From NCBI RefSeq assembly GCF_963675165.1, contig NC_087380.1:4145803-4209802 (forward strand): a stretch of 64,000 nucleotides of DNA, read 5' to 3'. A program made the position numbers and the translations under genes. How positions within the stretch are numbered: position 1 is the stretch's first letter; each line of letters opens with the position of its first letter. The DNA comes from Halichondria panicea. Lineage: Eukaryota > Porifera > Demospongiae > Suberitida > Halichondriidae. Shown here piece after piece: positions 1 through 64,000 of the stretch. A model generated the notes under the pieces. It was not told where the DNA came from. It ran no database searches and saw only the letters and a list, made by a program, of their open reading frames with translations.

Positions 1-1082
1 TATTGGCCTCGTCCAACATGTAAGAGACTGGCATTGTGTGTTGATCGTTTTGTATTTGCTTATGTTTAGACGTAATGCCAGTCTAAGCCTGAGTTTTGTG
101 ATTGACCTCGTGAGGGGCTAAACTGAGAAGTGAATGCTGTGTGTGTTGGACCGTTTAATAGCTAGTCCTACGTAGATTGTTTTATCCGCACGGTGACACA
201 ATGGTCTCTGCGCTATTCAGAAACCTTCACTTGGCCTATAACTGTTATTAGATCATGTCTACCATTAATCCTGCAGTCTGGTTGGCTATAGGTATAAATA
301 TAGTGTTATTTCCAACATGTACTTCACATAGCCTCGAGGAGGCGACCTAGCGTTATTTTAGAGACAAATCGGCCTGGGAACGAGGCTAGTACATCACCTA
401 GAAAATTATGCAGCATAGATTAGATAAGAACTGTCAAATCTGATTGGAAGAGCTTTTCAATCTGTCACAACGTCATGAACATGTACACAGCCCTTTAACA
501 ATGCAAATGATATTCATGACATGTTTCACGTAATGTAATTGACAATGTAAGTGGACCGTGTTGTTAAACATACACATGATCTAATTTGCTAACCTAGACC
601 GTTCATGACGTAGTGGCGGATTGTGACATACAGCTCTCTCCCACTTTTTGGTACTTCCCTGGCCACAATGTTAGTAATTTTTCACATTGCAAATGTGTTT
701 TTAAAGATCAAGTTTTTTGTGCAGAAGTAAGTGGAACTTCAAAAATTGGTGGAATTCAAGAAGAAGATAGAACAGGAATGAGTAAAAACTAGCCAATTTA
801 TTGATGATGCTGTATCCTAATTTATATATAAGACTTCTGGTTCTCACAGTAAATATATTGATGGTGTTTATAACCAGTGTTGCAGAGGCCTGGAGGCCCT
901 ATGGTTATACAGGCAGAAAAGGAGCTTTGTATCACTGCTGCATGCATGCACTAGATCTACTACGGTATGTCACAGCCACGCAGGCCACCTATCTCATGAG
1001 TGGCCCATGCACACACTTTATTCCCCATGCAGTACGGTGGATAATGGTACACAACTTGCGCATGATTTGAATACGTACATAC
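1..1082. other. Left edge, no supported exon; degenerate MITE copy
   Basis: I see no convincing exon here, although further exons of the minus-strand gene that begins at 1497 could lie in this stretch or beyond the window. About 455-712 is a degenerate member of the inverted-repeat family seen intact at 61224-61633. It shares the inner piece CTGTCACAACGTCATGAACA on the left, and on the right a TTTTTGGTACTTCC block followed by TTTTTCACATTGCAAATGTG. Confidence 0.5.
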
Positions 1083-1497
1083 GAGATACTCAGAGCTTGT
1101 GGTTCTGAAGATACTCTCGCAGGGAGTTTAGAAGTGAGCGCCATGAGGGCTGTTTGTGCTTCTTTTGGTGTTGTGTAGTCTTTGCTGAGAACCTTCCTCA
1201 CTCGAGAGCTACACGCAAAACCTACAAACATTAGCCGTGATATATGATTATTTGAACACACATGCAACATGTACACTTGTAATTATTTCACTCACTGCTT
1301 CGCAATGGTTCTTGGCTGTTTTGGTGTACAGTCGACAGAGAGAGCCTAGGTGAGTCTCTGGATTGTTGAGCAATGATTCGACTCGGGGGTAGCTTCTCAT
1401 GCTGCTTGAGTCTAGATCTATATCTAGTTTCAGTACTGGCAGTAGGAGTTGACAACTGTGGAGATAGCTTTCTCTTGTCACTGCCTCGTTCAACCAT
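1083..1497 (-). CDS. Unrecognised gene, first two coding exons (partial)
   Basis: Two exons join in phase. Exon 1 (1497 down to 1296) starts at ATG and ends in a GTGAGT donor after one base of a codon. Exon 2 (1221 down to 1083) starts after a TTTGTAG acceptor and supplies the other two bases, giving a serine codon. It ends at a GTATGT donor. The roughly 113 residues are Ser/Thr/Arg/Gln-rich and low in complexity at first (residues 1-67), then become helix-like with the stretch SSRVRKVLSKDYTTPKEAQT. The gene continues leftwards out of the recognisable part. The second exon faintly recalls the N-terminus of Golgi tethering-complex subunits such as COG6, but I could not find the expected next exon, so no function is assigned. 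Confidence 0.45.
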
Positions 1498-1630
1498 AGC
1501 ATATTAGCTAGCTTTTAGCTGCTAGCCAGTCTAGATATAATGATCTAGATGTTTAATGCAAAATTCCCTAGTGAATAAATCCATAGGCCAGATTCGAGGC
1601 TAAATCTATACAATGTATACGTATATACAT

Positions 1631-3712
1631 GTACTTGATATAAGACTCACAAACATAGCTGAATCAGCAATAAACTACAATATAATTATAGTAGTTCCTA
1701 CAGTTCCATGGTTCCACAGTTCCATGGTTCCACCGTTCCATGGTTCCATAGTTCCATGGTTCCACAGTTCCATGGTTCCACAGTTCCATGATTCCATGGT
1801 TCCATGGTTACACGGTTCCACCGTTCCATGGTTCCATAGTTCCACAGTTCCATGGTTCCACCGTTCCATGGCGCCACGGTTCCATAGTTCCATGGTTCCA
1901 CAGTTCCATGGTTCCACCGTTCCATGGTTCCACGGTTCCAAGGTTCCAAGGTTCCACAGTTCCATGGTTCCACAGTTCCATGGTTCCATGGTTCCATAGT
2001 TCCATGGTTCCACAGTTCCATGGTTCCATGGTTCCACAGTTCCATGGTTCCACCGTTCCATGGTTCCATGGGGCCACGGTTCCAGTTCCACGGTTCCATG
2101 GTTCCACAGTTCCAAGCATTCCTTGGTTCCATAGTTCCATGGTTCCATAGTTCCATGGTTCCATAGTTCCATAGTTCCATGGTTCCACAGTTCCACGGTT
2201 CCAAGCGTTCCACGGTTCCATAGTTCCAAGCGTTCCATGGTTCCATAGTTCCATGGTTCCAAGCGTTCCATAGTTCCATGGTTCCACAGTTCCATGGTTC
2301 CATAGTTTTATGGTTCTATGGTTCCATAGTTCCAAGCGTTCCATGGTTCCATAGTTCCAAGCGTTCCATGGTTCCATGGTTCCAAGCGTTTCATGGTTCC
2401 AAGCGTTCCATGGTTCCTACTGTTCCAAGCATTCCATGGTTTCTACTGTTCCATGATTCCAAGTGTTCCATTGCTCCATAGTTCCAAGGAGTCCATTGTT
2501 CCAAGCGTTCCATGATTGTTGAACATTTTTAAAGGAACAGTGGGAACCATGGAACGCTGGGAACGAGGAACAGTATAGAAACCATGCACGGAACAGTAGG
2601 AACCATGGAACCATGGAAGAAGTGAAAAGTTGGACACATAGAACACTTAGAACCAGGAACAGTAGGAACCATGGAACGCTTGGAACCATGGAACAGCAGG
2701 AACTATGGAACTATGGAACAGTAGCAACCATGGAACAGTAAACCATAGAACGCTTGCATGGAACCATGGAACTATGGAACCACGGAACAATGGAACAGTA
2801 GGAACCATGGAACGCTTGGAACCATGGAAAAGTAGAACCATGGAACGCTTGGAACTGTGGAACAGTAGGAACCATGGAACGCTTGGAACCATAGAACCAT
2901 GGAACACTTGGAACCATGGAACGCTTGGAACCACCATGGAACGCTTGGAACTATGGAACTATGGAACCATGGAACGCTTGGAACTATGGGGAACCATGGA
3001 ACTGTGGAACCATGGAACTATGGAACCATTGAACCATGGAACGTTTGGAACCATGGAACTGTGGAACCTTGGAACCTTGGAACTGTGGAACCATTGAACT
3101 ATGGAACGCTTTGAACCATGGAACTATGGAACCATGGAACCATGGAACCATGGAACGGTAAAACCATGGAACTGTGGAACCTTGGAACCATGGAACGCTT
3201 GGAACCACCATGGAATGCTTGGAACTATGGAATCATGGAACTATGGAACCATGGAACTGTGGAACCATGGAACTGTGGAACCATGGAACGCCTGGAACAA
3301 TGGAACCATGAAACGCTTGGAACCATGGAACGCTTGGAACTATGGAACCATGGAACTATATGGAACCATGGAACCGTGGAACGCTTGGAACCGTGGAACT
3401 GTGGAACCGTGGAACTGTGGAACCATGGAACTGTGGAACCATGGAACTATATGGAACTGTGGAACCATGGAACCATGGAACTGTGGAACAATGGAACTAT
3501 GGAACCATGGAACTATATGGAACTGTGGAACCGTGGAACTGTGGAACCATGGAACTATGGAACCATGGAACTATATGGAACTGTGGAACCGTGGAACCAT
3601 GGAACTGTGGAACAATGGAACTATGGAACCATTGGAACTGTATAGGAACTACTATAATTATATTGTAGTTTATTGCTGATTCAGCTATATTCGTGAGTCT
3701 TATATCAAGTAC
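1631..3712. mobile_element. Giant foldback element made of 8-bp units
   Basis: The outer ~70 bp are near-identical inverted repeats: GTACTTGATATAAGACTCAC at the left end matches the reverse complement of the right end at 3693-3712. Inside them, both arms are long tandem arrays of an 8-bp unit, GTTCCATG with variants GTTCCACA, GTTCCATA and GTTCCACC. The left arm (about 1696-2525) reads GTTCCA on the plus strand. The right arm (about 2540-3650) reads TGGAAC, so it is inverted. Long open frames appear in several frames only because the unit carries few stop codons; a 24-nt period gives repeating octapeptides rich in W, N, G and T. This is the structure of a foldback-type element. No transposase is visible. 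Confidence 0.8.
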
Positions 3713-3889
3713 CTAGCCCCTGTGCGGTTAATTAGCTGGATGCGAAATAAGCTATGTCAGCGTTTTAACTTAATGTCTATAGTATTATTGTATAGTATTT
3801 ATAGTGTCCAACATGGTGTCTTTTGTAGTGTCCAATAGTGTTCTGTCAACAGTATTTAGTAGTGCCCCATGGTGTACTATAGTGTCTAC

Positions 3890-3947
3890 GGTGTGAGACT
3901 GGCCCCTCGCGCTACGCACGCGAGGGGCTGTCGCCGCCAGTCTAAGT
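3890..3947. repeat. GC-rich nested hairpin
   Basis: AGACTGGC and GCCAGTCT bracket an inner CCCCTCGCG / CGCGAGGGG stem, so a strong local hairpin can form. The same pieces (GCCAGTCTAAG and CGTGAGGGGCT) recur at 76-120, suggesting a small repeated element. Confidence 0.5.
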
Positions 3948-3949
3948 GT

Positions 3950-4560
3950 CTATGGTGTCCTACAGTTAGTGCCCGTGGTGTCTATGGTGTCCTACAGTGT
4001 CTATGGTGTCCTACAGTTTCTCAGTGGCGTTCAGTAGTGCCCGTGGTGTCTATGGTGTCCTAGTTTCTCAGCGGCGTTCAGTAGTGCCCATGGTGTCTAC
4101 GTTGTCCTACAGTTTCTCAGTGGCGGTCAGTAGTGCCCGTGGTGTCTACGGTGTCCTACAGTTTCTCAGTGGCGTTCAGTAGTGCCCGTGGTTTCTATGG
4201 TGTCCTATATAGTGTCTATGGTGTCTTACAGTTTCTCACTGGCGGTCAGTAGTGCCCGTGGTTTCTATGGTGTCCTAGGGTGTCTCTATGGCGTTCAATA
4301 GTGCCCGTGTTGTCTATGGTGTCCTATAGTGTCCATGGTGTGTCTATGGTGTCATACAGTTTCTGGTGTCCTACAGTTTCTCAGTGGCGTTCAGTAGTGC
4401 CCGTGTGTCTATGGTGTCCTAGTTTCTCAGCGGCGTTCAGTAGTGCCCATGCATGGTGTCTATGGTGTCCTACAGTTTCTCAGTGGCGTTCAGTAGTGCC
4501 CGTGGTGTCTATAGTGTCCTACAGTTTCTCAGTGGCGTTCGGTAGTGCCCGTGGTGTCTA
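3950..4560 (+). repeat. 49-bp minisatellite
   Basis: Tandem array with unit of about 49 bp containing CAGTAGTGCCCGTGGTGTCT, then ATGGTGTCCTACAG and TTTCTCAGTGGCGTT. Around a dozen imperfect copies are present, with truncated units in the first part and between 4260 and 4370. It stops abruptly where the reverse-transcriptase remnant begins. Open frames over it are spurious. Confidence 0.75.
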
Positions 4561-6110
4561 TGAACCGAAGCGAGGTATACGGTAGAGGATCGGAGAGTCT
4601 CTTTGTCGGCTCACTTCGAAATGCCTTGCAAAGGGGGCTGCAAAGCATTCATTCATCCACGCAGTATCCAGCCACTTCACCGGTGCTGGACTATCCTCGT
4701 CGATTTTTCTATAGTATCGACCAGGGAAGCATGTTTCAGAAGTTCCGCAAGCATATCCCCTCTCTCTTCCCCTGGATAGAAGCCTGCTACTCCAGCCAGC
4801 CCAACCTCTTGCTGGGAAGCCACTCCCTACTCAGCTGCAGCGGAGTTCAGCAAGGAGATCCTTTAGGTCCCCTTGGTTTTGCCCTCACCCTCCAACCTAT
4901 CATTCAATCTGAAGTCCCTGGCCTGGCCCTTAATGCGTGGTATTTGGACGACGGTATACCCTAATCGGATCCCCCAACGACCCCCTATCTGATCATTGAA
5001 AGAGAAGGTCCGGGAATTGGCCTGTTCCTGCTGAGGCTGATGAATCTGTCAACCCCTTCCCTGGCTGTCCGTGAAGGCTTCTCACTCCTTTGGTTGCCCA
5101 GTCAGACCTCCTGATTTCTGCGATGCAACATTTCAAACTCTTGTAGACAAGATCAAACTCTCTCTGAACCTTCTCCACACCCTTGAAGACTCTCAAGCAC
5201 AAACCACTCTGCTACGCTCATGTCTTGCACTTCCCAAAGTTGTCTCAGTCCTCCGGGCCACGTTTGCACTACTGCGCATGATTTTGACTGTTCCATCCAG
5301 AGGGCTCTTGAGAGTATCCTGGGTGGACCTTCATCAGTCTGGTCGTGGCAGAAGGCATCCCTCCCTTGTAGTAAAAGGAGGACTTGGGCTGCGTAGCGCC
5401 CCACTTCATGCATACTTGGACTCCTCTCTCCGCTCAGCTCCCTTGGTTGAAGGACTTCTAGGCCGCTCTCCTCTTCTAGGCCGCTCTCCTCCCCCATCGA
5501 TCTTCTTAGATGAAACAGTGTCGGCCATTGCCTCCTCCTCTGCTTGTCCTGACTAGCAGACTCTGAATGATATCGATTTCCCCTCAGACAGGGAGCCCTC
5601 TCTGCTGCCATCGATGAATCCGTGCTTAAGAGCCTGTTAGCATCAGCCCCCACCCTGTTAGCATCAGCCCCCACCACTAGGCCACGAGCACTGGCTGGAC
5701 TCCCTCGCTCACAACTGGCTAAATGTAATCCCCTCTCCCTCACTTGGACTTCACCTCCAAGATCGTGAGTTCTGCTCATGCCTGTGCTACTGGTCCCACT
5801 GCACAATGACCAGTTCACCTGCCCCGAGTGTCGTGGTGTTGCTGACTCCCTTGGCGACCACCAGGTGGGATGTGGGGGCAACAGCGGCCGTCACAACGCC
5901 ATCCGAGATGTCGTTTTTAATGCTGCTCAGTCTGCTGCTAACTCTAGGACTGGTTCCAAATTCCATTTCTCGCCCGGCCGACGCTTTCCTTCCCAATTGG
6001 ATCTCTTGACGTCTACGTTCAGGTGCGGACCGAGACATAGTCACCACCAAACACCTCTTTGGGAGAGTGAGTATAGCTCTACGGCGAGGTAACGCTTCCA
6101 TACTCGTCTC
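4560..6110 (+). pseudogene. Decayed non-LTR-type reverse transcriptase element
   Basis: Plus-strand remnants of one long retroelement protein lie in successive frames. At 4690-4964 the palm region shows QQGDPLGPLGFALTLQPI and then YLDDG, the YxDD catalytic box. From 5071 to 5290 comes the thumb-like region with LGCP-like and TTLLRSCLALPKVV motifs. Then follow RSAPLHAYL near 5390-5450 and, at 5778-6090, a C-terminal zinc-knuckle-like segment with CPECRG, LGDHQVGCGG and a following RHNAIRD. This order matches a LINE-like RT family that is abundant in corals and sponges. Stops and frame changes near 4964, 5000, 5556 and 5700 show that it is dead. There is no 5' part and no endonuclease; the copy abuts the minisatellite on its left. 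Confidence 0.75.
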
Positions 6111-6737
6111 CCACTCTATCACCAGTGCTGGATGGGCATACTTAGGCTAATCACCTACTTACTAACTAGTGTGTAAATAATTATATTCTACTCATCTGTA
6201 CTTCACCCAAATTTCTACTCGTTGGTGTATTTAAAAAAAATCATTATTAAATTGCAAAAAAAAAAAGGTATGTAGACTGCTACGGAAGCCGAGAAGGGTC
6301 ATCGCGAGTCGCCCACCAATACCCAAGCGGCCGACAATAAATCCGATCGACCGACTAAAAAACCCAAGCGGCCGACAAAAAACCCGAAACTGCGTAAGAA
6401 CAATCAGAAATGAAACCAATAATGGGCGTGGCTATTGCGGAGTTGTTGTTGAGAGCGCATGGCGTACCCGTTTATAATAGTAACAATAAGGTATTGGGTA
6501 TAGGTGGGTGGGCTTTAGGTTTAACTTCAGCCATACTGTGCTGCTATCAATGCCAGATACTGTGCCATATTTCAGACATTGGCACAGCTATAGATGAAAA
6601 CCAAGGTATGTGCTATAGAACATCAGTGTGAACTGCAGTACACAGTGGAATATCCTTTAATGGAGAACACAGTTTTAGCCTAGTAATTTTGGCCTTTGAC
6701 TTTGTTGAGGAGTGTTTTGCAATCAATGTTTACATAA
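6111..6737. other. Intergenic, nothing recognised
   Basis: This lies between the RT remnant and the 3' end of the sacsin-like gene. It contains an A-rich tract (6233-6267) and short repeats of CAAGCGGCCGAC. An open stretch of 73 codons at 6410-6631 on the plus strand resembles no family I know and would run head-on into the sacsin gene, so I do not call it. Confidence 0.4.
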
Positions 6738-6739
6738 TA

Positions 6740-6745
6740 TTTATT
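6740..6745 (-). terminator. Polyadenylation signal of the sacsin-like gene
   Basis: TTTATT on the plus strand is AATAAA on the minus strand. It lies about 110 bases past the stop codon of the sacsin-like gene. Confidence 0.5.
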
Positions 6746-6853
6746 GATAAACTATAATTATGCTTGCAGTCACTGTAATGCATGGTAGATCTAGGTATAT
6801 AATTATAAGTTATGCTGAACATTATCCTACCTATACTAATGTCCTCTGATTCT

Positions 6854-9800
6854 CTACACACAATCTATAATGTTCTTGATAATTCTCAGTATAGCCTCGG
6901 CATGATCCTTGGCTTGCTCGGCCTGCTCATAATTGTACATATCAGCTGGCACAATACCAGATGGCCAGCGATTGGGGTATCTTGGGTCAAGGTAGTATTT
7001 CTCCAAGGGGGTTGTGTGATTGACTAGTCCATGCGTCTCTCCAGGACGTTCAGACTGTAGACCATATGCGTGAGTGCTGATATTGTGGTTAACAAGAGAG
7101 TTAGCATCTAACCCACACACAAAGTACTTGCCTCCTTTGAGAGCTTTCTCTGCTACTTGATGAGCAATAAAACATACATCTCCACACAATTGAGACTTGT
7201 TTATTGCATTGTCGAACAGTGTCCGGAGCGAATCAAAATTAGCTTCAGCTTGTTTGAGCCAACGTTTTCCTTCATCTGGCTTAGGCTGAGGCCGTACATT
7301 CTCCTCACCAAATGGATCAGACTCGTGCTGTGATGACGTCCCCCACCCAGAGTTTCCAAATTCCCTACCCCTCGAAAATGAGGAATTACTTGCTCCACGT
7401 GCATTGCTACTGGATGAAGAGTACTCATACTGTGTGTGTGCGTGGTGTTCTCTGAACAAATTGTTTCTGTGTCTTCTAGCAGTCTCATTAAGATCATCTG
7501 TATGAAACCTTCCAGTATTCCGTGCCTCAATTTCAGAAATGAGAAATTTGAATACCTTTTCAGCAAAATCTTGGTTGCCAGAATTCTTGTCTGGATGCCA
7601 CTTGAGGTACAGACGCTTGATGGCCTTTCGCCGATCCTCCTCTGACAGCCTCCAAACATCGTCCAATTGCTTTTTAAGATCACTGATAACTTCTTCCAAA
7701 TCTTTCTCTTGGAGAATTGTGTGCAATAGAGTTTGTTCAGTTTCTCCTTCGAATGTTACGGTATCTTTCTCAGCTTCGTTAACTTTTTTGGGAAATTTCA
7801 GCCCCCTTACAAACTTGTACAGCTCAAGAATTCCCACTTCAATTCCTTCATCATCCATTAATAGGCTTGTGTAGATTCTGTATCTCATGTCAATACGCTG
7901 TACAGAATCAAGATTTCCTTCTTTAGGAAGTAGAGAGTGCATTATTTGTGCAAATATGATGTGATCGTCACTATCTTCATAGCCAACAAGCTCTCCAGGA
8001 TGAAATACATTGTCAATAGCTTGGTCTAGTCGATGGTGCCACTCTGTTGGAATTTCCTTGCCAAGTTCGACAGAAAGTTTTTTGATTTGAATTTCACTAT
8101 CTGTGGCAGTGTATGGAATAGCCTCTTGCTTGAGAACACTGTGCAATTGAGCAGGAGTTTGAAGCCTCAAAAGCGAAGTAAAGATCCTGGCCATCTCTGA
8201 GGAAGAAAAATCATTCACTTTCGGGTCAAGGTGTTTAATGATTTTAATTAGCTTCTTGGAAAGTGCTCTAACAATGTCATCAACACCACTATCTGGATCA
8301 ATGTTGGAATCAAGGTACAAGCACAGTCGCTCATTAGAATCCTTCTGCTCATGTTGCAGATGGAAAGATAAATTGAGTTGTCCAAGTTGTGCACCAGTGT
8401 CTCTCAAAGTAATGAGAGTCTGCACCCGCTTAACTGTGACTACATCAATACCTGCTACAAATTCTGTGAAAACATCAACAAAATCCTTGACCGTATCTGT
8501 TGCTGCATTCACAACAGCATTTATCACTCTTGGCAGCTCGATCTTCATACATAGTGTTCTCTCCACTTTCTTGTGCACTTCATTAGGTTCTATGGAGTGT
8601 TTGAATTCTTGGATAATTTTTTGTTCACATAATTCAGACATACCTTTGGGTCTTACTAGTTTTGGAAGCAATTCACAGAATTGGCTTTCTGAGAAACCAT
8701 ACTTAACCAAAGGGGTCAGGTTGATTAGGGAATACCCTGTGTTATCTAAATTTGTCTTCAAAGCGTGACCCGAAAGACTTGTAGTGTCTGCATACAACAA
8801 TTCTGTGGAAAGTACCAATGTGCCTTCATTTGATGGAAGATACAGAGGTGAAATTTTTTGTGTGTGATCTGACTCTTTTAAAAACTTATGGAGACATTTC
8901 AGTGCCTGAACAACACACGCTTTTGTATTTTCATCGAGTTTCTGCCCTTGTGATTGCTTGTAGGCTGTCTCTAGAACAAGTTGGCAATGTTTGATACCCA
9001 TACTACCATCAACTCCAATGCTCTGTAAGAATCCCAAAAATGCTGGGTTGAGCTCACTAGGAGCAGAATGCAGGAATGGGTGGAGACCTTCAACGGTACA
9101 ACTGAGGACATAGCAAGGTTTCACTAGTACAACCTGCCAACTTTGTGTGTTATCCTTATCAGCAGTACTGGGAACAGGGATGCACGGGATATTCTCTAAC
9201 TGCGTCAAATGATGCGTTGACAGCGAAGTCAAGCTGTTTTGCAAGAATGTAAAGTGACACTCAATTACTTCCATCAATGTTGTAGTAACATCTTCAGGTG
9301 GCTGGCTTGCAGGAGGATAGTTATCAAAAAGTTTCAAACCTGTGAACTTTGCCATTGAAGAGATATTCTTGAGATTGTTCACGACCTGTTCTATGGTGGG
9401 TTCAATTGTGACACCTAATTGATAAAGAGAGGTCCTGTGTGAAAAGTAGTGGATTGGCAATGACACAATGGGCATGATTGTCCACAAGCAGTGTTCATGA
9501 TCATGATCATGACCAAGCATAGCTGCACCATTCATTTTTGTTAGCTCCACCACTTTTCCATCTCTTTTATTAATACGTCGACCGGGATTAGCAAATCGGA
9601 AGGGGGATTTGATCCAGCTCAGTTGTGGTAACTGTTGAGCTGGTACAAAGGCAATATTTGATACTTGCTTATTGAAATTAAGGTCGTTGGTCCAGCCCTT
9701 CTCGGCAACCTCAACAGAAAAGTAATGCTCAAGTAAAACTTGAGATGCAATTTTCGGATCATCATGGCTCTCAGCAGTGAGTTGACACAGAGAGACAAAC

Positions 9801-12800
9801 TCTTCCTTCGTGAGGGTCTGTCTAAGATGTAGCTGTTGAAAAAAGTGCTTCCATTTGCTCCACACCTGGGAATTGCTAGTAAATATTGCTGGAAGAAATC
9901 TGTAGGTCTTTCGAAAAGTTGTAAAGATTGGTAAAGTATGATCACAAAAGTCTCTAACTGGTCTCAATGGTTTATCACCTTCACTAATACATGGAAGGGC
10001 TTCCAACAAATTAATAAATGTTCTTGCTGTAAAATAACACTGCCTGGTTTCTTTTCTCTTGTACATATGTTCTTGAGAGTTTGCTTTGTTTGTTCGGAAG
10101 AGAACATCCCTGATGTGCTCGAGGTGTTCATACCGCTCTGTTTCATTCAAAGAATCAAAGAATTTAAATATATACTGTGAATAAATTCCTTCGCCAGTAA
10201 TGCTGTTGATTGCCAACTGTGCTGAGCCAATAGCAGTCCATGCACCAGAACAATGAAGAAATATGACATCACAGTGTTTAATCCACTTTTTGTACCCGAC
10301 AGTACTTGCAGACGTGTTCCACTTAAACACTGTTTTTCCTTGAACAGTACTGAATTCTCCATCAACATTCTCAAATAAAGGAAGGGACTTTATGTAATTG
10401 AGACTCTCTGGATCACTTCTGAAGTCAATTGTTGTAGCAAAGTCAAATATAACTTTCACCATTTCTTTGGTGACTAGTTTTGATAAGGACACTTCCTGGT
10501 TAAGGAAGTACAAGTTTTTGAGGACAGCTTTACGATCTTTTAAGCGAGGACATGGAATAGAAACACCCAATGGTAGTGCAATGAAGGGCATTTGAAGGGT
10601 AGAAAGTACATGGTATAGTTCAGACTCTTCAGCTGGAGTGATGGCTGGTTTTTCTCTCCCATCTGACGCTACTGATAGTGGATAGACAGGAAGCACTTTG
10701 CTTGATGTTGAATATAGGTGGCCTCTATTGGTTGGGATTAATGCCCATAGTTTTAACACTATGTTGTTCAGTTTTGATTTAAACGCAACATCGCCAGAAA
10801 AACATTTCCAAAGTTCTTTTAACTGGTTTTCAGACATGTATCGATCAAAATCTTGTACTCTAGATGCTTGTAGTTCAGGTGGAAGCTCAGAAGCTAAAAT
10901 TGTACTGACGAGCTGTTCATAGTCGGAGTTTTCAGCAAAATATTCAATGTTACAATTAGCTTTAAGTAGTTTTGGGTGTATGAACAGGTGCAGCATTGTT
11001 TTAAACAAACCAGAAAATTCAGATCTTAGCACCTTTTCATGCTTTTCAAAGTTTCTAAGAATACTATCAGCTGTAAGAAGAAGAGGATACCCATAAGGAT
11101 TGTTGTCTGGAAATACCCATCCAGTTATCTTCGTGTCTTTTTCCTTTGGTGCCTGAAGCAAATAGTCCGTGAACCGTCTGAATACTTCTGCTCGTTTGAA
11201 GATAGTACAGTCAATAGCACAGGGGAATGCATTCACACCTGTTTCAGTTTTGATTGCTTGTACATTGAACTTCTGGTAGTAAGCATAAACTGAGCTAGGG
11301 TTGGTTTCTTGTAGTTTTGTTGCCTTATCGTCGATAGCCTTGTTTAGATGACGTTTCAGCCTTGATGGTGCTGCAGTGAGCTGCATGCCAATGGCTTCAA
11401 GTAAAGGCCTAATGGACTTCCTTTCATAATCTCCCTCCACATATGAAGTAGGCGACCAAAAGTAAACTTGAGTGGAAGACAACTCACTTTTGATAGGACA
11501 CCAATTAATCTTTACTGCCTTGGTTTCAGCAGTCTCAGAGTTGTACGCAACAGACAGTACAGAGGAGTTATGAGTAACAAACTTGGTATACACACTCTCT
11601 GCTAACAACAGGTAACGTTTTTCCAATTTATCAGAGGAAGGGTGAGGGAATATGCTGTAGTACTTGTTGAGAGAATCAAGAGCATCATGAATTGATTTGA
11701 AAACATTTTTGGTTACATAGTACTGCTGAGCATGCTCAAGAAGGTTAGCATAAGATGAGGCTATGGCTTCAAAGATTTTTCTGTTCCATGCTGCTCTGTC
11801 ATCTTCATGACAGGAATCTGTTGAGTGCCACAAGTCTCTGCGATTGGAATCGAGGACAAAGTGCCCATTGATATGCACGGGTAGATTTGAATCCACTGGC
11901 AAAGGGAGAAAACAGAATACTTTTCCAGAGATTGACATTTTCCCCGGGTTTATTGCCTCACAAATAGGAGCTGCAATACCATGTCGTGGCTTTATGTTAC
12001 TAATGTATTTCCATGTTTGATGTTCATTTTCAATATCTCCAACCCCTTGTTGTATTAGCCAATTCTCTTTGACGTGTTGCTCAGCCCCTCCCCTCTTGTG
12101 TGTGACTGTGGAAATGGTAATAGGATAGCGTACCACTGTGGGTTGGGTGCAACTATCTTGTTTAAAGGCTGAGAGTGCATTATGGAGCTGAACACGAGAG
12201 ACTTGGGCACATTGATTTACCGTTGTGCGATAGTTGCTCAATGTGATCATTGTGTGAGATTTTTTTTCTATGACAAAAAAGCGAAGTTCTGTAATGTGGT
12301 TGAGGAAGAGCATAGCTTCTTTCATGCCAGGAGCCCAGTCTTTGAGATAAGAATGCATATCGTCTGCTTTTAGAGGCTTTGGGTTAGCGAATGTATCCTT
12401 TTTTAGGATCTTTGACATTGCTACCAGCTCAGGAGTGTGTCTAAGAGGAAAACGAAACAAAGATCCACCTTCTTGCAGCTCTGGCGGGCAATTTTCCAAC
12501 CTACTCTGGAGGTAAGCACCCTTCATATCACTGAATGTGTCCCAGAACCCATCCTTAACCAAATTGTCAAACCTTCTTCCAGGATCACTTGCAGTTGCTC
12601 CTGGAACATAGTGGCAGTGTGGATCCAGTATACACATGGTTTCTCCTCCAGTGATAAAACTTGGACAATCAGTGAGATGGTAAACTACATTGAAACCGAT
12701 GCCATACTGACCAATTGTCTCATCATCAGATCTCTTGCTACCTAGGCCAAGTTGCTGGATACCTTCTAGGTCCTTCTCTGAAAATTCGCTATCATTCCAA

Positions 12801-15800
12801 ACCAGAAGAGCTGGGCCCTGAAGCTTGCCCCAGGTTTCTGATAAGATACATTTTGCACCGTGAGTCCTTTTATCCAAAATAACATACATTTTAGTTGCCC
12901 CTGAGTCATCCGCATTCTGTAGCAGCTCTTTCAGGACTGTGATATCAAGAGGATAACCTTTTAAAATGTTTTGGATCCTGCGTGTAAGTTCCTCATGCTG
13001 ACCAAAAGGAGTGCCATTGAAATGTGTTTTGGCAGTTGTAGAAAATCTTTCAAGAACTTGTGTTCTAATAGGTACCACCCCGAATTTTGTAGCTACATCT
13101 CTTGCTAAATTCCCGTGCACATAAGTGTACTTAGTCTCCTTTGGGGCCCACTGTGCATCATTGAAGGACAATTCGCTAGCAGGATGCATGACGTAGTTCT
13201 CGTCAGGAAGCATGATTGATATATCCTTAGGAGCATCACTGCTTATAAGCAGGGAAAGCAGTTGATTGAACACATTCTGACATTCCTCACTGATTGGCTC
13301 ACTGCCAAATTGTTCCTTCATTTTAGCAAGAGCAATCTGAATATCTGACATAGTGAATTCCTCTTTTATATTCATATGCTTGGTGAGATATGTATGAAAT
13401 GAGAGGCTAGCCGGTAGAGGGTATAGATAGGGTCCATTCAAACTCCATTTTGTAGCAACAACACTAATGGTGATGAATTGTTCTCCCGTCCAAATGCATG
13501 CCAGTTCTCGTAAGCTCTGAACATCAGTGTTATCAGTGTTAGCCAGGATAGTATTAAAGAACTCATATATTTTGCGGCACATTTTATCTGTCAGTTGAAT
13601 TAGTTTCGTTGTACATTCTTGTAATGAAAACAGTTCAATCAATTTATTGAGCTGCAAGACAACCTCCTCAAAGGTTGGAGCACTTCTTATTCCTAGCAGC
13701 TGAATAGCATCTTCATCTATTGGTCCACATCCACCATCCTTTACGGAGGAATTGTTCACAAATATCGCTTGCGACCCTGACACCTCCACATTGATGTTAT
13801 CTGAGGGTGTAATAAACGGAATCATAAGATCTTCACCGCACATAAGTTGACGCTGTCCAGTCTCTTTCCATGGAAGAAAGTAGTCAGGTGGCTTAGTTAG
13901 CACAGGAAGAAAGGGGATCTTAGACAGACCAATGTCACCTTCTGTAGAAGCTGTACTTGCAGAAATGACTAAATAGGTTCTTGTCATTGCTCTCGTTGGA
14001 CTGCTCTGGTACAGTGTTGGCACAGAAGTTGCACGTTCCAAAAGCATGTTCCATGGGAGAATATTGTTAAGCATTCCGAGATTCTTTAGGCCTGCAGCAG
14101 ATAGTTCTCTCTGAACGAGCATATCCACAGGAAAAAGAGCATCAGATTCGTCAAATAGATCAGAAAACTTGGATTTTGGATCGATAATCTCATTGCACTT
14201 ACGCAAAATCTCTCCATGTGGGCAGCACGGAATCGATGGGAAAGTCTTAAAGAAATATCCTAAGTTACTACCACCTGGTCTATCAATGTTTGCCATGTAC
14301 TGCTCTAACATGTACTGGATGGCTTTATTCCTCTCAGTAAAGATGGATGCTAAACTGTCAATGCTTTGAAAGAAAAGGTCGATAAATTCTTTCTCACCCA
14401 CAGTGTAATCATCAAGATCGAAAAATATGTGATAGTTTTGCGGTAGATCCACTACAGGAACTTTTAGATGCTCAACAATTTTCAATACACACATAGGAGT
14501 AGATGAGTCTGTTGAAAGACAGAGAATTTTGGGTTCAAGGAATTTACTGTCAGTCAAATACAGCCATTGATTATCGCATGCAGAATAGAAGACTTGTTCC
14601 TCAGACATCAATGAGTAGAGTGTGTCAATCATATGCTCCCAAGGATTGCGCTGAGTTAGCATGTCTTTATCTGGCCATAAACAATGAAATACATATTCGG
14701 CTATATCTCCATTATTCATTAAGTCCTTCAGAGCTAGCAAATGTGCAAAGTAAGCTCTTGGAATTACCCCTTGCATTAGTGAAACATTCCAAGTGACTTC
14801 TCTGTCTGTAAGTGAGGTGGCTTCGTCTGAGGTCCAGATCCCCCTGCGATTATTGATCACAGCAAAGTTGCTACTTAAATGCACTGGTAGGCCAATCTTC
14901 TGAGAGAGGGGTAGGAAACAAAATATCTCTCCTCGGAATTTTGCATCTACACTGTAGCTACCAGGAGTGCCCAGTGGGCAGGAGACTGATGCAGTGAAGT
15001 ATTGTTGGGAGTAATCATCAGTCTCACTTTCTTGTGATACCAGCCAATGACAGCTGTTTGATTCATTAGAGAGAGAATCGAAGCAAGTTAGTTCTCTGAT
15101 CTCAGTACCAGCATGGAGTTGAATTGGTGCTTCAATACGCTCTCGAGTGATCTTCAACAAAATCTCTGGCGTGCTTTGTCCATGGCTGATCGTTTGGAAT
15201 GTAATAGTTCTCACGTGCTGTAGAAAAAGCAATAGAGTCGAGCTACTGTTCTTAATGGCAGATATTAGGTCCTGGACTATTAAATTTGAATAGCAGGTAG
15301 AACTAAGCTCACTAGGGTGTGTCCTGAATGGAAGTCTAAATATTGTCCCTTTGTAATCAGATCGATCAAATCCAAACAAGCCATCATAAGGTGAGAGCTG
15401 ACGCGAATTGGCAATGAACTTACTCGTGAAAAGAACTTTCTTGCCTGGCCGAGAAAAATTCTTTATATCTTTTCTTAGGTAGGATAGTGTTGGATCAAAG
15501 ATATATAGTTTGTCTCGACTAACAAATGACGGTACATCTGTCATGTGGTACACTGAGCAAAAACCGATTCCAAACTTGCCTATCTTTAACACTTTGTTGG
15601 CCTTGGTTGCTCCAGCTAGCTTTGTGATGTTAGTAAAATCATCTTCAGAAAAACACTTGTTGTTATGAACAATTAATGCAGGACCATGAGCTTCTGCCAT
15701 TCCTGAGAAAAAAAGTTTATTTGTTTCATGCTGCCTAGTGTCATAGCAAATGTTCACTTCCGTAGCCTCTGCATCATCAGCGTTCTGCAGTAGTTCCTTG

Positions 15801-18800
15801 ATAATAGTGAGTCCGTCTTTGTAGTCTCGGAGGATATTCTTCAATCGAGTGGTGAGTGGTTCGTGTTGACCAGCATCTTCAAATGCGTCCTCAGAAATAT
15901 CCAAAAACTCTGCCAATGGAACTGCACCAAGATTATGTGCCATGCTAGCAGAAATGTGGTTATGCACACATTGGTATGAGTCCTTTTCTTCTGACGATTG
16001 CAGGTAATCCTTGAGGAATTCATTGTCCGTGTACACAACCTCTGAAACTTGAACTAGCTGAGGCAATTTAGACTCCGTTTCTACTGGTACCAGAACATCT
16101 TCTGGCATGACTTCGTCAGGAACGTTACTATTTCCATCGTTTGTGAGCCAGTTTAGAATGTTCATGATCATACTCCAGGCATCTGATTGTTCAATAGCAT
16201 TAGCTTGTACATCGTCCTTGATCATTTTGAGAACGGAAACGATCTGGGCTTGACTAACAGTCTCTGCGACTCTAGAAGCTGAGCCAAAGAGTGTTGAGTA
16301 TTGAGACAGGATGTCGGGTAGAACGTAAATGTATGGCTCAAGGTCACGCTTGAAGGTGGAGTTTTGTTTTAAAGCTACTAAATCTGGTGCTATAAACTTC
16401 TTCTCTTTCTTGATATAAATCCACTCTGTAATTGAGTACAACGAAGCAAGATAGGAGACACCTCGACTATTCATGTAGTCATACACTTGAAGAACAAGCG
16501 AGTTCATAACATCTGCAGAGAGCTGATCCTTGTGCGAGAGTATCTCTTTATAGTGAGCGACCACGTTCTGTGAGAAATTGTTAGAGTCAGCTGGTAACAT
16601 ATTGGCAATTAGATCGGCAACTGCAGGGCACACAATGTAGACCTGTGAGCCCACTAGGCAGGGAATAGTGTTTTCCGTTGAAGGTGATAAAACCATCGAA
16701 TTGCTCAGAGAGATAAAATGTGAGTTGAGGCCGTGTCCTTTCCATGAAATCTCTTCAGGATAACCAGACGGCTTATCACTGAGAATTGGGAGCCAGCTCC
16801 AGCTAGTAGCTAGATAGTTGAGAGCAGTCGAGAAGGTATAGCTTTGATAATGATCATTAGCTACTACATACCTTCCGCCAGTTTGGTTATAAAAAGTAGG
16901 TGTGCTTATGTATTTAAGAACTGCCTTGGCCCGGCTCAGCTTTAAGCTGTCAACACGTTGTGGATTTGAGCTGAAAGAACAACTGACGGAGTAAATAATG
17001 TCAAGGACTTGTTGTGGGGTAACAGCAACACAGAGACCACATGTTCTTAAAGTTTGAACTCTTTCTTTCGTGTTGTAAGGAGCCTGAGGGAATACATCTT
17101 CTCCGCTATACAGAGCCAAAATATCAGCATCAAAAGGAGTGAATAGTTCAGAAGGACTCTTTCGTCCATTAGTTGTTTTGACGAATTGCAAGCTCTGCAG
17201 GTAACTGTCCATATTGTACTCTCTGGAGTTGAGGACTTGGAACATGTCCAATACTTCAGGCATTAATTTGTCGATGAGGTGGTCAGGGAAAGTCTTGTTT
17301 TTAAGGAGCGGAAACACATGATTGACAAGAAGTCTGAAATCAGATAGAAACGAGATACGTAGGGATGTCAATAGTTGCAGCTGATAGTAGTTTTCCCTGG
17401 ACAGAATAATTAGGTTTGAAGGCAGGTTTGCAACATTGAAAGCACATCTGTTAGGTTCTCCTATAACCTGTCTTGCTACTGATTTCGATTTTGTTGTGTT
17501 CACAGAAAAAAGTTTTTCTAATGAGTTTGAAGCAGATGAGAATATGCAAATGTTCTTTAAGACATTAGTTCTCATCATAGAAGGAGTATATGTGCTAGAT
17601 ACAAGAAACATTCTCATGCTATCAGCTTCCGGTGCTGTGAAGGCAACTCGATTGTAATTTGACGTTGATCCTATGGCATCCAACAAGTTGTTTGCGTCTA
17701 CCTGCTTTATGTACGATGAAAGTTGCTTGTGCTGTATATAGCTAAATTCACTTTGTAGGCAAACTCTGATGTTCATTTTGTAGATAGCAGAGAGCAAATC
17801 GCTAGAGCAAGACGAATACCTGCGGACATAAATCACATCCTGCACGCTGCTAAGGGGAGCAAGGCAAAAGCTTCTTGTTGAGCTGGAGGTTGAGATGTAG
17901 CAAGGAACTAGAATCTGCTTAGCAAAATGGCGTAGATTTTTCTCTTGCAGCCAATTCCAGAACGTCTGAAGCCAAGTGGAGGGAATCTGAGAGTGGGGCA
18001 TAGACACTAGACTGTTTCTGCTTGAGGGTAGAGCCTGGGAGAGGAGACTAGCAACATCTCTCTCAGTGAGGAGCCGGAGCTTTGTCTGTTGACTATCAGC
18101 CACAGAATATAGACCTTGTTGAAGCTTTGTATAATCTGATACGTCGACAAGTAAGTGGTCCAAGTTAGGGAGCAGGGATCGTGGATAATCATCTGAGCAA
18201 AGGAAAACTGTCTGTTGTTCGAAAGTCGTATCAAAGTTAGTGAAGCTACCATTTGCTAGGGGTAGAAGATTCAAACCTTGGAGATCGTTGTAGCAACTGT
18301 CGGAGAGGCAGTACGTCAACATCACCCTCTTGCCAATTGGGTCAATGTTAGAATAACTTTCAGAGTGAGTCCGAAGTTTGGAGCGAACTAACATGGGAGA
18401 TACCTTTGTGACACCAACTGTAGCGTGATACATGGCTCTCCATATGTTTGAAGGGACTTCGACTAGATACACAGAAGAATTGGTGAGAAATCGTTTCACA
18501 ATGGAGGGAAGACTGCTGTCTTCACTGATAAAGGTTGCTTGAGAGATGAGAATCCAGTTCCCAACAACTTCAATTGTGTTGATCTTCTCAGTCCAAACAA
18601 CTGCTTGCTGAAACACTTCACTGAACAAAGGATGGAGAATCTCAGAAAACTGGTTGTTTACAATATTCACATCAGGCCAGGCATTGTAGAACTGATCATG
18701 AGAAATGTACTTTTTAGCCTCTACTAGAAGCATAGCATAACAAGGTGGGAGGAGCTGACTAACAAGAATCTTGTTCCAATTTGCTGTAGGATCGTTTCTT

Positions 18801-21800
18801 CTCTCAATTCCCGGCCACTTTAGAGTACGTCGCTCGTCGTTCAGCCCAAATGTTCCATTGACATGAACCGGTAGTCCAGATGTAGCCTCCATTGGCATAG
18901 GAAGGAAACAAAATATTCGACCCCCAACAGAACTAGTACCTAGCTCCAAAACTGTGCCGACCCAAGGAAATGTACACTGTTTGGCTGCAGCTGCTTGTAC
19001 TGTAGAGTCCTCTGATCCGACACTGTTAGCTATCACCCAATTGCTCTGGCCAGCTTGGTTCTTCCTATGACTGTTGTCAGTCACAATTACAGAGAAGGTA
19101 GCTGTGAACGAAATTACACGGGAAATCGAGTATGGCTGTTCAGAATGAGCTTGCCGAAGTTGCTGCATGAACAATTTACGCTTGGAAGTAACTGATGCTA
19201 AACTAGCTGGACTTATTTCCACACAGAATGATATGCTGTGCTGACCACTCTGTGAGATGTGCACTACTTGGATCTTGCATACTGACTTCAAAAACAGAAG
19301 CAAATACTTGGCCTCCTCTCTAAGAGCATCGAGGAGTAGTTGTAGCTTTTGAGTGTTGTATATTTTGTCCGAGAGACTGGATGCTTTTGTGCGTAATGGC
19401 AGTCGGAAAATAGTTCGTTGATATTGGGCTGAATTTTTATCGAAACCGGCCAAGCCATGGAGTGAGGTAATAAAATCAGATGACTGGTCAATAAGGCTAG
19501 CCAAACTGAATGCCTGCCCAACTTCACCTTTCCAAACCTTTTCTTGAGGTTCAAAACAAGCTAAGCGATTTCCACTTACAATCATTGGGAGGTCTAAAAC
19601 AGAGAGAATTTTAGCATATATAAAATAAATTAAAATTATTACAGTCATTTAGTGTATACCAGATGCACACAACATGATGTAATTGCATGGTTATGAGAAT
19701 ATAGCCAAAATGCGCAGACCAAAATGCTCAAGAGCAAGTACCAAGATTAGTTCTTTTATACGAACGTAGCTAAAATAACTCATTTTGTCTTACCATGCAT
19801 GCATGAAAGCAAAATAGGCTGCATGGTTAAGGCACAAGTTGAAGCTTATAAATTATACTCCGACTAGAATGAAAAGTTAAAAGTTGCTCGGATTGGCCGG
19901 GGGAAACACCAAAATACGTGGAAACAAGAAATCCGGCGAGAGCATAACTCCAATCTGTCACAAGTCTATAATTCATGTACCGTCGTTTGAAATGATTTAG
20001 TATAATTTTTGGCTGGTAATTTTCCACATACTATTAATTTTAGTGGTTTTCTCGGCCATTCAATCCTAGTAATTGTTCACATTGCTGGCCTAAGACTATA
20101 AGGGTGATGTTCAATTCCTTACCCTACATACATACAGTCCATGCATGCATTTCGGGGGACAATGATTATTTTACAGTGCATTTCCATAAGGATTGTCTTG
20201 TGATGATGTTCCCTATAATTAATACAGTGTACATAATGTTGAGCACAGTTTATCCTGACATGGAAGTGATGATGTAGTGGAAGCTGGTATATGGACCTGG
20301 AACACATGCAGTCTATAATTCAGGGGCATAGGCAGGCGAGGTGGTTTGGGTGCTTGAGCACCCCCCGTGCCTGACTCTATAATTATTAAAGCTTACTTGA
20401 TGAAAGCACCGCGGGTGCTGATGCCTCGGTGGAGGTGCCAAAGCTACATCACATAAAACTACTAATAGCTAGCTTTTATCATAGAACTGTTCTATCCATG
20501 CTTTTATACACACATTTATCATGATGAACATTTTTGCATGCAATCACAGGGAAACTCAAATAGTGGGTAATGATCGACCATGATTGTTGTTAAAAACGAT
20601 CGATGCCAAAAGTTAAATTAATGGCTGCAAGTCAGCAGAGCCTTGTAGCTCTTTTCTCACTCTTGCAGCTACCAATAGCTAGCGTTATAGTGCAGAGCTA
20701 ACTACTAAGTAGAGTAGTAACACTCGATGAACAAGGTTTGCTACGGACTCTTCTGAAAAAGCTGCAATGGCATTCTAAGTAAGCAAAACTATAGGCATAA
20801 CACGAGAACGAAGTTTTATTTTGCAAATCCACAAATAGCATGCCAAGAAAACATGACTAGAAGCCTATAGAAACTCTTACTTGCACTTCATTGATCCTTG
20901 AGCAGCTGAAATAGTCTACACACACACACACAGACACACTACCGTATACCTCGCTTGCGCATGCGCACCGAGGCATAAAAATCCGGTTGAGCTCAGCACT
21001 CAAGATCTTGTTAGCTGCATACTGAAATAGCTATTCACCTAAGACATACTAGAGTTAGTAGCTGATCTATATACTACACGAGATAATCATTGCTCTCATT
21101 AATGAGCAAAACAATCAGCAGCTGCCAGTTCTATACTATCACACCTATATCTACTACCTGTGTATGGCTATTCATATTTTACAGCTTGTACGTAAACCAC
21201 TGGACAGTGCTTTGCTTAGCTACACCTCTGTACTCATGCGGTTGCGAACACTCAGCTCCACCCTCAGTTTTATCAAACTGCATGAGGGTACATGGAGCTG
21301 ATTATTTGGTGGGGTTGCAACCCCAGCCCTAGATCCACCCCTGCTATCAATTGGCTAAGGGCCATGCTGCATGGAATAATATTTTTGCATGTGCGCTGTT
21401 GAAAAAAATCATAAAAATGTGTGTGGTTAGCGTTGTAATTAAAAAAAGACGATATAATGCACATAATACTCATAATAGAGATAATTATATACTACTATAC
21501 CTATAGGCTTCCTTACATACAATGGTCACCGCTGTATGCTCTGCGTAGTTAAGGCCCGGGTCTGGCTGTAAATACCAAAATTTAACACTATGTTCATACT
21601 GCTGTATTATTTGCAATATACAGTGTATGCTGCATCAAAATGATCCAAAATGAAGCTCAATGTTTTCTTTTTCCAAAAAATTAATTAGCTTAATTCAATT
21701 ATGCTAATTAGCCCCAAAAATGGTGATGACGTCATGCCACTTTTAATAAGAAGAACTACAAATGCGGCCATGAAGATGCTAAGATCAAGCTTCAAAAACA

Positions 21801-24800
21801 AGGCTAGATGAACTTATCATTGCTAGGTACTAATATCCGGCGGGGGAAGAGTAGGAGTTACTGTATTCTTGAGATACACAGCATAGCCTACCTCTAGAGT
21901 GGCTGTCAGAGCTAAAGAAGCCAGTATAGCTAAGGCAGTTTTGCACATGTTGACTTCCCCTGCTGGAAATATAATCATGACAACCTACTCTATCTTTTGA
22001 GGGCCTAAACAACTAGTCTTACCTTGTACAAGTCCACCGCATTTGTTGCTAAAGATTCTGTACAATAGTTCCAGCAGCTAGCTAAGCAAGTACCTTGACT
22101 TCTTCTTGAAGCACGTGACATCAATTGCAATGAATAACATTAATAATGGTTATGAATCTCATTAACAATAATCTACATTAAATGTTGCTTATCAGTGCCT
22201 GACCCAGGCCTTAACTACACAGAGTGTAAAACGATCACAGTTCATTCCAAGACGACACTAATTTTTAAACTGGTTACAGTACAACCCCAATACACGTCAA
22301 GCCACGCCATTTACAACCAACCTAAAATGCATACAGCTACGTATCAATACCAAGGGTTGCACGTGTTATGGGGTCAACATCAAAATAGCGGTGTATCCTG
22401 AAAAAAAAATTTGAAAATATACCACTCTAAGCACCTTGGGTATTGTATTCTCTCAATTAAACGCACATGTACTTGTTTAGTTACGGTACGTTTAATCGAG
22501 CGTTTGCAACATCCTTTGAGTGCTTTTATTTATAGACATTACTCGAATAGTGGCGCATGCTCTACATTCATGTGCTGATTGCATGGAGCTAGCCCAAAAC
22601 AATTTGCCCTTTACCATGCATGCCAATTGGTAAGTTTATCTATCTGGTTAGATCTATATAGCCTTCCACGCTGAAGGTAGTGTGCTGAAAAGCACATCAG
22701 TAAGAGAGACGCCAGCTGTGCTGATAGAAAGCATGCACACGAATGGAACAGAAAGAAAAACGAATCTTTGAGTAATCATAATAATACGGAGGCCAATTTG
22801 AATACTAAGTTCACCTAATCGATCCTCAAAAGCTACCTGTTTTAATAAATGCGCATATTCGATAAGGCCAGAATAGATATTTGAGCTATCAAATGCACTG
22901 CACAATATTTTAATCGAGAAACTAAAGTACCTACATTTTGCAACGAGAACAAGTAGTTACAAACCAGTGGTTATGTGTAACACTTGACTATAACGAACTC
23001 ACCTGTGAGATGATAGACAGAGTTGAATCCAATCCCAAACCTTCCAACTTTGAAGGGGTCCTCCGCTTTGATACTCTGCTGCAAGCTCTGTATTCCTTCC
23101 CAGTCTTCTTCTGTAAAGCAGGCATCATTGGCAGCTACAAGAGCAGGGCCTTGGAATATGGCCAAGTCAGGATGAGGGAGGTTGGAAGTGCTATGCTGTC
23201 TTTCATCAACATAGAACCACACTGTTGTAGCTCCAGCATCATCGGCATTCTGGATCATCTCCTACACAAGCATGTTATGATCATTTCAAGGGTTATAATT
23301 ATACAAAGGGTTACTTTACATGGTGCTTCCACAAAACTTATAAGTTATAGGACTGGTACTTTCATTCCCAAATATAATCACCAAGCTTTACACGTACTCA
23401 ATTACGTACTACGAGACTGTACTGAACATACATTTTCCTTGTTTTGTTTCGCTCAAAAGGATTACTGGAGGAGCTTAATGGAAAAGTGGCATGAATACCA
23501 TCATTTGGACATCTGGTGGATACCAATGAACCACGTCTCAATGTCTTACAGTTGCCCACCAAAGTAGCAAGCTATATACTGCTAGGCTATGCTGAAGCGT
23601 TAGCTGCTTCTGCTAAATATCCCATATATAGCTTTCCAACCACGTGGGCACTTTTATGCGCATGTGCGAGGGCGTTTGCTATGAAATTGGCCAATATTCT
23701 CATACAGATAATTACGATAATAATCGACACTGCATGTATTAGTGTATACATGTATAGTAGCATCACAATTTGAGCAAGGAGGGGTGGATACGCATTGAGG
23801 TCAAAGTTTATAATGTTGCTATCTGTCAGTATACTACCTTCTATTCTGACATTGTGCCATGAAAATAGTTTTTTGAATGTCAGCAACCGTTCTATGTGTC
23901 GAAAAGGCGTCAACTAAGTCTATCAAAATGCCCCCCACAGAAAAATATTCAGAATGAAGCACAGCAAGTGCAACCATTAGTGTACAGGCTGACCCACATG
24001 CAAAAAGGCATTCGAGCTATCATGCACACATGTTATTATGCCTCGGTGCATGCGCAAGCGAGGTATACGGTAGTGTGTTTGTGTGTCTGTGTGTGTGTGT
24101 ATAGACTGCTATACACAGCTGCTCAAGGATTAATGAAGCTCAAGTAAGATAGTCATGTTTTCTTGGATTTTAATTCGTGGATTTGCAAAATAATGCTTTG
24201 TTCTCTGAGTTATGCCTAATTTTGTTTACTTGGAATGCCATTCCAGCCTTTTTAGAAGAGTGCATAGCAAAACTTGTCCATGGAGTGTTGCTACTCTACT
24301 CAGTACTTAGCTCTGCACTAGAACGCCATACTTGCCCGTGAATATCATTATGCATGATGCTTACAGTAACGTGCAGCTAGCTAAAGTATTGTTGTGTTTG
24401 CGGTCACCCCAATCATGTTCACAACTACTCAAGCCTAACCACTCGCTGACTCAGCTAAACGAGCTTCTACATTGGATTTTGGACCAAGCGTTCAGATTAA
24501 CGAACGGCTGTTCTTGAGGCTAGTGCGGCCATTCGTTTTAGACTTGGACTTTTAGTCGATCGTTTTTAACAACAATCATAGTTAATCATTACCCACTCCT
24601 TGGGTTTCTCTGCATGCAAAATTATAACTTCTGTTGCCACTGTGCACTAAATAAAAGTAAAAACTTTCACCTTTACTTGAATGGTGAATTAGTTTTAACT
24701 TCTTTTGTGCACTAATAACTTTTACCCTTTTGATTTAGAAAATAAGTTAACTTTTATACGAGTCATCAGCACCCGCAGTGCTTTCATTGCCAGCAGTTTT

Positions 24801-24923
24801 TACCTTGAAAATTTGTCCGTCAGGGTACCTCTCTAGGATGCCTTTTATAGTAACAGACAGGGGAGGCCTTCTCAGTCCAAACTGCTCGGACTTAGCCTCG
24901 GACTTAGCCTCTGACTTAGCCAT
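6854..24923 (-). CDS. SACS: Sacsin-like giant co-chaperone (three HSP90-type ATPase repeats, J domain, HEPN)
   Basis: Coding exons are 24923-24804, 23261-23003 and 19593-6854. They join in phase (AAG|GAG, then G|AC giving HLTD) and total 4372 residues, close to human sacsin (about 4,579). Three SIRPT-type HSP90-like ATPase domains are visible. The first has QNADDAGAT at 44-52 and [15 protein letters not shown] at 113-127. The second has [13 protein letters not shown] with Asn1397 and [12 protein letters not shown]. The third has [13 protein letters not shown] with Asn2353 and [13 protein letters not shown] DnaJ domain follows with HPD at 4126-4128, then a C-terminal HEPN domain (about 4236-4372). 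Sacsin is a cytosolic Hsp70/Hsp90-type co-chaperone linked to cytoskeleton and mitochondria. The N-terminal ubiquitin-like domain of vertebrate sacsin is absent; instead there is a short AKSE repeat. ATG 24923 is the first in-frame ATG after an upstream stop. The last exon is 12.74 kb without a stop. Both introns hold MITEs. Confidence 0.93.
19870..20092. repeat. Degenerate MITE in sacsin intron 2
   Basis: The left part GGATTGGCCGGGGGAAACAC and the right part CAATCCTAGTAATTGTTCACA correspond to the arms of the inverted-repeat family intact at 61224-61633. Confidence 0.55.
20401..20975 (-). repeat. Interspersed repeat family A, copy 1
   Basis: One of at least four long copies in this window, here in reverse orientation. 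It has GAAAGCACCGCGGGTGCTGA at one end and a ACCTCGCTTGCGCATGCGCA hairpin plus CA-rich tract at the other. Shared inner blocks include the CTGCAATGGCATTC region and a GTAGCAACACTC-type segment. It sits in intron 2 of the sacsin-like gene. No coding capacity is seen. Confidence 0.7.
24040..24787 (+). repeat. Interspersed repeat family A, copy 2
   Basis: Starts with GCCTCGGTGCATGCGCAAGC and a GT-rich microsatellite, and ends in ATCAGCACCCGCAGTGCTTT only about 17 bases from the splice donor of sacsin exon 1 (24804). It is longer than the other copies because of an insertion around 24330-24540. Confidence 0.7.
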
Positions 24924-25259
24924 CTTGAAGTGTGCTTTATGGAGGATACGTATGTATAGAATAATACATAATACTTAAGCACTGTGATTCCTTATACGGG
25001 AAATGCTCATAGTAAAACAGACCACAGTTTGTACATAAAATCCATATAAGCCGGGAACGCATAACGCTCTACGCTTTTACTGACATAAATTACAGTTATG
25101 AGCAGTGTGCACAAGATAGAATGATGTAAGTGTATACACTACATAACTACATGCAGCCTTCAGAACAAAATGCCGTATTCTAGACCACACCCACCCAACA
25201 CACATGCACACACATGCACACACACACACACACAGCCGCCAACTCACACACACACGCAG

Positions 25260-25367
25260 ATGTTTGAGGATGCGATGAAGTTAAAACAGGCTGAAAAGCA
25301 TGCTCTTGAGAAGCAAGTGAGGACACTACAGCAGCGTCTACTTGAGGATACAGATGAGCATGCATGA
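25260..25367 (+). other. Possible orphan coiled-coil exon
   Basis: A 35-codon open segment begins right after a CACACGCAG acceptor-like sequence. It encodes a heptad-like helix containing MKLKQAEKHALEKQVRTLQQ and then ends in TGA. Composition looks coding, but no partner exon was found on the plus strand nearby. It could be the last exon of an undetected gene, an exon relic or chance. Confidence 0.3.
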
Positions 25368-26249
25368 CTATTGTGCATATTAATTTTGTCTGCATGCATG
25401 TGACTGCCTACTATACTCATACACAAGGAATGTACAGCTAAATAGATACATTTTGAGCCCGAGGGAAAGAGATTTCTGAGCCTTTCTTGGTGCTTCCAGG
25501 GCGGATATATTACAGTTATACAATGAAAAAACAACTCATAATATTGAGGAAAATTCACCCCGCCTCTATTTGGTTCACAAAAGTAGATCTAATAATAATA
25601 TCCTGTCAACAATACTATATGAAAGACTCACCTGAAAGCGACGCATTGCCAGCTTCACCCTTCAGGCCCTACAGTATTTATATTGAGAGTTACTACATTC
25701 AGTCATAAAAATGTATGTAGACACTTGAAGCCATGCAGTGTATTGTATAAGCTAGAAACATGCAGACAATAATTATGGACAGAGCAATAATGTTGCATTA
25801 CATAATCAAGCTATATCAGTCTATATACATGAGTTATACTCCACTGGCATAATAACCTTATCTTAAATCAAGGGCGTATAAAAGAGAGAGGGCATGCAAC
25901 AGCTTAATTGCGAGCAAAAACTAAAGTGGCGGTGGAAAACACTAGACTTTTGTGTACAGTACGTATATACTATTCATGTATCCGGTCTGTGGTTTTGGTT
26001 TCTGCTCGCACGTAAAGGGTTGATAGTCAGTTGCATGCCCTCTTTCTTTTTATATGCCCTTGCTAACGTATAATGACCGTTCCCCAAAGGTTCAATGAAG
26101 AATGTTGGGTGTGGGATTATACATGTACCGGTACATATGGTATTTTTATATAAGAACGTACAGAGAGAATTCACTATACGTACGTTTGTAAGTTAGTTTA
26201 TGAGTCGTAGTAGTTAACACTATCATTGCTATACCTGCTACATCGAGAC

Positions 26250-26810
26250 TAGCCTCGAGACCAGGCCGATTAAAATACGGCCTGGTATTGCATGTGTAAT
26301 TAATCATAGGCGTGGTCCATACACGCCCATGTACTATCTACTATGTATATGAAGCTTTGTAGCCTAGCTAGCTAGCTGTGGCCCTCTGTGGTATTGTCGA
26401 AAAGGCTTGCACACTAGTCTGAAACCAGAAGAGGCTCTCATCTACCTCTATGATAGTTGGATGGTCGTGTGATGTTTTGAACTTGGTTTCTGTACAAATG
26501 AGAGCTTCTTCTGGCTTCAGACTAGTCTGCAAGCCTTCTCGACAACACCATAGAGGGCCACAGCTAGCTAGCAAGCCTTCTCGACAACGCAATAAGAGAG
26601 CATAAGCCAAAACTTCACAGGAGACAAGTATTTGTTAAAATTAATACGGAAAGAAACTAGTAAACAAACTAGTTTACGGTATAATTTTACAAAGGTTTAC
26701 TATAAAGTATACGAGTTACCCAGATTCTGGGTAACTCAGTTCGCGCATGTGCACTATCACCCATGCAATAGAGACCAGGCCGTATTTTAATCGGCCTGGT
26801 CTCGAGGCTA
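26250..26810. mobile_element. 561-bp MITE with 37-bp inverted repeats and 9-bp target duplication
   Basis: The ends 26250-26286 and 26774-26810 are perfect inverted repeats beginning TAGCCTCGAGACCAGGCCGA. They are flanked by CATCGAGAC (26241-26249) and CACCGAGAC (26811-26819), a 9-bp direct repeat with one mismatch. A second, inner palindrome (about 26368-26575, with GGCCCTCTGTGGTATTGTCG and its inverse) lies inside. A 9-bp duplication points to a Mutator-like transposase acting in trans. Confidence 0.75.
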
Positions 26811-27010
26811 CACCGAGACAGGAGTAAAAAACAAACAAAGAAAAGTGTAGCCGACAACTCGAAAATTGTGAAGTTTCTGGCACTTAACCTAGATCTATAA
26901 TTATAGCTATAATTATATAGATATACATGACTATTATTACAGCTTACACTTTGTACACTCACAAACCCCCAAACCCCCTTATATTTATATAATGTACTGA
27001 ATCAGATATG

Positions 27011-30000
27011 CTAGAATCGAAGTTTGCAGACAATAATTATAAGTACTGAGATATTACGTCCCTTGAGAACAATTTGGGTATAAATCACCTCAGCTTTATA
27101 ATGAGTATTCCCACAGCGTAGGTCGATGACTCCTTGACTCTTCAGAGCATGTTCTTGATCAGCTTTTAGCGGAAAGATATCACTTGTTATGAACTGGATC
27201 GGTAATGAAAATGTGAGCTCGACACAGCCATCATCAATTTTACAAAGCTTTAAAACACCTTCATTTAAATGCAAGATTGAGCATAGATTCCACTCGAATA
27301 GCTTCAGTCGACTCACTTCACATTCATCGTAAGTAGAATCAAGCTTTACAATCAGATTTTCTCCGGAGCCTGAACTAATATTTCCTTTCACTAGTCGCCT
27401 CCTAGCATACTTAACAAAATTGGTTTTGTAAAGTTTCATACTGTCTTTATCCTTGTCCGTTCCTAATTGGTTTGTTATCTGCTCAATAATATCATAGTCG
27501 AAGAAGGAAAAATAGTCACCAATAATTCGCCAAACTTCTGGGATAGTTGAGCATCGATCTAGATTATTTCTTTGAGCTCTAAAAACACATTGATTTCCTC
27601 CACAGAATACTTTCTTTAGAGAGTTAAGGCCCATCAAGCACGCAACTACAGATTCTTTTGTAACTACAGATTCTTTTGTAATTCTACGAGTTTCAAGTGA
27701 AGAACATAGTTGAGACACTAGAGCGTTGAAATTCCTTTCCATCCATATCGAATCTCCTTCTAACATTGTAGTGTCTGGATCTGCAAGAAAATATGTAAGC
27801 GCACATACTATGTTACGATTGTACATGGCTGATGATAAAAGTATCAAAATTATGTATCAGTTAGACCACGTGCATGCACAGTATAATTATGCCTCGAGGC
27901 GTAGCCGTCGAGGGATATGGTATAAAGCCAGATGAGGTATGAAACGAGTACCTCGATTATAGGCTTGATTAGGCTAAGTCACGTGTAAAATTCATCAGCA
28001 AATTATTGTTGCATGACCTAATTAACTCAATTTTAGCCTAATCGAGGTACTCATGTCAGAACTCCTCTGGGGTAAAGCTGACTGTGTCAGTGTTGTGTGT
28101 GTGTGTGTGTGTGTGTATTCCAGCCGTAACTGCTCAGCTTCTATAGGCTTCTAGCCACGTTCTCTTGGATTCGTGGAATCTTAAAGTTTGTGCGAACAGA
28201 TGATGCTATGAAAGATTCTGTAACAGCCGTCACTGTGAGACTGTAAGTCAAACTAGACATAACTCGAGAATCCGCGAATCAAATCCAAGAGAACGTGGCT
28301 AGAAGCCTATATATAGAAGCTGTTAGTTTTCGTCGCATTGCAACCGTTGAGCAGTTATTACAGCTGGAATACACACACAGACAGACAGACACTCATGCAG
28401 ACACACACTCAGCTTTACCGTAGGCTACGTCTCGAGCCATAACTACAGATTTTGCTATGCAAGAGTCTAAAAACTGAGACTTTGATGGCCTTTAACTGGC
28501 TTTAGTTTGCAAATCCACGAGTCAAAATCCAAGGCTAGAGGCCTATAGAAGCTATTACTTGCACCTGCATTGCTACGGTAGAGCAGTTACACGCACGCAC
28601 ACACACTACCGTATACCTCGGTGCACCACTGAGGTATAATTATTATTTTGACTTTTATTTCGAAATTTCCGTTAATAACTGTTACTGCATGCATGTACGC
28701 TTAATTAGATAATCCTATGCATGGCGTATATAGCTTACCACATGATGTATCACCTCCATTTGTGCTTCGAGGTCTCTACATGTGCATAATTATGTGCATA
28801 TGCCGTATGAGTTATAACACTGCACGAGTATAAATTTCTATTCTCACTATAATTATACTGAACAGCAACATGGTACTGGACTTGGACTTTTGGATGAATG
28901 CTCTTATTATACTAAATGCGTGATCTATAATATCACTGTTATGTAATTGCATGTGTATGTATATACAGACATTAGACTGCACACAGGCAGCAAAATAATT
29001 ATCTGTATAATGATTTAAAAGGGCATTGATTTTACCTCAAGTTCCTCTCTCGCACAACCTATAATTATGTGTGCATGCACGGTATAGTGAAAAGTTAGTA
29101 TATACATTATATAGAGAGGCCTATAGTCAAAATTAGACGCATGCATGCATACATGAAACGCTTTAGTCACCCCCACCCCCGGTCACTGGATCCTTAAGGC
29201 CTGTCCACACTCCACACTAGACACTCAATGCGCATTGGGTGCGCATTGAGTGTCTATATATTGTGTACAGGCCTATTAGATAGAGTGACCTCTCGGACAA
29301 TAAAATTATTGGTCCTAGGATTCAGTGACCCCCCTCCAATAGAAAGATACTATGAGCTATATGAACTATAGATCTATACTTGACAGTCAGGCTAATAGCA
29401 GCAGTTCAGACACGCACTATATAATTATATATAATACATAATATATATATATATAATTCAACAACAAACACGTTCCATGCAGGCCTCCATGACAATGACA
29501 ATGCATGCATGGCCTTTGCAGAAATCCAGTCTGAGCTGCCTGACTGTCGCTGCACAGTAGTACTCTCTTTCTGTTATTTGGGGGGTCACTGCATCCGACA
29601 CGGGTGTCAGAGGATTTATTGGCCCCCATGGAGTCACTGTATATTATAGGAATCAGTGCTATAACCCCCCATAATATACTGAGTCCTTATATTATAATTA
29701 TGCCCTACACGCCAGTATGGATCCCACGACAGAAGGGAGTCACCGCGGATTTTATAATAGAATTTCACTGAATCCTAGCACCCTGTACTGTGTCCGGGAT
29801 CACAAACCCAGTGAATCTGATCCAGTCACTGAGTGATCCTACGACACTATGCATGCTGTTGCATTGAATACAATGTAGCCACTTACTTTCAATGAATACT
29901 TTCTCTATCTCCACAGCTACATCATTTCTCTTCACTGTTGAGTGCCTGAGAGCAGTACACACGTCTCCCCAAGTTAGAGTACCGGACTGTAGTCGAAGAG

Positions 30001-30351
30001 CTAGGACTTCACGCAGGCACACATCATTGTCACCATGGTACGTTTCCCGATAGTTGGTTAAGTCGGTATACTCAAGTTTCAGCGCTAGTCCCAAGTTGAA
30101 CCAGTTCGGACTAGCACTCCGTGCCTTCTCGTACACCTCAAGTATGTCAGAGAGAGTTAGAACAGTATCTGCATCACAATGACAATAGTATAATTATATT
30201 GTATTATGTGAACCAATAATAACTTAACCATAGTATTATTTTATTCAACAGCAAATTGAAACGTACCCAGTCCAGGTCCAGGGTTTATCTCCACATCTCC
30301 AGCCAATAATAGGAGATGAAAGAGAGAGAAAAGTAATACAACTATCATCAT
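27011..30351 (-). CDS. Death-domain protein with N-terminal 2A leader
   Basis: Exons 30351-30267, 30168-29887 and 27780-27011 join in phase (G|AT, A|AT) to 378 residues. Residues 1-17 are a hydrophobic, signal-like leader; 18-26 read GDVEINPGP, the canonical D(V/I)ExNPGP 2A motif, at which ribosomes skip the bond between Gly25 and Pro26. Residues about 31-118 form a death domain, with WFNLGLALKLEYTDL, a central CLREVLALRLQ helix and LTWGDVCTALRH. Exon 3 carries a conserved domain (WRIIGDYFSFFDYDIIEQI, then YARRRL and LFEWNLCSIL) that I associate with sponge death-domain proteins; its function is unknown. Skipping would free the leader and leave a cytosolic death-domain protein; failure to skip could send the whole chain to the secretory route. 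An in-frame 18-bp duplication lies at 27644-27679. The stop in exon 3 may instead be intron if a donor near 27040 is used. Confidence 0.8.
28071..28419. repeat. Palindromic relative of repeat family A
   Basis: GGTAAAGCTG at the left matches CAGCTTTACC at the right. Inside are inverted ATTCCAGC...GTAACTGCTCA and CTTCTAGCCACGTTCTCTTG arms around a short centre. It lies in intron 2 of the death-domain gene. A partial reverse copy of family A follows at about 28490-28640. Confidence 0.6.
28641..29886. other. Intron sequence without recognisable genes
   Basis: Rest of intron 2 of the death-domain gene. It contains a short perfect palindrome (about 29219-29262, GACACTCAATGCGCATTGGG and inverse) and several copies of a motif like GTCACTG next to C-rich runs. 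No exon is supported. Confidence 0.45.
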
Positions 30352-30998
30352 GATCACATTTGAAGGGGGGCTATAAAAACAAACTGTGTGACTGTGATCA
30401 ATTCACGATTGATCAACAATTTGTCTTTCTTTGCCGGCAAGGTGTTCGTTGTAATAGTTACAAGATGTATAACTGTGTTCCTTGATTTGGTGCTTCTAGT
30501 GACTTTAATGCACGATATAGTCTATACTGGTAACATCTTCTGCCACGATCTTTGATACTGGGCATAAATATACAGTTTGAAAGCAACACCATTGCCTAGA
30601 CTAGACTAGATATATAAATTATAGATCTATAATTACTATATAGATAGCCATTAATTTTCATTACCGTGTAAGTCTATCTGATGATCCAGGGAGCTTTACG
30701 TGGCTGCCATCCCTGTGATATCAACTCCACACTTATTTAGAGTCCACAGCATGCACTAGCCTAGCCTAGCCCATTCATGGCCACATATCTATCCACCCCT
30801 TTTTGTGGGTAAATACATTGACAGGAAATGCATCTCTTATAACATCTTTTGGATCCCTGTTTTACAGTATTCATAAAGGAAGCAAACTAGCCTTAACAAC
30901 CATGGTCAATAGACTTTGCATGAAAGCAAAAAATGTCAAGTGAAAGTGCTTTGTTTGCAGAGCCGGAGGAAGCAAATATGAAGTGGTCAGGCCAGACT

Positions 30999-31056
30999 TA
31001 GCCTCGATTCCAGGCCGATTAAAATACGTATTTTAATCGGCCTTGAATCGAGGCTA
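30999..31056. mobile_element. 58-bp hairpin-only MITE with perfect 9-bp target duplication
   Basis: The two terminal repeats of the family at 26250-26810 stand back to back with no interior: TAGCCTCGATTCCAGGCCGA, then ATTAAAATACGTATTTTAAT, then the inverse. It is flanked by GGCCAGACT at 30990-30998 and 31057-31065, a perfect 9-bp duplication. It interrupts an older repeat that begins near 30955 (AGAGCCGGAGGAAGC) and resumes as CATAAAGGGG. Confidence 0.85.
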
Positions 31057-31065
31057 GGCCAGACT

Positions 31066-34000
31066 CATAAAGGGGGGTCCGGGGGTTCTCCCCCGGGAAA
31101 TTTTTTTTGAATGGTGCTTGCTGGTGCATTCTGGTGCATTTTGAGTAATATTTAATGAATTTTAAAATTGACATTTTAATTGAGACAATCACAAAAATTA
31201 ATATTGGTACAGGTATATGAGGTTGCACCTAAAATTTCTGAGACGGTGAATGATACCGGTTTGGAGAGGCACCAATGTGAGGACACTGAAAGGAACTCGA
31301 TTGCAGTTTGGAGAGAGACATTTTCTTTTGGCTAGCAGCTAGATCTGACACTAGATAGTCTGTCCTGCGGTACTACCGTACTAGTCTATTACAGCATAGA
31401 TACTGTACACTCCGTGGATGTGAAACGTAGGTAGTATACGGGTAGATTACGGAGTATTCGTGTTCACTCACTGCAACGGCACCCAGCTGCAGAAATGGCC
31501 ACTTTTAGTGTTGTTTTTCTTGCACAGCTGCGCACTTGTGGCTTCAGTTGAGGAGAAGGTCTGCTGTACTCGTAGGTGGGAGGTAAGTCTATCATAGAGC
31601 ATGTATATTGAGCCTGCATTATTAGTGGATAGCCTTTTGGAGCTCATTTTTTTCTGTAACTCACCGCTGTTTCAAGGCTACCACTTAGTTTGTAATTAGA
31701 ATTCAATGAAATATTGAAATGTGGGTGTGGTTTTCGAAGTAATGTTATTTCCTGTTTCATGCAATGTTTATACCCATGGTAACTGCTTAGTTATTCATCT
31801 AAGTCACATGAGAGCTTATTGACAGTCATGTGCACCTTGTCATCTACTGAATGACACCAAATGCGCATAGCAACAGCCATTTGGCTACGAATGCGCACCT
31901 GGAAACTACACTACACTTCAATGATGTACTGCTACAAGGATGTTTTTACAACCATATAATCACTGAATAAGCGTTTTCCTTGAAGTGTACCTTGCAGAAA
32001 GTGAAAGAAGAAGTGTTATACTACTCTTTTGAAAGCAAAAGGTAAAGGACAAAATTCTTTGCAACGCTATAATCAGGATCGAAGTTAGACAAAAATTAAT
32101 GATTTATACGTACACGCAGAGATAATATAGTACAGAAACACTTCTAAAAGTGAACGATAACATTTAAATGAATGAAGAGCACCTTGCTGCCCTCTCAGAG
32201 AACAGCTGGGTGTGTGGATCTCCTGTCAGAAACAAGATAGGCCGTCCTGTTATTAATATCGTTGGTATTCCTGCTCAGACGAAGAAGTGCATCTCCTGGA
32301 GGTTTATCAATGTGAAGACAATCAGTGTGTAATTACAGAGGAGGAAATTTCCTGCCTAAGTAATTGTGCTGAGTGAAAAATGGCTCTAACTCTTGTAATT
32401 TTGTTCGTCCATGGGTATTTACATATCTCTACGTTCACAATGTTGTGCCGATAGCAATTTCCTCCTGTGACAAATGCGAATATTATTATGCTGGAGAAGC
32501 ATGTGCTCAGTGAGAGGAAGGTGAAGCACAGTTATTCATTCAGACCTTGATACATGTACGTTGAATTGAACCAGACATCACAAAGTAATATCGAAACATT
32601 ACAAATGGCTTCGCTGAGATGTATTTAACAAGTTTTCGTCATGTTGCACCATCCACCACCATGTGCAGACCTTCACCTGTGAAGAGGCGAAAGAAGAACC
32701 TTAAGAACCTTGTTTTACAGTTGATATTTACTTGATACGTAACAATACATGTTACTTTTCAAACTGTTATAACTCTTTTCACAAAATTTTGTCTAATACA
32801 ATGTAGTTATCAATACGTACATACCTGAGAGCTTCCTTTATAATGTACTGCTTGTTACTAGTCTTAAAAAACACTTTACTTGACAGAAGAACATTTTTGC
32901 TGGAGACACTGTGCGTGTTGGCCAAAACATGTACTTGTACAAGCAACTACAACACAAGTTCTGTTCGCTTGATTTTTATGAAACTACCATCAACGGAAAG
33001 TACAGAGTCTGTACTTCCTGAATAGTCACATTTTAGACATACTTAGGAACTCCCCTTCCCATGGGGATGCTCCTAAGACCATACCCCATTTCCACTGGCT
33101 TGTGGTTTTTGGAATGTATTATCTTGTCATAATCATGTACTACATCCTGATAAACTAAGTGGTGAATTTTCATTGTTGTGAAACAGCGGTGAACTTACTA
33201 GGTGACAAGTTTGTGGTTAGGCGATCTTTGGTTGGGTTTATAGTTGGAACATTTCGCTTTGCTTTCCTGTTAGTCTATGAAGTGAAGTACCAGGAGAATG
33301 TGTTCAGCACTTAATTAAGGAAATGTATACGGCTAGCAGCAAACTGAATGATAGGTCAAAATTAGGTGTTCAACAGTACCTATCTTGTGGTTAGGCGATC
33401 TTGCCAACAAAAAGCTCCATCACTTAAATGATGTGGTCATTCAATAATATAGATGTCCTTATACCGGGAGAATCTATTTTGACCCTCAGTAAATGTTTTG
33501 TTATTTCAGGAAAGCGTGTCTTTTTGTGGTGAACATGTTTATTCATACAAATGTACTGTATGATGATAATGCATACATAATCGTACAGCGGCCGGAGTAA
33601 ATTATTATGTGCATTCTAACACACTTTTTTAATTTAGGTAATGCTCTATCACCAAAGGAAGCGGAAAGGAGCATAATTATTCCCTGATGCAAGACTAACA
33701 AACAAGTGTACGAGCACAAGTAGCGATAAGATAAAGAAGAATCCTCCTTCAACTTTAAATCAGTTTTAGTTGTCCATTTAGTTGTCTATTACTAAGTCTA
33801 TCTCCGTGCATGGATGCCTGCCTATATAATATTCTGTGTGCATACATGCTGTGCTATATATACAATGTCATCACAAAAATTAAGTCAGCAGTGTACATGT
33901 AGCTAGATCTAGAGTTGTCAGGTTCCAATATGATTTCTGCATTTCCACTTTCATTCATGAACATCTCTCTTGGCTCTCCCTGCGCAGAGAATCAGTTAGC

Positions 34001-34190
34001 ACTGGAAGAACTTGGACTGGGAGCTTCAGTTATCCAATCACTCACACGTAGTTACTGTTATTATTGTATCCATGCAGTAGATTCCGTATACTATATGGGA
34101 ATTCCGGATACTGGGTCCGTGTCATCCGTTGCAATGAGTGTTTCAGGACTTTTGGTAGTGGGCGGAAGTGTTTCACATCCACGGAGTGTC
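31066..34190. other. Gene-poor stretch, nothing firmly recognised
   Basis: It starts with the rest of an interspersed repeat (GGGGGTTCTCCCCCGGG hairpin, 31083-31105). A possible non-coding first exon on the plus strand ends at a good donor near 31583 (GGGAG|GTAAGT). Short open frames at 32168-32332 and at about 32270-32375 (Cys/Glu-rich) match nothing I know. No coding exon is supported. Confidence 0.4.
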
Positions 34191-34199
34191 ATAAGGGTG

Positions 34200-34590
34200 C
34201 AGGATTGGATCTTTATACAGCTATACACAGCTATACAACCACTATACTGTATAACTGTATAGTGGTGCTGAGAATTTCTATATACAGCTATACACAACTA
34301 TACAACCACTATATTGTATAACTGTATAGTGGTGAGAATTTATACCAACTATAACTCAAATATACAATAATAGGTATAACTGTATAGTGTGCTTACATAA
34401 TAATAATAATTATAGTAAAAAAAATATTTATTTTTGTTTTCATTCCGAATGTGTTGTATAACTTGTATAACTGTATAATTATACACAAATATACATCAAT
34501 TATACAATGAATGTTGAACAATTATACACAGTTATACACTATACAATATATTTGTGAAATGTATAACTTGTATAACTGTATAAATTATAA
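34200..34590. repeat. TATAC-rich tandem repeat
   Basis: Imperfect repeats such as CAACCACTATACTGTATAAC alternating with ACTGTATAGTGGTGAGAATT. It is self-complementary (TATAC/GTATA) and resembles the motif content of the satellite at 40518-41330. Confidence 0.65.
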
Positions 34591-34599
34591 TGATTACTT

Positions 34600-35435
34600 G
34601 AGGTTAGGGTAGGGGTATATAATAGTTAGGTTTAGGAGGGGTTAGGGATAGGGATAGAGTTAGCTATGGGCAGAGGAGGTTGGACACGCATCATATAATG
34701 TTTTACGGACGAAATGTGTGTACATGGAGAGATATATGGAAACTCACAGAGAACAGTAGCTATATATATTCAGCCAAGTCAAAAGACTGCAAACGATATT
34801 AGCACTCCATACTAGTGCTAAAAATACCCAGTGAAACTAGAAAACTGAGTGGCATATAGAAACAATGAGACAGAAACTTAAGATTACAACTTCGAGTTGT
34901 TGCTGCATTTGACTTTGTTTTTTTACTCCTGTCTTGATGTAGGTATAGCAATCATATATAGTGTATATATATACTACTACGACTCATAAACTAACAGGAG
35001 ACAGCTGCATGGATACAAAAGGCTCAGTTTTAAGCGTGACGCGTGTCCAGCCTCCTCTGGGGTTAGGGTTAAGTAAGAGGGGTTAGGGTTAGGAATAGGG
35101 ATAGGGTAGGGATAAATTAAAATATATAGGGGTTACTAGGGATATAGGGATATATACTTAGGGATATAGGAGGGGTTATATGGGTTATAGGGTTAGGGAT
35201 AGTTAGAAGTTAGGGGTTATAGGAATAGGGATAGAGTTACGGTGATGTTTAGGAGGGGTTAGGGGTTAGGGATAGAGGGTTAGGGTTAGGGATAGGGATA
35301 GTTAGAAGTTAGGGGTTATAGGAATATAGGGATAGAGTTATGTTTAGGAGGGGTTAGGGGTTAGGGATAGAGGGTTAGGGTTAGGGATAAGGGATAGTTA
35401 AAAGTTAGGGGTTACTATATAGATAGGGATAGGGA
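34600..35435 (+). repeat. TTAGGG-like degenerate array (left part)
   Basis: Dense GGGTTAGGG, GGGATAGGG and GTTTAGGAGGGGTTAGGG units on the plus strand, with unrelated sequence from about 34670 to 35045. The unit resembles the animal telomere repeat but is degenerate and interstitial. The same array resumes in the same orientation at 40154, so it was split by the element at 35438-40151. Confidence 0.75.
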
Positions 35436-35437
35436 TA

Positions 35438-38400
35438 CACTGTAAAAACTGGAAAGTGACCGTCACCACCAAAAGGTAGTGAAACGGCTGCCACAATAGT
35501 CACCGCAAATCGACTGGTGACCCTCACCACTTTTTCAAATCACTACATTTAAGTAGTGACGATCACTACATTTAGGTAGTGAACATCACCAGAACTAGTA
35601 AAAATCACTATACAAAAATTCTGAAAATGTGCACAGAAAATAATAACAAACATTATGCTTACTAGCCTAACAGAGTATAAAATGACAGTGTCTAATGGCC
35701 TGAGTTGATCATCAGTTCTTGGCTGTCTTTACATCCCAACCTCCTCCCTCCTCCTGTATATGCATGAAGGAGAAAGTATGTTTATTTCATTGTAATAGAG
35801 TCAACTATGTAGGTTGGAAGTGTATAATTATACAAATTAGATTATGTGCCGGGGGATATCGCATGATTAACAACAAAACTTTTGCATACCTACTGAGCTT
35901 CAATTATACGTGCATGTGTACCGGTAAACCACGTTTACGTTTTCGTTGGTAAGTTTTCGTAATTACCTGCTATGTATAATTAATTATAAGCCAAATAAAG
36001 TAATCCATGATGTCACAAATACTGGAGTATGAAAACAATGCGTGAAGCTGAGCCAATTATAGCTACAGAAAATAGCAGGCACAATTATGTCTACAAGAAG
36101 AAGTATCGGCCCGGACTATAGTGGTATACCTAAACAACACACTGGAGAGCCAGGGAGGCTATGCAAATTCTTATTACTCTATATAGAGCAGTAATCAATT
36201 ATTGTGAGCAGAACAATAAGGTTTGGAAGAACTGCTATACTGCAAGCCTTGTCAAAACAATTAATAGCTTGCTATAAATAATTCAAAATGAATGTTAACA
36301 ATGGGTCTGCCTAAAACTCTGAAGAGGAACAACTTGCTAATCATACTGAAAATTAAGGTCAATGTGCTACAGGTGGCAGATTCATAATTATTTGCGTGAT
36401 CAGAGGCCGCGGTTACTTATTTTCCTGGCAAAAAATGCTACAATTCATAAGGCCAATATAGGTACAATTTTCTTTCATCTGCACACATTCAAACTCCGCC
36501 ATGGGACAGTCTCTTAACTAAAGCACTAGCAAGCTGCTACCAAGCTAACTGGCACATAGATACCGTGCAGTATCAATAAGCATGGCTCCCACTGCAGATA
36601 TGTCTCAGCGAGGGTCAAAGTTCACTGAGGCTACCAATAAAGATGCAATTGAGATGCTACTATTCAACCTTTATAATTGTAAGAGCGGCCTCTGATCAAG
36701 CACAATTTATATACATACAGATTAGGGGGTGTTTAGTAACCTAGTAACAACAATTCTACAAATCTTTTGCTGACTTTATAGGCTAAGTACAAAGATGTGA
36801 TACGAAGAGAGGTTGAAGTAAGACAATTATTTTTGGAACAAAATGAACTGTTACACTCTTGTTTTGTGTGCAAAAGCAGGACTAACAGAACTAACATATT
36901 AATCACTGACAACAAATTGTGGCAATACGGCAGCAGCATGCACATACCTTGATTTATGTCTATACTTAAAGGTGTCCAGTAGTATGGTTGCTCCACACGT
37001 TTTTTTAACTTCATATCCTGCAAGTTAATTACAACAGTTACTGAACGCAATAGTGTGTAACAACAATAACAGTATAAATAAACGCGCTGCAGGTGCTGAT
37101 GCCTTGTCCACTATTTATGGCAATAAACCTCCGAGGACGAAGGCAAAGTCTCAAGGCCAAGGATGGTTTAACGTTGCCATAAATTTTATAATTATAATTA
37201 TATCTACTGAAATGAAAAATGCTTGCTATATATACCTAAGCTAACTCACCTTGCAAGGACTAGTAAACAGTTAAAAACTATTGAAAATGAACGAAAAGCG
37301 TGTGCATATTATTATAGCTTGTATAGCCAGTGCTAAACTTCTAGCGCTACGCACTAACTTGTCCATGTGTAACGAGCCTACCCATCTGTCCTCCCATTGC
37401 TAACTTATTTTTGGCTGTTTGTAACAAAATCAGTGCGCCCTTAAGGCAACGGAGTAGTGAAACTCCACCCAGTTGCTATGATACAACCCAAGCGGGACAT
37501 AATGATGACATGATTGCTGCGACACTTAAAGACAAAACACTGCATGCAACGGCATTCCAAGTATTAGAGCAAAATTACCCATAACTCGGGAATGATGCAA
37601 TGGCTATAGAGCCTTTACATTATACTTGCACTTCGTGTTCATTGGAACAGCTATGGCAATCTACACACAGACAGACAGTCACATACACACACAAACACAA
37701 CTACTGTTATGTCGCTCATCTGTATAATAATATTATTAGTATGTATATGCTTGATCAGAGGCTGTGCGCATGGCTACTAAATGTTCATTTTGCTGACAAA
37801 GGAGGCTACAATTCGAGAGAGCACATTGTTCAAGAGAGGTGTTTATTAGCCCCAGCTAGTTATTTTTACTCGAACTATGCCATGAGAAAGTCTTCTAAAA
37901 GCACTACTTAAGCAAGCTGCTACCCTAGCTAGCTGCTACCGTAGATACCAATCAACCACGTGCAGAGACATAGCCTCAAAGTTCACTGAGGCTACTATTT
38001 GAGTGCGGCCTTCAAGCATATAACGGTACCTAACAATTAAGCTGCAACCGTACCAGTATTAATATGGCTGCCAAGTGCAGAGACACATAGCCTCAAAGTT
38101 CACTGAACCTAACAATTAAGCTGCAACTGTAGATACCAGTATTAATATGGCTGCAAGTGCAGAGACACATAGCCTCAAAGTTCACTGAGGCTACTATTTG
38201 AGACCGGCTTCTATTGAAGACTACTTTATACGTACAAGCATCAGTAGTTCGAATTCTATAAATTTTACTGCATTAACAAAAGAGGATGGACGATTTTAGG
38301 ATGGACAATTATTATGAGAGTACAGGAATGTAGAGTAAGCCCTACAATCCTGAGAGGGTTAGCTTGGAAGCTCGAAGTATTACAATTACAATGTGAAGTC

Positions 38401-40151
38401 CCTACTTCTTCTGAACTAGTATAGTTAATTAACTCACTTGTGTTGTGCATGCTGAACGAAGCTTAGGGCAATGGGCTTTGGTCTTCCCTTGTTTAAGCCC
38501 TAATGAAGTGTTTACTTGCGCTTTGCTTGTCCTTCAGGAGAAATTCGGTTCTGCATAAAATATTAATTTTTGTTGATGTGTGCAGCTGCAAATCTGCAGC
38601 TGCATAATTGCACGTGCCCTTATTTGGTCATAGGTCTATTCAACAAACAAGAGCGCGCAAGTGAAGATATGGACATGGAAGGAGCTATAGCAAGCTAACT
38701 AGATCTTCCTATTACAGTTCAATTCAGTGACAAGGAAAGGCATTTGGCAGTCTTATATTGCTGCTACCAAAGGATAAGGAATAGTAGTGTGTGGATGAAT
38801 AGTGTTGAATCATGTAGCTTAGATATGGAGCATGTTGATGTCGTGTAACATCTTATAGTAAAAGCATTCCATGAACTGTTTTACTGAGGCAATTATGGTT
38901 AACAGTAAGCCGGGTTGTGTGTTGACTATGTCTTGGTGACTCAGTTTCTGTAAAATAGACCACTAAATCTAGATCTACCTGGTACGGGTTAGCAGTAAGT
39001 CGTGTTGCGTGTTGATCGACCAGGTACAGAAACCTCTTTTCAAAGATGTTACACAATTAATACATCGCTTCAACTAGTAATTGTATTTGTAAATACGTGT
39101 GTGAATCAATTGTTAATTATTTTGTTTGGTAAAATCTTATTATTGTGTACTGGCCTTAATATGAATGCAGATATGCCATTGTAACTGTTCAAGCTAGCAG
39201 TAACATTATACGTCTATGGATTGATAATCTCATGCTTCTCTTTTATTGCAGAATATGGAATGCTGCTCAGGCAAAAAAGCTTAGTGAGATATCAGGGCAC
39301 CATGGGGCCTCTTTGCAGCCTTTATACTTAGTCAGCAAACTAGATCCATCAAGCATCTGCTTGAGTTTGTCACTCCCTTAGATTTAACGGCATAATTATT
39401 ATTGATGCTGATTGCCTTAAAGTTACAACCAAAGCTTACGTCTGTACCTGTTGGGAGTGGTCGGGAATAGTGTATTATTTATGTCCCAGTTTGTCATCAT
39501 TGTTAGGGGAGGAGCAATTGTAGCTATACAAGAACAATATTATAATTGTGTACCGCAAGTGTGTTGGGTAAAACTTCATGTTGTTTCAAATTTACAGTCA
39601 GTGGTGGATATTAAAAAGACACCATTACATTATCGTATAATTATAATTATAGTAAGTAGCCGACCAAACAGTCGTCATACACTGATATAGAATATTATTT
39701 TATAGTTCGTTGTATTCTTCTGACTTGGTCTTCGACGGTAGCAGGATAGACCGTAAAAATGACAACTTGTGACTTTCACCATGAAATATTAAAAGTATCA
39801 CATTGCATGCTGCATGCCTATCTATAAAATAATAATTAATGGAGCTGTGACACACACAGGAGAAGGTACAGGGAACAGTAAGTTAAGTGAGAGGTACCAC
39901 TGCATGCACACTGTGATGAAGGACTTAGGATCTAGGAGTCATCGCGGAGGTTGAATGTAGTGAAGGACTTTGGTAGTGACCGTCACCACAGTTGGTATTG
40001 AGCTATGTTGGTGAAGGACTTAGGTAGTGACCGTCACTGAGATTGGTAGTGAGGATCACCACATACATAAATCACCACCATGTAGTGATTCGCTTAGGTA
40101 GTGACCATCACCACATTTGGTAGTGACGGTCACCACCCTGTTTTTACAGTG
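35438..40151. mobile_element. 4.7-kb inverted-repeat transposon inserted in a TTAGGG-like array
   Basis: Ends are inverted: CACTGTAAAAACTGG at the left, and the reverse complement of the right end reads CACTGTAAAAACAGGG. Subterminal arrays of GGTAGTGACCGTCACCAC-like units follow at 35455-35620 and 39970-40140, in opposite orientation. TA lies on each side (35436-35437 and 40152-40153). Removing the element and one TA gives GGGATAGAGTTAGG, a sequence present in the surrounding array, so this is a clean insertion. The 4.3-kb interior has no recognisable transposase. It has short duplications (for example CAAAGTTCACTGAGGCTAC at 36620, 37978, 38094 and 38174), so the element is non-autonomous or decayed. 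Confidence 0.7.
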
Positions 40152-40153
40152 TA

Positions 40154-40515
40154 GAGTTAGGTTTGGGGGGGGTTAGGGAATATGCATGGATATAGAGTTA
40201 GGTTAGGAGGGGTTAGGGATATAGGGATAGGGATAGTTAAAAGTTAGGGGTTAGGGATAGAGTTATATAGGTTTAGGGGGGGGGGGGGGGCTATAGGGAA
40301 TATGGATCGATAGAGTTAGGTTTAGGAGGGGTTAGGGTTATATAGGGATAGAGATAAAGTTAGTTTGGGTAGGGATAGGGATACTAGGGATAAAGGAATA
40401 GGAATCAGGGAATATGGATAGAGTTGATGAGTTAGGTTTAGGAGGGGTTAGGGATAGAGTTAGGTTTAGGAGGGGTTAGGGATAGAATTAGGTAAAGGAG
40501 GGGTTAGGGATAGGG
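40154..40515 (+). repeat. TTAGGG-like degenerate array (right part)
   Basis: Continuation of the array at 34600-35435 in the same orientation, with GTTTAGGAGGGGTTAGGG and GGGATAGAGTTAGG units and a G-homopolymer run of about 20 (40268-40290). Confidence 0.75.
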
Positions 40516-40517
40516 TT

Positions 40518-41330
40518 CTACTAAGTGTGATGTATCACAATTATACAGTTATACACTATACAACTATACTGTATAGTTATACGCAATGTATAACATCAAT
40601 ATAAAGTGGTATAATTATACAGTTATACCAAATATACAGCTTTCTACTAAGTGTGGTGTATACAGTTATACAGTTATACACTATACAACTATACTGTATA
40701 GTTATACGCAATGTATAACATCAATATAAAGTGGTATAATTATACAGTTATACCAAATATACAGCTTTCTACTAAGTGAGATGTATACAATTATACAGTT
40801 ATACACTATACAACTATACTGTATAGTTATACGCAATGTATAACATCAATATAAGGTGGTATAATTATACAGTTATACCAAATATACAGCTTTCTACTAA
40901 GTGTGGTGTATACAGTTATACAGTTATACACTATACAACTATACTGTATAGTTATACGCAATGTATAACATCAATATAAAGTGGTATAATTATACAGTTA
41001 TACCAAATATACAGCTTTCTACTATAAGTGTGGTGTATACAGTTATACAGTTATACACTATACGACTATACTGTATAGTTATACGCAATGTATAACATCA
41101 ATATAAAGTGGTATAATTATACAGTTATACCAAATATACAGCTTTCTACTAAGTGTGGTGTATACAATTATACAGTTATACACTATACAACTATACTGTA
41201 TAGTTATACGCAATGTATAACATCAATATAAAGTGGTATAATTATACAGTTATACCAAATATACAGCTTTCTACTAAGTGAGGTGTATACAGTTATACAG
41301 TTATACACTATACAACTATACAATTATACA
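40518..41330. repeat. 125-bp satellite, six and a half copies
   Basis: Copies start with CTACTAAGTGTGGTGTATAC at 40518, 40644, 40769, 40894, 41019, 41146 and 41271, so the period is 125-127 bp. Each unit contains the palindrome CTATACTGTATAG within a TATAC-rich context. Copies are more than 95% alike by eye, indicating recent amplification. A shorter TATAC-rich tail runs to about 41470. Confidence 0.9.
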
Positions 41331-41505
41331 ACTATACTTTTTATCAACTATACACTTTATACTGGTTAATTCATAAATATACTTAGATTATACAGTATAT
41401 TATACAGTATAGCTGGTATAATAGCAAGCAAATACCTATGGTGTATAACTGTATAAAGTATAACTGGTATAAAGATCCAATACTGCACAGCTCTCCGGAG
41501 TGTAC

Positions 41506-42240
41506 TAGCCTCCTTCGCAGCCTCTCCTTTTTCTGTTCTTTGTCACTGTAGTTCAATAAGATAAAATACGGGACGAATTGGAGGAACAAAGAAAGAAAGA
41601 AGGAAGAGACTAAGAAAAAGGAGAGCCTGCCTTGCTAAGTCGCGTGACGGTAGACGAGTGGTAGACGAGTGAAAATGAACGTGGGCAATCACTAGCTGGG
41701 CGGAGCCTGACAGAGCAAAAAGCTACAGCATGCCTACGCATTGCAAAGTCTAACATAAAATTAAAAGCTGTTAGCATCGTAGATAGTAAGCCAGAATCAA
41801 GCGTGGAGGCATCATAGACGAGGGCTTACCTAGTAAAGACTAAAGACTAAAGATCTAGATCTAGATCTAAATTTAGCTCAGTTTTTTCCTGAGTTCAGAA
41901 CAGACCCACTTGACTAGTAGATATAATTATTACAGCAGTATAGTCTACTCTACTCTAGTCTTTCATACTTCCTCTACTGACTAAAGGTATCACGAAGGCT
42001 GACTTTACTGTACTGATTATGTTCCTGGTAAATGCGCTCCAAGTACTGTGTGGGAGGACAGTTATTGAGGTTTTCTCTCGCCCACGCTCGTTAAAATGTG
42101 TCTACGTCAGTAGGGGATCACGCGACTTAGCAAGGCAGGCTCTCCTTTTTCTTAGTCGCTTCCTTCTTTCTTTCTTTGTTCCTCCAATTTTCTCTTCTGT
42201 GACAAAGAACAGAAAAAGGAGAGGCTGCGAAGGAGGCTAG
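41506..42240. mobile_element. 735-bp MITE with ~130-bp inverted repeats
   Basis: The left arm 41506-41648 (CTCCTTCGCAGCCTCTCC, GGAGGAACAAAGAAAG, CCTGCCTTGCTAAGTCGCGT) is the inverse of 42118-42240. The middle has no ORF. It lies between the satellite and the LINE. Confidence 0.75.
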
Positions 42241-42480
42241 GAGTGTACAGTATCTATGATTACAGCACCAATGAGTAACGATTATTACCAAACTGATTAA
42301 TTTTTCATTTTTAATGTTAACGACCGTTACCAAATAAATAAGTGAACACAAGAAAAGTGGTCAGGTTTTGGCCTGACCAACCTGACCGGTTCCGCCGGCC
42401 CTGGTTTGCAGCTGATGCTAAGATTGCGATGATTTGGATGTTATGAGACAGCACTACTAATGATATCTATGGAGACAGGT

Positions 42481-44600
42481 ATTTTTATTTTTTTTTTATT
42501 TATTTTTTTATTTTTTTTATAATAATTCTGCAAAATGCATGGATACACTAGTAGCATATTACGCTAACCTAATGTGTGCCCTGTATATATTACTTACAAT
42601 AGCGAGTACAAATTAAAAATAAAGACTAATATTATACTAATGCAAGTGACAGAGTACATTTCTCTTAAATGACAAAATCGATGTACTTTCCTGCAGCTCC
42701 AGTGGTAATTCATTCCACACAGATATTGCTTTTGGGAAAAAAGAGTTCGCATATGCATTTGTTCTGCAAATTGGTCTTTCAAACTGTATATTTTTTGTGC
42801 TTCTTAGATTGAGAGGGCATACTCTTCTTTCCAGTGGTGGATCAGGGAAATTAAAGTTACCATTTATTACCTGGTAAAGGTATGATAGCTTCAGGTACAA
42901 TCTTCTTGTGGAAAGGGACGGTAGGTCCACAGTATCTAATAGGGAGTCGTAGTCCCTATTCCAAAGTTTTGTGCAGATTTTAAGGGCAAACTTTTGTACT
43001 TTTTCTATTTTGTGAGAATTTGTTTTTTGGTGTGGATCCCAAACAGGGGCAGCATATTCCAGTTTTGATCTCACAAGTGAGATGTAGAGTTGTCTTAAAC
43101 ATTCTAGTGACGAGTGGCCATAGAACTGTCGGTAAATTATACCAACCTGCTTGCAGGCATTTCTGCACATTCCTTCTATGTGTTTTGACCATGAGAGGTC
43201 GTGAGAGATCCACACGCCAAGGTACTTATAGTGGTCAACTTTAAGTAGGGGACGTCCACTGATATTGAGACACATGTTGGGAAGTGGTGGGCTGATATAG
43301 TCATGTATTTACACTTGCTTTGGTTAAACAAGAGTACATTTCTTTCAGACCATGCTTGGAGTTGATCAATATCTCCTTGCAATTTTATATAATCTTCAGG
43401 AGATTGAATAGGATGGTAAAGAAGAAGATCATCAGCATAGAGCAAGAGACTTCCTTCATTTTGATGTAGATCGATGTCATTTATATAGATTAGGAAAAGA
43501 AGAGGTCCCAGCACCGAACCCTGGGGAACTCCTGACACAACCTCCGAGATATTTGATGACTTTCCATTTATTATGACATATTGTGATCTATTCCTGAGGT
43601 AGCTTGCTACCCAAGATACCAGATGGGGATCTAGGTTCAGATTGGTTAGCTTACTCATCAATATCGAGTGAGGAACCTTATCAAATGCTTTTTTGAAATC
43701 AAAAAAGACAGCACATACACTCTGACCATCTTCAAGCAGTTTGTGCCAATTGTGCACTGCCATAAGCAGCGCACCTGTGGTGGATTTTCCTTTAGTGAAA
43801 CCCCATTGTTTATTCGAGAGGAAAGATATATCTTTTAGATGTTCTAAGATTTTACTATACATATGTTTTTCCAGGAGCTTTACAAGGATGGAAAGTAGCG
43901 ATATAGGGCGATAGTTTAAGGGATCAGACTTGTCGTTTAATTTGGGTATTGGAGTGACATGAGCCAATTTCCAGTCGTATGGCAGTTCACAGTTTTTTAT
44001 CGATATATTGAAAAGCATTGTTATACTTGGGGTGATCGTTTCAGCAGTATAGCCTTCAGCATTTCGGCAGAGATTCCGTCAGGACCATTTGCTTTTGTGG
44101 TGTCTAGATTTGATAACAGGTTGAATACTTCATCTTCTGTGCAGCGTAAGTTCTCAGGTAAGTCTCTTGTTGGTTGTTTAAAGGAATTTGGGTCAAGAGG
44201 AGGAAGTGAATGGTTGAAATTTGCATAAAACAGCTGTTTGTTAAGGACCTGGGCCTTTTCTTCATCCTGTTCGATTTTGCAGCCATTTACTACAAGACAT
44301 GGGATAGAGCTATCTGATTTTCTCAGGTATTTCAGAGCTGTCCAAAATTTTTTTGACTGAGGCTTGAGGGTGCTAAAGAAATCTTGTTTACTCCGTCTGA
44401 GAGTGGTCACAACCTTATTTCTGATCTGTTTGTAGGTTGCAAAATCAGAGGGTTTGTTGTATTTTCTGGCAAGTCTGTAGTAATAGTTTCTCTTTTTGAT
44501 ATCTCTTATTATATTTTTCGTTAGCCAAGGAAGATTCTTTCGGGTTGCGATTTCTGCTGTGGGAATACAATTTCTCATAGTAGTCATGAATACATTCTTC
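42481..44600 (-). mobile_element. 5'-truncated, frameshifted LINE (jockey/CR1-like ORF2)
   Basis: Read on the minus strand, the copy starts in the region between endonuclease and RT (44587 on). The RT domain shows NYRPISLL, DFKKAFDKV, GVPQGSVLGPLLFLIYIND and LLLYADDLLLY, the YADD catalytic box. The C-terminal thumb and tail (KYLGVWIS, KLEYAAPVWDPHQ) end at 42637. An A-rich 3' tail is seen as T/A at 42481-42525. Two frameshifts, near 44040 and near 43270, break the reading frame, and the endonuclease domain is missing. The clade assignment is by eye. No target-site duplication was found. Confidence 0.85.
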
Positions 44601-45171
44601 TACTCTTACGAGACACCACTACAATTTATTCAATTAACACTAATTGGCTACGGCTGGCATATCTTAGACTGATTAAAGGACAGTCCCTGTCTAGTTACTC
44701 TTATTATTATTTCATGATCACACCCATGCCATGGCAATGTTTTCTCCAATGTACTTAAACAAACTATTGTGGTATCTCTGTCAATTAACACAAGCATACA
44801 CTGACTTCGAGGAAAAAATACTAGAGAGGTATAGTGCACTGCTACAAGAATTCCTAATGAACTCTTGCTATAATTAATTGCAGCAAGAACAGCTGAACAA
44901 CTCCTTTAAAAAAAGCTGTCTCATAATTGGTATACTGTCTCACAATACTCTCTTCTACTCTATAGAGTATAGTTATCGAGTCTATACCACGGCGAAATGT
45001 TCAAATATTGCCTTACACAAGTTTACTACGCTACGTTAAATATGTTCTTCACTCCGCACATACAAGAAAGCTTTTGCATATAGAATGTATAATTGCAGAA
45101 CTTTGCTACATTTTCAGTATTACTGGAGTGCATGCACTCCTGGCAATAATTATATGCAAGGTATATCTGAG

Positions 45172-45214
45172 TCAGTCTCTGGGTCGACATAATTATGTTG
45201 ACCTAGAGACTGAC
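45172..45214. repeat. Hairpin
   Basis: GTCAGTCTCTGGGTCGACAT followed by its near-perfect inverse around AATT. It lies just past the stop codon (45352) of the Rab-like gene, possibly in its 3' UTR. Confidence 0.5.
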
Positions 45215-45351
45215 AATTGTAACTCAGATCACTCACTGTATACATGTCAAAATGATTATCTTTCTTCCAGAGTGCAATGCTACCAGAAAATCACTTATGC
45301 ATTATTCATGAGTGACACTTCACATGCATGGAATCAACTGTTCAAACAGTC

Positions 45352-48300
45352 CTACGAGAAATACCAAGCGCTAAATGCTACAACACAAGCAACCCCTATC
45401 AACAGGAATGTTCCAGTACTCCAGCATGATTTTGTAGCAGGCTTGCGAACAGGCTGCTTAGTGGGCTTTTCGGGAATCGTTTCAACATTTGGCTTTTTCT
45501 CAGGGTCTGGTTTTTTCTCGGGAGTTGATTCTTTTTTCACTGGCTTTTCAATCGGCTGTTCAATCGGCTGTTCAATTGGCTGTTCAGTTTCCACAGTAGG
45601 GATAACTTCAGGCTTTTTCTCGGGCTTAGGCTCAGGCTTTCCATAGATTAAATCAAGGAGCTTGTCAACAACTTCAGCTACATTCATGCCGTCCTTGGCA
45701 CTGGTCTCAAAATACTCTATGCCCAGTGACTGGGCCAGCTCCATGCCTTGCTCTTTGGTGATCACTCTGCTCTCAGTCAGATCAGACTTGTTTCCCACTA
45801 GAATTACTTCAGGATTATCCAAATTCGCTTCTTTGATTCGGGTCATCCTGTATTAAGTGTGAGTATTATGTGAAAGGCTGTGTTTATAGATACCGGATCT
45901 ATCGGACATACTTAACATGTCATCCTGCAGTACATATGATTATTTTAATATGCAGCGATGCATGCAATTGATAATTATCGTCCCAAAGGGCCCATGCATC
46001 ATTTAATGTATGTATATATACCGTATTACTAGAATGTTTTGCGAGCATCAAACGTTAGCGAACTTTGCGATCAATTTGCAACAATAAAATCCGCAAAACC
46101 TAAATGATTACTACTAATTCACACGATCCTTGCCAGAACGCAATAGTTAGATCCCAAAGGGTAAAATTTTCTGCTGATTTGGCTCATTCGCAAAGGTTTT
46201 TCACCAGCAAAATATTCTAGTAATCAGTAACGGTATATATGAACAGGGTCAAATGCAGTATTATATATTTGATGAATGCATGGCCTCACTTTCCCTCAGC
46301 ATCCTCTAGTGCGTCTTTAGCTGTGAGGTCCATTATGATAATGAATCCATTAGATCCTCTGAAGTAGGCATTTACTATTGCTTGATAACGTTCTTGGCCA
46401 GCAGTATCCCACAACTGAAGTGCGTATGTTTTACCACCCCTGCAATGAAAAATCAACGACTTTATTGCCATAAAGATATATTATGAGGATCCAGAAATCA
46501 GTATTAAGACCATGCATGTACAGGCATGCATGTATGTGCAAGCAATTCTCATAATAATATCTCTACCACGCATGCATGGCTATACACAATGCATGCGTGG
46601 TATGGAATACTATATAAAAAAATACATTTTATTTATGGCATTGACGATATTGCTGTGTCAGCACCTTTTGAGGGTGAGGGAGTGGTCTACGTTTACAGGG
46701 GAACTCCCTCTGGCCTCACCGCTAACAACCCTCAGGTCAGTAATACGTATTCCACTTGTACACAGAAGACAACCATGCAGAATGTTGTACAAATTATGTG
46801 AAAATCGGTATAATTATGAACATGCATGGAAACCTAACTGAAGCTCAACTGGCTTTAAACAATAGTAGCAACTAGCAGGAGCAATGAAACGGAAAATCAA
46901 TTTGAAGGCTATATGACAAGGATTTGAAAACGGCTGTGGTGCACTGGGACTATATATATAGGATCATGCACAATAGAGCCAGAAAATAAACCTGGAATAC
47001 AAATAAAGTACATTAATTATAGAGCTCCACAATTGCTGTAAGTAGTGCGCATAATTTATGTGCAATGCCAATGACGTGCCTCATTATAGCCACGTTTAGC
47101 TTGCTAGCTGTATAGCCAACGTGCAAGGTATAAGCTTCTCATCTCTTGCTCGCTTTAATTCAAAATCTCCCATTATAAATCACACACATGCACCAGCGAA
47201 CTAGTATAGACATGCCTCAAACCTATAAAGTGTCAATGCATGAGGAATTAACAGTATTGAGGTGTTGGTTTACAAGAAAGTTAGCAACCATGGAGCTTAT
47301 GAGCTAGACATTTGATCGATAATTGGCTAATGAAACACTTCTTTGCTAAAGACTTTCGCAGTATTATACGTCACCCACCATAGATTTAAGGAAAGGAAAG
47401 GGATTGGAAAGGGCAGCAAATCACGTGCCAAACGTATATATAGACTTTATGCTTGTGGTAGAAGTCTTTAGCGCGCTTCGCTTTTTGATGTGGTGCCTGT
47501 AATAACTCAGCTGCTCGAAAAACTATGCTATAAGAGACGATCATTCAGGCAGGTAAAAACAGTCTTTACCAGTGCCTCGTGCTTTTATTGAGGGAAATTT
47601 CGAAGTAAGCCGCCTCTTATAGCTGTTTTTGTTTTAATTTTCTACTATACTCAGGATACTAAATCAGTACCTTTGGGCATAGACATGCTGTTACTGTTAA
47701 TGCATAAGGAAGCTTTTATTATAGCACTAAATCTCTTTTCCTACTTATTAGACGTGGACTGGTAATAATTATATACGGATTGGCTTGCAGAAAAAGACCA
47801 TCTCTTGATCTCACCCGAGACCCAAGACACAGTTATATGTTCTTCGAGAGTTTTGCCCTGACTGGCAAACTATCTTTATACCACACTTACGTCACCTAGT
47901 ATTATTGATCTCATTGGTCAACAGCTGTAAGATATATAGCATATAGCCCCAGGCATGCACAGTTTTTCAAGTTGTTTTTTTAGTTTTTTCATTTGTTCAA
48001 GAAAGTAAGCAAAGAGAAAAGAGCCATGCTTGACGGTACTAAGACTCAAAGCGAAAGCAAAAACACGGAAGGTGTTCTCCAACAAGATGGCTACGCTTCC
48101 ATGGGTCCATGGGCGCGGTTTAGATACATTTTATCCAAGAAGAGCTTGCAACTCCAGTAAGGGACGTCAAATGGTCAACGCTTGGACTAAGGAAGCTCTT
48201 AAGCATCTGTAGGAGTCGACGTGTTGCTCAACTAGCTCTTTGACAGCTGCAAAATCTTTGCTCTTTTTTGCAGCCTGGTTTGCATTGTGGATTGAATTGT

Positions 48301-49602
48301 TGCTAGGGGAGGTCTTTTTATAGTGCTGCGGTCACGTGGTATAAGTCAGATATGCCACACCTACTCGGAGGATATGCACCCAATATATCCTCTTAGGTGT
48401 GGTATATCCTATACATACAGCACCTCAAACAACGCTTAGATCCCACTTTTCATTGGCTAACAAACCAAACAGGCAAAACATTGTCTTTTAAATCAAAGCC
48501 AGCAACAGGTTTTACACTAGCTCATACTGAATATGCTGAAAAAGTTCTAAACACTCAAGTTGCCCCTGCATGTATGGTTAGCCCGAACCTATTAGCTCCA
48601 CGTACCTAGAGTATATTCACTGAAACAAGCTTTCCGTTGCAAAAAACATTCTGCTGCACCCTATACCCAAGCTCTATATCTATTTGCTTCTGTGGTAATA
48701 GTTCACTGATCAGCTTGCAAGCTCAAGCCAATGCTCAAGTTATACAACTTGGATGCGTATGAAAAAAATCCCCATGCAGAAGACCTGCTATACAATGACA
48801 TTTGTATACAGATAATAATATTATTCGTACTTACATGCATGCTGTAAAAAATCATGCATATTTAATAGCAATCATGCATGTCAGATAGCTATAGCTGTAT
48901 TGTATTCAATAGCAAAAAGGCAATTAATAGAGCACGCTCCTGATGGTATACATAATTAATTATAGGTTGATGCGAACTGTAACTGTAAGCTTATAGCTGA
49001 GCTCAATATATTTCAAACGCCTTAATTGGAAGAAACCTGGTGTAATTAGCAATAAGTTAGTGATCACAATCACAGGTGTCAAATATTTTTACTCACAGCC
49101 TGTATAATTCCATTCCCACAATCTGCATTGCCTAGCTACCATGATGTCAATGCTAATTAGGTGGCTCCATGGTTGGACATGTGAATGCAAATGTACATGC
49201 AGCCTCGATCTATACATATACTAGGGGTACACATGGTGCAAGGTCCTCGCTCATGAAGTCCACTTGCTTGGTTTATGACATCATAAACACCACAATTTCA
49301 AAGTGGTCTCAAAATAATAAGCAATATGATAGCCGCTCGCATAAATTAGTATATCACGCATTATGTGTTTAGCTACATGCAGAATGAGTTAGCAAGGCCA
49401 GGACCTTACTAACTTAACATCAAGCATGGGCACAGGTCATAAATATCAGAATGACATACCTTGTCACCTCCTTGGCTTTGAAATCAATTCCAACTGTAGA
49501 TGTGTAGGCATCAATGAAAGTGCTGTCACTGTAGCGGAGTAGGAATGCAGTCTTGCCAGCTTTCACAGCTCCCAAAAGCAGTACTTTGCAAGTTTCTGCC
49601 AT
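45352..49602 (-). CDS. Rab-like small GTPase with C-terminal membrane anchor
   Basis: Exons 49602-49460, 46439-46290 and 45847-45352 join in phase (AG|G, AA|G) to 262 residues. Residues 1-165 are a Rab-type G domain: P-loop GAVKAGKT (11-18), switch I STVGIDF, DTAGQE (59-64), NKSD (117-120) and TSAK (146-149). Residues about 167-238 are a Pro/Glu/Lys-rich linker with three PIEQ-type repeats encoded by a 12-bp tandem repeat (45550-45585). The chain ends with a 20-residue hydrophobic segment (TGTFLLIGVACVVAFSAWYF) and Ser. Typical Rabs end in prenylated cysteines; here a tail anchor replaces them. The P-loop has Val at the position of Ras Gly12 and Lys at Gly13, so hydrolysis may differ. Membrane traffic is the family role; the target membrane is unknown. 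It is divergent from the epoxide hydrolase gene with 193 bp between start codons. Confidence 0.9.
46021..46233. mobile_element. MITE with CCGTATTACTAGAAT ends
   Basis: Starts with CCGTATTACTAGAATGTTTT and ends with an imperfect inverse, with TA on both sides. It is a relative in opposite internal orientation of the copy at 57099-57297. It lies in intron 2 of the Rab-like gene. Confidence 0.65.
46634..46735 (+). pseudogene. Orphan integrin-alpha FG-GAP exon
   Basis: About 34 codons read GIDDIAVSAPFEGEG and VVYVYRGTPSGL, the FG-GAP beta-propeller repeat of integrin alpha chains. A good donor (CTCAG|GTCAGT) follows. There is no AG acceptor where the exon should start (TTTATTTATGG). No neighbouring integrin exons are visible. 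It lies antisense in intron 1 of the Rab-like gene. Best read as an exon relic from a duplicated or moved integrin gene. Confidence 0.6.
46740..49459. other. Rab intron 1 remainder, no supported exon
   Basis: Large intron on the minus strand. Short open frames at 48027-48212 (plus) and 48170-48340 (minus) overlap each other. The minus one reads KDFAAVKELVEQHVDSY, which looks protein-like but has no start codon in frame. Part of 47655-47690 belongs to the inverted-repeat family at 60665-60801. Confidence 0.4.
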
Positions 49603-49795
49603 ACTGGTTTAGTGATTAGATGAATGTCTCTAGTGCAAGTGACTAGTGTCCTCTGATCTGCGATTCTCCAATGTTGCGGATGTTAAAAGTTAAAAGTTCA
49701 TATCCTTCCTCGAGATGCTGCAAAAGACAGCCCCACCCCCACATTTACATTTGCGGATGTGGGACTGGCTTACCAGCAGTACAAACAGCACAAAA
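49603..49795. promoter_or_regulatory. Divergent promoter region between Rab-like and epoxide hydrolase genes
   Basis: The start codons of two oppositely oriented genes are 193 bp apart, so their promoters must share this stretch. A CCAAT box occurs at 49668-49672. No TATA box is seen on either strand. Confidence 0.55.
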
Positions 49796-52700
49796 ATGGC
49801 CGGCCAAAGTGCAGCAGCTAAGCTAAGCTTTAAGATTCTTGGCTGGTGCATGATAGTTTTCGGAGGACTTTGTGGAGTGCTTGCATTGATCTTTACAGTC
49901 GTCAAGAACCCACGCACGGCCTTCAAAAAGACTCCAAGAGATGGTATGTGTCATTAATAGTTAGTTTTTAGTGAAGGGGGCGGGCTAGCTATGTAGTAGC
50001 TAGCTAGGGTTTAACCGACTCTGATGTTTTCTTTCCCCAGTTCCCCCTAAGTGCCTGCAGGACTCGTCTCTGGGTAGTCACGAGTACGTGAGAGCCAATG
50101 GGATCAAGTTTCACTATGTCTGCGCTGGGGACAAGTCCAAACCTCTCATGCTCTTCCTGCATGGCTTCCCAGAGGTACGTAGTCCATGCATAGATTAAGG
50201 AAGAGTGGAAACGGAAGTCCACGCACGTGGTTTTTCCTTGGCTTTACATTGGGGGGGGGGGGGATGCGGGATGTATTCCCAAAACCATCCATGTTGCCTC
50301 CCGCCAAACCAAGAAACACTTATTATACTTGTTTGAGGCCTTATGCAGACCTTTCTAAGTCCCCCCAAAACTTGATTTCCATACCCCTTGATAATGGGTA
50401 TCATGTGGAAAACACAAACAAAATTCTCAGTTGTTGGGAAAGATTGAGCTAGATGTACATAGCGGTTTTTTCACCGTTCATAGGATGTACCAATAACACT
50501 TATTAAAATTTTGTTTACTAAAACTGCCTAGCTAAGTTGTGTCTTAGATCACATATGACAATCGTTTGTCTCCTCAACCGTTTCCAGCTTGGATTTTCTT
50601 GTAGTAGACAGCCTCGAGTAAAACTAGGGAAACAGGGATGGTTATTCGAGGTCATTTCCATTTCCAATCCCTCTCTTCCTTTATCTGTGGTCCTGAGTGA
50701 GCTCTTCACAATATTCTAGCTAGCATCGTGCTTCAGTGCACATGCAAGCGAGGCATATGGTAGTTTATCCTTCTTCACAGGCCTCATCCTGAGTAGAAGG
50801 CGTGCTACTGCGCAAAATTATTGAAATTAACCGAAATGAGTAAATGAACCATGCAGGTTTGTTGCAGCTTTTTTCGGTACATGTAGACTTTCACCAAGGT
50901 TAGTGTTAAATGGGCGTGAGGCTTCTAGCTCATCTGATCTACTGAGAGTTAACCTGATCTGGTGAAAGTTGAGATCATTGCTTTACTGACCATTTACGTT
51001 TTTAACCGTAGTCGGTAGATACCGGCCAATGGTAAGCGCATGCGCAAGCAGTCATACCAGGTCCTCCTTCGAAGTGAAGTGAAGTGGGCGTGGGAGCAAG
51101 GCTAACGGCAGTTAGTCTCATAAATCATGCAGCTGCATCTTGACAGGGAAGCAAGTACTTTGGAATGTTTAATGTGTCGTAAACCAGAAGAATGCAACTG
51201 GCACAACACAAAAGTCAACCAATGCTTGCAAGAACATAATTATGACAGCTATATAATAGTTTGACACTGTTTAGGAAGTTTCTACATGATTTAGGAGCCC
51301 AAAGGGCTGGTTGTAGTATCCCGAAGCAACCATGAGTATCTAGCCAATCAGATTTATCAAAATTTTGCTACATGATTTTCTAAGTGAAGTACATGATTTT
51401 CTAAGTTGGATAGAACACTTCCTTTAGCCAATCAGTATTTATGGGCAAACTTGATCTATGATTTGTTTATTGGCTTACTCCAAGATTCATTTTTAATAGA
51501 GGGGCATTCAGAAGTTATATTCCTAACCACCTTCGATTGGTGTCATTCGAAGTGAGCTTTTATTGGTAGTACTTCAGAGGGAATAATGGACTGGCTCTAT
51601 AGCTTCTTATCTTGAATATACTGTACGTATTATCATATATTTTGTGCTTCCATTTGTTGGTATCCATTGCATAGCCTAAACAATAATAATTGTCAAACAA
51701 TTCTGTCAAATAATGCTAATTGTTTATAGAGGCTTGATGTGTCTTTCCTCCAGTTTTGGTTCTCATGGCGATACCAGATGAATGAGTTCAGCAAGGACTT
51801 CAGAGTGGTGGCCATCGACATGAGAGGCTACGGAGAGACGGAGAGACCACCTAACAAGTTGGACTACACCTTCAGCAAGCTCAAACAAGACATTGTCGAG
51901 CTCGTCCCAGCACTGGGCTACTCCAAGTGTACACTAGTGTCACATGACTGGGGAGGTGTGGTTGCATGGTAAGCGCTGTGTATTGTGACTAGCTATACTC
52001 TTTGTTATGTGCAGCCAACTTGAGGAGCGCAGTTGCAACCAAGTGTATATTTTGGCTGCATGTAATTGCGATACAGAGAATGCTTTCGCTAATTCCGTTA
52101 CTTTTATCAGGAGTACATGGACCGCTACTTTCAACCCCAATTACACATACGCATGGGGTGAATGTTCTACTGTTTGTTTTAGCCGGGGAACATATGTTAC
52201 AGATGTACTGCAATAGTATTAACAGCCTCTTATTGGCGTGACAGTGCTGTTTGTTGTTTCTTGCCCCAGGCGCGTGTTGTCCAGATATCCCGAGCTTATT
52301 GAGAGATTCATCGTCATGAATTGCCCCCATCCAAAGTGAGCTAATGATACATGTGTATAGAGACTGTGAGAATGCTTGCCTCCTTCACTGGCCTCCCCTG
52401 AAGAGAAGGTCTGCTACCGACTGCTTGCGCATACGCAAAATTATTGGGAAAATTTTTCCTATAATACATTCCAAAAAGTTATAGCTAGCTAGCTAGAGAC
52501 AGAGCTGTAGGTTTGTTGTACAGCTATTTTCTTTCTGCAGTAGCAGTAGTATAGTAGACTTTCACCAAAGTTAATGTTAGATGGGCGTGGCCTGTCCATA
52601 TAGGCTCTTGTCAGCTTTCACTTCGTTCAGGCGATTATCATCCACACTGTTGCAGGCTGTGAGTTGTTTGTTATGCCTCGGTGTGCATGCGCAAGCGAGG

Positions 52701-55700
52701 TATACGGTTGTGTGTGTGTGTGTGCGTGCGTGCGTGTAGACTGTTACAGCTGCTCAAGGATCAATGAAGAGTTTCTATAGGCTTCTAGTCATGTTTTCTT
52801 GGATTCGTATTCGTGGATTTGCAAAATAAAGCTTCGTTCTCGCTAGTTTTGCTTACTTGGAATGCCATTGCAGCCTTTTCAGAAGAGTCCGTAGCAAAAC
52901 GTTCACCGAGTGTTGCTACTCTACTTAATAGTTAGCTCTGCACTAGAACGCTAGCTATTGGTAGCTGCAAGAGTGAGAAGAGAGCTGCAAGGCTCTGCTG
53001 ACTTGCAGCCATTAATTTTAGACTTGAACTTTTGGCATCGATCATTTTTAACAACAATCATTGTCGATCATTACCAACTCTTTGAGTTTCCCTGTGATTC
53101 TGGATTCTGCATGTAGCAAAATTAAAAATGTTCGTTATAATAATTATAAGCTAGCTATTAGTAGCGTTATGTAGCTTTGGCACCTCCACTGAGGCATCAG
53201 CACCCGCGGTGCTTTCATTAACATAACAGGCTAAGGGTAGCTATCAGATATAGGCTAGAAACCTTTGATCAAACTCTTCCTTCAATCCACTTCCGTTATT
53301 TTACTGAGCATATATGAAGTTATCCAAAGCCCCCAGATACTGGGGTGAGATTTAGTGCATGCGCAAGCAGTCGATACCAGGCCCACTATTCGAGGAAGTG
53401 CGGCCTGGGATCGAGGCTATGAGAATGCTTGCGTCAAAGAACTGTTGTTACAGTCTTCTCAATTGTGTGATAAATATTTCTATATAATTTATCGTATACT
53501 GGGTTTCAAATGCGATCGAGGCTCTTTCGATTGCAAATTGTGATTTTTCACAAAGATAGCATGCACAGAATACCTCGCATGCTAGTTAGAAACGCAATAG
53601 GGCTTGTACAGCCGGTATATGATACAGTCTGCAAACACTTCATGGTGTGTGTTGACACTTTATGACCTTTAACAGAGTGTATGCGATGAAGCTGGCCAAA
53701 GACTGGAAGCAACTGTTCATGTCGTGGGTAGGTTGTCTTTATAACATGGCTGTCATTATACATTTGTGTCTATTTGTAACATTAACGCTCTACGTCTACT
53801 ACTCGTTCACCACTCTCCCTCACAGTACATCTTCATGTTCCAAATACCCAAATTGCCGGAGCTAATAATAAGCATGAATGACTTCGAGACCATGAAGGGA
53901 ATGTTTATTAATGTAAGTGTCTTTACAGTGCACATGCATACAGTACATGGCCATCAAACTGGGATGCGCCATAATTATATTTAATTATGTGATTATGCTA
54001 TACATGTACACCTTGTCATAGGTATCACTACATGTAAGTAGCTCGTTAAGTTAGTGTTAAAGTTAATTGTCGTAGCGCTTTGCGAATCTTTTCCTAGCCC
54101 TTCTAACTTACAAATATTGCTAACACCCCCCCCCCCCCCCCTCCACTTACACACATCCATATAGGGTACTAAGAATCCGGACAACTTTCCTCCGGAGGTT
54201 TTGAAGGCTTACTTGTACACCTTCGCCCAACCAGGTGCTCTCACGGCCGCCATTAACTACTACCGCTGCATGTTCAAGACCGAAAAGAGTAAGGCCACTG
54301 ACACCACCCCTCCCCCTAAGAAGATTGAGGTGCCCTGTCTAGTCATTTGGGTAAGAATGAGCGGTCCTCATGTGTTACACAGGTGTACATATAATTATGT
54401 GTAGGTGCTAATGTTTCTCTAACTTTGCTCTTCAGGCTTAGTCTTTTGTGTAACTTTTCATTTACCCTTTCCTCACAGGCAAAGGGGAGGGTAGGGCATA
54501 TTAGCTGGAATTTTGCTTAGGGTACTGAGTCTTTTATTTTAGTAAACGTAATCTTAGCAGGTACCAAATGTTATTTGGTATTATGACCTGCCTCTCTTCC
54601 ACTACAGGGCGATGATGACACTGCTCTGAGCCACGACATGGCTGACATGCACGAGGCGGTTGTTGCCAACCTCACGGTGAAGTGAGTCCCATTACTTTGC
54701 ATGTACTTACATACAGTGTCAAGTGTCTAGTATATGTACATGTACATAACGTTTTCCCATACTCGGTCTTCATTATTCATTCCAATGCGTACACTATGAA
54801 GATAATCTATAACCTTGTGTGATCCCAATGAGTGGGTCACTATGCACCTGTCGTGTACATGTAGGTGACCGTGTGTAATTAGTTGGTGATTGGGTGGGCA
54901 CGTTGTATGCAATCATACATGTGTCCAGTTACTCCCATGCGTTGTTTAACTGTTTGCCATGCACTCTACAGGTACATTGACTATAACATGCAGTTAGATG
55001 ACAGTCTAGACAGTGCATGCGTTTGTTAAACGCTTTCTTTACGCATATAAAAGGGGCTGGGCCCGGCCGGAAGTAAATTCGCATGCAGTTGCAAATAGCA
55101 GACTTATTAAAACTCTCTTTTGCTTGTTATGCGTATACGGTAGTGTGTTTGTGTGTGTAGACTGCATGCTACAGGATCAATGAAGTGCAAGTAAGAGTTT
55201 CTATGGATTTTAATTCGGGGATTTGCATCTTTGTTCTCGTGTTATACCTACTTGGAATGCCTTTTCAGAAGCTTCAGTGTGTAGAAAAACTTGTCCCTGG
55301 AGTATTACTACTCTACCTAGTAGTAGTAGTTAGCTCTGCACTAGAACGCTAGCTATTGGTAGCTGCAAGAGTGAGAAGAGAGCTGCAAGGCTCGCTCTGC
55401 TGATGGAGAGACTTGAACTTTTGGCATCAATCGTTTTTAACAACAATCATGGCCGATCATTACCCACTCTTTAAGTTTCTGTGATTCTGAATTCTGCCCA
55501 GAGGAGGTACGACAACATCACGTGCGTGGACAATGGAATGTCAATTAACATGCAGCAAAGAGCTGATGATGGGAGGGGGCGTTATCATGCAGACCACACC
55601 CACACTACTTTTGCTACTGTTGATTGAAATTCCATTGTCCACGCACGTGATGTTGTCGTACCTCCTCTGGATTCTGATCTGCCTGCTTGCAGCAAAATAA

Positions 55701-57595
55701 TTAATGCAAAAATGTGTTTAAAAGCTATTTAGCAGTAGCTTTATGTTATGTAGCTTGACACCTCCACCGATCGAGGCATCGTGCTTTCATTTACACATCA
55801 ATCATGGATAACTATAAACCTGAAGCCTTAGTAAAATGCCAGCTCTGGATATGAGTCACATGGCAGGTGGCATGTTTTAGAATAAGTGAGGTTAGAGATA
55901 ATGCAACAATGGATTCTAGTAGTTCAAGCAGTGATGGACAGAGAGATATTACAGTGAGTAAAACAATATAAAAGTATAAGAAGTCATCTGAAGCCATTTG
56001 CACTGTATAGGTGAGCGTGGAGAGCAGCCAAGCACTTCCTGAAACGTTCGTAAAGAAACTTCATGATTTCTTTCGGGACAATGCGCCAACTAATTGTACA
56101 GTGCAGTTGACGTTGAATGCCAAGACCAATGACTCAGAAACACCCGACACGGATCCACAGCAGGATCAAGGTCCAGACCTATTTAGCAAAGTTTATATTC
56201 AATAATTATTATTAATTGTAGAGAACTTCTCTGGCCACCCTCGTGGCTACCGTCAAAATCCCGAGGTCCCAGTTCTCCGTGGCAAGGATCACTGCCAGTA
56301 TTGCATGTGTGGACCCTGTGTGATTCAGTTGCCTCCAGATTTTCTGCGAGGATCCTGTGGCCGTCATCCTGCTAATGAAGGGAAAAGGGATAGACTCTAC
56401 AGGATGTTCTGGAAATTACTGCGTGACTTACAGGTGTGGGTAGATGACGAGTATCTAGAAAGGAAGGAGCGTAGGACAGGGAGACACGGAAAGCGTGAAA
56501 TGATTCCAAGATGTGTCATCACAGTACGTGAACTTGTATATTGATCATTACGATACTCGCAACTTTATCACATCTTGTAGGAAGTTAGGTCGAGGTACCC
56601 AAGTTGTGATGGTACTTATCAAGACTGTTGGACAAGATTTGAGGCAGAGACTGACTACGCATGAGACATAGAGAGTGAATGTATATATGCACTCACGGAT
56701 TGACTGTCCCAGTATATGCTCGTAGTTAGTAAAGTAATTGTCATTGTCGCCATCTGATGAGTCAGAATACTCGGGAGGCATCACCCCATATTATCTGAGT
56801 TCATCTTCACTCACTCCCGTCCTCTCAAACAAACAAAATTTACGAATAGTCTGTAGTAACGACAGTCTTTTACTAACCCCTTCATTGTAGTGACAATTCA
56901 GTCGACGTAAATCTTTGACCTTGTTATCATACTAGTTAGTGTACACATAACTATATAGTAATGACAATAATGACTGAAATAACAGTATACGGAGTTAAGT
57001 AACATTTCAGTGAAAAGTAAATACGTTTGGGTGGGCACGTTGCAGCTGGTCATCAAAGAGTTTAACCCTGTAATGTAATTGCTACACTGAACACAAACTA
57101 CCGTATTACTAGAATATTTGCAGGTGAAAAACCTTTGCAAATGAGCCAAGCCAGCAGGAAATTTGACCCTTTGCAATGTGCTGGCAAGGATTGTGTGTAT
57201 TTACTAGTTTTGGTTTTGCGATTTTATCGTTGCGAATTAACCAACCCTCGCAAAGTTCGCATGTTTGATGCTTGCAAAACATTCTAGTAATACGGTACTC
57301 CACTTACTTGATTTAGACTGCTTCCATATCATTTACTAGAAAGTTTTGTGAGCATCAAACATGCGAACTTTGGCATAACATGTGACCGTATAGTGAAGTT
57401 TTTGGGCATTCGGTAGACCTATGATTCTCCTCATTTCTCCAGTATAGGTGCTTGCATGGGTGTCGACCAATTAATTCAATTTCTATCTCCCACAGGCACA
57501 TCCCAAATTGTAGTCACTGGGTACAGCAGGATGCCCCCGAAACTGTCAATCAGTACATGAGTGAGTTCCTGGCTGACTCGATTGCCTCAAGGTGA
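49796..57595 (+). CDS. EPHX4: EPHX4-type membrane-anchored epoxide hydrolase (alpha/beta hydrolase)
   Basis: Nine exons (49796-49943, 50041-50174, 51754-51968, 52270-52335, 53676-53727, 53826-53912, 54165-54350, 54608-54681, 57496-57595) join in phase to 353 residues; human EPHX4 has 362. An N-terminal transmembrane helix spans about 14-37. The oxyanion-hole motif HGFPE is at 90-94, the nucleophile Asp159 in SHDWGG, lid tyrosines at 206 and 267 (NYYR), the acid Asp300 in WGDDDTAL and the base His328 in SHWVQQD. All catalytic residues for opening epoxides to diols are present. ATG 49796 is chosen because it starts the conserved part; an upstream in-frame ATG at 49715 would add 27 unconserved residues. 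Intron 8 (54682-57495) contains a whole other gene. EPHX3 is the alternative paralogue assignment. Confidence 0.92.
50245..50262. repeat. G homopolymer tract in EPHX intron 2
   Basis: Run of about 14 G. Comparable runs of C or G lie at 40268-40290, 54127-54142 and 58493-58514. Confidence 0.6.
50760..50935 (+). repeat. Interspersed repeat in EPHX intron 2
   Basis: Shares CACAGGCCTCATCCTGAGTA-like, GTGCTACTGCGCAAAATTAT and GTAGACTTTCACCAAGGTTA blocks with 52378-52603 in intron 4. It is probably a short non-coding transposon. Confidence 0.5.
52378..52603 (+). repeat. Interspersed repeat in EPHX intron 4
   Basis: Second copy of the element at 50760-50935, with TTGCGCATACGCAAAATTAT and GTAGACTTTCACCAAAGTTA followed by GGGCGTGG. 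Confidence 0.5.
52673..53219 (+). repeat. Interspersed repeat family A, copy 3
   Basis: About 547 bp, from TGCCTCGGTGTGCATGCGCA and a GT microsatellite to GCATCAGCACCCGCGGTGCT. It is the most complete uninterrupted plus-strand copy and can serve as reference. It lies in EPHX intron 4. Confidence 0.75.
54682..55127 (+). other. Start of EPHX intron 8, decoy exon-like segment
   Basis: After 54681 there is a good acceptor (CACTCTACAG) at 54972 followed by TACATTGACTATAAC. It would keep the frame briefly but leads to a stop and lacks the catalytic histidine. The real continuation is at 57496. Confidence 0.5.
55128..55792 (+). repeat. Interspersed repeat family A, copy 4 (interrupted)
   Basis: Aligns with copy 3 from GCGTATACGGTAGTGTGTTT to GGCATCGTGCTTTCATT, but carries a separate MITE at 55499-55670. 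It lies just upstream of the ballast-domain gene. Confidence 0.7.
55499..55670. mobile_element. 172-bp MITE with perfect 41-bp inverted repeats
   Basis: 55499-55539 (CAGAGGAGGTACGACAACAT...) is the exact inverse of 55630-55670. The interior is 90 bp. It sits inside repeat family A copy 4 near GATTCTG, which occurs on both sides and may include the target duplication. The perfect arms imply a young insertion. Confidence 0.8.
55909..56664 (+). CDS. P2X7-ballast-like zinc-binding domain protein
   Basis: Exons 55909-55953, 56011-56170, 56222-56523 and 56581-56664 join in phase (ACA|GTG, G|AG, ACA|GAA) to 196 residues. The N-terminus is Ser-rich. Residues 16-68 are poorly conserved and acidic at the end. 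From 84 on the chain matches the C-terminal cytoplasmic ballast domain of P2X7 receptors: the cysteine cluster CQYCMCGPC (93-101), CGRH (114-117), LYRMFWKLL, IPRC and the closing YPSCDGTYQDCW (175-186). In vertebrate P2X7 this domain binds zinc and guanine nucleotide. Here it stands alone with no channel helices. Such free ballast domains are known in invertebrates, where some are joined to death-fold domains. The function of this one is unknown. The donor of exon 2 (GTCCAG) is weak but is the only one that keeps phase. The gene lies in EPHX intron 8 on the same strand. Confidence 0.75.
57099..57297. mobile_element. MITE with CCGTATTACTAGAAT ends and TA target
   Basis: 57101-57295 begins CCGTATTACTAGAATATTTG and ends with the inverse ATTCTAGTAATACGG, with TA on each side. 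It is a second copy of the family at 46021-46233. A fragment of a third copy (GTTTTGTGAGCATCAAACAT) follows at 57341-57376. It lies in EPHX intron 8. Confidence 0.75.
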
Positions 57596-59395
57596 TTGGT
57601 GATTGACACACACTGCTGATTTTGTGTGTAGTGTTGCTACTTTTGTAGAGCTATAGTCAGTGTTAGTGGCGCATGAACTTCAATAGTGATTTATCTATAA
57701 CTATTTGTGATGTTGTTGCCTTAGTTACCACTGCAAAGATCAACATTCCTGTGCTATGTACATGTATTTGCATTTTACAATTTTACACAAGACCATGACA
57801 ACTATATTATATTGCAGTGCAATAGTAAATGCATTACAAGTATCAAATTGAAGGTTCCAACAAATTTGTTATTGAGTGGTCCCTCCTGCACAAATACAAT
57901 ACTATGGAGTGATGTATTGGGCGAGGGCGCAAACATTATGGCGCGAATTTAATTTTCACTGTTTCCGAGGGTTAACAATCCTCCACGAACATAAGCTAAG
58001 GGCGGACGCAACATGCATTAACATACCGTATAATAATAGCGCGAAATTCATTCAATGGAGAGGCACTTCCAAGAAAGTTAAGTGCCTTGAATATTTTGTC
58101 CTATACGGTATATTCTTAGCTTGCATAACTATAATACATATCATCCTATAAGCAGGCATAATTGTGTTCATTTTGTGAAGTTTTGCTCATAAAAATTGAA
58201 ACAGAGAGGTCATTATCATGGGCCCGAAAAAAGAAATTTTCTTTTTCATTCATCGTAAATTTGCATAAACTGCCTAATCAAATATTTCATATTCTAAATA
58301 TTCGTAGAGCTCAGAATAGTGATTTTGCAGTTTTAATTTTCGTATATATGATGCTCTATACAATACAAAAATAACTCGCTATACGGTATATGTAATTAAT
58401 TTTTTGTCAGCCTATGAACGAGGCAAATCGAGGCTTCCACAAATTTCTTTAAGAGATTCCAAAATCTTAGTTCCGTTCTTTGGCTATTTCTCCCCCCCCC
58501 CCCCCCCCCCCCCGGAGTTTCTGTCCTAGGACAAAAGGACTAAGCTACGATAACAACCTTGCTGAAATTCTTTTTAAGTAATACAAATCTGCAACAGGTG
58601 ACTCTTGCACTTGTCAATATTCAATTTCATGCAGATTCTACTTCTACCTCATAAACTTCACATGAAATGATTTGCACACTTATCAGTGTGCACTATGCGA
58701 ATGCATAGACTGGAGGCCACTCCTTTTTCCAAGCGCTGGTAAGCTATACTTATCAAGGAGTTGTCCCAGCGGATTGCAAACCACATTACATATAACAAAC
58801 TTTCGCAGCCGCTGTTTCTACTTGATATTTTGTGCGGTAGTAGTAAGCGTGTAAGCAGTGGCACGTGAGTATTTGTGGCGTTTACTAAGAGTTACTTTGT
58901 GCGTGAGAAACTACTCCTGGATAAGTATCTTACCAGTCACTTTCCGAAGACAGAAAAGGGTAGCGTATGCAGATGGTTTTCATCAGGTACTGGTACTGCT
59001 CGTGTAACAAGCGCAGTCTCTGCATGACTAATATTGTATACTAATATTGTATATTATATTATTATCGACGGTAATCATTCCAAGTGCATGTAAATGATAT
59101 AGACACTGTGAACAATACTATCACTCAGTCAAGAATGCTTACGGCAATGTAGAACTCGTTTATCGATTGAATGTACAGATATTATCGACAGCAATCATTC
59201 CAGGACTGTTTGGATAGCTACATCTATAAAACAATCAACTGATAAAAAAAAAATGTAAAAAGTACACCACACTACATAGCAAACTCAACGTCTGAAAATT
59301 GGTCTTGCAATGAGTGCTAAGCAGTAAGCATTACCACAGGGGGCACGCGACACCTAGGTGCTGCAATTGGCTCCAGATCCCACACTGTTGAATAC
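57596..59395. other. Intergenic, no gene recognised
   Basis: It contains a possible MITE between about 58023 and 58390 with CCGTATA-type ends and GCGCGAA motifs, and a 22-base C homopolymer at 58493-58514. There are repeats of TATTATCGAC...GTAATCATTCC near 59060 and 59180. No exon is supported on either strand. Confidence 0.4.
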
Positions 59396-59509
59396 ATGAC
59401 AAGCAAAGTGAGAAAGTGGTCGGAGGAGATAAAATTACTAGCTGATATTGCCCAAACACGTCTTCTTCACCTTCCACCCAACCTAGGAGTGTTCTTCTTA
59501 TTTCCTCCT

Positions 59510-59711
59510 ACATATACTGCAGCTTTCCCCCGAACAGCAGGAAATACTTCCCTCTTTTGCGGAGGCCACGCTTCTTCTTTTTGTCAGCGTCTGGTGGATA
59601 CATGACTGATTGTAGGTAAGTAGTGATGGCAGCATATGGGCACGTCTCAGTTTCTTGCTCTTCCATTTGCAACTTAGAGGAGCCAATTTGCACTTTGGAG
59701 TCCATTTTCAC
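59510..59711 (-). pseudogene. Possible retroelement integrase N-terminal fragment
   Basis: A 67-codon minus-strand frame contains KKKKRGLRKRGKYFLLFGGK, which resembles the start of the H2C2 zinc-binding part of LTR-retroelement integrases (basic helix, then xFxxxxGxLxY). The zinc ligands that should follow are absent because of a stop at the end of the segment, and no other integrase part is seen nearby. Treat as weak. Confidence 0.25.
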
Positions 59712-59954
59712 TGACTTCGGAATTGTGGGAGCAATGTAGACTATACAGTAACTAAAATACTAGCCAAACTGTACTGCATTGTCTTTATACACACCTGATT
59801 CATTGACAACTAACTGTGTTTGCAAGTCATGGTTACCAAGCTCTACTACACTAGTCAGCAAGAGAGCTTGGTCCTGGCCATGGGTCAGATTTATAGAGTC
59901 AGCAGGGAGTTTTACTTGAGCGAATGGTCAGCACTTTGTGGTTGCCCATGCAGA

Positions 59955-60080
59955 TCTATAGGGGCCCCATATCGCTGGAGGGGCCTCAAAGCGCTAGTGA
60001 AATAGGGCCGTGGGGGGGGCCCAAATCGCTAGCGTTTTAGGGCCGGGGGGGCCCCGAAAACGGGGGGAGCCCCATATCGC
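59955..60080 (+). repeat. GC-rich GGGGCCC/ATCGCT repeat
   Basis: Units of GGGGCCCCATATCGCT and GGGCCCAAATCGCTAGCG occur with long G runs in otherwise AT-rich DNA. Several runs of four or more G on the plus strand could form a G-quadruplex. Confidence 0.5.
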
Positions 60081-60664
60081 TTCTACACCGGTATTTCTCT
60101 TTTAGTGTGTTTCTCTTTTATAGTGGCCTAACAGATATTTAGAAAAAAAAAGAATTGTTGGCCCAGGATGGTTCTTGTATTAGGGCAGTTCTTAACAAAT
60201 AGAACAAATATGGAAAGTATGAATGGGTGTGGTTTTAGGCAGTGCGCGATCCAACATAAAGTCGTTTTGATCACTAATAGCGTATGCACCAGCCCCAACA
60301 CACAGCTTCTAATCAGACTGATAATGTGCATTAGAAACGAGGTATATATGTAATATTGAACGTGGTCACTCTTGCTTTCTAATTAGCTAAGCACCACAAA
60401 AAATAATCACTTAGAACAGAAAATTTTTAAATTGTACAGTGCTTGTATTAGGGCGGTGCTGTAATTAGAAGACATAAGTACTTAGACACTAGTTGATAAG
60501 ATCTACATGGGAAGTACATGGGAAGTACATGGGAAAAGTGCCTCAGAGCAGGTATACTATGGGACTTAGTATACCTGCAAATTTACTTAGTATACCTAGT
60601 ATTCCGTTGTCAAGTAATTGTATTGTAGTCAAGCAGTTTGCGCATGTGCACTAGTATCTAAATG

Positions 60665-60801
60665 AGTTAGACACTGTTTTGTCGGTGTCCATGTGATTTA
60701 GAAGCCCTCAGCCACTTTAGTACCCTCGCTACGCTCGGGATACTAAATCAGTGCCTTTGGGCTTCTAAATCCCATAGACACCTCCAAAACAGTGTCTAAC
60801 T
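60665..60801. mobile_element. 137-bp palindromic MITE
   Basis: AGTTAGACACTGTTTTG at the left is matched by its inverse at 60785-60801. Arms continue through GATTTAGAAGCCC to a centre with ACCCTCGCTACGCTCGGGAT. Fragments of the same family occur at about 47655-47690 and 51269-51335. Confidence 0.65.
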
Positions 60802-60939
60802 ATTATTTAGTATAATTATGGACTTTGAGTGTCTTTTTGCAACAGTCATTGTCGATCTTTTCCCGCTTGCTATTTTTGTTGTTGCATATCTAGCGATCTA
60901 GATAGATCCTCAGCATGCAAGCTAGATAGCTTCTTCCAT

Positions 60940-60972
60940 GGAGGCATCAGCACCCACGGTGCTTTCATTAGA
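60940..60972 (+). repeat. Terminal fragment of repeat family A
   Basis: GGAGGCATCAGCACCCACGG then TGCTTTCATT, the right end of the family A copies. Confidence 0.6.
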
Positions 60973-61223
60973 TCATAATAATGATTTCATATTCAAGTCA
61001 CAAAGTATAGCTAGATCTAGCTAGCATGAATGTAGATGTAACATCTACAGTATACATCCTTTTGTTGAGCTCCATAGCAACAATCAACAGTATCACGGTA
61101 ACTCAGAGAAACTAAATAAGAAACTCATTCCTGTCTTCCATCAGAATTAAGAGCCAATTGCTGTCTCCTCTTCATGAACTTCAACTTATCTACTCGTACT
61201 CCTCTGAAAAAAAGCATGGGAAC

Positions 61224-61633
61224 AAGCTCCCAAAAACATTTGCAATGTGTGAAAATTGATACGATTGGCTGGGGGAAGCACCAAAAGTAACGAAACAAGT
61301 GTGGGGAAAGCCGTATGTTAATCCGTCACAACGTCATGAACAGCTTGTGTATAATCAATTATGCCACTATACAATAATTTACATTTCACTGTATATGCTC
61401 GTACATTTGTACATTTCGATGTCAAGTCAAGTCAAGTATTCTCTAACTACAAGTTTATAGATATGTTGGAGGGTATTGTGCTGCATGACATGTACATGAT
61501 TAACTTTACATCCTGTTCATAACGTTGTGACGGATTGACGTACTGCTTTCACCTACACTATGTTTCGTTACTTTTTGGTGCTTCCCCCAGCCAATCCTAG
61601 CAATTTTCACATTGCAAATGTTTTTGGGAGCTT
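61224..61633. mobile_element. 410-bp MITE with long inverted repeats (intact family member)
   Basis: AAGCTCCCAAAAACATTTGC at the left is matched by its inverse at the right end. The arms continue inward through GGGGGAAGCACCAAAA / TTTTGGTGCTTCCCCC and CCGTCACAACGTCATGAACA / TGTTCATAACGTTGTGACGG. Degenerate relatives are at about 455-712 and 19870-20092. It ends 11 bases from the stop codon of the following minus-strand gene. Confidence 0.75.
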
Positions 61634-61643
61634 TGAACTAGTG

Positions 61644-63713
61644 TTAAGAGTCGGAAACTCCTGAGAATTGACTATACTCTTGCTGGAGGGTGACCAGTTT
61701 AAACAAGGCTCTCACTAATTCTTTGCCAACAGCATTGCCGAATTTTTCCTTTAGTACTTCTTTGTACAATGTCTTCAGATCAAAGATTAGAATTCCCACT
61801 TCAAAGACCTCCATCTGACTGAGCAAGCTTTCCTACACATTGATACAGTAGATTATAATCCCATATACTAATCAGTAAAGAACACAAGGTTATACTTTAA
61901 AAAGGGATAACCAATGAATGCATGCATGTACATGTAACTAAAGGAGCAAGCAACACTTATACATGTTTCCAAGCCAGTACATAAAATTTGCTTACAGGAT
62001 CTGGGAGGTTAGCAGCGGTTTCTAGTTCGTTACTGGACTCGCTTGGTGTCCTCTCCATATATGTGATAGTACTTAGGAAAAGGGCCCTAACGCGGGCATT
62101 TTCAAATCAGTTTTTATTGTTGAATCGGATAGAGCGTCCTTTAAGCTTCAAAATGATACCAAGATTGACCTCCTAGCTACTTTCTTTCCGGAGATATGTT
62201 CGAGGGAACGCTACAAAGGTATTGCAACGCCCTCTGAGTAAATGACGCTCAAACGCCATGAATAATTGAAGTCAATTATTGCTTTCCGGGCACTTCCGTA
62301 TACTCATAAAGCTTCGTAAAAGATGTTCTGGAGAAGACAAGTTAGTTAGATGAAGGCTAGGCGTTCTAGGACTCTCTAGCTAGCTAGTATAGCTATGTAG
62401 CTGGATTGCTTGGCACCTAGGAAGGATCTTCGAAGAAATAAAGAGACAAAGACTCCCGTCGCTCGAATGGTAAGCTCTCATGTCTTGTTATAAGCTTGTA
62501 CTTATTATCTGTGTAATGTATCAGTCTTATAAAAGATCCCTCACTTGTATGGAGCCTACAGAAGTGTCTCTGTCCTTCATACAACTTAAAGGAAGCCTAA
62601 GTGATCTATTATAGGTAGTGTTTCACTTAGTATTCGTCCATATCTATCTAAGGCTTGATACAACTTATTAGTAGCCTTATAAGAAGCTTTCCTCCTTTAA
62701 TTTAGTACTGGTATCACTGCCATTGTGCTTAGTAGTAACAGGCCTGATGGGATGGGTGATCACATCATGGAGGGCCCAGGAAACTGCGTGGAATTGTCGT
62801 ATAACATTTATATTAATGGTTCCCCCAGGTGGTGGTAAGTGTCGGAGGCCTGAGAAACGCTAGTCTATTGGCTAGAATGTAAGTGACATTGATATTGTGT
62901 CTATCTTAACTTACTACTTATCTGTAGGTTGTTATGGAGTGTTTATGAGGACAAGTGGCACGGGATACGTACATCTAAAGAAACAAGAGTGGATCTGCGC
63001 CAAGCTAGCTAGCTAGATAGCTGCTCTTTCTAATCTATTTCTGTTGCTAAATTATGTTTGTTAAGAAGTGGAGCTATAATATACCTGGCTCCTCTTGATG
63101 ATTGTAAGTACTGGGCTGATGAAATAGTCCTGTACAAGTTGTCATCTTTTATTTGTTAAAAATAATTAACAATAATAGGGAAATTCCCTGGGAATTTCCC
63201 CACACGTAGACAGTAAATTTCATTGTAAAAAATGAACGTTCGGTGAGTTTCTTCAACGTCCGCGCTTGACCTGTTTAAAGCTTCGTAGAGACCCAAATTT
63301 TACAGGTAGGTAGAGGAAGGGTTGAAGTTAGCACCTGTGAAAAAAAATTTTTTTGCCCATGTTTTTCATTTCTACTAAATTGGCCTATAGCTTAATTTAA
63401 TTATTGCCGCGTTAAGGGCCCTTTTCCTAAGTACTATCACATATTCTTCCTTGGTGAGAGACATGAGTTTGGACTGCAACTGAAGAAAATGTTAAGTGAA
63501 TACGGAAATGAAGTAATATTATATTCTCAAGCTCTTTTTTCACACTTCTGAGACTAATTAATCCAGTTTCCACGGTACACTAACCTTCTCCTTTGCCTCC
63601 ACCATGTTTTCGTTTGGTTCCAAAAACGAAGGCTCAAATACTCCAAGTTCAGGGCTAGTGAGTGCTGTTAGCACTCTGGCCTTTTCAAGGGCATGCAACC
63701 CCCAAAGAAGCCG
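61644..63713 (-). pseudogene. Unrecognised gene with a coding exon split by a transposon
   Basis: Minus strand. Last exon 61832-61644 begins after a GTGTAG acceptor, has 62 codons (YKEVLKEKFGNAVGKELVRA, helical) and ends in TAA. The exon before it ends at 61996 (GTAAGC donor). Its other part lies at 63479-63442, after a TTCTTCAG acceptor, on the far side of a 1,380-bp transposon at 62062-63441. Removing the transposon and one TA makes the frame continuous, with no stop, through ...TKEEYMERTPSE. A further exon, up to 63713 and ending at the donor after 63585, fits in phase 0 and reads LEKARVLTALTSPELGVFEP; its own start was not found and a stop lies at 63714-63716. ATG 62058, just inside the surviving part, could still start an 83-residue product. 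I do not recognise the family. Confidence 0.55.
62062..63441. mobile_element. 1,380-bp TA-target DNA transposon, non-autonomous
   Basis: Terminal inverted repeats TGTGATAGTACTTAGGAAAA + GGGCCC are perfect for 26 bp at both ends and go on to AACGCGG after a one-base difference. TA is duplicated at 62060-62061 and 63442-63443. The length and the TA target fit a Tc1/mariner-like element, but no transposase frame is present in the interior. It splits a coding exon. Confidence 0.85.
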
Positions 63714-63716
63714 TCA

Positions 63717-64000
63717 CTCTCTACTGGGACAAGCCTGTGTTAGAGAGAACTGATAATCAGAATCATTCTTAACCAACAGAATCTTGTTAACCTAAGGCAC
63801 ATATAGGCAGCCGTGGGTTATTACCCGAGGCACGTGGGCGGCCACAGGTATATACAGCATGGATAGCCTTCACACAACAAGTTATTAGTTTTAATAGTGG
63901 CAGAATTTGATGTTAAACCTTCGTTGTCAAGCAAAATCTAAGAAGCTTGTGACTGTGACTAAGAAGCTCTAGCACTGCATTTACAGCATGGTAGCCTCCA
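63717..64000. other. Right edge, no exon recognised
   Basis: A possible acceptor on the minus strand (CTCTCTAACACAG) is followed by a short frame LVPVESDGFFGGCMPLKRPE. That frame is offset by one from the exon at 63713-63585. This may reflect a frameshift in the same gene or chance. Confidence 0.3.

Follow-up and report, generated by a model that had tools for sequence, protein, structure and literature searches.

A putative portable StopGo leader exon before a predicted death-domain gene of the sponge Halichondria panicea, and its recurrence in the genome

On the minus strand of a 64,000-nucleotide stretch of the Halichondria panicea genome (hereafter the window) lies a predicted three-exon gene (Table 1), and the exon coordinates given for it by the original prediction proved exact. 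The leader starts at the ATG at 30351, and its 26 codons, MMIVVLLFSLFHLLLLAGDVEINPGP, fuse a hydrophobic run to GDVEINPGP, which is the canonical StopGo core that had been claimed and falls within the definition (D/G/C/N)(V/I)ExNPGP. This core had been said to end two codons before the splice site; it is followed by GGA CTG, one further G, and then the donor GTACGT at 30266. With the acceptor AG at 30170-30169, the predicted GT-AG intron is of phase 1 and leaves the frame open across the exons, as had been proposed. Another donor, GTAAGT, stands directly after exon 2, and the three exons joined in this way form an open frame of 378 codons and one stop, with both introns in phase 1. Exon 3 would end with the TAG at 27013-27011 or, should more exons follow, at a donor after 27089, and it is at this donor that conservation with the relatives stops.

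Table 1. Features of the predicted gene in the window, and copies of the core of the retrotransposon type elsewhere in the genome
Feature	Position	Strand	Description and basis
Exon 1	30267..30351	-	26-aa leader with StopGo core, Gly-Leu and first base of the next codon; sequence and translation
Hydrophobic run MMIVVLLFSLFHLLLLA, 17 aa	30301..30351	-	Maximal 17-residue Kyte-Doolittle mean 2.93
StopGo/2A core GDVEINPGP	30274..30300	-	Sequence; motif search
Predicted skipped bond	Gly 30279-30277 / Pro 30276-30274	-	Within the GDVEINPGP core
Intron 1, phase 1, GT-AG (predicted)	30169..30266	-	Sequence; donor phase recurrent in relatives
Exon 2, predicted death domain, without in-frame ATG	29887..30168	-	Sequence, Pfam, PDB profile, fold search
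Intron 2, phase 1, GT-AG (predicted)	27781..29886	-	Sequence
Exon 3, helical region and TRADD-N-like region	27011..27780	-	Weak PF20694 match; conservation in relatives
Start-stop pair ATG-TGA	30354..30359	-	Ends two bases before the leader ATG
L004, L020, L061			Core, then PHD and endonuclease/exonuclease domains
L008			Core, then PHD
L096 (L041/L096)			Core, then PHD, endonuclease and reverse transcriptase; frame-broken
L006			Start identical to L004
L007, L088			Look related to the elements, by eye

In the two paralogues with a similarly short leader, CTG replaces the ATG of the start-stop pair. All three short-leader copies have a possible acceptor, TATAG, ahead of the leader, and exon 1 may have an upstream exon. 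When the short-leader exons of the window and of the C2 paralogue are compared, all four differences are nonsynonymous and none falls on an invariant residue of the core. NPGP occurs only once in the six frames of the window, and the WRARIG tail found upstream of the core in sister leaders is absent from it. Downstream of the window gene stands a sacsin gene, and the C4 paralogue likewise has a sacsin gene after it. A giant fusion of the two genes is conceivable; joint segmental duplication would account for the neighbour shared with C4, and sacsin queries gave no match on the C11 and C3 stretches that were read.

What do the exons behind the leader encode? Exon 2 of the window gene has no Pfam Death match when searched alone. 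At the level of its family, however, 11 of 17 members match PF00531 at E up to 1 (the best, 0.0023, is under the curated cutoff), and a PDB search with the family profile finds the death domains of the 2of5 complex and of FADD (best E=0.0085). An AlphaFold model of exon 2, of low confidence (mean pLDDT 55.8), consists of six helices, and the top 11 PDB matches in a fold search with it are death domains, at probabilities of 0.84-1.00 and E-values of 0.19-1.5, none of them under 0.001. These individually weak lines converge at family level on the death domain that had been predicted behind the leader. Exon 3 weakly resembles TRADD-N: PF20694 matches at E=0.13 in the window and at 0.0077 in the best member, all below the cutoff, while a PDB profile search gave no match at E up to 5 and the AlphaFold model (pLDDT 34) was unusable. 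Pfam finds no NACHT domain in exon 2 or 3. Between the window and its nearest paralogue, exon 3 has a dN/dS of 1.4 on 24 changes, and a copy may therefore be relaxed.

A search for other leader-plus-NPGP exons, which had been suggested as a check, was strongly positive: the pattern D(V/I/M)ExNPGP occurs at 116 sites in the genome and the reversed patterns at none, so that a chance motif can be rejected. Death-domain exons belonging to the family of exon 2 lie within 3 kb downstream of 63 of the 116 sites (within 158 bp for 58 of them), against 4 in the upstream control. Since only the best 150 of 577 death-domain candidates and the best 102 of 265 NACHT candidates were scored, these totals are lower bounds. 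Exons behind the core with matches above Pfam cutoffs encode NACHT (at the sister loci L079, L085, L093 and L094), ankyrin, dsRNA-binding (dsrm), Death and astacin domains; a kinase piece in L083 (E=0.037) lies below cutoff, and an NCBIfam search was uninformative. "CARD-like" is here a label given by eye, because such regions had no PDB match and no Pfam family was found for those of L082 and L093. By leader family or neighbouring domains, rather than by reading each locus, 104 of the 116 sites were assigned to a host immune-type class and 8 to a retrotransposon type, with 4 left unclassified; for nine direct-fusion sites (C6/C10/C12), eleven CARD-like sites (C2, one unit read) and two C7 sites the assignment is largely resemblance by eye. 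Conversely, no canonical core lies within 3 kb upstream of 87 of the 150 scored death-domain exons, nor within 10 kb upstream of 88 of the 102 scored NACHT exons; the leader is thus optional. Leader exons recur before varied domain exons, which bears out the idea of a separable exon module.

This recurrence also bears on whether the gene model is right at all. Exon 1, which may have a further exon upstream, might belong to something else and never be spliced to the death domain. We consider this hardly credible, however, since order, spacing and phase recur in the relatives. Sequence was fetched for 83 of the 116 sites, namely 77 of 100 listed sites (including 10 of the 41 C14 sites) and 6 more. 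Among the 77, 44 have the death domain downstream on the same strand and none on the opposite strand. Scanning the 15 bases behind the core for the nearest GTR gives one in phase 1 at 43 of these 44 death-domain-bearing loci and none at the remaining one.

Could the leader instead have been captured from a 2A-bearing non-LTR retrotransposon and lack any host role? Elements in the same genome carry an identical core, and 2A-like sequences of the sea urchin split into the same two classes (PMC4981915), including a PHD-type non-LTR retrotransposon 2A, named there, that shares both the core and its N-terminal position. We nevertheless regard this as very improbable. At five of the six PHD-type sites no intron separates the core from the PHD region, both lying in one frame, and at the sixth, L041/L096, the frame is broken; where immune-type leaders are spliced, by contrast, the phase-1 donor comes only a few codons later. 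The copies of the PHD type differ further in lower hydrophobicity over 17 residues and in the PHD, endonuclease and reverse transcriptase domains behind the core. The tails of immune-type leaders were not seen upstream of the elements, and the core is intact over tens of loci. Retrotransposon identity of the window exon itself was rejected: no PHD or reverse transcriptase follows it, and a phase-1 donor and then the death domain do. Origin of the leader by capture in the deep past is possible.

Is the motif kept because it is used? When three leaders served as queries without the motif, the canonical core was intact at 72 of 76 loci; two of the other four have a variant reported active, with N in the first position as in the extended motif of PMC12846837, and two are broken copies. 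The WRARIG tail, for which 35 pattern matches were reduced to 34 by dropping one whose letters do not encode it, stands upstream of a canonical core at 29 places; four of the remaining five were read and all are frameshifted or stopped, two being the same broken copies as in the leader search. In leaders of the C5 type, pN/pS is 0.16-0.20 in the core against 0.48-0.55 in the hydrophobic part, the value of the core being biased low because the loci were chosen by the motif, which hides changes at its fixed positions; the C14 and GLG sets were spoiled by indels and few changes. The leader-only search is free of this bias and, with its 72 of 76 loci, points to selection keeping the core in the sister families.

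An inactive motif, with which the gene would make a plain secreted or membrane-anchored death-domain protein, is thus quite unlikely in our view, the core being decayed in the broken copies read and one urchin leader of the same design being active when assayed (PMC4981915). It is to be noted that the activity of 2A depends on what lies upstream and that chimeras are frequently inactive (PMC12846837), and that a survey of sponge NLRs takes transmembrane segments as a sign of putative membrane-bound NLRs (PMC12909245). Against such an anchored product also stands the charge pattern: in an analysis with segment borders set by hand, the unskipped protein would place its C-terminus, and with it the death or NACHT domain, outside the cytosol. 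A death domain there could not meet cytosolic partners. A cytosolic form accompanied by a diverted fraction therefore looks more probable than two working forms, whose ratio, in the original prediction, may act as a switch in innate signalling.

From the sequence we infer splicing, skipping, targeting and function along these lines: StopGo probably splits off a membrane or signal peptide and leaves an immune adaptor or sensor in the cytosol, with exon 1 as a portable translation-control exon. As exon 1 is read, the nascent leader ending in NPG would halt the ribosome and come off although no stop codon has been reached, and translation would restart at the Pro. This would yield, as the main product, a cytosolic protein that starts with Pro-Gly-Leu-Asp and continues with the death domain and the TRADD-N-like domain; it would belong to the death-domain/TRADD-N class of sponge immune adaptors, while the leader would be set free as a hydrophobic peptide of 25 residues. 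Since exon 2 lacks an in-frame ATG, a transcript with exon 1 would give a cytosolic death domain only via skipping. The ribosome exit tunnel has room for 30-40 residues (PMC2978324); no part of the window leader should therefore have emerged to meet SRP by the time skipping is decided. The minority that is not skipped would present an N-terminus of signal type and be directed into the secretory pathway; hydrophobicity and charge of the window leader would be compatible with such a putative signal function. Most leader families read are longer than the window leader and consist of a tail and at least one membrane-type segment, then the motif; with such membrane modules, a single mRNA would code for two products, a small membrane protein and a sensor in the cytosol.

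That the window leader has only 17 residues ahead of the core was counted against this dual-product reading. The hydrophobic run might just be the upstream part that StopGo needs, a leader that removes itself without targeting anything and yields a Pro-started protein or a lower output. Leucine mutations near the core cut recoding in the urchin (PMC4981915), immune-type and retrotransposon-type leaders are not distinguishable by the hydrophobicity of the last ten residues (p=0.27), and the immune-type leaders L043, L046 and L047 are too polar to be membrane-like. Over 17 residues, however, the medians are 2.44 for immune-type (n=20) and 0.82 for retrotransposon-type leaders (n=8; p=3e-5), in a set of hand-picked representatives and with hydrophobicity and insertion scales entered by hand, and several families carry a second segment of membrane type along with conserved tails, neither of which StopGo needs. 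We therefore hold a leader without targeting to be rather unlikely. Hydrophobicity alone is unspecific, since a hydrophobic run occurs in some frame upstream of 8 of 18 core-less death-domain loci (20 of the 87 were sampled). A shared Pro-started N-terminal degron was rejected: the residues after the core vary between families (Gly-Leu, Thr-Leu, Gln/Arg-Met, Gly-Ser or Glu-Thr).

The closest known system, already named in the original prediction and indeed published, is SpNLR2A of the sea urchin (Roulston et al. 2016, PMC4981915), likewise a 26-residue N-terminal leader of a hydrophobic run and D(V/I)ExNPGP, placed before intracellular immune receptors and with the same two-outcome logic. Of the urchin NLRs, 14 of 87 NCBI entries have the 26-aa form and 85 of 241 any 2A-like sequence; one assayed 26-aa leader gives about 80% skipping in vitro, and its recoding-dead mutant reaches the Golgi in HeLa cells (PMC4981915). 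That such leaders had also been reported from sponge found no counterpart in our literature search, which did not include Rao 2025. The urchin leaders are described on NLRs, while the window gene has no NACHT; unlike them, the leaders of H. panicea also front death-domain/TRADD-N-like, ankyrin, dsRNA-binding and astacin exons. Many of these leaders are extended by tails and membrane-type segments, with their end near a phase-1 exon border. It is this breadth of architectures, with the membrane modules and the portability of the exon, that is new beyond the urchin precedent.

Among sponges, the NCOA6-clade TRADD-N proteins of Amphimedon, a very large expansion of 357 proteins (PMC8195603), likewise have one or more N-terminal death-type domains, TRADD-N and a variable end; NPGP, 2A-like sequences and signal peptides do not come up in a text search of that paper, and the TRADD-N match here is below the Pfam cutoff. 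The putative membrane-bound sponge NLRs (PMC12909245) resemble our four NACHT loci in having a transmembrane segment on a NACHT protein. Unlike in that account, a StopGo core stands directly after the hydrophobic segment in these loci, and such receptors may therefore not stay membrane-bound.

How far can this be carried? StopGo might be a general control device of intracellular immunity in H. panicea, with leader modules shuffled before death-domain, CARD-like, NACHT, ankyrin and dsRNA-binding genes, about a hundred in all, a membrane mini-protein and a cytosolic sensor arising from every such mRNA, the skip ratio setting the amount of free sensor, and the "membrane-bound NLRs" of sponges being largely a read-through artefact; we put this forward as a doubtful but tangible possibility. 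In artificial constructs the skip ratio responded to translocon engagement, and a response to translation factors is a proposal. If the idea is true, the dose of sensor would depend on how well translation and the ER are faring, two targets of infection.

Use of StopGo in cellular genes is only rare according to a 2026 study (PMC12846837). Here, one animal genome offers 116 cores, of which 104 are assigned, without each having been read, to the host immune type, and the retrotransposon copies serve as a built-in control. StopGo, known mainly from viruses, may thus be routine in the defence genes of H. panicea. How do cells obtain dual products by partial skipping of a peptide bond, why do surveys of sponge NLRs report membrane segments, and does the state of translation set the supply of immune sensors? 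These questions can now be tested.

The predicted minus-strand gene of the window (G000:C4:4145803-4209802, in a genome of 131 Mb on 39 contigs) is laid out in the table below. The original prediction of a hydrophobic leader with a StopGo/2A core, a phase-correct intron and then a death-domain exon is confirmed in its coordinates, with the splice sites predicted and the death domain assigned at the level of the family. Translation of the three joined exons gives 378 codons and a stop. Where does this gene really end? Sequence comparison shows that conservation of exon 3 with its relatives stops at a donor that follows 27089, and the actual gene may therefore extend further. This donor reads GAG/GTGATT in the window and its C4 paralogue, GAG/GTACGT in the related locus L095 and CAG/GTAAAT in another, L080. 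The window version is a weak donor, and the true end may be the stop 25 codons downstream. A minimal ATG-TGA pair at 30354-30359 ends two bases ahead of the leader ATG, and both short-leader paralogues have CTG in place of this upstream ATG; thus, the window copy alone may be translationally dampened.

Features of the window, with positions in window coordinates
Feature	Position	Strand	Remarks
Exon 1	30351-30267	minus	codes MMIVVLLFSLFHLLLLAGDVEINPGP plus two codons and one base
Intron 1	30266-30169	minus	GT-AG, phase 1
Exon 2	30168-29887	minus	94-residue helical domain, no in-frame Met
Intron 2	29886-27781	minus	GT-AG, phase 1
Exon 3	27780 to TAG at 27013-27011	minus	
Sacsin-type gene	6857-19648 and about 22974-23261	minus	SACS 1.5e-168, HEPN 5.5e-9; ATPase-like start in separate exon (by eye)
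End of Ras-family small GTPase	45355-45852	minus	PF00071 1.4e-14
Reverse-transcriptase piece	43179-44078	minus	PF00078 5.9e-36
Reverse-transcriptase piece	4515-4961	plus	PF00078 0.0032, below cutoff
Long tandem repeat	1604-3676		translates to NHGTMEPWNCGTMELW variants in several frames

The C4 paralogue of the death-domain gene likewise has a sacsin-type copy behind it, and fusion of the sacsin-type gene to the window death-domain gene is a candidate arrangement. By eye, the Ras-family GTPase continues into a linker rich in proline, lysine and glutamate and then a hydrophobic tail in place of a prenylation motif, as if the protein were tail-anchored.

Taken alone, the window death-domain exon has no Pfam Death match, and PF00531 is matched by 11 of 17 aligned family members, all below cutoff (best 0.0023). 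Searched against PDB, the family profile retrieved the death domains of 2of5 (E=0.0085) and FADD; a fold search with a low-confidence model has death domains as its first 11 matches (E 0.19-1.5). The match of exon 3 to TRADD-N is weak (E=0.13 in the window, 0.0077 in L080). From the sponge Amphimedon, 357 NCOA6-clade TRADD-N proteins have been reported, and most of their architectures share a plan in which TRADD-N comes after one to three death-type domains (PMC8195603); NPGP, 2A-like and signal peptide have zero occurrences in that paper.

Other exons coding for a leader plus NPGP do occur in the same genome. Degenerate patterns for the core D(V/I/M)ExNPGP, with a predicted skip between the last Gly and Pro, found 71+45=116 sites, while reversed patterns found 0; Gly stands ahead of Asp in 115 of them, and allowing some further first-position residues added four sites (120 in total, control 0). 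With death-domain exons scored genome-wide for the best 150 of 577 candidates, such an exon follows 63 of the 116 sites on the same strand at a distance of up to 3 kb, and for 58 of them the distance is at most 158 bp; the upstream control at up to 3 kb counts 4 sites. For 77 sites, sequence was fetched from 220 bases upstream to 900 bases downstream, and six more were covered by longer stretches (83/116). Among the 77, a death domain follows at E<=1e-3 in 44, with 0 on the opposite strand, and the first GTR within 15 bases past the core is in phase 1 in 43 of these 44, the remaining one having no GTR. The donor lies 1-3 codons and one base past the final Pro in the GLG, C14, C5/C10, C2, C1 CARD-like and C11:4571341 leader families, a placement that left out the C15 and C13 double-death-domain types; direct fusions on C6/C10/C12 have no intron after the core. 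One stretch, C14:0.50-1.63 Mb, holds 41 cores; many of them are followed by a death domain and, in scored cases, by NACHT, and this is a candidate NLR expansion array.

To count retention at loci not selected by the motif, the genome was searched with three leaders trimmed before the core. Among 76 merged loci, 72 carry the canonical core directly after the leader. Two of the four exceptions have an N variant, which belongs to the extended motif and is called active (PMC12846837), and in the other two (L118, L119) the core is decayed and the leader interrupted by stops or frameshifts. The genome holds 34 copies of the tail motif WRARIG (35 pattern matches, one discarded since its letters fail to encode the motif; reversed control 6), and 29 of these tails have a canonical core within 600 bp. 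Four of the five without it are broken (L118, L119, L133, L134), and the fifth lies about 1.6 kb ahead of a death domain with an in-frame stop. C5-type leaders have pN/pS of 0.16-0.20 in the core versus 0.48-0.55 in the hydrophobic part, but these loci were chosen by the motif, which biases the core value low and makes the leader-only count the more reliable test; in the C14 and GLG sets, the contrast is poorly measurable. Exon 1 of the window differs from the C2 copy at four positions, all amino-acid-changing and none at an invariant core residue, while the C4 copy has lost three bases in frame and differs in the last base.

The window-type leader, short and signal-like, has three copies, of which C4 holds two and C2 one. 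Longer leaders carry the WRARIG tail with one membrane-type segment (C11, C4:6781794, C15, C13) or two (C5, C10); in those of C14 and C2, the second segment is preceded by another type of first segment (LGWRGSAL). The idea that the leader is a separable exon module is supported. One and the same tail precedes different domain sets (TRADD-N-like/ankyrin, NACHT), a pattern that fits exon shuffling of leaders. Median 17-residue hydrophobicity is 2.44 in 20 immune-type representatives versus 0.82 in eight retrotransposon-type 2A sites of this genome (p=3e-5; PHD, endonuclease or RT confirmed in 5/8), with L043, L046 and L047 as immune-type exceptions; hydrophobicity of the last ten residues does not differ between the two types (p=0.27). 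N-side charge exceeds C-side charge in 8/8 representative segments, and the charge past the segment is negative, which predicts an N-in/C-out topology.

What follows the core is diverse. On the same strand and above Pfam cutoff, NACHT is present in L079 (C14 array) behind a death-domain exon of the window-gene family, in L085 behind a pair of Death domains (Death 2.1e-15), in L093 behind an exon that looks CARD-like by eye, and in L094 behind two exons that by eye are of death type. In L080, ankyrin repeats follow a death-domain/TRADD-N-like gene, and an astacin protease exon lies downstream of the core in L091. In L090 (C16:4371402), leader-core and death domain are followed on the same strand by a dsRNA-binding domain (dsrm 1.8e-16), and this gene could possibly encode a dsRNA sensor adaptor. 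Two matches stay below cutoff: in L092, a GTPase/Roc-like exon that follows death-type exons, and in L083, a kinase fragment behind an intronless direct fusion. We infer that the exons of each set belong to one transcript. Four ORFs of unassigned family (L086 and L087 on C16, L089 on C17, L039 on C6) have a canonical core near the N-terminus; in Pfam, L086, L087 and L089 match nothing above cutoff. The leader is optional, since a core lies within 10 kb upstream of only 14 of 102 scored NACHT exons (the best 102 of 265 candidates; downstream of 4), and 87 of 150 scored death-domain exons have none within 3 kb upstream. In 600 bp read upstream of 20 of these 87, a near-core GNVEANPGP precedes two, and eight of the other 18 have a hydrophobic run in some frame with no core.

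StopGo leaders of this kind are already known in sea urchin NLRs, cited as an example of a cellular use otherwise called rare (PMC12846837), and the precedent invoked in the original prediction is found in PMC4981915. In sponges or in death-domain/TRADD-N genes, such leaders were not found in the literature searched (including PMC12846837, PMC8195603, PMC12909245 and PMC5009743), nor was the report from sponge that had been mentioned; Rao et al. 2025, who survey 2A sequences of eukaryotes, and Odon et al. 2013 may describe part of this. A 2026 sponge paper, with zero matches to 2A-like, ribosom- or skipping, reads NLR transmembrane segments as putative membrane-bound receptors (PMC12909245).

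How might the window leader act? It shares the 26-residue design of the sea urchin leader, which skips at about 80% in vitro and, when recoding-dead, enters the secretory route (PMC4981915). Activity of 2A is set by upstream context, and chimeric sequences are often inactive (PMC12846837), which counts against simply assuming the predicted skipping of the window leader. Since the residues influencing 2A lie within 30 of the site and the exit tunnel holds 30-40 (PMC2978324), the skip decision of the window leader would precede SRP binding. Leaders with two segments could have the first one in the translocon by that time, and translocon engagement of upstream sequence inhibited skipping in artificial constructs (PMC2978324); thus, ER engagement could tune their skip ratio. 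The C5 tail has a pN/pS of 0.46, and the released membrane modules of sister families may have a function of their own. As an unskipped death domain would sit outside the cytosol, we think that the cytosolic protein made by skipping is the one that works, and that the unskipped product is a diverted fraction.
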